From the NCBI GenBank assembly GCA_009192285.1, contig WBVU01000003.1:2759973-2823972 (forward strand): a stretch of DNA of 64,000 nt, given 5' to 3'. The stretch is from Morchella semilibera (lineage: Eukaryota > Ascomycota > Pezizomycetes > Pezizales > Morchellaceae). The notes under the pieces were generated by a model. That model saw only the letters and a list, made by a program, of their open reading frames with translations, made no database searches and was not told where the DNA came from. The translations under genes and the position numbers were made by a program. Of this stretch, positions 1 to 64,000 are shown piece after piece (within the stretch, counting starts at the first letter, position 1; every line of letters starts with the position of its first letter).

Positions 1-2336
1 AGGAAAAACCCACCACATAGGCAACATGTGATGGATACTCTAGGTTGATGTAAGGGTGTTTTTAAAGTAGGTACTCCACCTACCTATGTACCTACCTTAA
101 TTACTCTGAGAAACATCTGCGAGTAAGTTTGCATGAGCTGATCGTGGTTGGGATCGTTACAGAGGCAGGCACACGCACGCGGGAGGGACATACCGGTATA
201 TGTACCTACGTACTACGCCTCCTTGAAGCGCGAAGTAAAACACCTGTCCGGCAACATTACAGTGGTAGTGTAAGTAGTTATTCATATTACGGTCACAAGT
301 TCTCACTCGGATATCTTACGTTACACGTACCAACCGGGCCGGAATGATCTGCGACACCATAGAAATTTGAAACCTTATCGAACCCGAGCTCAGGTGATAC
401 ACTTACTACTATCACATGCCGGGGGTTACCTGGTTTGGTCTGTATCGACATCATGATGGGGAGTCTATTACCCTACTTGTCTACCTACATTTTGTAGACC
501 TGATAGACTAAATAGCACGCGCAATAGTTCTTAGGAAGTCAAGAGGCCCAATCGGACATGGCGGTATGCAGCTTATTTTGATTCGTTATGCCTCGTCCTG
601 TCATCACTTAGAAATTTCGTCTCCAGCTTCTCGTTCCGGGTGCGAGCAAGGAGTGTGGGGCAAACCGAGCTGAAAAGCATGCGAGGCCTGCATTTGAGAT
701 TGGGCTAAAGTCGGCTCTAAGCGATCGTAGACCAAGCAGATGTTGAGAATCGGAATGGCCGTAGAGATGGGCGTGAACACGATTGGCTAGAAAACGTCAA
801 AGTGTCTTAGAAAGAAAAAAAAAGAAAAGTCTTGTTGATAGACGGCAGCCACGAACCACGCAATTGCCCACCACACCTTGACTTGACTTGATTATTGATC
901 TTGTTTGTCTGTCTTTGAGGCCGGTTCTATGTAGACCGACCAAACAAAACACGCCCCGTTCGTTTGTGGTTGCGGGGGTAACGAACGACTCAGTGTGTGT
1001 GTGAGATCGCCAATCACCACACTAGACGCCATCAAAAACATAGCGTGGGTGCCATATTGCATTAGCAGCCAACCACGCGTCCGAGCTTCCATCCGCTCAA
1101 GATTAAAATTTACTAGGATCACGTTTGCGTTAGGTGCGGAGTAGGTATATGCAGGATGGCAACATGGAGAGAGTCTAGGTAGAATACATACAGCTTTGTC
1201 TCCTCTACACACTCTCTCAGGTAGGCAGCAGGCAGCAGGCAGGCAGGCAGGCAGGCAGGCAAGCTGGAGAGCTGCACCTCAAGGCGATCAGGGTGGATTG
1301 TATGGTTTTAGGCTGCTGCTAGTGCTGCTGCATGAAATACAAACTCTACAATATAAAAATGATAAGGGTCCTGAGTTACAGGGAGAATCACGTATGATAG
1401 AAGATAAATCACGATCAGTAGTAATACTACTACATGTAGTAGCAATAGTAACCAATGTGGCACTAGCTCTTCAAGGTTATATCACGTCCAGAGAAAAACG
1501 AGTGATATATCCCCAAAACTGAAATTCACAGCTAGTAGGTAGGTAGGGCACACTTACAGGGAATCTCTTTCAGCTTAATCCAGTCTATCTCCAATCCAGT
1601 GCAACCAGCCCCCTATCCTCTGAATTATGTATTTTCCAAGCGCCTATCCGTTTCCCTTCCACGCACTTCGCTGCATCCTCCCTCTTTCTCCTCCAATCCC
1701 CAATTGTTACTCCAACGAGGTCGGTGTCCTCAAATCGCGTCTTTTGTCCTTCCCCTCTGACAGGCCCTTCGGGATGAATTGAAAGAAATCCCCCTCCCTT
1801 CCTTTTGGGTCCCAATATTCTGCCGATCACTTCGTCTACCCGTATCACAATCAAAACACCCCTCTCCTCCCCTCCGCGTGAAGAATCATCATCATCAGCA
1901 CACCCCTCCGTTCGACCGTCAGACATCCGTCCATTTTCTCACTATTCTACAATATCTGTGAATCATCCTTTTTCCCCCACTGCGAAGAAACAACTCTAAA
2001 CGAAAACTTAACGAAATTTCTCTTTCTGGGCTCGAGCCTGGGATCTATTGCTAGACATCGTCATTTTCCCTTTCTCTCTGCCATCATCAAAATTCATCCA
2101 CCAAGACATAGGTCTTATCTAGCCAAGTCGCTTAATCAAGTGGACATTGTTGGGGAGAGTACTAGGACAACAGAAAGCAAACAAAAAAAAAAGAATTCCA
2201 CAATATTCTTCCCATAGTAGCTGCTCCATCACATCACATCACGCCTATTACTCTTTTATTGCCATTCACACATCATCATCACCGCCACAAGCTAGAGTGA
2301 TTATCTCCACTTTATCGTGAACACACGTACACAATT
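1..2336. other. Intergenic region and 5' leader upstream of the giant gene
   Basis: I see no supported gene here. The open frames at 129-347, 892-1212, 1196-1522 and 1585-1926 have no recognisable domain and no coding-like composition. The first 120 bases carry CCTACCTATGTACCTACC-type words that recur throughout the intergenic DNA. An (AGGC)n microsatellite lies at about 1237-1261. From about 1800 to 2336 the plus strand becomes rich in C, T and A, with CATCATCA and TCTTTTTC runs, as is common in leaders of filamentous fungal genes. Transcription of the downstream gene probably starts here, but I cannot fix the site. Confidence 0.5.
1237..1261. repeat. (AGGC)n tetranucleotide microsatellite
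   Basis: About six tandem AGGC units, preceded by two looser GGCAGCA units. It lies in non-coding DNA. Confidence 0.8.
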
Positions 2337-5300
2337 ATGTCCTCAAAGACCATCAACACTGGTGGTGACCCGTCCAACCCACAGCCCAACGAGACGTCCA
2401 ATCCTCGAGGGCTCCCGACAAAGACCACAAACGGCAACGGTATGTCGCGCGGCGCAAACGATAGCTACTATAACACCTCAGCATCACCGCACCCAATGGC
2501 CGCGACAGATCCCTCCATGTATACTGGGGCTGGAGGATCAGGTATGTATAATCCCGCGTTTGCACCCCCCCCTTCGTTCTTACCCCAGGCCGCAACCTCT
2601 CCGATGCCTCCTTCGCCGTCAAAGTACAACCCAGTCCCTGTCCCACAAGTGAATCCCTTCTATCCTTCGGCTGCGTCTGCAATGGCGCCAAGTTCGGCAC
2701 TTGTCGCAACCAATCCTAACGATCAAGCACCCCAACCTAATATTCAAGCGCCTCAACCTCACAATCAGCTTCAGCAACACCCTCAAAACGCCACTAGCCC
2801 ATCTCACCCAATAATTGCGGGGCCTCACGGACCCGGTGAGGCGGCTTCATATTATGAAAACCCATACGAACTTCATATCCATCATAATCACAACCATGAT
2901 CCCAACCTCCCACCTCCACTCCGCGAGAGCTTTAAGAAGTTGTGGGAAAGCCTGCGCGAAGAAGAGCGTCATGCAGTTGGCCAATTCGAACTCTATTCTG
3001 AGATCGAGGGTGACTGTGCTAATTGCTTTACACCTGGAACCTCATACACTCAGGCGCCCCGGACCCACCACTATGGCCAGAAATGGAGCAAGAGTAAGGG
3101 TGCCTGGAGGGTGCGCAGGAGCGTTAAGCGTAGAGTATGGATATTTAGAAGAGGTGTTCTCCCTGGATCATCTAGCACCAGTAACTCCAACAGTAGCAGC
3201 AGTTCCAGCAATAGTAGTTCCAGCAGTAGTAGTTCGGACAGTGATACGGGTGTGTCTGCCATCACCGCTCGTCGGCGAAGGCTCAATAAACGGATTCGGA
3301 GGGAGAGAAAGGAGCTAGAGCGGCAGGAAAGACTTGAGTTGCGAGAACAGGAAGCCCGCACTTCTAGAACCTCTACTACAGATATCACTTCTGATTCCCT
3401 CACCAAAATCTCAGTTTTTCAAGCGGGTGACAAATCTGAGTATGGTCCTAACGGCAAGTCACGCCCTATAAATGGGAACAAATCCAGTGGGTCTATTATA
3501 GGTAATTTGTTTGGATCCTCTAAAAATGGCACCACATCAAAGAAGAGTAGTGGACATACTCGTACCACCTCACAGGTTTCAGTAGCATCTAGCAGTGCCT
3601 CAGCAGGTCCTCATCTTTTTGAAGTCTCATCAAGCGCCAGTGCGAGCGACGATGGGTTGGCATATGGCCGCTACTCTTCCTCACCTAGCTCTCAAGGCTC
3701 GCGGAGGAGAACAGGCTGGTTGATCCGCCCCTTGAACGGCAGCAAAAAGAAGATTAATGGAAAAGGCAAGAGCACTAAATCGCCCCCGCCCTCATCCTCG
3801 TCCTCTTCTCTACCCTCAGACGACGATCTCGCCTACGGTAGCCGGAAAGGAACTAGTCTAGGCTCCGCGTCCATACGAAGTAATAAGTCATACGCTGACT
3901 CCGTAGCATCCTCATCCAAATCTGGAGTTCAACGTGGGACATCATGGGGCGGTATCGGTACTCCATCAAACACTAAGCGTAATACTGGCAGTGCCGCAGT
4001 CGGATTTAAACGTTCCGGTTTCACTGGCTCTAGAGTTGCAAGTGGCTCGTCAACGTGGTGGGGCAGGAAAAGCAAGACTACAAAAACTGCGGCCTCAACA
4101 CAAGGCGGATGGTTTGCCGGTGGTGGACGTATAACCGGCGGATGGTTTGGTGGCGCAGAAACGACTACTACAAGGACATCGAGATCGGGATCGTTAAGTT
4201 CGCGTGGTAGCAGTGAAGAGTGGCAAGAAGGCGTAGAAACCACTATCAAAGAAGAGCCTTGGGTTTTTGGTAGCCAGGCCACAGCGAACGCAACCCAGTC
4301 GACGAGCGCTATCTCTAGCACACTTCTCGGGACTCAATCACACACGAGCACTCACATGGAGGGGTCGCACTCTACTAGTAGTACTCACATGGAGAAATCA
4401 TCCTCAACGACCGATCTTATTAGTAGTAGGGAAAAGGCTAGGAAAGCCAGTACAGATGGTCAAGTCTTTATTACGCTACCTAGTGGAGAACGTCGCTCCA
4501 CAAAAGAGGTTTGGGTGGATGATCGGAAGAGTCGTGATAAGAATCCTCTAGAGCAGAGAGCAAAAAGGACAAGTTCGGTGGATAGCTTGGAGAGTTTTGA
4601 GTCCCGCTCACAATCCCATTCGCGCTCTCAGTCTCAGTCTCAGTCTCAGTCTCATTCACACTCTCAGTCTCAGTCTCAGTCTCAGTCTCATTCACACTCT
4701 CGGTCTCAATCTCAGTCTCAGTCTCATTCACACCCTCAGTCTCAGTCTCAGTCTCAGGCACACTCTCACTCTCAGTCTCAGTCTCAGGCACAGAAAACAA
4801 CAACGCAGGCGACCAAGTCCGGTTTTTTTGGCAGTTTATTCACAGGACGCAGCGAGACGTTCTCAGAACGGTCCAAGAAGGAGGTGAAGAAGGTTGAGGA
4901 AGTTAAGAAGAGCAAGGCCCTGATACGAGATGAAAATACCACAAAGGGGAGATCACGGTCGTCTTCTGTATCAGTGGATCAAGAGGGACCACTCACGTTA
5001 ACAACAGTGTATCCAATGGTATGAGCTCAACCAAAATTTCTAGATATATATATAATAATAAAAATGACTAATCATTGTCGATTCTGGCCTTCTGCCTTCT
5101 TGTGGGGGAAACATAGGCTACCAACGATCCACGAAAGTTCGATACCATACAATCCTCCTCGGAGACGTACATTGCTCGTCGAGAAGCCGATAACTCTTCT
5201 TTCGTACGGAATTCTTACTCGTCTGAACAGCACGAAGTCTCATCATCGTCCGCGGTGGTTGGCGGAGCAGATGCGAGCGTAATTGCAGGGGAGCTCAAGT

Positions 5301-8300
5301 CTATTGATCAAAGGCCTCTACCGGTTCCTGTACAGGCTGCTGCCCCACTACCAATTGCCCATACTCAATCTGCTCTTACCAATACTGCACCTATTACTGC
5401 TAATATCACCCCAATATCTACTACCATAATCAACCACAATACTACAATTCATCAAGCTATTAATACCTCCAACACTAATATTAATACCTCCAACACTAAT
5501 ATTAATAGCTCTTCTTCTATCTCGAATGTCAACATTGCCCCATCCCCGGTGACAGTTCTACCTATACATTCAGTTTCTTCAGGTGTCGTGGAACATAGCC
5601 AATCACACTCAAACGCAAGCGGATATAGTGCCTCGTTAGTTCAAGATGTTGCCGCTGCTACAGCGGCGCAAGTAGCGGCCGTATATGCCCAGGATCGCGC
5701 AGAGCGTGAGGAACGTGAGAAGCTCGAAATAATGAATCGCGAGCGGCATTACAATAGCGAAAGAGAGCGTTCAGAACAGATCCAGCGGGAACTTGTAGAA
5801 CTACGAGAGCGCGAAGAGAAAGCGGCACTATTGCATAAGGAAAAGAGCGATAGGGAGGAGAAGGAGAGGAGGGCTCTCAGGATTGCAATCGAGCAGAAAG
5901 AGAAAGAAGAGGCGCAACTTAAGCTGAAGCGGGAGAGGGAGGAGAGGGCCGCTATGGAGCTTAAGAATAAATTGGAATGGGAGGCTAGAGAGAAGGCGGA
6001 AGATGATGCGGCTCGATTATCGCGCCAGAAGCAGGACGAAGAACGTTTGGCAAAGATCAAGAGTGTGGCAGAAAAGGAATACCGGGAGTGGTGTTCGCAG
6101 CAGGCCCTGCAGCGCCTGCAGCGTGAGAAAGAGAAGGATGATCTTTTCCAGACAACCAAGAAAGAGCTTGAGGAAAGGTCAAGAGAGCTTGAGAAGCAGA
6201 CTGCCGTGCAAAAGGCGGTCGAAGAGGCTCAGGCGGTCGAGGTTGAGAAAAAGTACAGACTCGAGCGAGAACTCCAGGTGTCAAAGGATGAGGAGAAGAA
6301 GAGTGAGTTAAGACGTGTCGAGATCAGCAATAAGCTCGAAGAGAAGGCGATGGAGGTCCAGAGACTCCAGCAGGAGAAACAGTCCTACATGGCTGAGCAC
6401 AAGGATGTACTTGCTTCGCAACAACGGGAAAGCTTCATTGCTGGGGCCGAGTTCCAACAGAAGAAAGATGCATATACTCACACAGCAATTCAAGGTCAAA
6501 AATCATCACTCGAGGCTCAACGTATGGAGTTCCTGGAGCAGCAGGATCGTGTAGCTCAGTCGGCTAGGGCTCTGGAGGAGACTCGTAGGATCAAGTTCGA
6601 ACTAGAGATGCATAGTAGTAGGAAGGAACAGCAAACAATTGAGATGCAGCGAACTGAGGTCGCTCGGGAGCACCAAAAGACAGTTGAGAAACTATCAAAA
6701 CTCGAGCAGATTTCTATCGAGGCACAGAGGTCGAAAGATGAGTCTAAAGTTCGCGAAGTCCAGCAGCAGATCCAAATCGAGCAAGAGAACGAAAATAGGC
6801 TTAGGAGAGAAGAAGAGAGGAAGGTCGCAGCGATAAGTGAACTAAAAAAACAGGAAGATTTAAGGGTGCAGAGCCTAGAGCTTCAGATTGCTGATGAGAA
6901 AAAGAGGGATCAAGCTGCGCTGATCGAGGGGCAGAGAATCGTGGCCGCTGAGATGGAAGCAAAGAAGGTACAACAGGAAAAGAAGGTCCAACAGCTTGAG
7001 TCATTGATTATCGCCGGCAAGGAGGAGAGGAGTCAGCTCAAGATGGAGGAAGAGCATAGGGTTCAGGATCAAGTGGAACAGACACAAATCAAAGACGAAA
7101 GAGCCCGGGAATATACTACTCAAGTCCGGTTCGAGGAGGAGAAATCTATGCAAGTACAAATTGAGAAGCAAAAGACCTCACAGGCGGAAAGCGAGTTCAA
7201 GCGTAAACGGGAGGAGGCCCAGGACCTTATAAGACATGCTGCATCGGAAGCGGGGAGAATCGAAATACGAAAATCAGACCAGGAGAGGAATCAAGTGGAG
7301 ACCAGAAGAGAAACGCAGACGCGGGTGGAGGCAGAGCGGAGAATTGAAGCGATTGAAGAGAAAAAGTGTGAAGAGAGGGTCGCCCAGGAGGAAGTACTTA
7401 ATCTAGCGGGCCAAAACGAGGGGGTTGTGTCAGAAGAGGAGCAGATCATCAGAGCAGAGGTCCAGAGGCGTTGGGAGAACGAAAAGAAAGAGCAAAAGCG
7501 TATTGAACTTGAAAAAGAACTCGCGGACATTCATCGACAAATTGCCGAGAAGGAAGAAAGGGATAAGCTAGAGAAGGAAAGGAGGCGCGCCCGCAGCAGA
7601 GAAAAGAGAGCTCAACCAGGGTACCAAGAACGAGAAGCTAGGAGGAGCAGAGAAAGATCTAAGAAGCGTGATAGTCAGGCAGCAGTGGCTCGCCGCAAGG
7701 AGGTCGAATTTGTCCGTGAGAAAGCAGGATTGGATATTACGGAGGAGAAAGAGAAGAAGAAGAAGCGCCCCTACAGTACATGGGATCCACTACCAGACGG
7801 AGATATCCCCGGCTTTACTGAAGGAAAATGGTCGATTCAAAATGGAGTTCCTCGTCTCATCGAGACGCCACCTACACCGCCTCCGGGGACCCCAAGATTC
7901 CCCCAACGAGTTCATTGTGAAGGAAGTTATTTCCCCCCTGTAGACACGCAGACTGATCCAAGCATCCCCGTTATCCCAGCACTCCCATCAATCTATGTAG
8001 CTCAGCCAGTGGCAGTTTCCCAGACTTCCGAGGAGTTCGAGAAAGGGAGAGGGCCCGAGTCTGCTTCAAGGCCACAAGCCGTCACCGAGACATCTGCTGA
8101 GTTCGAGAAAAGGAGTCAACAGTCATCGTCCAACTCTATCTCAAAAGCGATAGCTATCACCGAGACATCTGCTGAGTTCGAGAAAAAGAGTCAACAGTCA
8201 TTGTCCAACCCTACCCCAGAAGCGATAGCTATCTCGGAGACATCTGAGGAATTCGAGAAAAGGAGTCAACAATCATCGTCCAACTCTACCTCAAAAGCGA

Positions 8301-11300
8301 TAGCTATCTCCGAGACATCTGAAGAATTCGAGAAAAAGAGTCAACAGCCATCGCCCGACCCCGCCCCAAGAGCGGTAGCTACCTCAGAGACATCTGAAGA
8401 ATTCGAGAAAAAGAGTCAACAGTCATCGTCCGACTCTATCTCAAAAACAATAGCTATCTCCGAGACATCTGGGGAATTCGAGGAGAGGCGCCAAAAGACC
8501 ATATCCGCAGCTGAATCAGGCTCAAAAGTCTCGCAGTCGTTGACCTCCTCTGAAATCCAGACTGCTGCCGATGCTGCAAGGAGGGTTGAACGCTCTACTA
8601 CATCTTCAGAGTTCGAGGAAATGATTAGCAAGGGCTCTGATATCGACGTAAGAAGGGTTGAGCCGGCCAGGGCTATGACTTCTTCTGCGATCTCAGGAAC
8701 CGCTGTTGTTGGAACTCCAATCTCAAAAGACCAGTCGGTAGCTTCGATTGAGGGAACAACGGCTTCTTCAGGATATGGGCTGGGTAGCATTGGTAACTTT
8801 AGATCCCAGCTTGTGAAGGCAGCCTCGGTGATCAGTGAGACGCCGGCTCTTGTCGGACATTCTTTCACTGGAACCCCCGCAGCGCCAGTACCTACTGTAC
8901 CTAATTTTGGTTCTGCAGTCATTAACTATCAACAAAAGGATGACCAGCAACAAGAGCTACACAGTGATAGTCAAGCCCAAGAGCAAATTTATCAGGAGCC
9001 CCAACCTCTGCCCAGTTCCTCCGTCGCGCCCGCTTTAAAGCCTCAGGAAGAGGTCCACCAAGGCCCCCAGCTTCCCCCCAACCTATTGCCTGCCAAAACT
9101 GCGGATGTGAATTACGGCCCTGAGCTCCCGCCGCACTTGATAGATGAGTCTTCTAGTGCCATCCAAAGTGACCAACCAAACTACCAGCAAGCCTCTTCAG
9201 ATCACAGCGTTCAACAAATCACTAAGCCTGAGCTTTCGGAAGCCCCTCCTAAGACTCAACCATCCCCGGGCTCAAAGGATTCTTGGCCTCAGCTAATGTA
9301 TGAAAAAATATCTTCGGATTATATTCGCTCAAAAGAGTCTTCAGATGTCGAGTACGGCCCAACCTTGCCTCCAGTGCAGCCCCAGGTAACAAAAGGCTCA
9401 TCCGAGCTTCGATCTGAATCCAATTACCAGCGCTCAGAATCGGATTACAGTCGTCAAGAATCCTCACAAGTTACCTCAGTGGCCCAAACAGCTCATGAGA
9501 ATGCTTGTGATGCAACTGGAGAATTCCGGCTACCTGGTGCGTTTGACAACGAGGAAATTGCTCCTGATGTAGTTGTTTCACAGGTTCTACGCAATGAGAA
9601 AACTTCAGCTAGTATGTATCCAGCAAGCCTTTAATTGATAAAAAAAACTGTTAACATATCCAGGGTCGACATCTACGTCCACATCTAGCATTACGCAAGA
9701 AACAAGGGTTGACATGGAGAATATTTCGCACGAAAATAATTCACCTGCTGGTAGGGCTCCTAGATTTTATTGTATTCGATGATGAACTGATTGTACCGTA
9801 GCAACTTCTCATCGCCCTGCTCTCGCAAGTGAGGGCCGATCTATATCCGAGTCATCAAAGAATGTTTACTCTAGCGAATCGACATCTAGGTTGGCATCAA
9901 GTTTGTCAAGAGAAATTGACTTAAAAGAGAGTTTACAAGAGGGTCAAATATCATCAGGTAGGTGGTTGGTTTCGGTTTTGACTCTAAACTCAAAGTGACA
10001 TTTTGCTAAACTTATCTATAGCACACATTAACCGCCCTGCACTTGAGAGCAGTAAACGCGCTTTCTCCGAATCCACTTCCTCACTCTACTCTGCGGACTC
10101 TGATGCCAGATCCACATCCAAGATTTCAAGGGACCAATTCCAAACACCTCCAATTAGTCGCTCAAACGAAAGTACTCCTACCCAGAATGTATCAAGCTAC
10201 AGGGCGCAACCATCTCCGCCCAATGTCTTTGCGTTCGAAGACAACGAGGCATCAAACATTCAGACGGCAGCAGTTGGAACGGGGAGAAGCGTTTCAGATG
10301 ACGGCAAACGCCTGACTCGGGAAAGGCAGGATCAAGAAAATGACCTGGTGGCAGTTGCAGCAGCTTCCGCCGAATCAGCTGGCTTCGATCCAGGCTTGAT
10401 CCTTGGTAACATCCAGCCCCACAGACTTAGCACTGTTATTGAGGCTGGAGAAACCACACCTATTACTACTACTGGTCGCAGGCCAAGTATTGCTAGACCT
10501 CGTAGTGCCTTTATCGAAGAAGTCGATGATGAGGATAACACAAAGACAAAGAGACAGCTTGGTCAACATGAATTTTCCGCAGAGGCATATGAATCTCACG
10601 CAGAAATCTTAGCCCGTGAGGAAGCCAGGTCTCGGTCAGAACAGCAGCTCGCTAGTGGTTCGCGTGCAACACCGCCAAATCAAGATTTACCACCACCGCA
10701 GCCTAATCCTGCCCATTCATCTACACCTGAGGGTTCAGGGTCGAAACAAGAACAAGCCCCCCCGCTGCAGCCAACAGATCTACCAACAGGTCCCGTAGAA
10801 CTCCCACAAGCACCCTCGACACCACCATCAGAGGCTATACAAGAAAGAAAAACCCGTGCCCAAGGTGTTACGAGAAGCGTCCCTGCAGCCAGATCTGCGT
10901 CTGTCTCTGGAAGCTTGAGAACTATAGATTCAGCTCGGGAAGACGAGGGCACCAAACGACCTTCAACTTCCAGATCGTCATCGCTTTCAGGATTTTTCAG
11001 AAGAAAGAAGAAGGATGATACTTCTAGCATAGCTGACAGCGGTGTAGGTCTCGACATGGATGATGGCACAAGGAGAGGGAGGGTATCAAGGAACGATGAG
11101 GAAGAGGCACATATAGGGAGGGAAAGGTCTATCGGGGCACGCTTGCGAAGGCGAGCAACCGATCAACCCTCAGCAGAAAGGCAACCCCTTCATAGGCGAT
11201 CTACCGATCGAGGGGACCGGCATGTAACTGAAGACCAACAAAATCTCCCAAGGCGGTCCACTGACAGTGTGATGACAACACACGAGTCCCAATATGAAAA

Positions 11301-14300
11301 CGAGCCCCAGTCGTCTGAGAGACATTCACGTCGGTCAATAGACAGTGCATTCCGCCATCAAGAGGGGATCAGAGCTCCGGACGCTGCAGATATTGATGAA
11401 GAGGAGGGCTCTAAAGCGGAAACGGAGTCTTTGCACAAGGCTAGGTCTAAGATGAAGAAGGCTGTTAATGTAGGGAAGATCTTTGGGTGGTCAAGGTCAA
11501 AACGTGAAAAGAGTTCGTCTAGGAGTCGGGAAGCATCTCAAACACGCGGGGAATCTGTGAGGCCATCGCATAAAAGGTCGGCTTCTGAAGCTAGTACAAC
11601 AAGAGACAGGCCCGACGTACCAAAGCACAATACCGAAGAATCAGAGCAATTTACTCCGCCGCAGAAGTCAAGGACATCCTCTCTGAGAGACGTGGATATG
11701 GGTTCAAGTTTTGAAGTCCTTGAAGGTGAAAGCTATGCGCCTACGCCCAGCCGCGACGAACCAGAGCCCTACGTTTTCGACGAAGCAAGTCTTGCACAGC
11801 GCATTGAAACAACCATGGCCAAAGCCTCACAGCATGCAGAGACCAGATCTCTCCACCATGAATCAACCCCTGTGGAATCTGCAGAGATCCCTGAACGACC
11901 CAAATCTGAACGTAGATCGAGTACTGTAGGGGGTCTAGCTGGGGTATTCAAGGCTGCCCGTCGGTTGAAGCGATCAACTACAACATCTCAAATTCCCACT
12001 CACCCGGAGCGACCTGGAGAATTGACTCGAGCTGATACTGATAGCAAAGGTTACCGCCCATCCTCCTCCGGGGGAGCAAGTGTAAACGATCAACATACAG
12101 AGAGCGGTTTTGCCCACAGCTCCCAAGGGAATGAAGAAGGACATAGAGTAGCGGGAGATATTCCTTTGCCAAGCTCAGCTTCCGATTCACGTATCCCCTT
12201 GACGAGTACGAGATCAGGTTCATTAAAAAGAAAGTCGACAAAGTCGTTGAGGAGTCTATCTGAAGCACAAGCAGGGAACGTAACGCAAAACCAGGCAGGC
12301 GAATCAACGGGCGATGGGAGAGAGTCAGATCCCAACACTCGTCTTCCAGGAAAGAGCAACAGTATAGAGAGAAAGGTGAAAGAAACTGCCAATCCCCATG
12401 CCCATAGTCACAACGGGGAACCGGGAGCTAAGTCTTATAATTGGGCCGAAAAGTCTACTTCTGCTGAGATGCTAACTCGTTTCGAGGGAGTTGATCTAAG
12501 TAGCAACTTTAGGGGACAGCATGAAAACACGCAATCGACTTCCGAGCCCCCAGATATCTTCGACGATCGAGACTCCCCGCCACATAATGAAAATTTACCG
12601 ATAGAATCATCACCTAATTCCCCCATGTACAGTCTAATCCAACAACAACAAACCTTTCCTGATAGTTTTTCACTTTCTTCTCGTACTCCTCCAATTTCAG
12701 AATCTGCCGCGGTTGATATTTATGAAGAATACCCGGCTTTGCCTCAGAGCAATTCATCATCTCCTTACAACCTTTCTCCCATAAACCAAAACATAGCTTC
12801 CGAGCAACTCCCAGTACACGATGAGGAGATCCCTGCCCTTCCCTTTGGTGGACTTTCTTCATATATCCAGACTCCAGCTGCCGAAACTTTTCAACCACAG
12901 TTTGAGGACCAAGCACAATCCCCTTCCATAAATTTCTTTCGGCCGGCATCTTATAATTTCACAGTCGACACCACAAATAGCCCTTCATGGACCCAACTTC
13001 CTAAGGTTTTCCCAGAGGAACGATCTATTTCTCCCAAAGATGTTTCAGCTTCGGTTCCAATCACCGAAACCCAACTCCCTCCAACATCTCTAGGCGATTC
13101 ACCAGATAATAGTATCCTAGAAGCCTTTGAAGGACGCTCCTACCCAGTACAGACTGAAGAATCGATGCCCTTAGCTCAAGACCCCGAGTCACCAACCGTA
13201 ACTCCTTTTGTTTCCAACCCCTATCCGATCAGCCAGACGCCAATTGAGGACAACTCTCCTACATCTGAACAACAAGTTATTGACGCTTGTATCGAAGTCC
13301 AACCGATTAGTTCTACCCCCCTTGTCGAGTATAGTAGAGAAGAGCATTCAAAGACAAGTAGCCCATCATCTCCAAACGTTTCAGCAGAAAAATCGAGAAG
13401 TCCGCAACTTTCTGCTTCTGAGCCTCAATCTCCCAGTCTGGAAGTATTAAACGACGACGCAGCCCAACTCCAGGACGAGCAACGACCAGTAGATACCCTC
13501 TTTGAAATGCTTGAGAATCTTCCTCCTCTTCCCGAGTCGCCTATCGGAGAGTTCGGACATCCAGTCGAAGGATTCCCCTTAACATATGGTGTGGAGGATG
13601 GCTCACCCGAACCTGCCCCTAGCGAACTGGAGGTGCAGGACAATGTTCAGGAACAGTTAGAAACAGACGGTAATCGGCCTTCCCAATATCCTTCAGAAAT
13701 AGCCCCCGAAAATGGCTACCACGTACCAGAGAATGAACACATACATACACCCCAGGCAGAGAATAAGTCGCAACTACCACCATTAAAGACCGAGTTCGGA
13801 TTTCCTGATATGAGTGACTTGCCGCAGTTACCACCCAGTAGCTCCTCATTAACTCCCCTTGATTGGGTTCCAGCTGGATCGCCGTCTGAACATGACCCGG
13901 CCTCTGTGGATTTAGGTGAAACCTTCATTTCACACCCCCTAAGTCATGACATATCTCCAACATCTGCGGTGACCCCCATGGCCCCAAACTCTCCTAGTCA
14001 ACCCGCCTCTCTAATAAGCGAGTCAGAAATTGAAAGAAATGTAAGATATCATCATTCTTGGTTCACACCATCGTATAAAATTGCTAAAGTAGTTATCCAG
14101 GAATCAATTATTGGAAACACTCAACTGCATTCGAGCCCTCCATCTCCACAACCACAGGTATCTGAGACCCCTAATGATTTAAGTTGTGAAAATTTTACCT
14201 CTACACACACGGTCGATCCCTCTGAGTACCCAACGACAAATTACCCAACTTTTGAAGTTAGGTCAGTGGATAATGCTTCGCCCTCAGCCGTAACCGAAGA

Positions 14301-17300
14301 TATGTTCCGCAAAAGCGAGCCTTCATCGCCAGTGTTAGGTACTGCCGCAGACAACACCCCAGAGCTATATGAATCTCAACATGGTTCGTTGTACGATCTT
14401 TCAGAGCAGATATATGGGATTCCAGATATCCCAGATAGAGAGTACACATCTTTATCCCCAATTTTTGAAGAGTCTTCGGTATCAGCGGCGAGTAGGGCAG
14501 CCTCTGCCACGGCGGGTGATTTTAGTCGTTCGGCATCACCTGAGGTTTCGCGAGTGACCCCTATTGACCGCCCACAATCACAATATGATGGCTCTTTCGG
14601 GCCTAGGGACCACGATGGTGCGGCCTCAACAGGAGCTGTGCTGCCAACAATTGAAGAAATGATTCCGGAAGGTCTCCGACAAGAACTACAGCCTCTTACT
14701 CCCGAACAGGATTTTGAAGACCAGCAGTCTGAGGCCCGGCTAACCCTTGTGGAATATGAGAGAAAACCTGAGGCCCATACAGCTCCGAGTGAATTTGCGT
14801 CTGCCCAGATTGAATCTCAGAGCCTCGACCTTCCCCAGGACAAACCCTCACCCACATGGGAGCCTGATTTTGTGCCTACGGAGAAAAACCTAAATCCCGG
14901 GAGTCAAGAAAACGAGCAAACGAGCGAAGACGAGTCCTATCACGAATCAGATGTTCAAACCGACCCTATCAACCCCCATGTGATTGATCTCCCGCAGACA
15001 AATGAGGATATATCCATCGAGGCAGCCGGTATTCCCTTACCCGAAGATGAAGAGAGTTGGGACTGCCTGAGTAATGAATCAGTGGAACCCATTGGGGGAG
15101 TGCGAGAACCCAACATCGAGCAATCATCTGGAGAACAAACCCCGGTATACAAACTACCCTCTAATATTTACTCTAAGGGTTCCAACCACCATTCATCTTC
15201 CGTCAAGGCCTCTCCCGTCAAGGCCTCTCCCGAGACCCTAGAGACTATGAGTGCCATTGTAGAGCGAGAAATCGTGCCATTGCCCGAGGATTCCCCAATT
15301 ATAATTCCCAAGGAGCCTGAAATGACCGCTGAGACTGAAATTGTCGGAGGGCCTGCAGCTGGTTGGGCCCTCGAAACGATAGAGCTCGAGGAGCCAAATA
15401 TAGTGGGAGCTCCTGACTCTTCGCCAGAGGACACAATGCCAGAAGACGTTATCGAAACCGAAACTGAACTGAACCGCCACTCTGCGATTGCTTTTGAGCT
15501 CTCTCCAATTATTGAAACCGAAGAGGAACCGAATCTGGAGTACCTACCAAATTTCGAGGGCTTTTCTGCTTCAGCACCCGATCCTGGAATTACTAAAGCC
15601 TTTAAAGTTCCAGACCTAGAATCAGGAAACCTATCAAGACATGAGGGCTCTTCAGCTTCAAAGCCAGGGTACACAGTGACCGGAATGTTGAGCCAACGCC
15701 AGAAGGAGTCTGGTCCGTCAGAGGAGAACACTTCTTCAGGCGATACCATCCAGGCTGAACTCGAGCAGGAATCTATGACTGGACGAGATTTTGATGGTAA
15801 AACGGCACCGCCGGTCCCAGAAAGTGAGCCAGAGGTTTTCGAGCTACCTGATGCAGGCCCAATTTCCCCACCGCCTCTGGAAGGTGAACCCATTACAGCA
15901 GCAGAATCCATGGGGATAGCATCCGAGCACCATAGCGACAGTGACCAGCCAAATCACAAACTTCAGGGAGAGCCTGAGGTAGAATCAATAATTCGCCGGT
16001 TTTCTGTTGAAGGCATCCAAATCTCGCCGGTTTCTGTGAACAAACATGAAGGCACTGCTCTAGAAATAAACATAACACCATCCGAAAATGCCTTAACCAC
16101 CTTATCCTCGATTCCTGTAAAGCCTAAGGATACAAATGAGACCCAGATTGCTACTGAATCCGCCACTCAGGATGCATATGGGCCGATTAATGATGGGCAA
16201 CAAATTGAGGAACAGCCTATCCATCAACAAAGATATAACACGCCTCCTCCATTGGAGGTTGAAGTAAGTGAACTATTATGATTTTACCTATCTTTTACTA
16301 ACGAGCTTACTATATTTAGTCAATGATTCCTAGCACACAATTTGAATTTGGCGAATATATTGAAACCCCAGCAACGAAAACAGAAAACGACACAAAGGTA
16401 GATGAGGATGATCAGGGGGAGAATGGGAATGGAGGGAAGGTGGTGAGGGGTAAAATAAAGGATGAGGGCCACGATAGAGTAAAAGAGCGGGTTGAAATCG
16501 CTGAAGATCTTGATCAGATACATGCTGAACCTATCACATTCGGGACGGGGGTCGACCTTTCCAGAGATAACCTTACACAAGCAGATATTCAAAAACCCGA
16601 CAATATCCCAGAAGAGACCGAGGACATTGAGAGTGACGCCTGGGAAGGGGTAAAACTTGAAATGCCATCTGAGGTTGAACAGGGATTCGTGCCAATCTTA
16701 AGGGAAGGGGACGCCGCTCGGACAGACCACCAAGACTTAGCCACTTCCGACTACACCGTTCCCCAATCCGAGCAGTCTCCCGTTTCTGAGCAGCTCCCTA
16801 TTGCCGAACAGCATACTACGCAGTCTCCCGCCGCCGAACAGCCCATATCCCCTGACGGGCAAAATACGTTTGACTACATTCCCTCAATTGAGGACTCCAC
16901 CCTTAACCATAGTACTAATGTTCAAACTGGACACACAATCGGTATTGATATAGAGTCTCAGAATGGTGCCTCAATCAGTGAGAGTGGAAGAGAACAAGAA
17001 GGAGCCGCTTTTGAGGAGTCGGTTTTCGAGAAACCTTTGTTAGATAAAGAGGTGCAGGAGGGAGGGGAAGAACAAACCGAGAGCCATTACTCTCAAGGAG
17101 ATGATGGGAATTTTCCAGCTGAACGCGAATTTACCACCGAGCCTCCGGCCCGGCAAACACAGCCTAGTAGTCAACTTGAATACCTTTCACATCCCGTGGA
17201 ACCCGCGTTAACCTTGGAGACTGGACCTACCCTTGAAGAAGTAGTAATCTTTGGGCCGGGAACCCGTGGGGGTATCTATCTTGAAGGAGGAAATGCCACT

Positions 17301-20300
17301 CAGGAGGACATGGAGGTCAAATCGCTCGCCAAAAACGAAGGGGGCCCAGTCGAGGAAAAAAGAGCAACAAATCCCCAGGAGCCCAACCAGTTCCAACCAG
17401 CGTCTCCTTGGCTCGAAGGTTTTGTCGATATGTTCAACCTTCCATCGCCACAGAGTACCACTACCATTGATAATACCACTAGACCTTTAGAGGATGGGGA
17501 AGTCGTAATAGAGAATGATCACATAGTTGAAGATACCGGGTACGAAGAATTCAAGGAAGCCTCTGAACACCCAGAAGTTTCTGTAAGCGTCCAAGCCTCG
17601 CCCAAATCTTCAAAAGTTCTAGTTGGATCCGAAGCTCTTTTGCCATCCTTTGGACCTGCTCTCCCGGAAAATACCGAGCCCTTGACTATTTATTCCGCAG
17701 CACAAGAGGAGCACTCTCTTGGCGATGTAAGGGGGGAAGGTAAAGGGGACGGCCTCGAAAAACATTCTTTAGAGCAGTCAGAATCGTTCAAAGATCTTTC
17801 AGCACCACCTCCACCTGAGGAGCCAGCGGCCATCAAGATACCCGCCGGGGCTGGAGACGCTGGTGTTATCGAACCGGAGCTACATATCGATGTCCCAGAG
17901 ACTGCCGCCGAGCTGACTGTACTTCCACAAGAAATCAAGATTGAGGAGGATGGTAAGATCAAATTTGCATGCCCTTACAATATTATTACTAATTGATTAT
18001 AGCGTATGCCCCGAAAGAAGATTTGGCTCCTAGCGAGGATGATAAAGTAACCACCACAGAACCTTTACCACCCTCTACCCCCAATTTCGGGGTCGAACAA
18101 ATTGAAAGTATTGCAGAGATTGGACAACGAAGTATCTACCTCGAAAGTGAGGATAGTTTGAAACAGTCTCCGGTTGAGGTAGAAGCATTTGCCAAGCCAC
18201 CCAGCGTCCAGGAACCTACCTATGAATTTGTACAAGCAGCACAAATTGCCGAGTTTCAACCCAGTGAGTTGAGCAGGCCTACCTATCCTATCAATGTCGC
18301 CGAGAAGATCTACAAGGGTAATGGGGAGCAGGGTCAACTCCAAGAAAGCCTGATACATGACTTAAAGGAAGAGGAACCATCTGCCAAGGCATCCCAAAAT
18401 CCTGTCATCGCCTCGATTTCGATTCCTGAAACAGAAGCCAAACAGTCCGGACCGCTTTTATTTAACGAGAAGGAGAACCAACCCTTCCTGAATGATGCTG
18501 AGGAGGATATCTTATTCAACGTTAACCAGGATAAGAACGAATACCAAGTGCCGCTGCCGACTTCAGGGGGCCTTGACCTGTCATATCAAATTCCCGAGGA
18601 GCTTGTTGAGTATATCCCTACTCCTGTAACCGCAAAGTCAAAATCCCGCGATGTTCCAAGCGCTTCTATCGAGGAGAGCGCATCAAATACTAAGGCTAAG
18701 GAAGAAACCCTATCGCCTCGAAAGGAAAACGACCTTCATAAGTCCGAAGTTGTTCAAGGTCAAGTTATGGGATATGAATCAGTACCAATGGAAACTAGTC
18801 TATCCGTGGCATCAGTACCAATGACGCCTACGTTGTCAGAAGTTAATAAGAGAAGGTCCAAGAAGGCGAGACAGAGGGAAAAGAAGAGGAAGTCACTTCA
18901 AGGGGTTGATATTTCCGGATCTTCTGTAGCCAGCCCCGAAAAGCCAGCGGCTCCAAGCGCTGGGGAGCCAAAGGCAACCCCAACAGAGGGTGGATCTCTC
19001 GTTACTAAAACTCAACCAGAGGCACCAGGGGTGAGCCCGAAAAAGAATTCAGGGAGCGAAGTAATTGGGAGTGTTGAGCATGGAGAGAATAATCGGGGAG
19101 CTGAAAGCACGAGGGAGGGACCAAAGCAGTAAGGATGGAATTTATAACTCATCCACAAGAAAGATCACTAACTTCATATTTAGGGAGGATAAATCACCAG
19201 AGGCAAACCGTCAGGATAACCGGGACCAGCTCACACACGGCCACTACCAGAATTCAATAGTAGATAATTCAAACTTAATATCATCCATCAGTACGACAGG
19301 GTTAGAGGGGCCAAATCAAGATGGGAGCAAAAGTGTAGAATCCCATGTAGCCCACCCAGAGTCGTCGATATATCTTCATAGAGCAACAAATCCTGTTGAA
19401 GAGTCCGTGGTCAGCCAGTCTTCAGCTGCACTTGACATCTCGGCCCCAGTAGTCCAACCAGAATCAGATGCCCCGGAGGAGGAGGAATTAAAGGGAAGGC
19501 TAGGATCTGTATCTCTCGTATCTCCACCACCACTCACCCACCAACTTACTCCTTCTTCGCCATCCCTGGAAACGCCTGCGCTACACATTGGGGATTCACT
19601 TGAACTTTCTCCAAAGCCAGATCCCCGCCCAAGTACTCCCCGGGCCCCTCAAATTGTAGTCAATTCGATAGACTCGCCCAATGGTCCCGACATTCTTCCG
19701 TTTCCTGAACGCCGCTCGCCCAAAGTAGACGTTGCTCACCTGCGCCTACCATCTAACATCCCCCGAGACTCCGGCCTTCCCCAAATATTGCGACAGGGAT
19801 CCTCGGAAAGTCAGTCTACTAGTGGTGTGCTACTATCGGGGCCTCAAAATTTCGCGTCTCCAGATCTATCGGTAACCTCGACCACACATAATATTAGCAC
19901 TCCTAGTACTAGAATATACGATGACCCAGAGGACGAGGACCCGGGTTTATCATCTTTTGGTGACGGCGAACTCCAAGGAATCCCAGTCGCTCAAGTTGGT
20001 CTCCGTAGCCCAATGTTCACTTCAGGCTCCAATCCTCAAAGTTTCCTTAAAGCAAATGCCCAGAGTCAACACCCATCTCAAGACATCGACATCGATGGGG
20101 TTACTCCAGTGGTCGAGGAAAACAAGAAGCTCCAATTGGCACCGTCGCCGCCATTTGAGGGAGAGCCACAAGAAGAGGCTAATCAGGGCAAAGACGGGGA
20201 AGAGGGAGAAGAGGGTTGGAATTCACTTTCTTGGATTGCTCGGCAATTCAATCGCTAACAGTTATCCGGAATAGGGATTGAGCTTAGAGGGGATCATGGT

Positions 20301-23300
20301 TCCCATGATACAGTGAGTTTTCTGTCTATTCAATACATAGATAAGGTAGCTAACTTGCCAAAAGACTGTCATTACCGCAATAGAAAACGAAGCCGCTCAG
20401 TCTGATAATCATGAAATATCTACAATTAATACAACCCCTCAATTTTCTCTTAATTCCAAGGAAGCCGAACCAGTATCAAAACCAGAAAGCACAAGCACGT
20501 ATCAAACTGTGAACGCCGAGGATTTCCTATCTCAAACTAGTACCAATAATTTTAAAACCCCAACAGCATTGCCAACCGCCCCACCAACTTCCGACCCATA
20601 CACCGAAAATTATACCACCGTTGAACCTTTTTCTGGGAGCCGAACCAAAAGCTCACCAACTATAAATACTCAGAAAACACTATCGCCCGAACAAGCACAT
20701 CTTAGTCGAACAAATTCCACTGATTCGTCTTCCACCTCCGAGGGGGTGTCTCTGCAACCATCTATATCGTCTCCTGTCCTAGAAAACCCCCCCCAAACAA
20801 TTCAAAAAAACCCTAAACCTCCACCATCAGAAACTGGAAGTCAGGACGAGGATACCCATATTCCACCATCTGAAGCCTCATTAACACCTCCACCGCCTCT
20901 CACACACTCATCTTCGTTTGAATCGGCAATTGAATTCTGGAAGCGCCGATCGCTCCTTAGCACCGCAGACTCAATACCAACACCTCAACTGAGCCCATTC
21001 GCCGAATCTGGAATTTCTCTACCAATTTCTATTCTCCCAAAATGTAATAGCTAGCCCTATCCCCCCTGCATGCCTTTAATGACTAATCAATTGCGTGTCG
21101 AGTAGCACGAAGATCCTCTTCTGTCCGGCCCCATTCCCTGGTTGAACAAGCCTCGGAGCCCCTAAATACAAAAGCAAAGGAAAACTCGGTTAATACTATC
21201 AAGGCCACATCACCTCAGGCGCCTCTCGAATCGAGCTTAGAAAACGAAAATATCAAGAACAAAGCCACAGGTAAATTTTTTTATCATACCGTTAATTCCC
21301 CTCTCTGACACTGGAACATTACGTGTAGTTGAAGCAGATCAGTCGTACCAGCTATCCGACCGACAGGGGTCCGACAAAAACAAAGCACAGGTTGAGATCG
21401 ATCTTCAGGCGCCAGCTTCGCTTGCCTCAAACCAAGACCGGCGCTTATCTCAGACTGTAAGCCTTCAGAGTCAAGACTCGTGCGACTCGCTTCAAACAGT
21501 AATTATTACTAAAGACGACCGTGCACCCTCCCCTTCTAACTCTGATCTGATTCGCGACCCGGCTCTTCCTGGAAAAAACCAAGACCCTGGAAAGGTTGTC
21601 TCGGAAACCGAAAAATTAGAAACCCCAGAAAGGAATATTTCGAATAAACCCTACGAAAGTGTATTTGGCGGGCCGGCTAGAGAGCGAAGAATATCAGACC
21701 CTTTCTTGAGCAAGGAGGGTACCCAAATTAATAATCTTCAATCATTCCAGCTCTCGCAGAGAGTTCTCGATCAACCTCTCACATATTCAGAGAAACCGCT
21801 TGCAAAGGGGGAAGTAAGAGACAGCCTTGGATCTCCCGTTAAGCTCTCCCACCCACCAAAACAGGGCCTCTCTACCATCATCGAACAGAAGCCTGAGGAA
21901 TTCGTGAAGCCGGCTCTGCTCAGATCCAGTACAACAAAAGAACGTGATTTTACTCGTTCCGAAGAATTCGTAAAGCCAAGCCTCCCCAGATCGAAGACAG
22001 CAAAAGAGCGTGATTTCATTTCTTCCGAAGACTTACTATCGCGTCTCCCAACACATCGGCCGCTTCAACGGGCCAAGAGATTAACTCCACTCATACGATC
22101 TTCAACCTCTCCTCAAATAACACCAGTTCCCTTAGAGAAAATGGATGTACTAAAAAGAGGCGAACGGAGAAGAGCCGCCCCTCCACCCCTGAGGCGCGCA
22201 GGTAGTCAACTCGATAGTCCCAATGCAAGTACTGAACATATTATTTTCGGGGGAGGCGACTATCAGCCCCAGCAAGGAAAGGTACTACGGAAAGCCGACC
22301 TATACGTAAGTTACCTTTTTTCTTCAGCCGCCGTATTTTTGATTCAAAACTTATACCTTCTAGGAATCATGGGGAGAAGCTAGCGAACCAAAATCGCCGA
22401 CTCGGCCACCAAGTATAAGAAGAAGGCAGAGTATGCAAATTGTTGAACTGGAGAGTCGTCTAGAGGGCATTGCCGCAGAGAATACTAGCTTAATCCAAGA
22501 AAAGGCCAATATCGAGAAAACACTCTCTGAATCAATTCAACGCCATAAGGAAGACACAGCGATCTTCACCAAAGAAATCGAAGAAAAGAAGGTACTCCTC
22601 ACAGAAAAGGATAGCGAGATCACAGAATTGAGGAAAAAACTCGAATATTACCATACAGAGGTCCAGAGGCTTAGTCAGGCGAACAGCAGCCTCAACAAGA
22701 CAAACACAAGTCTCTCAACATCTTACAAGTTTAGTTATGGAGCTCTAGCCGGCAAGTACGAACGCAAACGTGAACAGCTCACTACATTATCAAAAGAGCA
22801 CTCTGAGCTCCAAGCTAGTTTTGCAGAAGTGCAAGCAACCATGGAGAACGTTATTCGCAACCAATTAAAAGAGAAAGATTCAGAACTTGAAAGGTTGCGA
22901 AACGAGTTGGCCAAGGCTAGGGAAGAAGTGCGTAAATTGCAGGAGCAAGCCACAACAAGACAAGACAATAAATACCTTGATACAAAGGACCTGCACCATT
23001 TCTCTAGCTCATGTCAGCAACTCTATAGCTCGCTCAAGATCTGGTGTAACCAATTCTCGAGCTTCTCTCTTGGAAAGAAGTGTGTCCATGTTCACAGACT
23101 GAAAGATGAGGCTGTCAGGGACCGAGTGGAGCATGTTATGCTTGACGATAGAGGTGTTCGAAAAATGCTTAAGGATGAGAATAAGAGGTCCGAGGTTTTT
23201 ATGGCAATTACTATGAGGATGATATGGGAGCATGTGTTCACACGATACCTCTTTGGATTGGAAGTCGATGAACGGAAGAAGCTAATCTCTATAGAAACGA

Positions 23301-24110
23301 CCTTGGCCGAAGTTGGTGCGTACAAATATACTATTTCTTAGATGGAGAAATCGCTAATCAAATAAACGTAGGATTACATGAAGCTGTTCACCAATGGCGA
23401 TCTACGACTTTGACGCTCCTTTCAACTAGACCAGCTATCAAAGCCAAGAGTGAGGTAGATACAGAGGAGATTGTTCAGACAATATACAACCTTCTAAACT
23501 TCCTTCTTCCACCCCCACTTCAGTACCGTGGCCTATCACTGGAGTCACTTCGTAGCATTGTACAACACTCTGTTCAACTAGCTGTTGAGATGCGAACCCA
23601 GCGTGCCGAATACGTTATGAAACGCCCACCCCGGCCTGACTACGATGACCAAGGCGAGGTAACCAACACGGTACCCTTCGTAGCTTCTAGCATGCAGAAT
23701 CGCGGGTCAGAGCCTGTCTCAGCTCAAGAACTCGAGGATGAGGGCGCAACAGTCAAATTAATCCTGTTCCCACAAGTTATCCGTCGCGGCAACGAGTATG
23801 GGAGAACTACGACACCGAGGTTACTGTTTTGCCAATGCAGGTACTCGTGAATAGGCCCCAGCTCAGGTCAGAATCTCGCGCCTCCAATAAATCAGTTAGC
23901 TCCGCTTGGAGGGAACATCATCATGGGGGTGTATCGAGATTAACGCCAATCACAGACTCCAGCCCTATGGAGACTCCAAAGACTACTCCTGAGAAGGCGA
24001 AGGTTACTGCGCAGAGTATCTTGCCTGTGATACCTGAGCAGACAATACGGCTTGTTCAAGAGGATGTGGCGGTGTCAAGAGGGTACCCGTTTCCGAACAT
24101 TGAAGATTGA
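2337..24110 (+). CDS. Giant leashin-like (Woronin-body tether candidate) coiled-coil/repeat protein, about 7,000 aa, 14 exons
   Basis: Exons: 2337-5018, 5117-9611, 9664-9750, 9802-9957, 10022-16263, 16320-17952, 18003-19128, 19184-20214, 20275-20312, 20365-21043, 21106-21270, 21329-22305, 22364-23315, 23372-24110. All 13 junctions keep phase, and introns are 50-98 bases. Order along the protein: a Pro/Gln/Asn-rich N-terminus with a short ordered block (residues about 195-275); Ser-rich and Ser-Gln/Ser-His repeats (about 756-818); a long Glu/Lys/Arg/Gln coiled coil (about 1085-1735); 25-residue repeats with core ETSEEFEKKSQQ (about 1860-2018); about 4,400 residues of acidic, Pro/Ser/Glu-rich disorder; a second coiled coil (about 6460-6640); and a compact C-terminal domain (about 6645-6910). 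Giant size with conserved ends around a long variable middle is the pattern of leashin (LAH), which tethers Woronin bodies to the cortex or septal pore. That identity is inference. A one-base frameshift is likely near 23800, and the eighth intron has a weak donor. It could be two genes, as reported for Neurospora lah. Confidence 0.62.
4603..4790 (+). repeat. In-frame CAGTCT hexanucleotide array coding Ser-Gln/Ser-His repeats
   Basis: CAGTCT and variants (CATTCA, CACTCT, CGGTCT, CAGGCA) repeat in register with the reading frame of exon 1. They encode alternating Ser with Gln or His, residues about 756-818 of the giant protein. Every unit is six bases, so copy-number change would not shift the frame. 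Confidence 0.9.
8021..8490 (+). repeat. 75-bp tandem repeat coding a 25-residue ETSEEFEKKSQQ unit
   Basis: Units begin at 8087, 8162, 8237, 8312, 8387 and 8462 with exact 75-base spacing. A shorter diverged copy starts at 8021 (66 bases before the first full unit), and the last unit is partial. Each codes for a 25-residue block with a charged ETSEEFEKKSQQ core followed by a Ser/Asn/Pro linker and an A-I-A-I end. Copies differ by few substitutions, so the expansion is recent or homogenised. Confidence 0.93.
20215..20364 (+). other. Two introns flanking a 38-base micro-exon in the giant gene
   Basis: The frame of exon 8 meets a stop at 20256-20258, yet the same frame reopens and joins exon 10 through a good intron at 20313-20364 (donor GTGAGT, branch GCTAAC, acceptor AAAAG). 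The simplest way to remove the stop is an intron at 20215-20274: weak donor GTTGGA, branch CGCTAAC, acceptor ATAG. It is 60 bases long, like its neighbours, and keeps the frame. That leaves a 38-base exon at 20275-20312. If this intron is not spliced, the protein ends here at about residue 5,830. Confidence 0.5.
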
Positions 24111-27100
24111 TGATCTGATGAGTACTAGATGAGAGAAAGAGTTAGATGGTTAATATGGGCGTATTGTAAGCTATAGTTTGCTTTTGGTCATGGTTTATTC
24201 TCTATCTTGTTTTATGGTTTTTCTGCATTTCATGTTTAGCTATTATTTGGTTTCTTGCCTTTGTGCCTAATACTGCCTCCCGTTTTTAATCCATGTAAAG
24301 GTGGTTTATATACCCTGTACATTTTTGATTTTGTTTCTTGCGTTATTTTTGCTCAGTGGTCAAAAACGAAAAAAAAAAAATGTTTTTTATTGCTTCACCT
24401 TTTGTATTAAATGGATTTTTCTTTCCCTTGTTCGGATGAGGTGGTGGTTTGGGGTGGGATCTCTGGACATTTTAGTTGGCTCTTAAGATTTTTCGCCCGG
24501 CTACGTAATAATGTTTCTCCTATAAGACTTCTCAATCATTGCTGCCAAGTATTGTCTCTCGCGCACGATACCAGTGAAAATGGTTTTTGGGTGTAAAATG
24601 ACCGTCGCTTGACTATAATACACCTATTGAGCCAGTGATTATGATTCTGCGGGTCTTAGGTCTGGTGGGGTCGCCAACTGAAACAAAACTTAATTTCACC
24701 CCAAGTCTTCTACGTAAAGTACATCAGCTGCAGTGCTATATATGGTCCGGATGCCAGTCTCAAAATAACCAACCTTAAATTTCACTCAGTCCAACCTGTT
24801 TACAGGAAATTTCATCCTAAAAAGTTTCTCCTAAAGAGTTTTTGGGGTGCTTGTCACAGAAATTGGTCGCGCGTGGAATGGGCGTCCAATTTCGCATTAG
24901 GGTTAGGTATAATAGGGCTAGGTACATGTATTCACAGCTCTCCGGCCCACTATTAGTCTATATCCAACATGACTTCGCACTTTGAGTACTTCAGTTGCTA
25001 GATAAGTCAGATTTTCGTTATTGGTCTAATTATCACTACTACTAGCCCGACATGATTTGGTTGCTGGCAGGTGCAAGTGATGATGACTGGTCGTTTTGTA
25101 TTCACAATTGATGCAAACCAGGACTGGTGCCTCTTGGAAAATGTTTGCGCTCTGAGTATAACTCGAGACAATGACCTCACTGGTCGGGGAAAGAACACCA
25201 ATGCCTGCCGGTTGCGAGATGTGAGCAAAAAAGCAAATTGGGAACGCTTACGAAGTTATGAGCAGCTGGATGACCAAGTTGGTTACTGGCTTTTAATTTT
25301 GTTATGGGTTTTGTAAAAAGTAAATGACATTCTTAAGAGATCAATTAGATGTTTCGCACTCTGAAAATACGTCTACATGTACTTAGTTAGAAACAATGAC
25401 GCATCATGGGTGCTGTACGTGCGCGAGTGGATATATGTTCATGAATACAGTCATCAAACCAGTAAATATGTCTCTATGTGCCATATGTAAATTATTTATA
25501 AATTAACAAAAAACAGTCATGTGTAAATTGAGTCATGATACATCACTCGTCTATTATATCACCCTCCCTAGTTTATGATCGACTAATTTATCGACTACAT
25601 GCATGCCCTCCTTAGTTAAATTATTATAGTGTTAAGCACTGTCTTCGAGAGCTACTTGCTCAGCTGTAGAGGGTTGTTCGGCGAGGTCGAGGGCTGAGTA
25701 TAGGCGAGTGATCGAGTATGATGTTTCCGTTTATATAAAAAAAATTCTATAACCTATAAGGTACGTAATCCCTAGCCCTTATCAGTACTGTAACTGGTGT
25801 ATAAATAAAATATGAGCTACGTATTTTTGGTCTAGATATCAAAAGGAATTGAGTAAAACAAAAACATTACCCCGGCTTGGGCTCGGGCGAAGATCCCCCT
25901 CTCACAGTTCTTTCCCCTACATGATGGTTTCTAGGCACGCTACCATTACACTACCAAAGCACATCTGCACATGAAATACATTGAACTCGGCCGGCCTTAC
26001 GTTAGCACGTAGGTAACTCGGCGATGGGGTATTGGAAGAGGTTTACGTTGGTAGTGACTACGTAGTGTATATGTATAAGGGCTACATATAGTCTCCTCTT
26101 AAGCATCATTGCGAGGGCGTGCCGCTTCTAACTAAGTATGTGGAAGAATCGCCCATGAGCCCCTTTTCTCCAACCACGCCGGAGATATATTAGGTGGTCT
26201 ATTAGAGGCTATACTTTATCTATAAATTAAACTACCCCCGAACCAGTACGACGATGAAGGCTCTCCACTCAGAACCTTTTATGCCGAAGGCGTTGATAGG
26301 GAAAAAATAGTAAGGTCACTAGGCTTAAGTCCCTTCAGAATAAGAAAACCCCAAGGCGTTGGGGGTGTGGGGTACCATCTTTACGGACATCAGACATGGG
26401 GGATAGAGACTGAGAGGAACGTTCGTGGGAGTCAACAGTACAGGAGAATGATGTCTCTAATTACGGCCCCAGCGCAAGGATACGATGATCATGAGCCGCG
26501 CGCTAGAGGGCCCAGGAGGAGAGGATGCCACCATAAAATCCCTCCCTCTTGTCCCTGAGAGATAAAGAGATATCTTGTTATAAAGAGCCTGGGAAAGTAT
26601 TAAATTACGACGTTGTATAACATCTCTCCTCCTAATAAACTTTATAGTTCCGAAAAACCGAGTGAGTATTCATGATTGCCTTGTTTGAGTTGGCCTTAAC
26701 CGCCGTACTTCTATCTACTATAGTGAGCTGTGTTTGACTCCGATCAACGATCAATGTGAGTCAAGGTACTCACATTTTAGGTACGACCTAATCACAAAAC
26801 TAACACCCTAAACCCTTACTAGGATGATAGTTATAGAGAGGAGGCGACGCGCACGTGTTTGGCCATATCCACCACCACAATCTCAGCTGGTGGCGGTTAA
26901 CTTATGAGTCGGGTCAGGCTGAGCTTCTGGAAGGTAATTCAACTGCATCACGCGCATACACTGACTAGGAAAGATGTCCCTTGCGTGGACCCACCTCGGG
27001 ACTGTTGCTATAGTTCAAGGGAGATTATATACCCATATAAGAGAAGGTATAGATGCCTAAAGCTACGAGACAGACTGATATACCAGTTTAATTATAGGAG

Positions 27101-30100
27101 GCCAATACCTAGTTGTTGACAGCGAATCCTCCATGCATTCGACACCGTGACCTTAACACCTCGAACGACACATATCCAATAGATACATGTATGAAGTATC
27201 AATCAATCAATCATATCCAATAGATTCCTGCGTTGGACTGGTGAGTGAGATTATATGATCAAGACATGCTCGGCATCGCTGGATACATGCGCATATGTAC
27301 TTACCGCCTTTCTTGCCAATTAAGGAAACATGTATGAGTGTTCTTCCTGAGAATACAAGTCCAGAGATCCTTGGTCCTTTTGCACCGTCAGCACTTCTGA
27401 AACCCAAAGGTAAAGGAAAAAGAAAAAAATACGCCGAGAGCCCTAATATATATACATCATGATATATAATGATAAGGCCGTTGTACAGCACACACGACAA
27501 CAACCAGCCTCATACTCAACAACTCGCCTTCGAATAGGCAAGTACAAAACCTCATTCTCCTTATCTACAACCACTAGCTATATCTATATATCTAGAGCCT
27601 CACGTTGTCGACATCTGAGACACGAACATATCTCAGGCCGTGCGTATCACCCCTATTCGTCCATGATACCAACCCTAACCCTTCCAGCCACGAGATTGTT
27701 CGAAGCGTGCTCCCTTTGTCCGACCGAAGCTCACCGGTTCGAAATTATGAAACGGTGGTCTGGTTATAGATTGATGTTTCAGGCTCTGTGATGTGTGATG
27801 GCTAACCAGCTCCTTTTTTATCGTGGTGCATTTGCTCTGCTGTAAATAGCGCATTATAGCTAGGGATATATATCAGCACTTTAGGGTACGCGGTGAAGAA
27901 GGGGAAAGAAAGGAAGCAGTCTACTTAATGGTAATACTATTAAGATTATCCATCATAAGCTAGAGTCATACACAATCATGAAGCCAAAGTTCATGTCTCT
28001 CCGTATAACTCACCTTCCGGCGAATGTTAATTGGATCTCCCCGGACCGCCATATAGAACTAGAATCATCAAAAGTAGAGCTACAGGAATAAGTGCCTCGA
28101 TGAAACTCGAGACAAGGCGGACCTCAATTCCAGAGTACCTGGTTAACCCTGGCTCTGAAGTATCATCACATGTATCACTCCCTCAGTCTAACCGCGTTTC
28201 CCTGGCGGATTGTTAATTAGGGTATCGTGGGTTGTAGATATTATATTAAGGCACATATTGGTGGGCAGTGTATGACATGTCACTCCTGAATTATATGTCA
28301 ATGATAATTGTAAGAACATTACACTCAGCCAGCACTGTAACACCTATAGCTACTGTGTAGTTATCTAGTAGTTCTATAGCTAGACACCTCGTGAGATCTC
28401 GGAAAATTAAATTAATTAAGGGCGCCCCCAAGATCCAAGAAACGAGATGAACCCTCTATAGCTAGCTAAACCATCCTAGTTAAAACCGAGTGATTGAGCG
28501 TGAGAATAATCTCCCCCACGCCCAGATATACTCTTTATGGCCCCGCTGAAAAAAAAAAGAGATCGAAACATCCATGACCATCACCACCCCAACACGCCAA
28601 GGGAAGTAAGCCATCAAGCCCTGTAACACAAGAGGCCTCCAGCTAGCGAGTCCCGTTCAATCACCACGCAGATTTGCTGATCACAAAGCCAAAAAACTAA
28701 TCTCACAAGCAGCAACCAGCTAATGGTATTCTACAGGCATGCCTACATATACTAATTCATGTATGTACTGATTTATATCTCGCTCCTAATATTCTTTTGT
28801 AAAGATAGTAAACATACACACTCATATGCCTCAGCTTAATTCTTCCCCCTCAAGCACGCCAAGAAAGTGTAGGCTGGTTGTTTTTTTCCCTCTTATCGCA
28901 CAACTGTGGGATGGATCTTTTGAGCTTCGTCCTCAAATAACCATCGACCCAATAGTAAAGGCCTTCTGGCTCCTAGTATGTAGAAGGAGCTCATTAGTAG
29001 TAGGTAGCACACAGTACCAAGTATATAGTTGTGATGGATGGCGGGGTCCGGTCCCAGACCATCTCATTCTTGGCCCCTAGGCCCTGGTACATGTATCTGT
29101 TATCGATATGCTAGCATAACATATGACTTACAGGTTTCAGTAATATAATCTCCAAAGTCACTATTACTACCACCTTCACTCATAATCATAATTCATACCC
29201 ACACACCCCATGCTATATGTTAGTGTAATTCCTACCATCATACCGAAAAACAAACTTATATACTAATTCCAGTACCTTTGCCTAGGTATCATCTACGCCA
29301 CCCCCCCTTCAAGAAATCTGACTGGAGCAGCTAGGTTTTGTGCTAGATCCAATCAATAAACACTAATCTCCCCGCAAAAGCACGGCATGACAGGCCCGCC
29401 TTATGCAAGCACGATCGTTCGTTTATTAATCCCCCGATAAGGTCACCCACCATATCTAACATGTGGGCACATACTTGCAATTAGAGTGCGAGCTACATCA
29501 TGAATGTAAAGACCCGTATGCACAACGACAGGCAGGGGCAAATCTTGGAGGTGTGTGCACCCATCCGGTTGATCCCGATAAAGGCAATTAATCGACGGCA
29601 CACCTGGAGTACCATCATCCGGAATACGGGTCTTGGAAAACTGGGGGGGTTCTGTTTGGTTGCTGGTACTCGGAAGGGAGGCGAGAGAGGTGTAGTTTGA
29701 TGCGTATACGTGGGTGGGTGCATACCGATACAAGCACGCAAGTATCCTACTTACTATCGTCAAATGCTGTAAAAAAAGTTTGGCGGTGGGGTGGTACATG
29801 GAACATATAGAGTTATGGGCTGGCTGGCTTAATGGCCATAATTATACCGGCGGAGGAGCTCTGGCCCCATATACCACAATACCTCCACCCCGTAGCTAGC
29901 TACAAAAGTATCGTATGTAAAGCTTTTAATAAGACATAAAAGAGCTGTCAGTCGTCTTTCGATCCGCATATGCGTCAGCGGTAAACGCGCGTGGGGATGT
30001 CGATTCACGCAAAAGCCACCACCAGAACCCCCCCCCCCCCCCACAGATGAGCTGGTAAGCTGGTGATCTTCAACGAGAAAAAGAATATCTTTGGACATCG

Positions 30101-33100
30101 AGTTTGGGCATCTACACTTTTTTTGAACCCGAATACGGGTTGCCACACCACCATCATCAGCGCTTACATACATGAGACCGAGGTGTGTATAATAAAACAA
30201 ATCCCTCGCGCGGCGAGTCCTATCCTACCCTAAAGAAACAAACATTTGTTTCAGATCGAATCATCGTCCTAAGTCAGTCAGCGTATGGAAAGTACCTACG
30301 TTTGTCTCAAACACTACCAGTGATCTTCAACGCATGAACCCACTGGAGGTTTGTCACAAGGATGCTTGATCACAGGAAAGTTGGAGGACAACTCAGAACC
30401 AAATCCTTAGAAACTAGAAATATTGGTTTCGGCTACGATTCCATAGTCATTTATGGAGTCCAGATGCACCACACACAGTACCCCACAAAGCCACTATCAT
30501 GTGAATCTTTGGATCCTTATGCACTGAGTAGTAGCTGAGCTGTTACGCATTTATGGAAAGAGCTGAGGTACGGACAATTCTAAATATGTATTTGCTTTAA
30601 TATTTAAATATATGACAGCCGGAACTCGGAATCTGGGCCTGTACTCTAAGTACAACTGAGGTCGTCATCCCACTTTTGATGTGCATGTAGGTACACGCAT
30701 GAGTTAAAACTCTTCAGCTAGAAAATAAAAAGTACCTACATGAAGCATACACGTATGTAGGTACTTACAGAGTAGAGTGAAGTAGGTAGTGTATGATATG
30801 TTGACGGCCTCCATTCCATAACCAGCACAATGCCGCGCCGGCAATATCGCCTTTACCGAAAGCCACGCATGACGGTACGGCGGTAGCGAACTGTCTGGAG
30901 AGTAGCCGTATATAGAATTAACCATTAAAATTTGCATCCTGCAGCCCGAATAGAAAAGAAAATCTTTTCCGGATCGGATCGATTTAAACTTGAACGCATT
31001 TGTGCCTGGCAAGCGTCGGGTTAGAGTAGTTATTTGGCCTTATGTAGGTACGGACTCTGCAACCCCCCGCTACTCCTGTTCAGCGATAGGGCTTGTAATT
31101 AATAGGCAGAGAGAGTAGAGCATGTTCATCATTCATGGCGTGGTAATTTAAAAAGTCGGTACTTTAGAGTGCTCTACTGAGTCTGCTCTGCCTCCTGCAC
31201 TTTGCCGTCTCAGTTATGTGGCTTTAAGGTTCTGGGGCCCGGCCGATCGGGCAAACAGAGAAGACGCGCTGTAACGCTCATACATGGTGTAGTTTCCAAT
31301 GGCGAAGTTCGGTGCAGTGTATGTGTAAGTTAGCATCATGGGAAGTCGGGGGTAGTAGCAAACCTTTTCCATAAGGTTTCTAGAGCTACCTTAGAGGACC
31401 TACGCGTTTCAAGTGTAATGTGGAGCAGGGTGGACGGGAGTGGTGACCCAGAGCTGACTGGTGGCCGGAGTCAATGATAATTTCGTCGACTGATAGGCCT
31501 GTCGGCGGAGTGTCCAGGCATATACAATCTAGACCTTGGCTCGCTGTATGTAGCTTGCTGTATGTAGCTATCCAGCCTATCCTGCTAATAACCCGCTGGG
31601 CGGGCAGTTCCTGGCCTGGCCTGGCCGGTTGCCATGGAGATGGTCCATAAGTTCCCAGGATCAAGGACAGCACACGCGACCAAAAAGAGTTCCCCAGAAA
31701 AATACCCACTTTCGGCCTGGCTTCAGAAACCATTTTTCTCCAGCTCCAGAACTGTGTGTGAGCAGTCCTCCCTCCTATACACACGACAAGTTGTCAAGTT
31801 TGAAAAATCTACAACTTGCATAACTGTGTACTGTATGTTGGTAAAATAAAATTTCCTTTTCGCTCCCAGGTAGCAATCAGGAATCAGGAGTGAGATCGCA
31901 AAAAATTTTCTCTTCGCTTTTTCCCAACAGTGCATTTCCGGCGTACTCCGTGGAGAAAGGGCTAGGTAGAAGTAAAGAAAAGAAACGTATGGGGTGCTTG
32001 CCGGTCGATGGATGGTAGAGTGGGCGCTCTAAAGAAAATAGAGTAGAGTTTGATGGATTTGAAATTTCCTTGTAGATTGGTTTCTCTTGCCTGACCACTG
32101 ACCAACGGGGTTCAAATCGCTCACATATCGCTGGCCGGAGAAGCGCAGTGCAGGAACGGCTGCATCTCTGATCTTCAATTCTGTTTCGCGCGCTCGGTTT
32201 CGTGTTTGTTTGCGCCCTTACAAATTCTATGCATGTCTGCTTGCCATCCCACTCTATTTTTACAGTTGCTCTAACGTAGAGCACTGCTGCTGCTTGCCTC
32301 TGCGCCTTTTCCGGGGTATGCAGTGGAGAGGACTGGTACATTGTGGAGGTGGTCCATGGGCAGAGAATGGACGAGGCGGCTGTAGTAGGCTGTGGTTGGG
32401 AAACTTGGCTGTTCGATGACTTCGGGGGTTTACGTTTCTACAACGACTTCTTATCTGTGCCTTAGTAAGTGCTACCCAAGTTTCCGAATTAACTACAGTA
32501 CCGGTACTGTAGGGATCCCTTCCCTATCGTGTAAAAGCTAGGTTTCGTTTCGAGAACGCCGGGGGTCGGGCTGAACCGGTCTCTTTAATTGCCGATACAG
32601 AATTTTTCCGCTCCAGTCGTTCGAACCTTGCTTGTCGCGTGTTTTTTTTTTCTCTCTGTACCGTACATTTCCCTTTCACGACGAGATAGAGATATTGCAA
32701 TAGGAGAGGTATTGAATCATAATTGATCTGTGCGCTAAGAAACTTCAGATGTCAGTGACTGGGGGGTGATAGTTAGCGGAAAAATTAAGTAGAGAGTAAA
32801 TGCGAAGTCACCGAGTCTTGCGCTCTATCAAATCTTATGTCCGAAGTTGTAGAACCTCAGAAGATGGGACGGGTATCAGCACAAGAAAAAAAACGACAAT
32901 ATTGGTATTGGATATTCAGAACAGAAACCAAGGCTTGTGTAGGTACTTATGTAGATTCCTTATTATCAATATCGGTATCTCGATATCTCGATAATCGATA
33001 ATCGAGCTTTTGTTTACTTTTCTTTCCACGATAAAGGGAAAACCTGTATCATGATCCGGAATAAGATTTTCTAGATCTTCGTCTGATCCACCTTCCCTCA

Positions 33101-34796
33101 CTTACCTGATTCTCGCTCGCCAGTTACCGAATGACGAAAATGGCACGTACAGCTTGCTTGCTTGCTTGCGAAAATCTTCAACGCTTTTTCTTTTCTTCTT
33201 TTTCTCTGCCCGCTCCAAATAACCGTGAGACCCGCCCCGAGCCCTACTGGGCGAAACAACCCTGTGCCATAGAGCACCGTGATGTAGTACCGTACGAGGG
33301 GTCGGTTGTTCAACCGGGGATAGGGTTCGAGGAGGTTGAGAAGAAATCCGCATATATCATACCCATGTTAATTGGAAGTAGATAAGGAACACGAAAAAAA
33401 AAGTGTAAAATAAAAACGTGAGCGCGCGACGGCGACCCCCACCATCCTAGGGGTACGATTCGATCTTGGTTGCATGAGTGTGTCGGGGGTACGTACTAGG
33501 CAAGGATTTACTAGTGAATGGCGCTGGAGCAAATCGTCGGGACGGCCGCGCGCGACGGGGAAGCTGGAATGGGCGGACAGGGAGCGAGCGAAGCTTAAAC
33601 GGTAACCACAACCACGCATTGATTGGGATGCACACCACACCACCACCACCACAAAAAAGTATCATCTACACATACTCAAACCTAATGAGTTTAATGTCAT
33701 GGGAGTACCAGTATGTACCTACACTATGTGTGTATGTAGGTGCCAGGTTTTTCTTTTTCTTTATGGGTCAGCCACAAGTCAAATTAAGGCCTTTGTTCTT
33801 TATCTCTGTCTATAACGAGCTTGGAGTATAAAAGCCACAGCCGTGATCGAAATTGGGCAAGGGTCATTTAAAGACTTGGCGAATATCGGTTCTTTTGTGC
33901 TTTATAGGCGAAATAGTTGTTTCAGAGATAAGACCTGGAGATGTTTTGGTTCATACGGCACTGATGTTGGCACTGACGTTGCAAGCATTCACAAAGCTGC
34001 ACCGAGACGGCGCCTGTCGAGTGAGAAAGGGAGCAGGTACTCTACTGTAGGCGGGTCCCAGATTGTAGAGTGATACAGAGCAATCCTCTGGATCCCCACG
34101 CCAAGGGGTGAAACGAGAGAGGGAACAGTACGACAATAGTATATAGAAGTAAGGTCGAAATTGAAGGCACATCGAGAGCTAGCCTCATCCTCATAGGTAA
34201 CTTGATGTTATTATCCAGCTATCAAACAAGGATATCGCTGTGTGTGCAGTGGAGAAAAGCATGTTGTTGGCGACTGTCGACAAGAGATTTGAAAGGGAAT
34301 TGTAAGCTCTGAGTGATGGATGGATGTCATGAATATGTAGGCACATCTTGTTGATCGAATTAACCCACCATCTTTACACATACACGCAGACACCGGCCTG
34401 ACCGATCCCGAGCCAGTCGAGCACCCTGTCTGCCTGCAAAGGCACCCCACAGAAACTGGCATCAAACAATCTGTGGAGGTACACCCTGTAACCCACAGGC
34501 AAACAATCAGCAGGGAAACCATGAAAGCATGACAAGGCGGGGTGCCAGATATAATTATGGACTGGATATCAATTAGGAGTGTAAGCGTTATAAGTCCCAG
34601 GAGTAATTCAAATCTCGATACTTGGGGGCGGTATAGTAATGTATCCTTATTGCCAGGAGAGAGAGATGGTTGGGGTGTTACCAGGGGAATTGAGAGTTAC
34701 TGGATATAGTAGTCCGCAAGCTAGTAGGAAGGCATATAACCTCTAGCCACATGTATACCACACACTAACTTAGCCCGCTCCACTCCAATTTGTACC
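24111..34796. other. Gene-poor region of about 11 kb
   Basis: I find no open frame here with a recognisable domain, no spliced chain of frames and no transposase or reverse-transcriptase motif. The DNA is rich in TACATGTA, GTAGGTAC and GTATGTAG words. A perfect 12-bp inverted repeat lies at 30730-30766 and a similar imperfect one at about 33713-33745. A C-run of about 15 bases lies near 30030. One copy of a dispersed CATGTATGAAGTAT word lies at 27186-27199. The isolated frames at 25071-25316, 29829-30200, 31386-31784, 33131-33385 and 33478-33831 look random. It may hold non-coding RNAs or decayed repeats that I cannot identify. Confidence 0.45.
30730..30766. repeat. Perfect 12-bp inverted repeat (AAGTACCTACAT / ATGTAGGTACTT)
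   Basis: The arms are 30730-30741 and 30755-30766, separated by 13 bases. The arm word belongs to the GTACCTAC/GTAGGTAC family that is scattered over all the intergenic DNA in the window. Confidence 0.85.
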
Positions 34797-34797
34797 T

Positions 34798-34835
34798 TTA
34801 TCTCTACACTCCATCTGGAGTCTTTAGGCCTATCT
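34798..34835 (-). promoter_or_regulatory. Pair of candidate GATA-factor sites upstream of the ammonium transporter
   Basis: TTATCT at 34798-34803 reads AGATAA on the minus strand, and CTATCT at 34830-34835 reads AGATAG. Both fit HGATAR, the site of AreA/NIT2-type nitrogen regulators. They lie about 32 bases apart and about 540 bases before the transporter start codon. Fungal ammonium transporter genes are commonly under GATA-factor nitrogen control. Such six-base words also occur by chance, so this is a suggestion only. Confidence 0.3.
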
Positions 34836-35368
34836 ACAACCCTAACATTGATATGCCCCGTGAAATGATTTAGCGTGTCTACTCAATGCATGTCTGCCCA
34901 TTCATGCATGATTCCCATTCAAGGAAATGCAAATCTCCATCTACATACGATGTCATGTCTAGCAAGGAACTTTCTGACTGTGACCTAGCCTCCCCTGCTA
35001 AACCCTCCCCCCTACCTGTTCATCCGCCCCCCCCCCTCCTCAATTGTTCCCTCTTCTCCCCGATCCTACTTCCGGCTCTCGCCTCATATGCTTCGAGAAA
35101 CGGCCTTTTAACATCCCCTTCCTCCCCACCCTTTCAGTTCAGGTTTCCATTGTCACTTCCAACAACAACGCGGGTTCCAGTCTACCCATTGATCAATCGA
35201 TCTCACCACAAATCAGAAACGAAGTCGTTAAATCGTACAAGAATTTCTGATCTTGGTGGTCTTTTTATAACAATACCTAAAGGCAACGGTATCCTCTTGG
35301 AATAGGGTTGCTGTTTACTCCGATTTCTTCCAACTGCTGAAGCAACAACCCCAATAAACTCAGCCAAA

Positions 35369-37146
35369 ATGTCGTACTCGTGGGTCGGTGCCCCGACCGT
35401 TTTCAACGGAACAAATGCTGAGACTGGTGGTGATTCTGGTTTGTCTCTCTTGCAGCCACCACTGTCAACCGGTTTTAAAAATCGTTTTACTGACCAAACC
35501 TTATTTTCAAACAGCTGTGGAAAACTTGAACCAATGGTACCAATCCGGTGACCAAGGTTACATCCTGATTTGTTCCGCAATGGTAATGATCATGATTCCT
35601 GGTCTGGGATTCCTCTACTCTGGACTGGCTCGTAGAAAGTCTGCTTTGTCTTTGATCTGGGCTTGTGTTGGATCAACACTTGTGATTACCTTCCAGTGGT
35701 ACTTTTGGGGGTACTCTCTCGCTTTTTCGAAAACTGCCACCAATGGATTTATCGGAAACCTGAAGCATTTTGCGTTGTTGGATATGTTGGCCGTACCGAG
35801 TCCTGGGTCACCGCTGGTTCCGGAGCTCTTGTACTCGTTCTATCAAGTAGAGCCCATTTTTCTATGAAGAAGCCAAGGGCTTTTGCTAATTAGATTTTAG
35901 ATGCAATTCGCCGGTGTTACTGTCGCTATTGTTATGGGTGCTATTGCTGAGCGTGGGAGAGTACTGCCTGCGATGGTTTTCTCGTTCTTGTGGGCAACGA
36001 TTGTCTACTGTCCTATTGCATGCTGGGTGTGGAACGTCAACGGGTGGGCATTTAACTATGGCGTTTTGGATTACGCAGGTAATCTTACATAACAGAAACA
36101 CCACAAACCAGGGAAACCGTGTAAAACTAACCAGATGTTCGTGCACGCATAGGTGGTGGACCTGTCGAGATTGCTTCTGGTGTCAGTGCTCTCGCTTATT
36201 CTCTTGTACTTGGGAAGCGCCAAGAGAAGATGCTTCTCAACTTCAGGCCTCACAACGTCTCGCTTATCACTCTTGGTACAATTCTCCTGTGGTTTGGATG
36301 GCTCGGATTCAATGGTGGTTCTGCCTTCGGTGCAAATCTCCGTGCTGTCATGGCTTGCTGGAACTCTAACCTTACCGCTGCTTTCTCTGGAATTGCCTGG
36401 ACCTTGCTCGACTTTAGACTTGCAAAGAAGTGGTCAATGGTCGGTCTTTGCTCAGGTGTTATTTCGGGACTTGTTGCTGCCACTCCTGCATCTGGATTTC
36501 TCTCACCCCACGCGAGCATCCTACTAGGAGTTGTAACTGGTGTCGTCTGCAATTATGCTACAAAGAGTATGCCCCTAATTTCACCATTGAATTATAAATT
36601 TATACTGATATCCGTACAGTTAAGTACTTTGTTCGCATCGACGATGCTATGGATGTCTTTGCCGAGCACGGCATTGCTGGAATGATTGGTCTTATCTTTA
36701 ACGGTCTTCTCGGCGCCGATTATATCATTGGCCTCGACGGTGTTAACAACGGTATTCAAGGTGGATTCCCCAACAAGAACTGGAAGCAACTCTACATCCA
36801 GATCGCCTATATTCTCGCCGTCACCTTGTACTCTTTCGTGGTCACCCTCGTTCTCTGTCTCGCCATCAACGCCATCCCTGGACTTCAGCTCCGTGCCACA
36901 GAACAGGCAGAGCTCTTGGGTATGGACGATGATCAATTGGGAGAGTTCGCATACGACTACGTTGAAGTCCGCCGTGATTACCTTGCATGGACTCCTGCTA
37001 AGGAACACTTCCATGGAGGAGCACCTGTGGCGGCCGGCGATAGGCACGGGATTGCCGCTCATAGTGAAATGATTGAAGGTCGTCAACCAGCTGAACTAGC
37101 AATCAGCCCTGCACCGAGCACAGAATCAAAGTCGAAAGAGCACTAG
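35369..37146 (+). CDS. amt: Ammonium transporter of the Amt/Mep family (Mep1/MeaA type), five exons, 506 aa
   Basis: Exons: 35369-35438, 35515-35846, 35901-36078, 36153-36566, 36620-37146. All junctions keep phase and the length fits the family. The start has the context CAAAATGTC and gives the short polar N-terminus usual in fungal members. Family signatures are clear: GLGFLYSGLARRKSAL in the first membrane segments, APSPGSPLVP-type loop (here VPSPGSPLVPEL), AIAERGR, DYAGGGPVEIASG, GWLGFNGGSAFG, SPHASILLG and GLDGVNNGIQGG. The first pore His of bacterial Amt is Glu here (residue about 199, in GGGPVEIASG), while the second His is kept (about 313, in SPHAS). In yeast this Glu marks the high-capacity Mep1/Mep3 type, not the Mep2 sensor type. 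The protein sits in the plasma membrane and imports ammonium. The C-terminal tail is cytosolic and acidic. Two GATA words lie upstream. Confidence 0.95.
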
Positions 37147-40100
37147 TTCTTTCCTTTTCTAAGACTCGTTTTTTTGTTTTTTGTTTTAAGAATTTTGTTT
37201 GGGACTTTTGGATAGCCGGTTTTTCTATTTCTTTTCTACTTTTTTCTTCGTGTCTCGCGATTACCATTACTCGTTATTTGTTGGGAAAATTCTGCGCTGG
37301 GTATATTTGGGTTTTTCTTGGTCGGTCGGTTGTTTGGCATCGTTTCGTTTGGGGACTTTTTATCGGTTATTACTCGGGGAGGGTGGGAGAAGTTGGTGTT
37401 CATAGTCGCATAACTTATTTGTATGTATGGTACGTACCATTATAAACGGACGAAATTTAATTGAGATGCAAAGTTATTCCCTTTTCTTGGATTATATTAA
37501 ATTGTACTTATTTGGCTAATTATCTATAGAAGTCACAAACCATCTCGGCCTCTCGCTTGGTAAATAATTTGCCTCTCCTCTTGGCGGGCTTATGTTTTTT
37601 TACAGCTATGACAATTGCTTGTGACAACCGATTACCGTAGTTTTCGCAATGACTTTCTCCCGGCTTATCAACCCTTATCAGGCACGAAAAGCCCTTGGCC
37701 TTGAAATCTATTGACAGAATTCTAGCGCCCATCGGAATTTCTAGCGAGGACCCGCTTGCGATCTCCCACCCGAAAACGACTCCCCAGCTTGCGTTGGTTG
37801 CTTGCTACTTGCTACTTGCTTAAAGTACTTGCAAGGATGACATGAAACTAGACGGTTCCTAGTTTCCTCCTACTCTAGTAACTAGCGACAAGGAGACAAT
37901 ATCCTATACTTTGCCACTTTTCAGCACTCGGGGGAATACGGAGCCGGAGTTTTGTGTGGGGAGCTGAATCCCAGGGCCTCGTTCTTGATGGTTGCTACGC
38001 CTTCAGCATCTTTGCAGAATGGAGTAGCTTTGGACGAATTGGGGTTTTCATTACGTTTATTTGGATGTGTTGGGAATTCTTATCTGCTGCCGGGGTTTTG
38101 ATTTGGCTTGGCTTATTTTTTGGCTGGGCACTGACGAACTTTGGGGGCCGGGCCCGGGGGGGGGGGGGGTGGAGGAAGGAAGATGGGGAGAAGTGACGTT
38201 GGGGTCTGGTGCAGACACAATACAAATATTGCCTATCTTTAGTTTGTGGAGGCCGACGTCCCTGGACGGAGATGCTATACTATCTTACTTATCTGACCAG
38301 TACTATTTATGTGCCTGTTCTAGAGTACCGACCGGTACCTATATTATTCCGGGACGGCACTTGTAGGATATGTCGAAGATCTAGATATATCCTTTTTGGG
38401 TTGACATCATTTCTTGTCACTCGTGGCGATCACGGATTGGGGAATTTTGAAGGTTGCTTGTTTGGTTGCTGGAATTGAGCAGGGAGTGCCAGTTGATACA
38501 TGTAACGATACTATCTAGCTTTTGAGATTCACTGCATATATTCATTGACAATTTATATATATCCAGGCCTAGGTTGTTCTTTGGGTAAATACATGTATGT
38601 AGAAAAGATACCGTGCATATTACCAGGAGGGTTGTAGCCGTCGCTAGTAGAAACCGTTTTGGATTCCCAGCTCCCAAGGGGGAATGCAAGCCACGATACT
38701 TGGCAGTCGCGTGTTCGTGTAGCCGCGTACAGACTAGCATCGCGGGTTATCACTCGCCATCATGGGCGGTCACTCGATGCCTTTTTTTTTACGTTCGGAA
38801 AGAGTGTTTATTGTTGTTAATTCATTGATTGTGTTTTCGGCAAGAAGGTTGACGCTGTTGTTTTGTGGAGCGGGGAATATGCAAAAAGTAGTTTTATCAC
38901 CGGTAGTAAATTCTTTTACCATCGGTGGGCGGTATAAGCTCCGAACCTCAGTCCCTGTGCTATTCTATATATACTACATTAGTACATGCTCAATCGTTTT
39001 TTACTGGTTGTATAAGTACTGAATTTTAGACTTTATTCTGTGCTATCTCCCCCTTGTCTTCCTATCTATTTAGCTAATAACACTAACTTGCGCCCGCAGT
39101 TTGCGTTTTCTGTATTCCTTACTCGTGTTCTCGCCCCCGAGCTTTTAAAGGGGTTAGTTATCATAGCTACTGTAGTACAGGTACATAGTTTAGTAATTGA
39201 ATACCAAGATGAACCCCTTTAGTATCAGGTGGATTACTACTTTCCTTTTAGGTGGTGCATGTGGCGTATTTATATGGTATCTGCTGAGATTAATAAACGG
39301 TGCATGCGGGGCGTTTAAGAGTTCTGTTTAATCTCCCCCTAGGCCTCCAGCCCATACTGGGAACAATATAGCATGAGGGGTGCGTTGAGCCGAGCCCCAT
39401 ATTTTTTCCCCTCCGATCCCATAATACCCTGCCTCCGGCCGGAGAGAAGGTCTTGCTATGGCCTATGGGCTGTATGCATGTATGAAGTATCAACTAATTA
39501 ATCAATCCCCTTCCACAACGGATTGAGGTCTTGGAGTTTGCTTTTAGGTATATATGGGGGATGTGAGGATGGAGAGACATTATCGTTTGCCTAGTTACCA
39601 TGTAAGGGCCGTTTGGGGCTTTAATCTATATATATACCCAGATAAATCCCGTATATCGGAACATAGCGACTAGTAGTGATATATATTTTTGTGGAAACCT
39701 ATCAACAAGATCACCCAAGTACGGTGCACAGCTGAATTTATGGGGTATTTGGCCAACTGACCGTAGCTTTGTTAGAGTCTAGCCCTATTCGTAAGAGATA
39801 GCCGAGCTCTTCGGGTCTCAATAGCAACTATTAGCTTTTTATGTAAAAGCAGTCATTTCCGCAACACACAACATCACTCGGAAAGTCACGCAAATATTTG
39901 TTGGTTAATACAAGTACTTAACTCGTACATGTACTTTATGCAGTCACGCAGATATATTTGGGGAGATATTTCTGTTAATTATTTTCTTTTAGGTGTACAG
40001 GTTGTAGTTGATTAATCAGCGAACCCCCCTAACTCCAATTGTATCACTTACATTCGTAGGCTCGTACGTACCCAGCAAGCCGCTCGTCGGGGATGGGTAC

Positions 40101-40387
40101 GAGACTAATTTTCCCGGTATACGTACATATACTTGTTGTTTCCCCGTTACAGCTTTCGTCCGCGTCGAACAATTTCTCAACCATCCCCGGGAGGTGGTGA
40201 CTCGAACCCATAATGGCAGACTGTGTTTAGCTTGTTAGGCTGGTTGGGTGTGTGGCTATCACGCGGCCCGAGCTTTACTTATATATGCAAGTACCCCTTA
40301 ATGTCATTGAAGCTGCCTACTACATACATGTAGTTCTCTGCTGCTCGGGGGAGCCCTCGAACTTCTCGAGGCTCGGATGATCATAAG
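37147..40387. other. Intergenic region between the ammonium transporter and the MITE
   Basis: T-rich sequence directly follows the transporter stop codon, as expected of a 3' untranslated region. Beyond it I see no supported gene. A minus-strand frame of 70 codons at 37520-37732 has no known domain. A G-run of about 14 bases lies near 38155-38168. A second copy of the CATGTATGAAGTAT word lies at 39477-39490, followed by AATTAATCAATC. Confidence 0.45.
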
Positions 40388-40615
40388 TATTGCGAGTTGT
40401 CAAAAATAATGAGACGCAACCGGGTTGAACGCAACAAACTCCCAACTAGGAAGAAGCCACAAACAAAGTAAATAGTAATAATAAAAGATTAGAGACTCGA
40501 ATTACATCACATTTGGCATTGGGCCCATTGGAACCTATGGGGTCGGGTGAGTGTCGCAGTGTTCGTTGAGCCTTGTCTTCTCAGTGCGTCCCATTATTTT
40601 TGACAACTCGCAATA
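40388..40615. mobile_element. Tc1/mariner-type MITE with TA target duplication, 224 bp
   Basis: The left end at 40390 reads TTGCGAGTTGTCAAAAATAA and the right end, ending at 40613, is its inverted complement. The inverted repeats run about 29 bases with one mismatch (GAGACGCA on the left against GGGACGCA on the right). TA lies on both sides at 40388-40389 and 40614-40615, the target duplication of the Tc1/mariner superfamily. The interior of about 165 bases has no open frame, so the element is non-autonomous. I cannot see the source transposase in this window. Confidence 0.88.
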
Positions 40616-41376
40616 TTATTATAAGCACTGGCTAGGATAATTTACATTACTACGTTGTCTAGCTAGCTAGCGGCAGCTGTCTAAATAGTCGTAGTCATGC
40701 ATGATATCAGAGAGGTAAGAAGTATTATATAGCTCAAGTAAGTACTTAGCTTTTACTTGAGTCGCCGATGTGATTGTGGTATTCGGGGCCACAGGCTACA
40801 TTCGTTGTTCCTGATCATGTCGAAACCGCCGTGGCCATGTGAGTAGAAACAGAGTTTTCGAGATGTTGCTTCTGTCCAAAGACCTTCTACCTTACTGTAT
40901 GAACTATAATACGGTGCTTCTTTACCAAAGCAAGACTTTGCTTTGTATTTCTTAATTAAACTAATCGGCTAATGTGTACATATGGGTGATGTGTACATAT
41001 GGGTATTCCAGGATTGTGTATAAAAAGGCTATACATTCACTTTATCGGTTCGTTTCTGGGTTAAGCCCAACCCCACCAAACCGGCTTTTTCAATACCATG
41101 TGATTTAGGGTTTTTATCTACTCTTCCTTTCTGCTCATAAGACTGCCAATCCCTCGCACCGACCATATGCATATTTTATTTGGGGTGGGTCCAGCCGGTC
41201 GTGATCATTCTCCCTATTAGGTAACGAAAAACTCATCAACATTTCTAGTAGATACTCCAACAACGCTACCTGAGAAATCCCCAACATAGCGTAAGTATGC
41301 TACACAAACAGACCAACCCCCACAACGCAAAAGGTGCCAATAAAACAAAGGGCTGCGTAAGAACCTCTCAGCTAAG
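40616..41376. other. Intergenic region between the MITE and the tocopherol-cyclase-like gene
   Basis: No gene is seen. A 16-base unit ending in TGTACATATGGGT occurs twice in tandem near 40973-41007. The last part will include the 3' untranslated region of the minus-strand gene that follows. Confidence 0.4.
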
Positions 41377-42720
41377 CTATACATGACTTTTCAACCTGAA
41401 GCTATAATCACCGCCAAACTCCAGCGCCGCATTCGCAAACTGCTTAGTCTCCACCTGCACCCACTCCTGCCATGGCCATCTCCTCTCCGAGACCACCACG
41501 GACAGCATTGCCTCGAACGTTTCATATGCAAACTTATTCCCGTGGCCGGCGGAGAGGGGGCAGTTGAGGGCGATCCATCCCTCATGGTTCTACATATAAA
41601 ACACATTAGCCAAGTAGATTAAGCAAGTTATGTACCGGTTGATGGTAAGGGACTTACGGCAGGCCCACTGATGTTAACAACGATCCTCTGGGTCCCCATT
41701 AGATTATTGGCTCTTAAGGACATGGTTCCGGCCTTCGAGTCATGTTCCTCGTAGCAGAACGGAGTCGGTATGTTGAAGGGGAAGAGCGTTGTTGGGGGTG
41801 CGAACGAGATTGAGTACTTTGGGGAGCGATAGCCGAGAAGGAACGCCTTCTGCCCGAGAATCTTTCCACCTGCGAGGCAAAAGGTCGATGTTCCGGCCCT
41901 GTCCTTGGGGTCGGAAAAGCCCTGGATCCTATCAACGGGTAATCATTAAAACCTGAGACACCAGCTGCAGAAACAGATATCAACTGATTTAATTTACGGT
42001 GACTAGACTAAAATACTCTTGGGAAGGAGAAAGTAATTACCAAGCCCAGCCAGCAGGAAAAGACACTCCCCAATTTTTCTCAGAGTGTGCAATCCCCGTT
42101 CCCTCCAACCAAATATCACCACCCCTCTTTACAGTATACTCGGCTGCACTCTTATGAGAGAAGATGTTCCAATGTAGCGGGAGCAAATGCACCAAGCTAC
42201 TAAACGCGCCCTCGGGCGTGCTCAGCACATCCCCTCGCGTCCAAGGTGCCCTCTCGGTGGTTCTCACTTCCACTTCCACCACGCCTTCGTGGCCGCCCTG
42301 CGGCTCAGGATCTGGGAGACGGAGCGAATACTTCTGCTCGCCTTCTGCAGTGCGGCAGTATCCAATCCCGTCCGAGATAACGCGAGTGAATTCTTGGGAC
42401 CCGCCTGGCCTGCGCTCGCCGAGGACGTCGGTGATTGTAGGGAACGCATGAATCTGGAGAGCTTTGTCTTGAGGTCCCGACGCTGGGGGGATGTGAGAGA
42501 AGTGGACGTAGTGAGGTTTGTCAGCTGCTTGACGAACGGAGCAGAGGATAATAAGTATTGAGCCGTGAGATGGAGTGACGATACGAGTGTAGTAACCTTC
42601 GAAGGGTGCGGTGGGATGGGGAGCAAAGTGGTCGACACCAGGAAGGAAACGTGAGAGTGGCGTAAGAGAGAGTAAAAAGTGAGCAGGTTCCGTCAGGAGG
42701 GCGGCAAGATATATAAGCAT
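41377..42720 (-). CDS. Tocopherol-cyclase-like protein (lipocalin-like fold family), three exons, 387 aa
   Basis: Minus-strand exons: 42720-42041, 41928-41658, 41589-41377. Donors GTAATT and GTAAGT and both acceptors keep phase. An N-terminal hydrophobic stretch (residues about 2-20) could be a signal or anchor. The next block carries PFEGYYTRIV, and the join of exons 1 and 2 gives the strongest signature, HSEKNWGVSFPAGWAWIQGF (His about 212). Tocopherol cyclases and their bacterial relatives share an EKNWG...FP..W.W.Q motif. Further on are SPKYSISFAPP and a C-terminal WPWQEWVQVET segment. Plant tocopherol cyclase closes the chromanol ring of vitamin E, but fungi are not known to make tocopherol. 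I therefore read this as a family member of unknown substrate, perhaps a lipid-binding or lipid-modifying protein. Confidence 0.78.
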
Positions 42721-44536
42721 TTCAGGAGAAGGTTTTATTGCTTATGGGAATGCTATATATCTCGAGAAAAGGAAGGTTGTTAACAACCAAGTAAATGTAC
42801 CTAGTATTGTAGTATGTACCGGCCTGCGTTGGTTTCCAGATCCGTCGGTCAACAAGTATTCGTGGTTCGAGTAAAAGACGGCATGACGTCGTGGAACTCG
42901 CGGCTCAGCGGGACTACCCGTTCGCTTAGACCAGTTGAAGATATCCTAGCTACATTTATGTAAATTTATGTATTGCCCCCGTGCACGAACGTTTGCGAGT
43001 GGACTATGGGGGTGCATATCCCGGTCATAAACAAAATTTCATATTGTTTATAACTTATTCCATTTAATTCACGTCTGTCTGTAAGTCAATACTCCCTTGG
43101 TTGCTGTTAGAGACAATTCCGCTGAACCTTGGGTGCAGCAAGTTTTACTCTGTCCAAGTCATCTTACACCGGCCTCCTATCATAGGACCCCAATTGGCCA
43201 GCCAAAGCTGATCAGATACTCTCCAGGCCCGGCCCATCCCGATGCGACTTTTTATAGACCCGGCATGGCCCGCAGATGTGAAGGCAGAAGCCCACCGTAT
43301 CCCGGGGTCCCCCGCATGCTGGAACCTCCGTATGCACAAGCTCCCGCAAAGAGAAAAAAGGAGTTAAGCATTATAGGCGGAGAGTAAATCGTGCTTTCTC
43401 CTATGTATCACCACTTGTATGAGGATCGGGACCGGAGTCCAGCTGGACAAAACCAGGCGGTGATCCCGAAATCTTATTGTAGAGAGGACTGGGCAGTACG
43501 AGACTTGGTTGGTTAACTGGCTATATGGCTACATGACTACTTATAGACATGTCTTATATACTAAGTAATACTGTGTCCTCATTGTAGTGACATATCAAGT
43601 AAGTATTTAAGTATAGTACCGGAAAGGGCAGAAATTAACCACCGTATTCCAGTCATTACGGTAAGAATATGCGGTGTTGTACTTATGATGCCGGTTTAAA
43701 CCGGTATCCTTGACCAATACCGTAGCCCTATGGTTAAATTTTTACTCCCATTTCCGAGACTGTAGGTATGTACGTACTGGAGTATAGGCCTAGGCACAAT
43801 GGTTGCTCCTAAGTACATCCTTACTTGGCACGGAGGCAACACGCATTACAAGGCTAAGGCGCCGAGTGATTGTTCGTGACCCTCATATGGGGAGTCCTCA
43901 CCTCCTTAGCTTCTCATCAGGCTATTTGAACCGTTTATATAATTTAAAAACGTGGAGAACATGAGCACCGTTATATGACAGTATTCCGGTTTAGTCCCCA
44001 AGAGCTAGCTAGATACCAGCTGGGCGAGGGTTGTGGCATAAGTATAAGTACCTGTCGACCTTGTGGTTCTGTCGTCTTTTTATTTGTGTCGGCGCACTTG
44101 CTAGCCAAATTGGTAAGTTGTCTTAGACATGTTTAACAACTAATTTGTCTGTACGACTGCATGAGTTTCGCTGGACTCATATCATGACAGATCACTCGTT
44201 ATGGATTGTAAATATATATAAATATTGCCCCAAATCATGCTATCACAAGAGACAATACTTAACTTCACCGCAAGTATTTGGCTCGTTGAAAGTATGACAT
44301 AAAGTCCAATCCCATAGCTGCGTGGACGCATAAACTGCGTAGATATGTATATGGCCATTAAATAACTATGCGGTTTCACACAGAGAGTTAACATAAAAGA
44401 TCATTAGATTCCACAAAAGAGAGTGCTAGATCAAGGTTCGTAGGCCTTATAATAGAGATATCAGATTTGTATGGGAGATCTATTAATTGATAAGAGATCG
44501 AGAGATAATAAGATCTGTTAGTAAAGCCACATAAAA

Positions 44537-44584
44537 TTTTTTTTCTTTTTTTTCTTTTTTTTCTTTTTTTTTGGGGGGGGGGGG
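44537..44584. repeat. T-rich (T8-9 C)n run followed by a G12 homopolymer
   Basis: Three to four T8-T9 blocks split by single C, then twelve G bases at 44573-44584. Such runs are prone to length error in sequencing. Confidence 0.9.
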
Positions 44585-44843
44585 TTAGCGTTCTACTGAC
44601 GGACGATGGGAGACTACAGTCTCTATATGCACCCCCACCCCCCCTCCCCGAATATGTAAGTACATGTAGTGCTACAAGTTGTGCTTCTTGTACCTATATC
44701 ATGTAACTTTAAGTTTACATAGTATTAGTCGTCCGAGCTAGCCCTAATTGGGTTTAGTGTCGTTAAATAAGGTTTAATAATTGCAAATTAGGTTTAAAGG
44801 GGCAAAGAAGTCCACTATCATCATGCGTTGAGAGGCTGTGGGC

Positions 44844-44946
44844 TAGTGGTTGTGAGGGATGGATATGGGGTGGTCGTGGAGGAGGGGTTCCCCAGCTGCG
44901 CATGGGGGTGGGTTGGATCCCCACCCCTGGTGGACTAACTTTTTTT
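44844..44946 (+). ncRNA. Weak candidate Pol III unit (tRNA-like boxes and T7 terminator)
   Basis: A box-A-like TAGTGGTTGTG at 44844 is followed by a box-B-like GGTTGGATCC at 44911-44920. The latter forms the loop of a perfect 8-bp stem, GGGGTGGG with CCCACCCC. A run of seven T lies at 44940-44946. The box spacing of about 67 bases is too long for an ordinary intronless tRNA, and I cannot fold a cloverleaf. It could be a tRNA-derived short repeat, a small RNA, or chance in a G-rich stretch. Confidence 0.15.
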
Positions 44947-46044
44947 ATTCATCAAGATTCACTTTTGCAGTAAATAAGAAGACACGTGTAGCTACTTGTA
45001 TGTAGTTACATTACCATTAGGGTGAGGGAAGTGAGAAGCTATTGAAGGCAGAGGGAAATACATAGTATACATGTATGTGCCTGAAGTAGAGGCAGAAGAA
45101 TGCACTGTTAGACTCTACGATTCTATTCGCCCGATTAGAATTGGCGATTAATCAATTGTAGCTCCCATATGCACATCTGCCGAGAAAAGCAGAAGAGAAA
45201 TGTGATTTTGACTAGGGCTAGATCATGAACGCAACTTTTATATAAGGGAGGTATGAGGTATGAAAATAGGAAACACACTATAGGGAGACATTTAAAGCAG
45301 GGTTTTGATGGAGGACTTCTATAAAACATGTTATTGTATGTAGGTTTGACCAACCTTGAGGCAGTTATACTAGTTGAAGCGGAAAGGATACCGACAGGGT
45401 CTGCAGTCACGGAAATTATAACGATATGAGGGGTGGCTGTGGGAAGATATCTGCTTTCGAATATATTGATGATTTAGTGAGGCGCTGCCCTGTAGCTGTG
45501 CTAAAGCTAGGGTAACTTATATCCCATTTGCTTGTGCTGCTGTACGTAGTAGTTATGGTTATACCAGTGACAATTATCTTATTTCGATTGATAGTACCTC
45601 ATCTATTATGTTCTAATAGGACGGATAGATCGAAGCTTATAGTAAGCCGGCCTCAATGCTGGGAATATTCACTATTTCTAGCTACGATCGTGAGGCGGCC
45701 AAAAAAGAAACTACCTTATTGATGATTGACTTTACGAGTTCGGTCTTGGCTGGTTGTAAAGGGCAGTTCGCAATCTTAGGGTAGTAAGTACTGGTGGGAG
45801 ACATACCTTATCTGTACGTAGTGGCTGAGTGGTACTAAAAGGTCTTAATTATGTACTCATAAGCTCATGAATATATCGATATAGTTTTGATTAAAGGGTC
45901 GTTTGAATATTCATTCCGGACCACATTGCCAGTTTGTAATTTAATGGGGCTTAGAGTTTTGGCGGTGACACAGGCTTCAATTATTCCGAGTTTTTTCTGA
46001 CCCCTAGTTATGTCTCTAGAGTGGTTTTTTGGCCATTATTTTTT

Positions 46045-48367
46045 TTATCTTCTCCTCCCCACACCTCCACCTCCAGCGCCGCCACCACCAGTTCCTGCAG
46101 CCATATCCGCCATATTGACCACCTCACCAATACCCGCCTCCTCTTGCTCGTCCTCCAAGGCTCTGATCTCCTCTCTGCATGCCCACCACTTATCCTCTGC
46201 GACTTGGAATGCGGCCTTTCGAAGCTCCTTGATTGTTTTTGACTTTTCGCCAGCCAAGGACTGAAGCTGTGCGATGAGAAGATCCTGCCATGCAGTTGAG
46301 GTTCGGGCAAAGAACTCGCGGAGTGTTTCGAATGGACGCGGGTGAGGGGTGGGATCGAGGGTCTCGTCGGGTGGTGCTTCCTCCTCATCTTCAATGATTG
46401 GCTCTGGAGCGGGTTCGGGGATATTCTCCTTTCCTTTCTCCTTTTTGCGCTATTGGTTGGACGAATCACTGTTAGGAAGGATCACACACACAGCTTGGGG
46501 GGGCTGTATCGCACCTTTGCTTTCTCTTTTCGTCTTGCTTCGATTTCTTCTTCGTCAATGACAATTTTTTCAGCTTCTGCTTCATCGTCAACGTCCATTT
46601 CGTCTTCCTCGTCCTCATCCTCGTCCTCATCCTCGTCATCGTCCTCATCCTCTTCCTCGCTGTCCTCCCAGACAGTTTCGTCTTTGCGGGAGAAGATTGT
46701 CCTAGTAACTCAAATGTCAGAAACGGCTGCAGAAGGCAACAGTGGGGATTGATTCCTACCGAACACCATCAAGTCTACCTAGGTCAATGGCAAACATGTC
46801 ATCCATCATGAATTCTCTATCACCCTTCTCGAATGTCCCTCCATAGCCATAGAGTACATCGTCCAGGACAGCCATTGCGCAGTTGAACCTCTTATGGGGC
46901 AACTCTAATGACAGCTCTACTGGGGCTTTCTTTTTTTCGGGCTCGTCAACATCCATTTCTACCTTCAATTGGGGTATTTCGGAGGCCATCTTCCCAGTCG
47001 CCTCCAGGGCTGCAAGATTCCGCAGCAATTCTTCCTCGTCTTCCCTTGCCCTGTCTCTTCTGCCCCCGCCTCTCTCCGCCACCCTCTTCTGCTGTGTCCG
47101 GGGCTTCCGAAGCACAAGAGGAAAGAAGCGATTCCGGTCCGTCCCCCACGCAAACAAGTCGTTGAAAAACTCGCTATCAAGGGCCTCCTCCGTCTCCTCC
47201 TCGTCCCGGACGCCGCCAAACAGAATCCCCCTCCCCTTGTGCCACGCCATCGTAACGCCAACACGAGGAGGGTTCGGCGGGTTACCGGGCTTCTTCCGGC
47301 GCTCCCAGCGGACCTTTGTCAGGTCGGGATCCATCCCGGAGCAGCCATGTGTCTTGGTAAATGACGGGCTTGTAGGTCACCGACTTGCTGCTCCCCTGCG
47401 ACTTTGCGCCCTTCTTGCCCGCGCTGGGCAGGGCGGAGGTCTTTACACGGGCATAGCCGCCGTAGATGACCGCACCCGTCTCGTGCGGTAGAAACGAGAA
47501 GCTGGACCTAGCCTCTGGGCGCTGGGCATGCGCCGGGAATGAGATCTGGGCCCACGTATAATGGGTCGTATCGAATACCCACAGGTCCGCTAGATACTTT
47601 GGCGTCGTGGAAGTGTCCTGGAAGCCACCCATCAGGAGTATAAAGTTCTTCCACGCGACCATCCTATGGCCACTCCTCGCCGGCGGCGTCCCACCCCCGG
47701 CCTTACCGCCGCCCTTCCCCTCCACGCGGTTCCACTCGCGCGACGCGCAGTCGAAGCGCCAGAAATCGTTGTAGTGGTAGAAGGTGCCCTGCTTCGGCGA
47801 ACTAAACTCCCCGCCAAAGAGCCACAGCGAGCCGCTGCCGCCGCCGTGCGGGCTGGACGTCACAAAGTGGCCGGACCGGGGGAGCGGCGAGTTTGGGGAG
47901 GTGATTTGCCGCCAGTCCTCGCGGTCCGCGTTGAAGATGTAGAGCTCGTTGAAGAACCTTGCAATCGACCCGTTGAACGTCTCGCCGGCAAACAGGAACA
48001 GCTCCTTCCCGTTCGGCGAGGCCGTCAGCGTCGCGTTCGCCCGCACCGGGGGTGGCTCGCTCAGCGGTGTTTCGGTGACTTTGAGGAATTGTGCTTGCTA
48101 GAAGGGGGGAAAATCACACATCCCACTCCGGATTTCATCGTCAGCTCAAGCTTAGTATATATACAGCTGATTCAAAAGAGAGAGTATCCACCTGCAGCGC
48201 ATATTCCGCAAGAACCTGGTCAAGATCCACATCCTCGGCCTCCTCGACGTCGGGGTTGTTCTTGCCCTTCTTTGTGGTCTTCTTCTCCTTCTGCGCAGTC
48301 TTCGGGCCGTCTTTTCGGCCACTCGTGCCTTCTTGTCGACCTTCTTCTTGTCCTTTTTGCCAGCCAT
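46045..48367 (-). CDS. KEL3: Kelch-repeat protein with C-terminal DUF4110 (KEL3/KLHDC4 type), four exons, about 700 aa, two apparent frameshifts
   Basis: Minus-strand exons: 48367-48192, 48097-46760, 46701-46515, 46449-46045. The N-terminus is a short Lys-rich segment, MAGKKDKKKVDKKARVAEK. Kelch blades follow in exon 2: LFLFAGETFNG, LWLFGGEFSSP, FILLMGGFQDT, AVIYGGYAR, GILFGGVRDEE and DVLYGYGGTFEK. Exon 3 holds a Glu/Asp tract of about 30 residues. Exon 4 carries HPRPFETLREFFARTSTAWQ, typical of DUF4110, and a Gly-rich end. Kel3/KLHDC4 proteins are cytosolic, and their role is poorly known. Two breaks interrupt the frame. One near 48300-48310 needs one added base for the Lys-rich region to run on into NNPDVEEAEDVDLDQVLAEY. 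One at the GGG complementary to 47335-47337 needs one base removed for TWLLR to run on into MDPDLTKVRWERR. Sequence errors or true decay both fit. Confidence 0.88.
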
Positions 48368-48570
48368 TTTTTAGCTAGGTCTTTGGGGCGGGAAATGATA
48401 GTTTCAAAACATTTTGCGGGACCGAACTGAGTGGGGTTTGTGATGGTTACCCTGCCAGTGTGTCCTGCACAACTTCTTAGAGCGGGCTTTTTGGAGCCTC
48501 AAGAGGTCAGGATGATCATTGATGGTGACCGAGTTGATCACAAGTATTTTCTCGGATAGGATGATAGAGT

Positions 48571-48577
48571 TATAAAG
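48571..48577 (+). promoter_or_regulatory. TATA-like element upstream of tRNA-Trp
   Basis: TATAAAG ends 23 bases before the mature tRNA start. Upstream TATA elements are common at fungal tRNA genes and place TFIIIB. Confidence 0.4.
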
Positions 48578-48600
48578 GCTAAAGTGAGCAGCTCGGGTAT

Positions 48601-48672
48601 GACTCCGTGGCGCAACGGTAGCGCGTTCGACTCCAGATCGAAAGGCTGCGTGTTCAAATCACGTCGGGGTCA
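48601..48672 (+). tRNA. trnW-CCA: tRNA-Trp (anticodon CCA), no intron
   Basis: The 72-base sequence folds as a cloverleaf. The acceptor arms GACTCCG and CGGGGTC pair over seven positions with one T-G wobble, and A is the discriminator base. The D-arm contains box A (TGGCGCAACGG). The anticodon loop CTCCAGA at 48631-48637 holds CCA at 48633-48635, closed by the stem TTCGA/TCGAA. The T-arm is GCGTG-TTCAAAT-CACGT. There is no intron and CCA is not encoded, as usual for nuclear genes. Confidence 0.96.
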
Positions 48673-48676
48673 TACA

Positions 48677-48680
48677 TTTT
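48677..48680 (+). terminator. Pol III T-run after tRNA-Trp
   Basis: TTTT begins five bases after the tRNA end, and a second TTTT lies at 48693-48696. Both fit Pol III termination. Confidence 0.6.
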
Positions 48681-49576
48681 GCTTCCCCTCCCTTTTCGCT
48701 CCGGGCAAGAACGTCTCGCGAGTGATGCGTGGTGATCAGTACTTATTTGTGGTGGCGGGCCGTCTCTTATTTTTGAAAGCCCTGGCTGGATAGGCTACTG
48801 ACCGATCTCGGGCCAGCATCCCTCTCCGCTATCGGTTACTTTTTTCAATCATCAACCGCTGCATGTAGTTAGGAGGAACCTAACCCCCATGAAAAGCGGG
48901 CCTGCTAGATGCTCGTTTGAACACCCCGCAAACCACCACACCATCATCAGCGGTATAGAACACCACATCTACATCTACATACCACGCCACCCGCCCACGA
49001 CCCCCCCCCTGCCTGCTCGGAGGTTTGTGGGTGGGGTGGGGACATACATGTAGCTAGGTTCGTATGTATGTAGGGTACATAGTTGCCGAGCTATGGCTGT
49101 GGGCACCGGGTCCGGAGGATAGAGGGTTGGTCGGTCTGCTTACCGAGTGACATGGCAATCTCCCCTACGTACGAGCAACATTTATAACAACCCCTTAGTC
49201 TTCCCAGCCGCCGTCGCTGCAAACAGATTCATGGTGGGGTTATCATTGTGGCCTGCAGGCGTGTAGTTAGTAGTTGGTGTTGTGTGTGGCAAGGCGGTTG
49301 TTGCTGTAGAAGGGTTGCTGGGTTGGGTGTTGGTCGGGGTTTATGACATATCAATCAACATAATCAAGGGAGGAAGATTTGTCAACCCCGGAGAGAGGGG
49401 GAGACGGTTGCATGTATGAAGTATGTATAAATAAATAAATAAATAATCAACATAATCGAGGGCCCGCCATGCGAGTGATATGACATGACGTAGATATCTG
49501 ACAGACTTATAACCAACACCAGAGGAAAACGTCAATACATATGAAACCAGCACAAGAAATCCAACTATAAACAATC
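48681..49576. other. Intergenic region between tRNA-Trp and the membrane-protein gene
   Basis: No gene is seen. It contains a third copy of the CATGTATGAAGTAT word (49411-49424) followed by an (AAAT)n microsatellite (49427-49446). TACATGTAGCTAGG-type words lie near 49046. Confidence 0.45.
49427..49446. repeat. (AAAT)n microsatellite
   Basis: Five tandem AAAT units directly after the dispersed CATGTATGAAGTAT word. Confidence 0.8.
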
Positions 49577-50607
49577 TCACCCATCCACCCAACCTCCCCC
49601 CAATCCAAGTCTAAACATCCCCCCCACCCCTCTACCCAGCCTCTCCAGCACCTCCGCCAGCTCCCTACTCGCGCCCCTATGCGCCTCCACCGCCGCCAGC
49701 AGAGCCCCCCCAATCTCCTGCCCCCGCGCGCCCCCACCAGCCGGCTCAGACCGAGCGCCCTTCCTCTCCGCCCTATACAGATACAGGTTCTCCACGTCCC
49801 GCAACATCGTCCCCACCGCCGTCGGGACCGTAAATGCCGCCACAGCGCCGACCACCGCAACAACATAACACACAAACACCTGCCACCGTCAGCAACACCC
49901 CACGCAGCGAGCGAGCGAGCGAGCACCTACACCTCTGTTCCCCACGCCCGCCCTCCCCGCCAGCCCCCAATACAGCCCAAGCGTGAACACATAGCACCCA
50001 ATCGCAACATTGAGCAGCCACGTCGGGACCCACAACCTCGCCGCGACCGCCAAGCTAGGCACGCCCGGGCTGCCGCGGTGCGCGAACGCGGCGCGCCCCG
50101 GGAGGCCCGCGAGCCAGAAGTGCAGCAGGAAGGACGAGTAGACGCTCATGAGCGCGAGCACCATCGCGCACGTCCACAGCGCTGTCACGCTCCAGTGCAG
50201 CTGCGGGGTGAGTTCGTGCTGCGTCGAGGTGTTGGCGAGCTGGGCTACTAGCGCTGCGGCCACGGCCGTCATGCTGCAGGCTGTCATGCGCTGGGTGCAG
50301 TAGTCGCGCGCGCGGGCGTCGCTGGCTTGCACTATGTTGTGGGTCATGGTGGAGAGGGTGTCTGTTAGGGGGAGGAGGAGCGGGCGTAGGATGCGGGGTA
50401 GGCCGTAGGGGTCTAGTTGCTGCAGGCTGTTAGTGGTATATATACTTCTTATATATAATATATACTACGTACCTTTGCCTTTGCAGCCCACCTCGCGCGC
50501 AGCAGGTCCACCGCATCCCGCAGCGTAAGCGACGGCGAGAGCAGGGCCGCCCCGGAGAAAGAGACCGCACCCGCAAGGACGGAGACGAGTGCCAACGGGT
50601 CTGCCAT
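49577..50607 (-). CDS. Multi-pass membrane protein of unknown function, three exons, 308 aa
   Basis: Minus-strand exons: 50607-50473, 50419-49931, 49879-49577. Each is a multiple of three bases, with donors GTACGT and GTAGGT. The start codon opens MADPLALVSVLAGAVSFSGA, a hydrophobic N-terminus. Likely membrane segments: residues about 5-23; about 85-105 (TACSMTAVAAALVAQL); about 115-145 (HWSVTALWTCAMVLALMSVY); about 170-195 (WLLNVAIGCYVFTLGLYWGL); and about 209-230 at the start of exon 3. The C-terminal part is soluble and Gly/Arg-rich. I recognise no domain. Many fungal genomes hold orphan membrane proteins of this layout. Codon third positions are strongly G/C, unlike the transporter gene. 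Confidence 0.7.
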
Positions 50608-51894
50608 TGTATGTAGCTAGCGATGATGATGAGGATGAGGCGACGCTGCTTCTCCATGTTTAATTTATATACATACTCTGTAGATCTTGTGATGATGGCG
50701 GAGAATCCAATTAATGTTCATGCGTCACTCACCCGAGTCGTCTGACCTCCCCCGGGGGTGAGACATTGAACCCTAACCCTGCGCGGTGCGAGTGACGGCT
50801 CGTGCGTGGCTGCGTTTCTGCACTTAGTTAATTGCGTGCAGCGGTCGCGGTTTTGCGATATGTGCTTGTATAGTAGTAGTGGTGGTGGTGGGTGTCGGGT
50901 CCGGGCAGAAAAATCACTCCCTCCAGTGCTGGCTATTATATGCATCTATGACAGTTATAACAACATCTTGGGGTCCGTTCTGTTCTGCAGCTAGCTAGAC
51001 TGCAGACCAAGCTGTTGGACTGAAGCGGCCATGGCAACTGTGCTGTTATAAAAGTACAAGAAGAGAGCTCTGGTGCACGGCCAGCTACAAGTATAACTAA
51101 TCTACAATACACGACCCCCCCTCTCCCGCAACACCGCCCCCACACCCCGCCAGGACCACAAACACGCGACACCCGCCTCCTACCACGCCCCTCCCCAGGC
51201 CCGTGCGTGCGGAGGTCAGCCCCGGCCGCGGGTTGGCCGACGGAGAGGACGAGGATCGCGTAGGTCGTGGTGCCGGGGGTGCGCCGGTGTCTCTCCGTCT
51301 GCGGTTTGGCCTCGGGCTGGGGTTGTGCCCGCCTGGCTGCACGGCGACTGTACTACGTATATTACTATAATTATCAAACTGTGCGCGGGAGGTTTAATGC
51401 CAATGATTGGTGGAGCAGCTTGTTGTTGAGTGAGGTGGTGGTGGTGATCAGGTGTACGCTTGTCGGCGGTAGTGGTGGGACTGGCTGGTTGGTCAGGCTT
51501 GCGTGCGTGCGTAGTGCCGGTATGTACTCGGGGGTGCGAGAGTCGATCGGGCCGGTTGACTGTGTGTGATGCGGTACGTACAACCGAGTGACATGACATG
51601 ACGGGGATTCTGTCAACGTCAATCGACACCGGCGGTATATACAGGAATATATAGATAGGTTCCTCAATGGTTTTGGTTTTCAGCATTTCTAACTACCAAT
51701 TAGTATCTATCTATCTATCTACCTATCTATCTATCTCTATTCAGCATCAGTATCAACACACCATTAAGTTTAGATTACATGCGTATCAAAACCACATTTG
51801 TTCCCCTCACTATATGATGTATGCACCTTTAAAGCTTTTCCCTTACAATATGTACTTCTAGACCTCCGACGTCAAGTCAGGCCGGAGGACAATA
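50608..51894. other. Intergenic region between the membrane-protein and dioxygenase-like genes
   Basis: No gene is supported. Frames on both strands from 50718 to 51686 are short, without domains, and mostly built from C-rich or GT-rich low-complexity sequence. A (TATC)n microsatellite lies at 51704-51738. Confidence 0.45.
51704..51738. repeat. (TATC)n microsatellite
   Basis: About eight TATC units with one ACC interruption, in non-coding DNA downstream of the dioxygenase-like gene. Confidence 0.85.
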
Positions 51895-53716
51895 TCACCC
51901 AACCACAACACCAAACAAGGCCAAGAACTCCACCAGATACTCCGCCAGTCCCTGAACCGCCAGCTCATCCGCCATCCCCCACTCCCTCCCGCCCTCCTCC
52001 TTGAACCTGTCCACGACAGCAACGATATCCGGCCTCCCAACCCCAGCCAGGCCCTCAAAGCCGCCAGCCGCCCTCGAGCGCTCCACATCCCCCCACAGCT
52101 CCGACCCCGGCATCCACCCGGTGGCACCCCCACACACGGCCATGTGGGCCTTATCCACCCTCCCCTCCGCCCCACACACCGGGCACGCCCCGGGGGCCCC
52201 GGCAAAGACAGCACCCTGCGTATACCCCTCGATCGCGCCGTAGAACACCGCGATCCCAAAGCGCGCCACGAGGGCATCGATATGTGCCTTTGGCGGCATC
52301 TGGCGCTGCGTGTGTCTGTGGTAGTTCTCCGCGAACGCGGCGGAGGGGGCATGTTCGGAGGCGGCAAGGATCCTGCTGCGGTAGCGGATCCACTGCGCGT
52401 ACAGCACTGTCAGGTCCGTGTAGGGGCGCACGTTGGTGAGGAAGGAGAAGTCATACAGGCCGGTGGCCTTTGCGCGGTAGGAGGTGATGAGGGTGATGCG
52501 GTCGGTGGTGCCGCGGGCGGGGAGGGCGAGGTGGCGGACGAGGCCGCCTTGGAGGATTGTGGCGGAGCCGGCGGGGGGTTGGGGAATCTGTTTGTTGGAG
52601 GGGATGTTAGTATACGTAGGGGTGGAAATTAAGTTGTGATAGTGGAAGGGGGTGCTTACCGCTTGGAGGGTGCCGTCGCCGCTCTGGATGACTGTCTCGC
52701 CACCAACCATGCCGGTAGTGTCCGAGAGCATAAGGACGCAGACAAACGGATAGCTATCATAACTGTGTACCCAATTCTCTCTGTCAGTATTCACACATAC
52801 ACATAGCTAACCAAAACCCATTTCCAATAGAAACGAAAAAGCTTACTGCCATGGGATAATACTCCCCCCACCACCGCCCCAGACCTCCTCTTCAATTTCC
52901 TTCTGCCCCCTCGCCGGCACCACCCCACCACATCCCACCGCTCCCCCTGTAACCTCACTGCTCGTCAAATCCCCGGAAATGGCCTTTAGGCACTCCCCAC
53001 GACTCATACCTTGGTATCTCTCCATATCAACCTGCACATTCGCATGTCCAATCTCCACCGTCTCCATGACGACCTCCAGCTCGACGCCCGCAGCATCACT
53101 CACGGCCCTCATCACCTCCGGGCACGTCCAGATCTCGCGGTAGAAGCGGGAATGCGCCGCAACGTTGCGGATAATAAGGGTGCGGCGGCTATAAAAGCTT
53201 GCAGTCTTATCCAAGTGTGCAGTGTCTAGGAGGACCTTTCGGAGCAGCGGGAGAGCAGAGGCGGAGAAGAGAGGGAAGGAACTGGTGGCGGCAATTGGGG
53301 AGGGGGCAGTGGCCTGGTGCGGGAGGTGAAGGGTAGTAAAGGTATGCTTATGGGTAGGGGGTGAGATGGCCAGGTGTTCCTATTTTTTTTTATATACGTA
53401 GGGATGTTAGAATGGTTGTGAATTCTTGGAGAATTCTCAAGGAGGGAAGACTTACGGAGGCGGAGAAAATTGGTTGTGAATCTTCGAGAGACTCCTGCAT
53501 GAGAGGGTGACTAATGGCCCTGTTTTCGGGGATGAGTGGCTTCGAGGTGGTATTTTTGTTCTGGTTTTTGGTGGAGATGTTGGTATTGGTATTGATATTG
53601 CCCTGTCCGCTTTCAGTGACTTTTTCAAGCCTCTTGACTTGTTTGGGGGTGGTGGCAGCACTGTCACTTTTGTTCTGGCTCCCAAGTAGAGGAGAATTGA
53701 TGGTTCCTGCAGCCAT
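51895..53716 (-). CDS. 2-oxoglutarate/Fe(II) dioxygenase-like protein, four exons, 529 aa
   Basis: Minus-strand exons: 53716-53456, 53379-52847, 52762-52660, 52587-51895. Introns are 51-84 bases and all phases agree. The first exon is a polar, Ser/Thr/Asn-rich N-terminus. The splice between exons 2 and 3 rebuilds IIPWHYDSYPFVCVLMLSD. His265 and Asp267 are candidate ligands of the HxD type, followed by GMVGGETVIQSGDGTLQ. The distal His318 lies in GGLVRHLALPA and Arg329 in TTDRITLITSYR, at the spacing expected of the HxD...H...R iron and 2-oxoglutarate set. I know this layout from fungal proteins annotated only as Fe2OG-dioxygenase-like; the substrate is unknown. The C-terminal 150 residues include a CPVCG pair with no clear partner Cys cluster. 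Codon use is G/C-rich. Confidence 0.8.
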
Positions 53717-54476
53717 TATGGATGCTTTGATGAAGATGCAATATCAACCAACTGAGAGGCGAAGGGGGGTTTTTTTTTTCAGAAGAAGAAGCTGTTTAAC
53801 AGATGAAGGAAGCGAACGAAGAGACGGAAGAGAAGCATCAAAGAGGACGGACGGACGGGAAGTAAAAAAAAAAAAATCTACGCTCAAAAGAGAGCAATAC
53901 GTAGTACTCGCTATATAAGGTTACGTAGGCGGGAGGACATTGTGGCAGTTGCTGGCACTCATATACGCAGCGCAGACGTACAATATCGACCTAGAATATA
54001 AACCATGCGCAGGGAATGGCATAAAAAGTTTCCTCGTTTGGATCTTGGTGAAAGTGTTTTCGGTCTCTGTATTAAGACCAGCAGTGGATCTTTGGGAGTT
54101 TTTGAACATTGTATATATTCGGGTACCTTGCGTTAGTACATGTATATTCATTGCCTTTTGCGTTATTACGTACATGTATTTACCACCAAGCCTAGCGTCT
54201 TGATGATGGGGCGTTAAAGATACAATATGATGTATATACATGTATGTATACATTCATTATTGGGTTCATTCGTTTATAAGATTTACACTTAGCAGCACGA
54301 CATAACCCTATGGGATAAGAAATACAATCCATTGTTGATAATATAACGGCTTACAAAGGATTGATCTAGTTTCGTCCACCATGCTCTATGCACAACATGC
54401 AGTCTATACTGTGCTCGCTACCCCCTCATATGCGATTAAATGCACAACTCAGATCAGTTCTTTCCAATAAATTGAT

Positions 54477-54497
54477 CGGTCGGTCGGTCGGTCGGTC
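54477..54497. repeat. (CGGT)n microsatellite
   Basis: Five tandem CGGT units ending in C. Confidence 0.85.
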
Positions 54498-55242
54498 AAC
54501 GTTCAAGATTTTCTAGCGCCTCATCCTTCACAGCCTATCACTCGGTCTTGGCTACCCACAGATGCACGTTCTTGCCTCTTTATTAGTATCGTCACCATTA
54601 TTACATCCTTTTCACGCCCATAGATCGGCTCGTACCTGTGGGCATAAGCCATCTAATTCTACATCTGGCCTAATGGCAGACAAAACGGTACCTACCAGTA
54701 ACTACCAATCCCTCTCCATTACCTCCTTGTCTCATTACATTACTAACAAAACCAGCGTGTCTGTGGTAGAACCCATTACCCCCGACGCCGTCCAGACCAA
54801 GGCCAAACCCTCTAGTCCGCTAGACCTAAAGCACCAAAACTACTACTCACTGCCCAGAACCACGATCCAGGGCCCCGAAGTGTAGGTCTTGTCTCACCCC
54901 CACGGCGCGAGCATAAGGATATATGTCCGAGTTTCACTTCGTTCCTGGTCTACTGTGCGGCCTGCCTGGCGAGATCTCCTCCGTCCGATGTCTTGTTTTC
55001 AGCACGGTCTAGATGGGCTTCGCCCGTACTCAGGTCGGTGATGAACTGAAGATAAACCATGGCGGACAATTTAAGGGTTATAATACCAATTTTTCTACTT
55101 TCTTCCAAGAGAATCCAGGCCTGGCATCATCTGTCGATGCTGTCTCCACCGATTACAAAACTAAGCACCTAACAAAGACGCAACTAAGAACGGGGGGCAT
55201 ATAAAATGAAATACTCGCCGAGGAAGAAAGCGTTCCTGATAT

Positions 55243-55281
55243 GACTCTTTGTGGTACCCCCCCCCCCGGGGGGGAAGAGTC
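55243..55281. repeat. Palindrome GACTCTT...C11G7...AAGAGTC
   Basis: Eleven C bases (55257-55267) are followed at once by seven G bases (55268-55274). The whole is flanked by the inverted 7-mers GACTCTT (55243-55249) and AAGAGTC (55275-55281). Confidence 0.85.
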
Positions 55282-55478
55282 CCACTGTTTACACACGTCT
55301 CTCGGCTCGGCTCCGCGCAATCTGATTGACTACAAGCCATCAGATATGGCGTCGGCGGAATTTCTCAGCTTGGCGGCCTGCACAAAAAACTAAAGTTCAG
55401 TCTTGGCACGCCGCTCCACCTGCTATATAAGACCAGCTTCTTCCCCCACCTGTCGATATGTTTTTCCCCATAGTGCAG

Positions 55479-56010
55479 CTCCCTCGCCTTCCCTCTCTTT
55501 CCTTCTCTCTCTCCTCTCTCTCTCTTCCCTTCTCTCTCTCTTCCCTTCTCTTCTCTCTCTCTTCCCTCTCTCTCCCCCCTCTCTCTATCCTCTCTCTCTC
55601 TCTCCTCTCTCTCCCTCCTCTCTCCCTCCTCCCTCTCTCCCTCCTCCCTCTCTCCTCCCCCCCTCCTCCCTCCTCTCTCCCTCCTCTCTCCCCCCCTTGG
55701 CTTCTCCCTCTCCTCCCTTCCCTCTCCCTCCTCTCCTCTCTCTCTCCCTCCTCTCCCCCTCTCCTCTCTCCTCCCTCTCTCCCCCCTCCCCCCTCCTCTC
55801 TCCCCTTCTCTCCCCTTCTCTCCTCCCTCTCTCTCCTCCTTCTCTCTCTCCTCCCTCTCTCTCTCCTCCCTCTCTCTCCTCCTTCTCTCTCTCCTCCCTC
55901 TCTCTCTCCTCCCTCTCCCTCTCCTCCCTCTCTCTCTCCTCCCTCTCTCTCTCCTCCCTCTCTCTTCCCTCCCTCTCTCTTCCCTCCCTCCCCTCCCCCT
56001 CGTCCCTCCC
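55479..56010 (+). repeat. Long pyrimidine-rich (CT)n-type tract, pure pyrimidine for about 300 bases
   Basis: The plus strand is nearly all C and T from about 55490. From 55701 to 56001 I find no purine at all. Within it, CTCTCTCTCCTCC-type units of about 19-20 bases recur. The long frames on both strands here (Ser/Leu/Pro-rich on plus, Arg/Glu-rich on minus) are products of this low complexity and are not genes. Confidence 0.93.
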
Positions 56011-56113
56011 AGCTCCTGTCCTCCCTGTGTGGACCAGCTTGGTGAGCGGTGGCGAGTTGGGGGTGGGGGGAGTACTTACTCCCCAGGTCTGCCCCTTCAA
56101 ATGGGCAGCCTGG

Positions 56114-56421
56114 CGTAACTCGGCCTCTCCTGGCCTTGGGCTCTGTCCCAAGGCCAGGAGGGGCCTGAGTTGCGTTAGGTCACCCTGTCCCCTGTTCCCC
56201 CGCTTCTTTGGCCTCTCCTGGTCCCCCTTCCACTATGGAAGGGGGACCAGGGGGGGCCTTTTTTGCGTTGGGTCTGCCTGCCCGTTCTCTTTTGGCCTCC
56301 CTTGGCTTCCTGGGCTTCATGCCCGGGAGGCCAAGGGGGGCCTTTTTTGCGTTAAGTGACTTCTTCCTCTTTGGCCTCTCTTGGTCCCCTGGGCTTTATG
56401 CCTGGGGGGCCAAGGGGGGCC
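56114..56421 (+). repeat. Array of four tandem GC-rich hairpins with conserved flanks
   Basis: Hairpins lie at 56122-56165, 56210-56258, 56294-56342 and 56373-56421, starting 79-88 bases apart. Each opens with GGCCTC and closes with GGGGCC, and is followed by a GCGTTRRGT word (with a TTTTTT run in copies 2-4). The stems are 19-22 bp with loops of about 5-6 bases. The distal halves differ between copies (CTGGCCTTGGG, CTGGTCCCCCTTCC, TTGG-TCC-GGGC types), yet both arms change together. The remaining mispairs that I see are all G-T. Confidence 0.85.
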
Positions 56422-57225
56422 TTTTTTGCGTTAGGTCAGGTCTTTCCTATATATAGCAAGCAAGCAAGCTGTTTTGTATATAGGTTTTATTTATTTATAG
56501 ATGTACCTCGTGTCTTTGTACAATAGCTACCTGGCTAGTTAATATTACACCACTCCTTGAACGGGTCGTGGTGTCAGCTTGGTACTTATTTGAGCTTCGT
56601 GCTAAGTACGTACTATCTGTGCGGGTGCGTGTAGTTTGGATATATTGATATTGCATACCGCGCGGCCTTGATAAAGGCGATTATGATAATTGTACACAAC
56701 GTACCCGCTTCTCTCCCTATCGGTAACTACATATGTAGGATAATGATATCAGATCCCTCCTATGTATGTACATGTAGCTTACCTGTAGTCTCATCGTCAT
56801 GAAAAAGCACTCGCAGGACAACTGCACAGTCTGCACTAGCCAGGATGGAAAGGAAGGCTCAGGGCCGAAAAAGGCTAACAGAAAACACAAACTTTTTTAA
56901 CGCTCGTCGCTCTAAAGAAAAAAATTCAAGATATCGCGCTTTAGATTTGCCAATAATATCTTCAAAGTAAAAACTCAACACCCCCGAGAGAGAAGAAAAG
57001 CAATAAATAAAAAAAATGTGTATTCCCCAATTCTATAACGAATGGACCAAGCATTACCCCCGGGAATGCTTAAATCATATACGTTTGTCATGACCCCCAT
57101 TACAAAGGAAAAGGTAGAAATTAAAAATAAAAAAGAAAAGACTTAACCCCACGCGAAGCCTGCAAAATATCATTCCTTAAAAAATGAGATCATAAACTTT
57201 TCCCGGTATCAACTACAAGTACTTC
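56422..57225. other. Region between the hairpin array and the chitin synthase 3' end
   Basis: No gene is seen. It starts with TATATATAGCAAGCAAGCAAGC and holds several TACATGTA words. The A-rich part from about 56930 to 57180 probably includes the 3' untranslated region of the minus-strand chitin synthase. Confidence 0.45.
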
Positions 57226-60200
57226 TTAACGCCTTGCGAAACAGCACATAATGGATGCTCTTCCGAGAAACTATACACGCAATATTAGTAACATACTTCC
57301 TATAGATCACAGGGGGGGAAATTTGACTCACCCAGACGCAACCAATGAACCGGAACAGCGACAACGCCGCTGTAGCCAAAAGAATGAATCTGAAAAACCA
57401 CGCCGTTCGGACTGTGGAACTAGAACCTAGCCAATCAAAATTTTCGGAAGTAAAGATAGCGACGATTGCACAGTTGCTGAAAATCCATGCCGTGATAAGT
57501 CTGGTTCTGAAACTTTTATAGGAATCGTCGAGCGATTTGGTCTCGACCTCCTCTTCTGCAACAAACGGTGCAAGTGCTCGTTTCACAGTTTCTTCGAATG
57601 CCTGATCAATATCTGCCTGGGGTTTTTCTGGCTCATCGATGACTTTGGCCTTCCCCTCCGTCTTTGTTTTCGCTGATGGAAGCGCCTCGGCTTTGTCGGA
57701 CCCTTTGGTACCCCATGAAACGTCGTGCCAATTACAGAAGGCATAAACGTTGAGGACATTTGTATAGGAGGATGCCATCAATACGTATTGGGGGAAGCTG
57801 TGTATCATATGCCACGGGTCAAGGTACATGAACGAAGCGACAAAGTAAATCCCGAATGTTGAAGCCAAGGCAAGGATGATAAGACCAGTGTTAGACGTAA
57901 AGAACTTGCCAATGAACTCCCCTACACTTGATGATTGCAAGTCACTCCATCCGGCAGAACCCGAGAATGCTCGGTAAACGAGATAGAATGAGAGGATAAG
58001 AATGTAGGCCTGCAGTACCGAGAAAACACAAAAACTGACGATGTATGTCTGCTTAGAACTATTCAAATGGTCAGCATGCTCCCTTGTGTGTATCTCCCTA
58101 AAAGACAAGAAAACATACCCCTTAGGCCTATTACCAAGCGCAAGAATGAACTGGAGGATTACAAAAGACAGATATAGGTATTTCATCATGCTGTTAAAGA
58201 TAGGCGTAGGCGTTGCACCGAACGGCCATGCAACCTTTCCGGCCGCTTTCTCCGCGTCTGTTGGGTTTCCGACAAGATCCATGATAACCGAAGTTGTAAG
58301 CCAGAAACTCCCTAATCAAAAGTCAGCTTTGGCCTTATAGAACTAATAGGTTAATTTATAATACCAATACTGAACCAACTCATAAACGTCGCAAAAATAT
58401 TGTAAATAAGCTGTACATGGAAGAAAAACATCCGAATGAGGTTATGAGAGCTGGAGTACATCCTTCCAAAGTGCATAAGTGAATAGATACCGGCAGCAAA
58501 TGAACCGTTAAGCCATCTTCGTCGCTGTGAAATAAACTCTGGCGCGCCTTCTGGGACATCGGTCTCTGCTTTGGAAGCTCTGATGTATGTCAAATGCCAT
58601 TTTGAGCCCGCCTTGGCCACAAGCTCGAAACAAAGGATACGATCTTCTGCCAAGAACATGTTTTTCTTGAAGATATTCATCCCATCAATTCCCTTCTTAC
58701 CAAACCTAGCAGAGAGTGTGTGGTCGCCGTGGAAATATTGTTCCAAGGGACGCCCCATAATTGCTCTAAAGCGGTAAGCCGAGAACGCACCAGGCTAAAT
58801 CCAAGATAAGAATTAGCCTCTTTGCTTATATAAGTAAAGACCACACCTGTCGAGTGATCTTTCATGCATATTTTCTTAACTCACCAAAACGCTGACGTAA
58901 CCAAAAGCAGATTCAAGTGGCTTATCCAGAATATTGGAAATTTTGTATTCGAAATTCTGAGTCGCCACCAATGGGTTGATCAAATTCTTCCCGTTTTTCC
59001 CCAACATGGCATGAATTTCACCACAGGCGCCTCCCAAGTTCTTGTCGTTGTAAAACGCCTCCCATAATGCAAGGATACTCTTCGGACCAGGTTTTGTTCC
59101 AGCGTCAAGAAGAATACAGACTTCTGGATTAAGGATCCGTCCAAAGGCATTGAATAACCATCGGTGAGAGTTGATCTTCTTGGTATTTCGCTGCTTAAGA
59201 CAAAACATAAGCTGGACGGGCGGAAAGGCTTTATCATCATCGGCACCCGCTGGGCGCATGAGCGTCTGATGCGCAGTGACCGAGATTTGCGTTGTGAATT
59301 CAAACTGCGATTCAGTTGTTAGTTTGTATTCGTTTAAGCTGATTATGGGAAGCGGCTGCGCTGTCCAAGAGCGGGAAGCGCCAAGGCTTGGCCACTAGAT
59401 CGTAAGATTACAGCTCTTCAGCCGCAGGGGCGAGAACCGTCCTCCCAAACTGGAATTGACTTAGGGTGGTAGGATGTCACGAAGCGGGTCTTCATCACTT
59501 GATGATTCAAACTTACAATATGGGCAGTAGTTTCTTTGCCATCAACATCCTTCTTCATCACACCGTCCTGAAAAACGCCAACAGTTGCCAGTACATCCAG
59601 GGTGTTTTTGTCGCAAGGATCGATTCCATCAAAAACCAAGCAGACCACAATTTTCTGCCAGGCAGGTCCTCCCTTCCACCAAAACTCGGACTTCTTCAAG
59701 TTTACAATGTCGCGAACGTTCTGCATGATACCGTGTAATGTACGTGCCGTCAAAACTTTGTCTTCATTGTAGTATGTTATAGCGATCAAAAGCTCTGTGT
59801 GTCGATTATACATCCTCGGTCGCAAGTCGTAGCCATTCTTTAGTGTAAAGTCGTCAGGGTCACAGGTAGCAGCAGTATCTAGGGGTCCAATAAATCAGAA
59901 TTTAATCTTTACGAAATTTGATGGTTTCAGGGGTAAAATATCCTTACATCTCATGTGAGTGAACTCTGTAGTTGCTGAGTCGTCTCCAGTGCCAGCCTTA
60001 TATTTATCTTGAATAGCATTCGAAACTGCAGAGGGGACAGGATATTCAATGGATAAAACCTGGCCCTGTTGCAATTTGACCCTTCTCGTTGCATATCTTC
60101 GTAGTCCAGAAGGCGCTTGCCTTCTTCGCCATTCCCCATCCAACGAAAGCACACTCTCCCTTCCAGTAGGCCCTGGACTAGTAGTAGATGAGATTGTTGG

Positions 60201-60455
60201 TGTTGAGGGTTCAGGGGATTGTAGGTAGGGCCCCTGGCCGTGGCCGAATTGTGATTGTGGTGTACTCATCCTCTGTAGGTGTTCGGGGGTGGATGAGCGG
60301 GAAGACGTCTCGTCGAAGGGACCTTGAAATGGATGGTTCAAGGGGACTCGCTCGTGTACACCATCGTCTTGGTGTTGGAGCGGGTAATCGTGAAGGTTAT
60401 GGGCCTCGGGATAGTCCGCAGGCTGACCACTGCTATGGAGCCCTTGATAAGACAT
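57226..60455 (-). CDS. chs: Chitin synthase, division 1 (class I/II type), seven exons, about 894 aa
   Basis: Minus-strand exons: 60455-59948, 59878-59517, 59304-58885, 58794-58365, 58311-58119, 58058-57332, 57270-57226. All phases agree. The protein makes chitin from UDP-GlcNAc at the plasma membrane or septum. The N-terminal 130 residues are polar and disordered, then come [18 protein letters not shown] and [17 protein letters not shown]. The core holds [52 protein letters not shown] (about 479-482) and the signature QRRRW (about 520-524). Several membrane segments follow, then [16 protein letters not shown] and, after the last intron, a short exon giving [16 protein letters not shown] chose the ATG at 60453-60455 (MSYQGLH), although an in-frame ATG at 60495-60497 would add 14 residues. 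The second intron (59305-59516) is 212 bases, much longer than the others. Confidence 0.94.
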
Positions 60456-60824
60456 TCTAGCGGGTGTCTTAAAATTAACAACAACGACTGTTTTCAAGCA
60501 CTAAAAGCTCGTACTTGATATCTATAAAGGTTCTAAAGCCTCTGTTTGTCGAGCGAATAGTAAAAGGACGACTTTATGGTAGAAATCGAGGGGGGGGGGG
60601 GAGGCGGAGGGTGAAGAGGGGAAGTAGAACAAGGGATTCTTTCTGCCCGCGCTCCAACTAAATCCAAAAAATGGGACAGCTAGAAAGACTAAGAGATGCG
60701 GGGGGGTGGAGAATATGTAGGTCGATCACAGGTAGTGACAGCACTAGTGGATGGTGGATAGGTGATCTAAGGAGGTTTTGAAAGAATAGACAGAAAAGAA
60801 GAGGGAGGGAAAGAAGAAAGAAAT

Positions 60825-60843
60825 CTTCTTCTTCTTCTTCTTC
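60825..60843. repeat. (CTT)n microsatellite in the chitin synthase upstream region
   Basis: Six tandem CTT units, about 370 bases before the start codon of the minus-strand chitin synthase. Confidence 0.8.
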
Positions 60844-63178
60844 AGTGGCCTTCTACTTTGACCTATTCTACCTAGCAGGGCTCTTCCTTGCCTGTGCAGC
60901 GACTTTCTATTGTATACAGCCCTCCTGACCGAACAACACGCTGTTTTCCTTGAATGTTCCATCTTTGTGTGTGTCCATTGTACATGGAAAGCTAGATGGA
61001 TAAATTTAGTTCCATACACTAAACCTGTCCGCCGCCTTAACCGTTAGAGATTTGCGGGTTCTAGTTTAAGTGGCTACATTCCCGATGGTTGGTCGTGGTG
61101 TTTCTCGTCTGGGTAAAGATCAGTTCCTAAGGTGTCAGGCTCTTACACAGACGGCAGGACCTCAGTCCGATATAGAGTAAACAAACAGAAAGACATCATA
61201 ACCCCACCACAACACAATAACCCACCACCGCCGCCACTTCCTTGCTTGCCCCTGTCGGTTTTTAACACCTACTTTTCTATTTTTGCCCTATCCGAGAAGG
61301 CCTATGATCGGAGTGTACCAATCTCCATCCTGTCGGGACATACATGTATGCTGAGTCCCCTGTCTGAATCGTGACTCGTATTCCTGGTGGTGGATCCCTG
61401 GATGCGACCGTTACCTTCCTCCCGAATCCCGAATGGAACACTGTACTCTAACCAGGAGCCTCAATCCGGTCTACACATACACATTATCTACCAGAGGGAC
61501 GCGTGTCAACCTCTTCTTATGTACTATTCGGATTCCAGATTTGTGTGTTAAAGCTCAGTTTGAGCTTTCTCCGAGATGAGTAGACACTGGACAGAAAAAA
61601 AAAGCTCTAGGATCGGCAGAGAAGGGCACCAAACACAAATATGATTGCGCCTTCCATATTGGCTGGTCAAAAATGCAGAAGGTGCAGCAGCAGCAGATCT
61701 TTCATAATTTGTGGGTGAGTGAATACCATTATTATCTACCCATCTACTCCCATGATCACCAATCGATTCTGTTAGCAGAAAAACGATAAGGAGAGTTGAG
61801 AGGGAATACACAACCCTCCTAATACTGATTGGTGGCTGTTAGGTGCGTGCGGTAATCTAGAAGAATTGCCGGCAATAATCTTCGCTCGGCCAAGACAAAG
61901 TGCGTAAGTATGTAGCTGTCTGTTTCAGCCACATTTGCACTTCCGTCATCGCATGCCGATCTTGAGCTTTCCTCAAATCAGATAGTTCAGGACCACTCCC
62001 TTAGGCATGAGAATCGGGCCGAAATGTCCTTTCATGAACCCTCGACTCCGATTCACCTCTCACGACTGTGGCTCATATGCAAGTTGGACGAAAGCGGTTG
62101 TTTATTTTCATCCTACGCCTCTTCCTCCAGCACAAGGTTTCGCACGTGAAGTGTCTGTGTTTATGTTCCGGATGACCCGGGTCAGAGACGGCTTCCTGCC
62201 TGTCTGCTGCTTTCGGGACCCGTCCCCATGTCCACCAGGAAATTACTCAACATGACCATGGAATAACCTAGAAGGTAATCAATCCTTCTAAAAATAAATC
62301 AACATGAATTAGAAGCTCAGTTCGAAGCGATCAAGAATACTTTCAAATGATTATGGAGCATTTAGTGGGGGCCGATCACGTGCTTGACCTATCCTACCCT
62401 AACCCTTATTCCGCATTACACAATCGCCCAGCCTCATCAAAATCAAAGTTATCGAATGACCTATTTTCCCGCATCAAGGTCATACAAAGTGCAATACCGG
62501 CTGTGGGTTCCTTTACAGGAAAGTATCCTACATGCAGTTGAACTGCCTGACAACGTAGCTAGCTTTGTGTATTACTGCAAGGATATTGTAGGTAGGTACA
62601 TGTATTTCATACGACATATACCTACGGTACGTTGCTTGACGGAAGCCGCCGAAGAACTCTCCTGGAAAGCTGGAAAGAGGGTTTTAAAGTCACTAGATGT
62701 CCTAGATGTCACAAAAGTTTGACACTGATCAACAGTCTCGGCCGGATAGCCACACATAGTACTCAGAGCTGAGGTCGGCCGATAGTGACAATTTTGTCGT
62801 CCCAATTTTCAGGGGGGGTGGGTTCAATTGGGTAACAGTTTGTGCATAGCCACACTACATATTAAACCGTTGATTACTATCGTTTTTAAACTCTACCGAC
62901 TGGAGCAGAGGCCTTGGCCTAGCTTTGGCACATTCCAAGAGCTTACTTACCTCAAATACCTATCAGTACTATGCCTTACATGGAGCTGAAAATTTAAGAT
63001 ATTTACTAATATATTATTGTACCTTTCCTGAATTTGAAATGTAGCAGCACCTCAATATGTTGGCGACCCCGCCATGCTGCCCAACTCCGCAGAACCATCA
63101 TGATCGAGGATACAAAGAAAAGACTGTTACCTATGGGGTTTTAGGGAGGAGCCATTGCTATGTTACGATTTGTGTGTG

Positions 63179-63210
63179 TTTATGTTTATGTTAATATTTA
63201 TGTTTATGTT
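63179..63210. repeat. TTTATG hexanucleotide minisatellite
   Basis: Four TTTATG units with one AATA interruption. Confidence 0.75.
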
Positions 63211-64000
63211 GCTTGTTGGTTGCCTCGAAATGCCCTGTATTTACAAGAAGCAGACTGTCGCCTCCTATTCGTGGATCGATTAAAGGTTCGGTATTAGCGG
63301 GGGTGAGAATAGGGTCGCTACCTTGCACTTTGCACACACCATTACAATCCCATGCACTTAATTGGTATAAACAAAACAAACACGCCCGAGGAGCTCAACA
63401 TAACATCCTTGCGTTGTGATACACACCTAGATTAAATGCACATGCATATACCAACCTCGAAGATAAAGCTTATATCTTATTCGAAGATATCTTGGACGGC
63501 TGAGAACATCCTAATTCTGATGCTATATGATGCTTTGATATGCACCTATGATGTGCACTTTCTACTGGAATATATAAACATTTGATATAATGTTTTTTTT
63601 TTAGGAATCGGCGCTGCTGATGCACTTGGAGAAGTGCCGGATCTCTGAAAGGGCTCCATATGAGGATTCAGACTCTATTAGAAGACGAGCTGATGTATGC
63701 GGAAGGTCTCCAGACCGGCTCGGCCACATCTACCAAATGATACTAGGTCCAGCTGGATATATAAGCGTACACCTGCGACCACCGCTCGTTGTTATGGTCA
63801 GGATAAACTTCAATTTTGGCCATTGGCTCGGATGTAGTAATAATTTTATTCGGCCTTGGACTAAGAAATCTTGGGTGTATAAACTAACCTAACCCTAACA
63901 TCTGACGATCAACAAAACGGTTACATTATTAATTCAGGTCACAAGCTCGGTCCAAATATATCCCGGCAACTACATGTATGCACATGTAAGTACATGTATC

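Follow-up and report, generated by a model that had tools for sequence, protein, structure and literature searches.

The plus-strand gene at positions 2337 to 24110 of the analysed Morchella semilibera DNA (the window, 64,000 nucleotides) very probably encodes a leashin (Lah) that is made as one unsplit protein in an ascomycete with Woronin bodies. The reading is based on the size, the composition and the architecture of the protein, including the spacing of its C-terminal part, and on the fact that the genome also carries Hex1. These features support a sequence-only reading that had called the protein leashin-like, with the qualification that it is likened to LAH by published descriptions, not by sequence. 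Gene structure, anatomy, composition, C-terminal spacing, the Hex1 gene and the single strong own-genome matches were computed here; WSC binding, pore anchoring and tethering are carried over from other species.

Gene structure and coding evidence

Dynamic programming yielded one gene with an ATG at 2337, a stop at 24110, 15 exons and 14 introns. The open frame of exon 1 starts at 2301 and is immediately preceded by an in-frame stop. A higher intron cost gave a variant with 13 introns and 6,962 residues; a 66-intron model, obtained with a low and overly permissive intron cost, was discarded as an artefact. The genome assembly consists of 23 contigs. The features are as follows (all on the plus strand, +).

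2337..24110 (+), leashin-like gene, coding span; 15 exons, 6,981 residues
2337..5018 (+), exon 1; residues 1-894, ATG with A at -3
2838..3167 (+), Cys/His/aromatic-bearing N-terminal part; residues 168-277, inside the first 344 residues
5117..9611 (+), exon 2; gene model, codon bias
5564..7612 (+), proline-free block 1; residues 1044-1726 here, the run reaching 1727
8085..8482 (+), in-frame tandem repeat, 75 bp x 5.3; 25-residue unit with ETSEEFEK-like core
9664..9750 (+), exon 3 (87 nt); gene model, codon bias, splice shuffles
9802..9957 (+), exon 4 (156 nt); gene model, codon bias, splice shuffles
10022..16263 (+), exon 5; gene model, codon bias
12352..18455 (+), strongly acidic stretch, residues 3251-5250; net charge -258, pI 4.2, P+E+L+S 41%
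16320..17952 (+), exon 6; gene model, codon bias, splice shuffles
18003..19128 (+), exon 7; gene model, codon bias, splice shuffles
19184..20214 (+), exon 8; gene model, codon bias, splice shuffles
20275..20312 (+), exon 9 (38 nt), uncertain; in the 13-intron model within one 169-nt intron, 20215-20383
20365..21043 (+), exon 10; gene model, codon bias, splice shuffles
21106..21270 (+), exon 11; gene model, codon bias, splice shuffles
21338..22305 (+), exon 12; gene model, codon bias, splice shuffles
22364..23315 (+), exon 13; C-terminal coiled coil and start of C-terminal domain
22415..22957 (+), C-terminal coiled coil, residues 6452-6632; AlphaFold2 helices, heptad power
23195..23251 (+), segment positioned like the reported Lah transmembrane stretch, residues 6712-6730; hydrophobicity
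23372..23705 (+), exon 14; remainder of C-terminal domain
23753..24110 (+), exon 15 and stop; coding frame, splice junction no better than chance

In a leave-one-out test all 15 exons had a codon score above zero in the model frame and below zero in both alternative frames, the small exons of 38, 87, 156 and 165 nt being codon-biased too. Twenty-one plus-strand open frames of at least 90 codons overlap the locus; with a score trained on the gene model itself, the 11 used by the model were positive and the 10 off-model frames negative. The gaps between exons (47-98 nt) are intron-sized, and 13 of the 14 are AT-rich (26-47% GC versus 49% in exons); the final intron, 23706-23752, has 57% GC.

Each spacer was dinucleotide-shuffled 200 times. 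Since most shuffled spacers could still be bridged in phase (77-200 of 200 per junction, at least 131 at 13 of 14), phase agreement alone is weak evidence. At the last junction the real splice-signal score was matched by 58 of 200 shuffles, at each of the other 13 junctions by no more than 16 (range 0-16). Codon bias and splice signals thus uphold the proposal of one gene over the whole of 2337..24110. Of the further statement that 13 introns join 14 frames without a phase error, the single protein stands, the main model has 14 introns and its variant 13, and the phase argument carries little weight.

Two details of the model are uncertain, the exon structure within 20215-20383 and the exact position of the last splice junction (23706-23752). 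The frame past that junction (23850-24107) has a codon score of 0.204, the maximum among 504 intergenic windows of equal length being 0.011, and the 48 codons of the unspliced tail, which runs up to a stop at 23850, score -0.06. Because the frame after the last junction is coding, 24110 is the likely end of the gene.

Size, composition and Woronin-body context

The protein has 6,981 residues and 767 kDa. Leashins were reported to range from 5,936 (Aspergillus nidulans) to 7,480 residues (Gibberella zeae), "around 600 and 800 kDa" (PMC2690989). The expectation that known leashins have 5,000-6,000 residues and that this one would be among the largest is therefore not supported: it lies in the middle of the published range.

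The net charge of the whole protein is -301, and Ser, Glu and Pro are its commonest residues. The leashin middle was described as "highly acidic and enriched in PELS" (PMC2690989), and residues 3251-5250 show both properties. Since P+E+L+S amounts to 33-42% across most of the protein, acidity is the sharper mark of the middle. In the leashin family the middle is held to be poorly conserved and the two termini conserved in sequence. Neurospora LAH was described as having 18 copies of an R1 repeat and 33 of R2/R3, which are not treated here as family-defining. The R1 consensus is weakly enriched (9 sites at a score of at least 20 versus a shuffle mean of 3.5, with 1 of 300 shuffles attaining that number), its best score of 30 being reached in 37 of 300 shuffles; the R2/R3 consensus was found in the protein at or near shuffle level.

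The same genome harbors a Hex1 gene (G000 C19:262660) whose product ends in HKL and matches solved Woronin body major proteins with E 5.7e-53 versus 5.2e-07 for the best eIF5A. The host is hence a Hex1-bearing (Woronin-body) fungus. Six Mpv17/PMP22 loci in this genome are candidates for WSC.

C-terminal coiled coil and supposed membrane segment

AlphaFold2 predicted the C-terminal coil as two helices (residues 6452-6554 and 6562-6632), in which 13 of the 19 ten-residue blocks touched exceed pLDDT 85. Its heptad power is 4.96 versus 1.05 in shuffles and was reached by none of 200. Folded as a single sequence, exon 13 gave confident coiled-coil helices followed by low confidence (mean pLDDT 66.7). 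The coil of 181 residues is followed after 79 residues by the most hydrophobic C-terminal segment, from which 251 residues lead to the end; for A. fumigatus LahC1000 the corresponding values are 178, 74 and 219 (PMC5345055). Thus the published Lah spacing between the coil and the pore-targeting C288 region behind it is also found here, as a matter of layout only.

A transmembrane segment was reported in 2017 for A. fumigatus Lah and predicted in other Aspergillus Lah proteins and N. crassa LAH-2; it is absent from the 2009 description of leashin and was not treated as defining. In the present protein no transmembrane helix is evident at residues 6712-6730 by hydrophobicity or by an insertion-type score. 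The Kyte-Doolittle value is 0.43-0.79 and the segment contains Arg, Glu, His and Arg; its insertion-type score is 7.0, whereas 10 of the 12 windows listed for an ammonium transporter and a chitin synthase of the same 64-kb window score -1.2 to 3.3, the hydrophobicity scale and damping being approximate. Weakly hydrophobic and charged, it is therefore not a convincing transmembrane helix.

N-terminal part and proline-free block 1

Residues 1-344 of Neurospora LAH-1 target the Woronin body (PMC2690989). The N-terminal 344 residues of the present protein folded as a single sequence with low confidence (mean pLDDT 48.9), the sole stretch above pLDDT 85 being a helix at 305-343. In PDB the N-terminal piece matched Praja-1 (E 0.00089) over query residues 13-82, beginning close to a His-rich stretch, and this was judged a tag match.

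Two long proline-free runs, residues 1044-1727 (684) and 6451-6771 (321), exceed the longest run in 1,000 shuffles (151). The first, block 1, is charged, lacks heptad periodicity (170 of 200 shuffles reach the observed power) and has opposite charges paired at i+4. In its charge pattern it resembles a single alpha-helix. The Neurospora LAH schematic contains two predicted coiled coils (PMC2690989), and two had also been proposed for the present protein; the C-terminal one is heptad-periodic, whereas the 684-residue N-terminal block has helix-like charges without such periodicity.

Database searches

In the search of the fungus's own genome the C-terminal exon had one match at E<=0.001 and its non-coil part one at E<=10, block 1 had one at E<=1e-10, and the N-terminal part had one full match plus a weak second one (E 0.25). 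Ten pieces of the protein (exons 3, 4, 9 and 11 left out) gave nothing above the curated Pfam cut-offs. With E up to 10 the spliced C-terminal domain matched neither Pfam nor PDB, and exon 15 had no Pfam match. At E up to 1, exon 13 hit 29 Pfam families, among them Spc24 and MAD; the best 25 of the 29 were all under the curated cut-offs, and the hits were set aside as apparently generic coiled-coil matches. The SR-25 and YceD matches (exons 1 and 7) were weak and likewise under cut-off. Against PDB, exon 13 gave weak hits, the best with E 0.036. The lone match in a genome-contig search, a bacterial stretch with 29% identity to query residues 43-180 (coil), was regarded as a chance coiled-coil match, and a search of viral contigs gave no match.

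Alternative readings

Could several unrelated adjacent genes have been joined? Permissive splicing can indeed connect such frames, as the 77-200 bridgeable shuffles per junction illustrate, yet this reading is extremely improbable, for the gaps are intron-sized, all but one of the 14 are AT-rich, and at all but one junction their signals outdo almost every shuffle; gaps of this kind would leave little space for promoters and terminators between the frames. One known protein, moreover, matches in both C-terminal layout and general composition. That this protein is some other giant fungal scaffold or tether, for example an unknown septal protein or the peroxisome-hitchhiking PxdA, is quite unlikely. 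PxdA is much smaller than the present protein. It was described as a putative tether (PMC9882315), and neither end of the present protein was assigned a Pfam family, but the protein resembles leashin in size, charge, composition and C-terminal spacing.

The remaining question is whether the leashin is split. In Neurospora the locus was predicted as one gene of 10,821 residues, and the split emerged only by experiment: a 2,607-bp alternative exon in a different frame ends lah-1 (PMC2690989). The products are LAH-1 on the Woronin body and LAH-2 at the hyphal tip and the septal pore. A similar pair of transcripts might be made here via an internal promoter within the reading frame, and three short introns in series at 9612-10021 interrupt the long frames. 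We nevertheless consider two transcripts unlikely. The two small exons at 9664-9957 are codon-biased in frame, and the splice-signal scores of the introns around them were equalled in 1, 1 and 16 shuffles out of 200. No alternative terminal exon of the lah-1 type was seen at the locus, because all 10 off-model plus-strand frames of at least 90 codons score as non-coding, the longest having 167 codons. The unsplit state, moreover, was proposed as ancestral (PMC2690989). The choice between split and read-through, which had been left open, therefore leans towards an unsplit leashin.

Proposed function

By analogy with other species, the N-terminal part would hold on to the wound-plugging Woronin body by way of WSC, a membrane protein, and the C-terminal part would anchor at the rim of the septal pore. 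The coiled coil before this anchor perhaps links Lah molecules together, and the long acidic Pro/Glu/Leu/Ser-rich middle would act as a flexible spacer.

We infer that block 1 may be a stiff single alpha-helix, which would make the leash a strut plus spring rather than a spring alone. In the open-licence literature searched, no publication pairs "single alpha-helix" with "Woronin". Extended to the whole molecule, the proposal is tentative and on balance rather unlikely: a leashin that does not span a membrane, in which the helix of block 1 (about 640-680 residues; fully helical, it would span about 100 nm at a rise of 0.15 nm per residue) sets the stand-off, the acidic disordered part is elastic and a soluble helical C-terminus holds the pore rim. 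For septum-associated Woronin bodies 100-200 nm has been reported, to which such a helix length is close.

Comparison with known systems and significance

Like A. fumigatus Lah (AFUA_2G08060, annotated "involucrin repeat protein"), the present protein is a single giant with a C-terminal coil of about 180 residues, about 75-80 residues, a hydrophobic segment and 219-251 residues to the end. It differs in that this segment is weak and charged and in being longer, A. fumigatus Lah having about 5,530 residues as deduced from residue number V5303. With N. crassa LAH-1/LAH-2 (NCU02793) it shares a giant locus and complex ends flanking an acidic Pro/Glu/Leu/Ser-rich middle; unlike that locus, predicted at 10,821 residues and making two proteins, the present gene of 6,981 residues is apparently unsplit, without a visible alternative terminal exon and with little sign of R1-R3 repeats. 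The PEVK region of titin, an analogy drawn in PMC2690989, is also long, disordered, charged, proline-rich and proposed to be elastic, whereas the acidic stretch here is coupled to a long, helix-like block of charged residues; no homology is claimed.

The locus appears to belong to the known leashin family as a member of ordinary size that is not split, and it looks intact in a 23-contig assembly. It is useful for annotation because automatic gene callers may fragment loci of this kind. Two features, a possible stiff helix and a weakly hydrophobic supposed membrane segment, make both the "two coiled coils" and the "transmembrane anchor" of leashin testable, and these two questions bear on how the Woronin body is kept at a fixed distance from the pore.

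Gene Structure and Surroundings

The genome around the window comprises 56.8 Mb in 23 contigs. A frame- and splice-aware search from the ATG at 2337 to the stop at 24110 gave a leashin-like gene with 14 introns and 6,981 residues, and with a raised intron cost one with 13 introns and 6,962 residues; the sequence-only reading had thirteen introns. That this stretch is a single gene was borne out by exon codon scores and splice-signal quality. In leave-one-out codon scoring all 15 exons were coding in the model frame and non-coding in both others. The spacers are 47-98 nt each, and when each of the 14 junctions was compared with 200 dinucleotide shuffles, in-phase bridging was possible somehow in 77-200 of the 200, depending on the junction. 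The joining of the frames without a phase error is therefore correct as an observation but weak as an argument; the telling evidence is splice-signal quality, the observed score being matched by just 0-16 of 200 shuffles at 13 of the 14 junctions.

At the last junction (23706-23752), a GC-rich intron (57%), 58 of 200 shuffles attained the observed score. The stop at 24110 nevertheless stands, because 23850-24107, in the frame downstream of this intron, has a coding score of 0.204 (maximum of 504 intergenic windows, 0.011), while the unspliced tail up to a stop at 23850 scores -0.06. The exact junction at 23706-23752 and the structure of 20215-20383 are uncertain; the giant gene is real and well predicted. 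Exon 1 contains a coding 6-bp/36-bp repeat (4617-4787) that yields a Ser-His-Gln-rich tract, and exon 2 an in-frame tandem repeat (8085-8482; 75 bp, 5.3 copies, 25-residue unit).

Other genes and frames considered here; genes in the window bear introns:
35358-37143 (+), ammonium transporter exons (PF00909)
42040-42741 (-), open frame with a Pfam match to tocopherol cyclase (PF14249; E 4.1e-07, 29.9 bits, cut-off 26.6)
57209-60500 (-), chitin synthase exons (PF01644, PF08407, PF03142)
Own genome G000, C19:262660 (locus L003:127-1947), Hex1 gene, on the same contig as the leashin-like gene

The tocopherol cyclase match is at first sight surprising for a fungus. Between 46000 and 54000 lies a GC-rich island (54-57%, flanks about 40-50%) where both strands carry long open frames that overlap; four of these were scanned and gave no Pfam match at 0.01. 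A CT-rich satellite of about 500 bp (55493-56008) lies about 1.2 kb downstream of the chitin synthase frames.

Probable Identity as a Leashin

The predicted product (767 kDa, net charge -301) is probably a leashin and the gene a new member of a known family, likened to characterized LAH by published description rather than by sequence. According to the founding paper, leashins have 5,936-7,480 residues and weigh around 600-800 kDa; their ends are complex, and the middle is strongly acidic and rich in P, E, L and S (PMC2690989). Here aa 3251-5250 have a net charge of -258 and 41% Pro+Glu+Leu+Ser. The gene is ordinary in size and form: about 7,000 residues is mid-range, not among the largest as had been supposed. 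In A. fumigatus Lah the last 1,000 residues contain a coiled coil (509-686), a hydrophobic segment (761-781) and then 219 residues (PMC5345055). The order is alike here, with a coil at aa 6452-6632, the C-terminal part's most hydrophobic segment at aa 6712-6730 and 251 residues thereafter. Size, charge, composition, C-terminal layout and Hex1 thus favor the leashin assignment, whereas pieces of the protein gave no Pfam match above cut-off. In searches of its own genome the C-terminal exon (at E<=0.001), the part of that exon outside the coil (at E<=10) and the proline-free run of exon 2, aa 1044-1727 (at E<=1e-10), each had a single match, and the N-terminal part had one strong and one weak match (E 0.25).

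The Hex1 product matches solved Woronin body major proteins with E 5.7e-53 (best eIF5A, 5.2e-07), ends in HKL and carries a long His-rich N-terminal extension of repeated SDHSPSGIVHKVTDKVVEH-like units ahead of the Hex1 domain. From Hex1 and the intron-bearing genes we infer a filamentous ascomycete with Woronin bodies.

In Neurospora the locus is split by an alternative exon of 2,607 bp in another frame (PMC2690989). Whether the present gene is read through or split had been left open; the sequence leans toward the ancestral unsplit form, since none of the 10 plus-strand off-model frames of at least 90 codons (longest 167) has a coding score. This is not proof, because the Neurospora locus was likewise predicted as one gene (PMC2690989). 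Of the R1-R3 repeats of Neurospora LAH there is little trace: R1 shows a weak enrichment, with 9 sites scoring at least 20 against a shuffle average of 3.5 (1 of 300 shuffles had as many), and R2 and R3 score at or near shuffle level.

C-Terminal Part and Proposed Mechanism

A transmembrane segment has been claimed for A. fumigatus Lah. The segment best placed to correspond here is weakly hydrophobic (Kyte-Doolittle 0.79 over 19 residues) and charged, with an Arg, a Glu, a His and another Arg. An approximate insertion scale gave 7.0 for the best window of the C-terminal part; of 12 windows listed for comparison, from three exons of the ammonium transporter and chitin synthase, 10 scored between -1.2 and 3.3. 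The remaining two, at 11.4 and 12.2, come third and fourth in one transporter exon and were taken as non-membrane parts. For this protein a soluble helical domain seems likelier than a transmembrane helix. Exon 13, folded alone, gave low confidence past the coil. The fractionation and mutant data that support the segment in A. fumigatus stand despite this score (PMC5345055), although the double-valine mutant could also act by breaking a domain core.

From work on Neurospora and Aspergillus (PMC2690989, PMC5345055), the N-terminus would most likely grip the Woronin body via WSC and the C-terminal part anchor at the pore rim, while the middle would fix the distance and, by analogy, provide elasticity. 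Since a direct tethering role of the A. fumigatus WSC homologue was called unlikely, the Woronin-body receptor may differ among species. None of the six Mpv17/PMP22 loci in the genome was assigned as WSC; one, L005:1318-1839 (-), whose open frame has roughly 55 residues beyond the family signature, is an unproven candidate.

A Possible Stiff Strut

The sequence-only reading saw two coiled coils. The C-terminal one is heptad-periodic (power 4.96; shuffles 1.05, reached by 0 of 200). The N-terminal one, aa 1044-1727, shows no heptad periodicity of hydrophobic residues (its mean power is 0.84, against 1.02 in shuffles, and 170 of 200 shuffles reach it) and so departs from the published leashin picture. 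This run contains no proline (longest proline-free run among 1,000 shuffles, 151), and its opposite-charge pairs at i+3 and i+4 reach a net +100 (1,000 shuffles: mean 0.6, sd 16.1, max 53). By spacing, the charge z is 6.0 at i+4 and 3.1 at i+7, with smaller positives (2.2-2.5) at i+1 to i+3 and negative values at i+5, i+6 and i+8. Spacing of this kind fits a single alpha-helix, a structure that predictors often miscall as a coiled coil; the run may thus be such a helix and form a stiff strut. Caution is due because the C-terminal coil also pairs charges, if fewer (net +21; 1,000 shuffles: mean 0.5, sd 6.6, max 21), and because individual 42-residue windows of the run reach heptad powers of up to 4.7, so that it may include short coiled stretches.

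If fully helical, 640-684 residues would be about 100 nm long; the reported distance from Woronin body to septal pore, 100-200 nm (PMC2690989), is of similar size. A possible stiff strut in leashin is worth testing.
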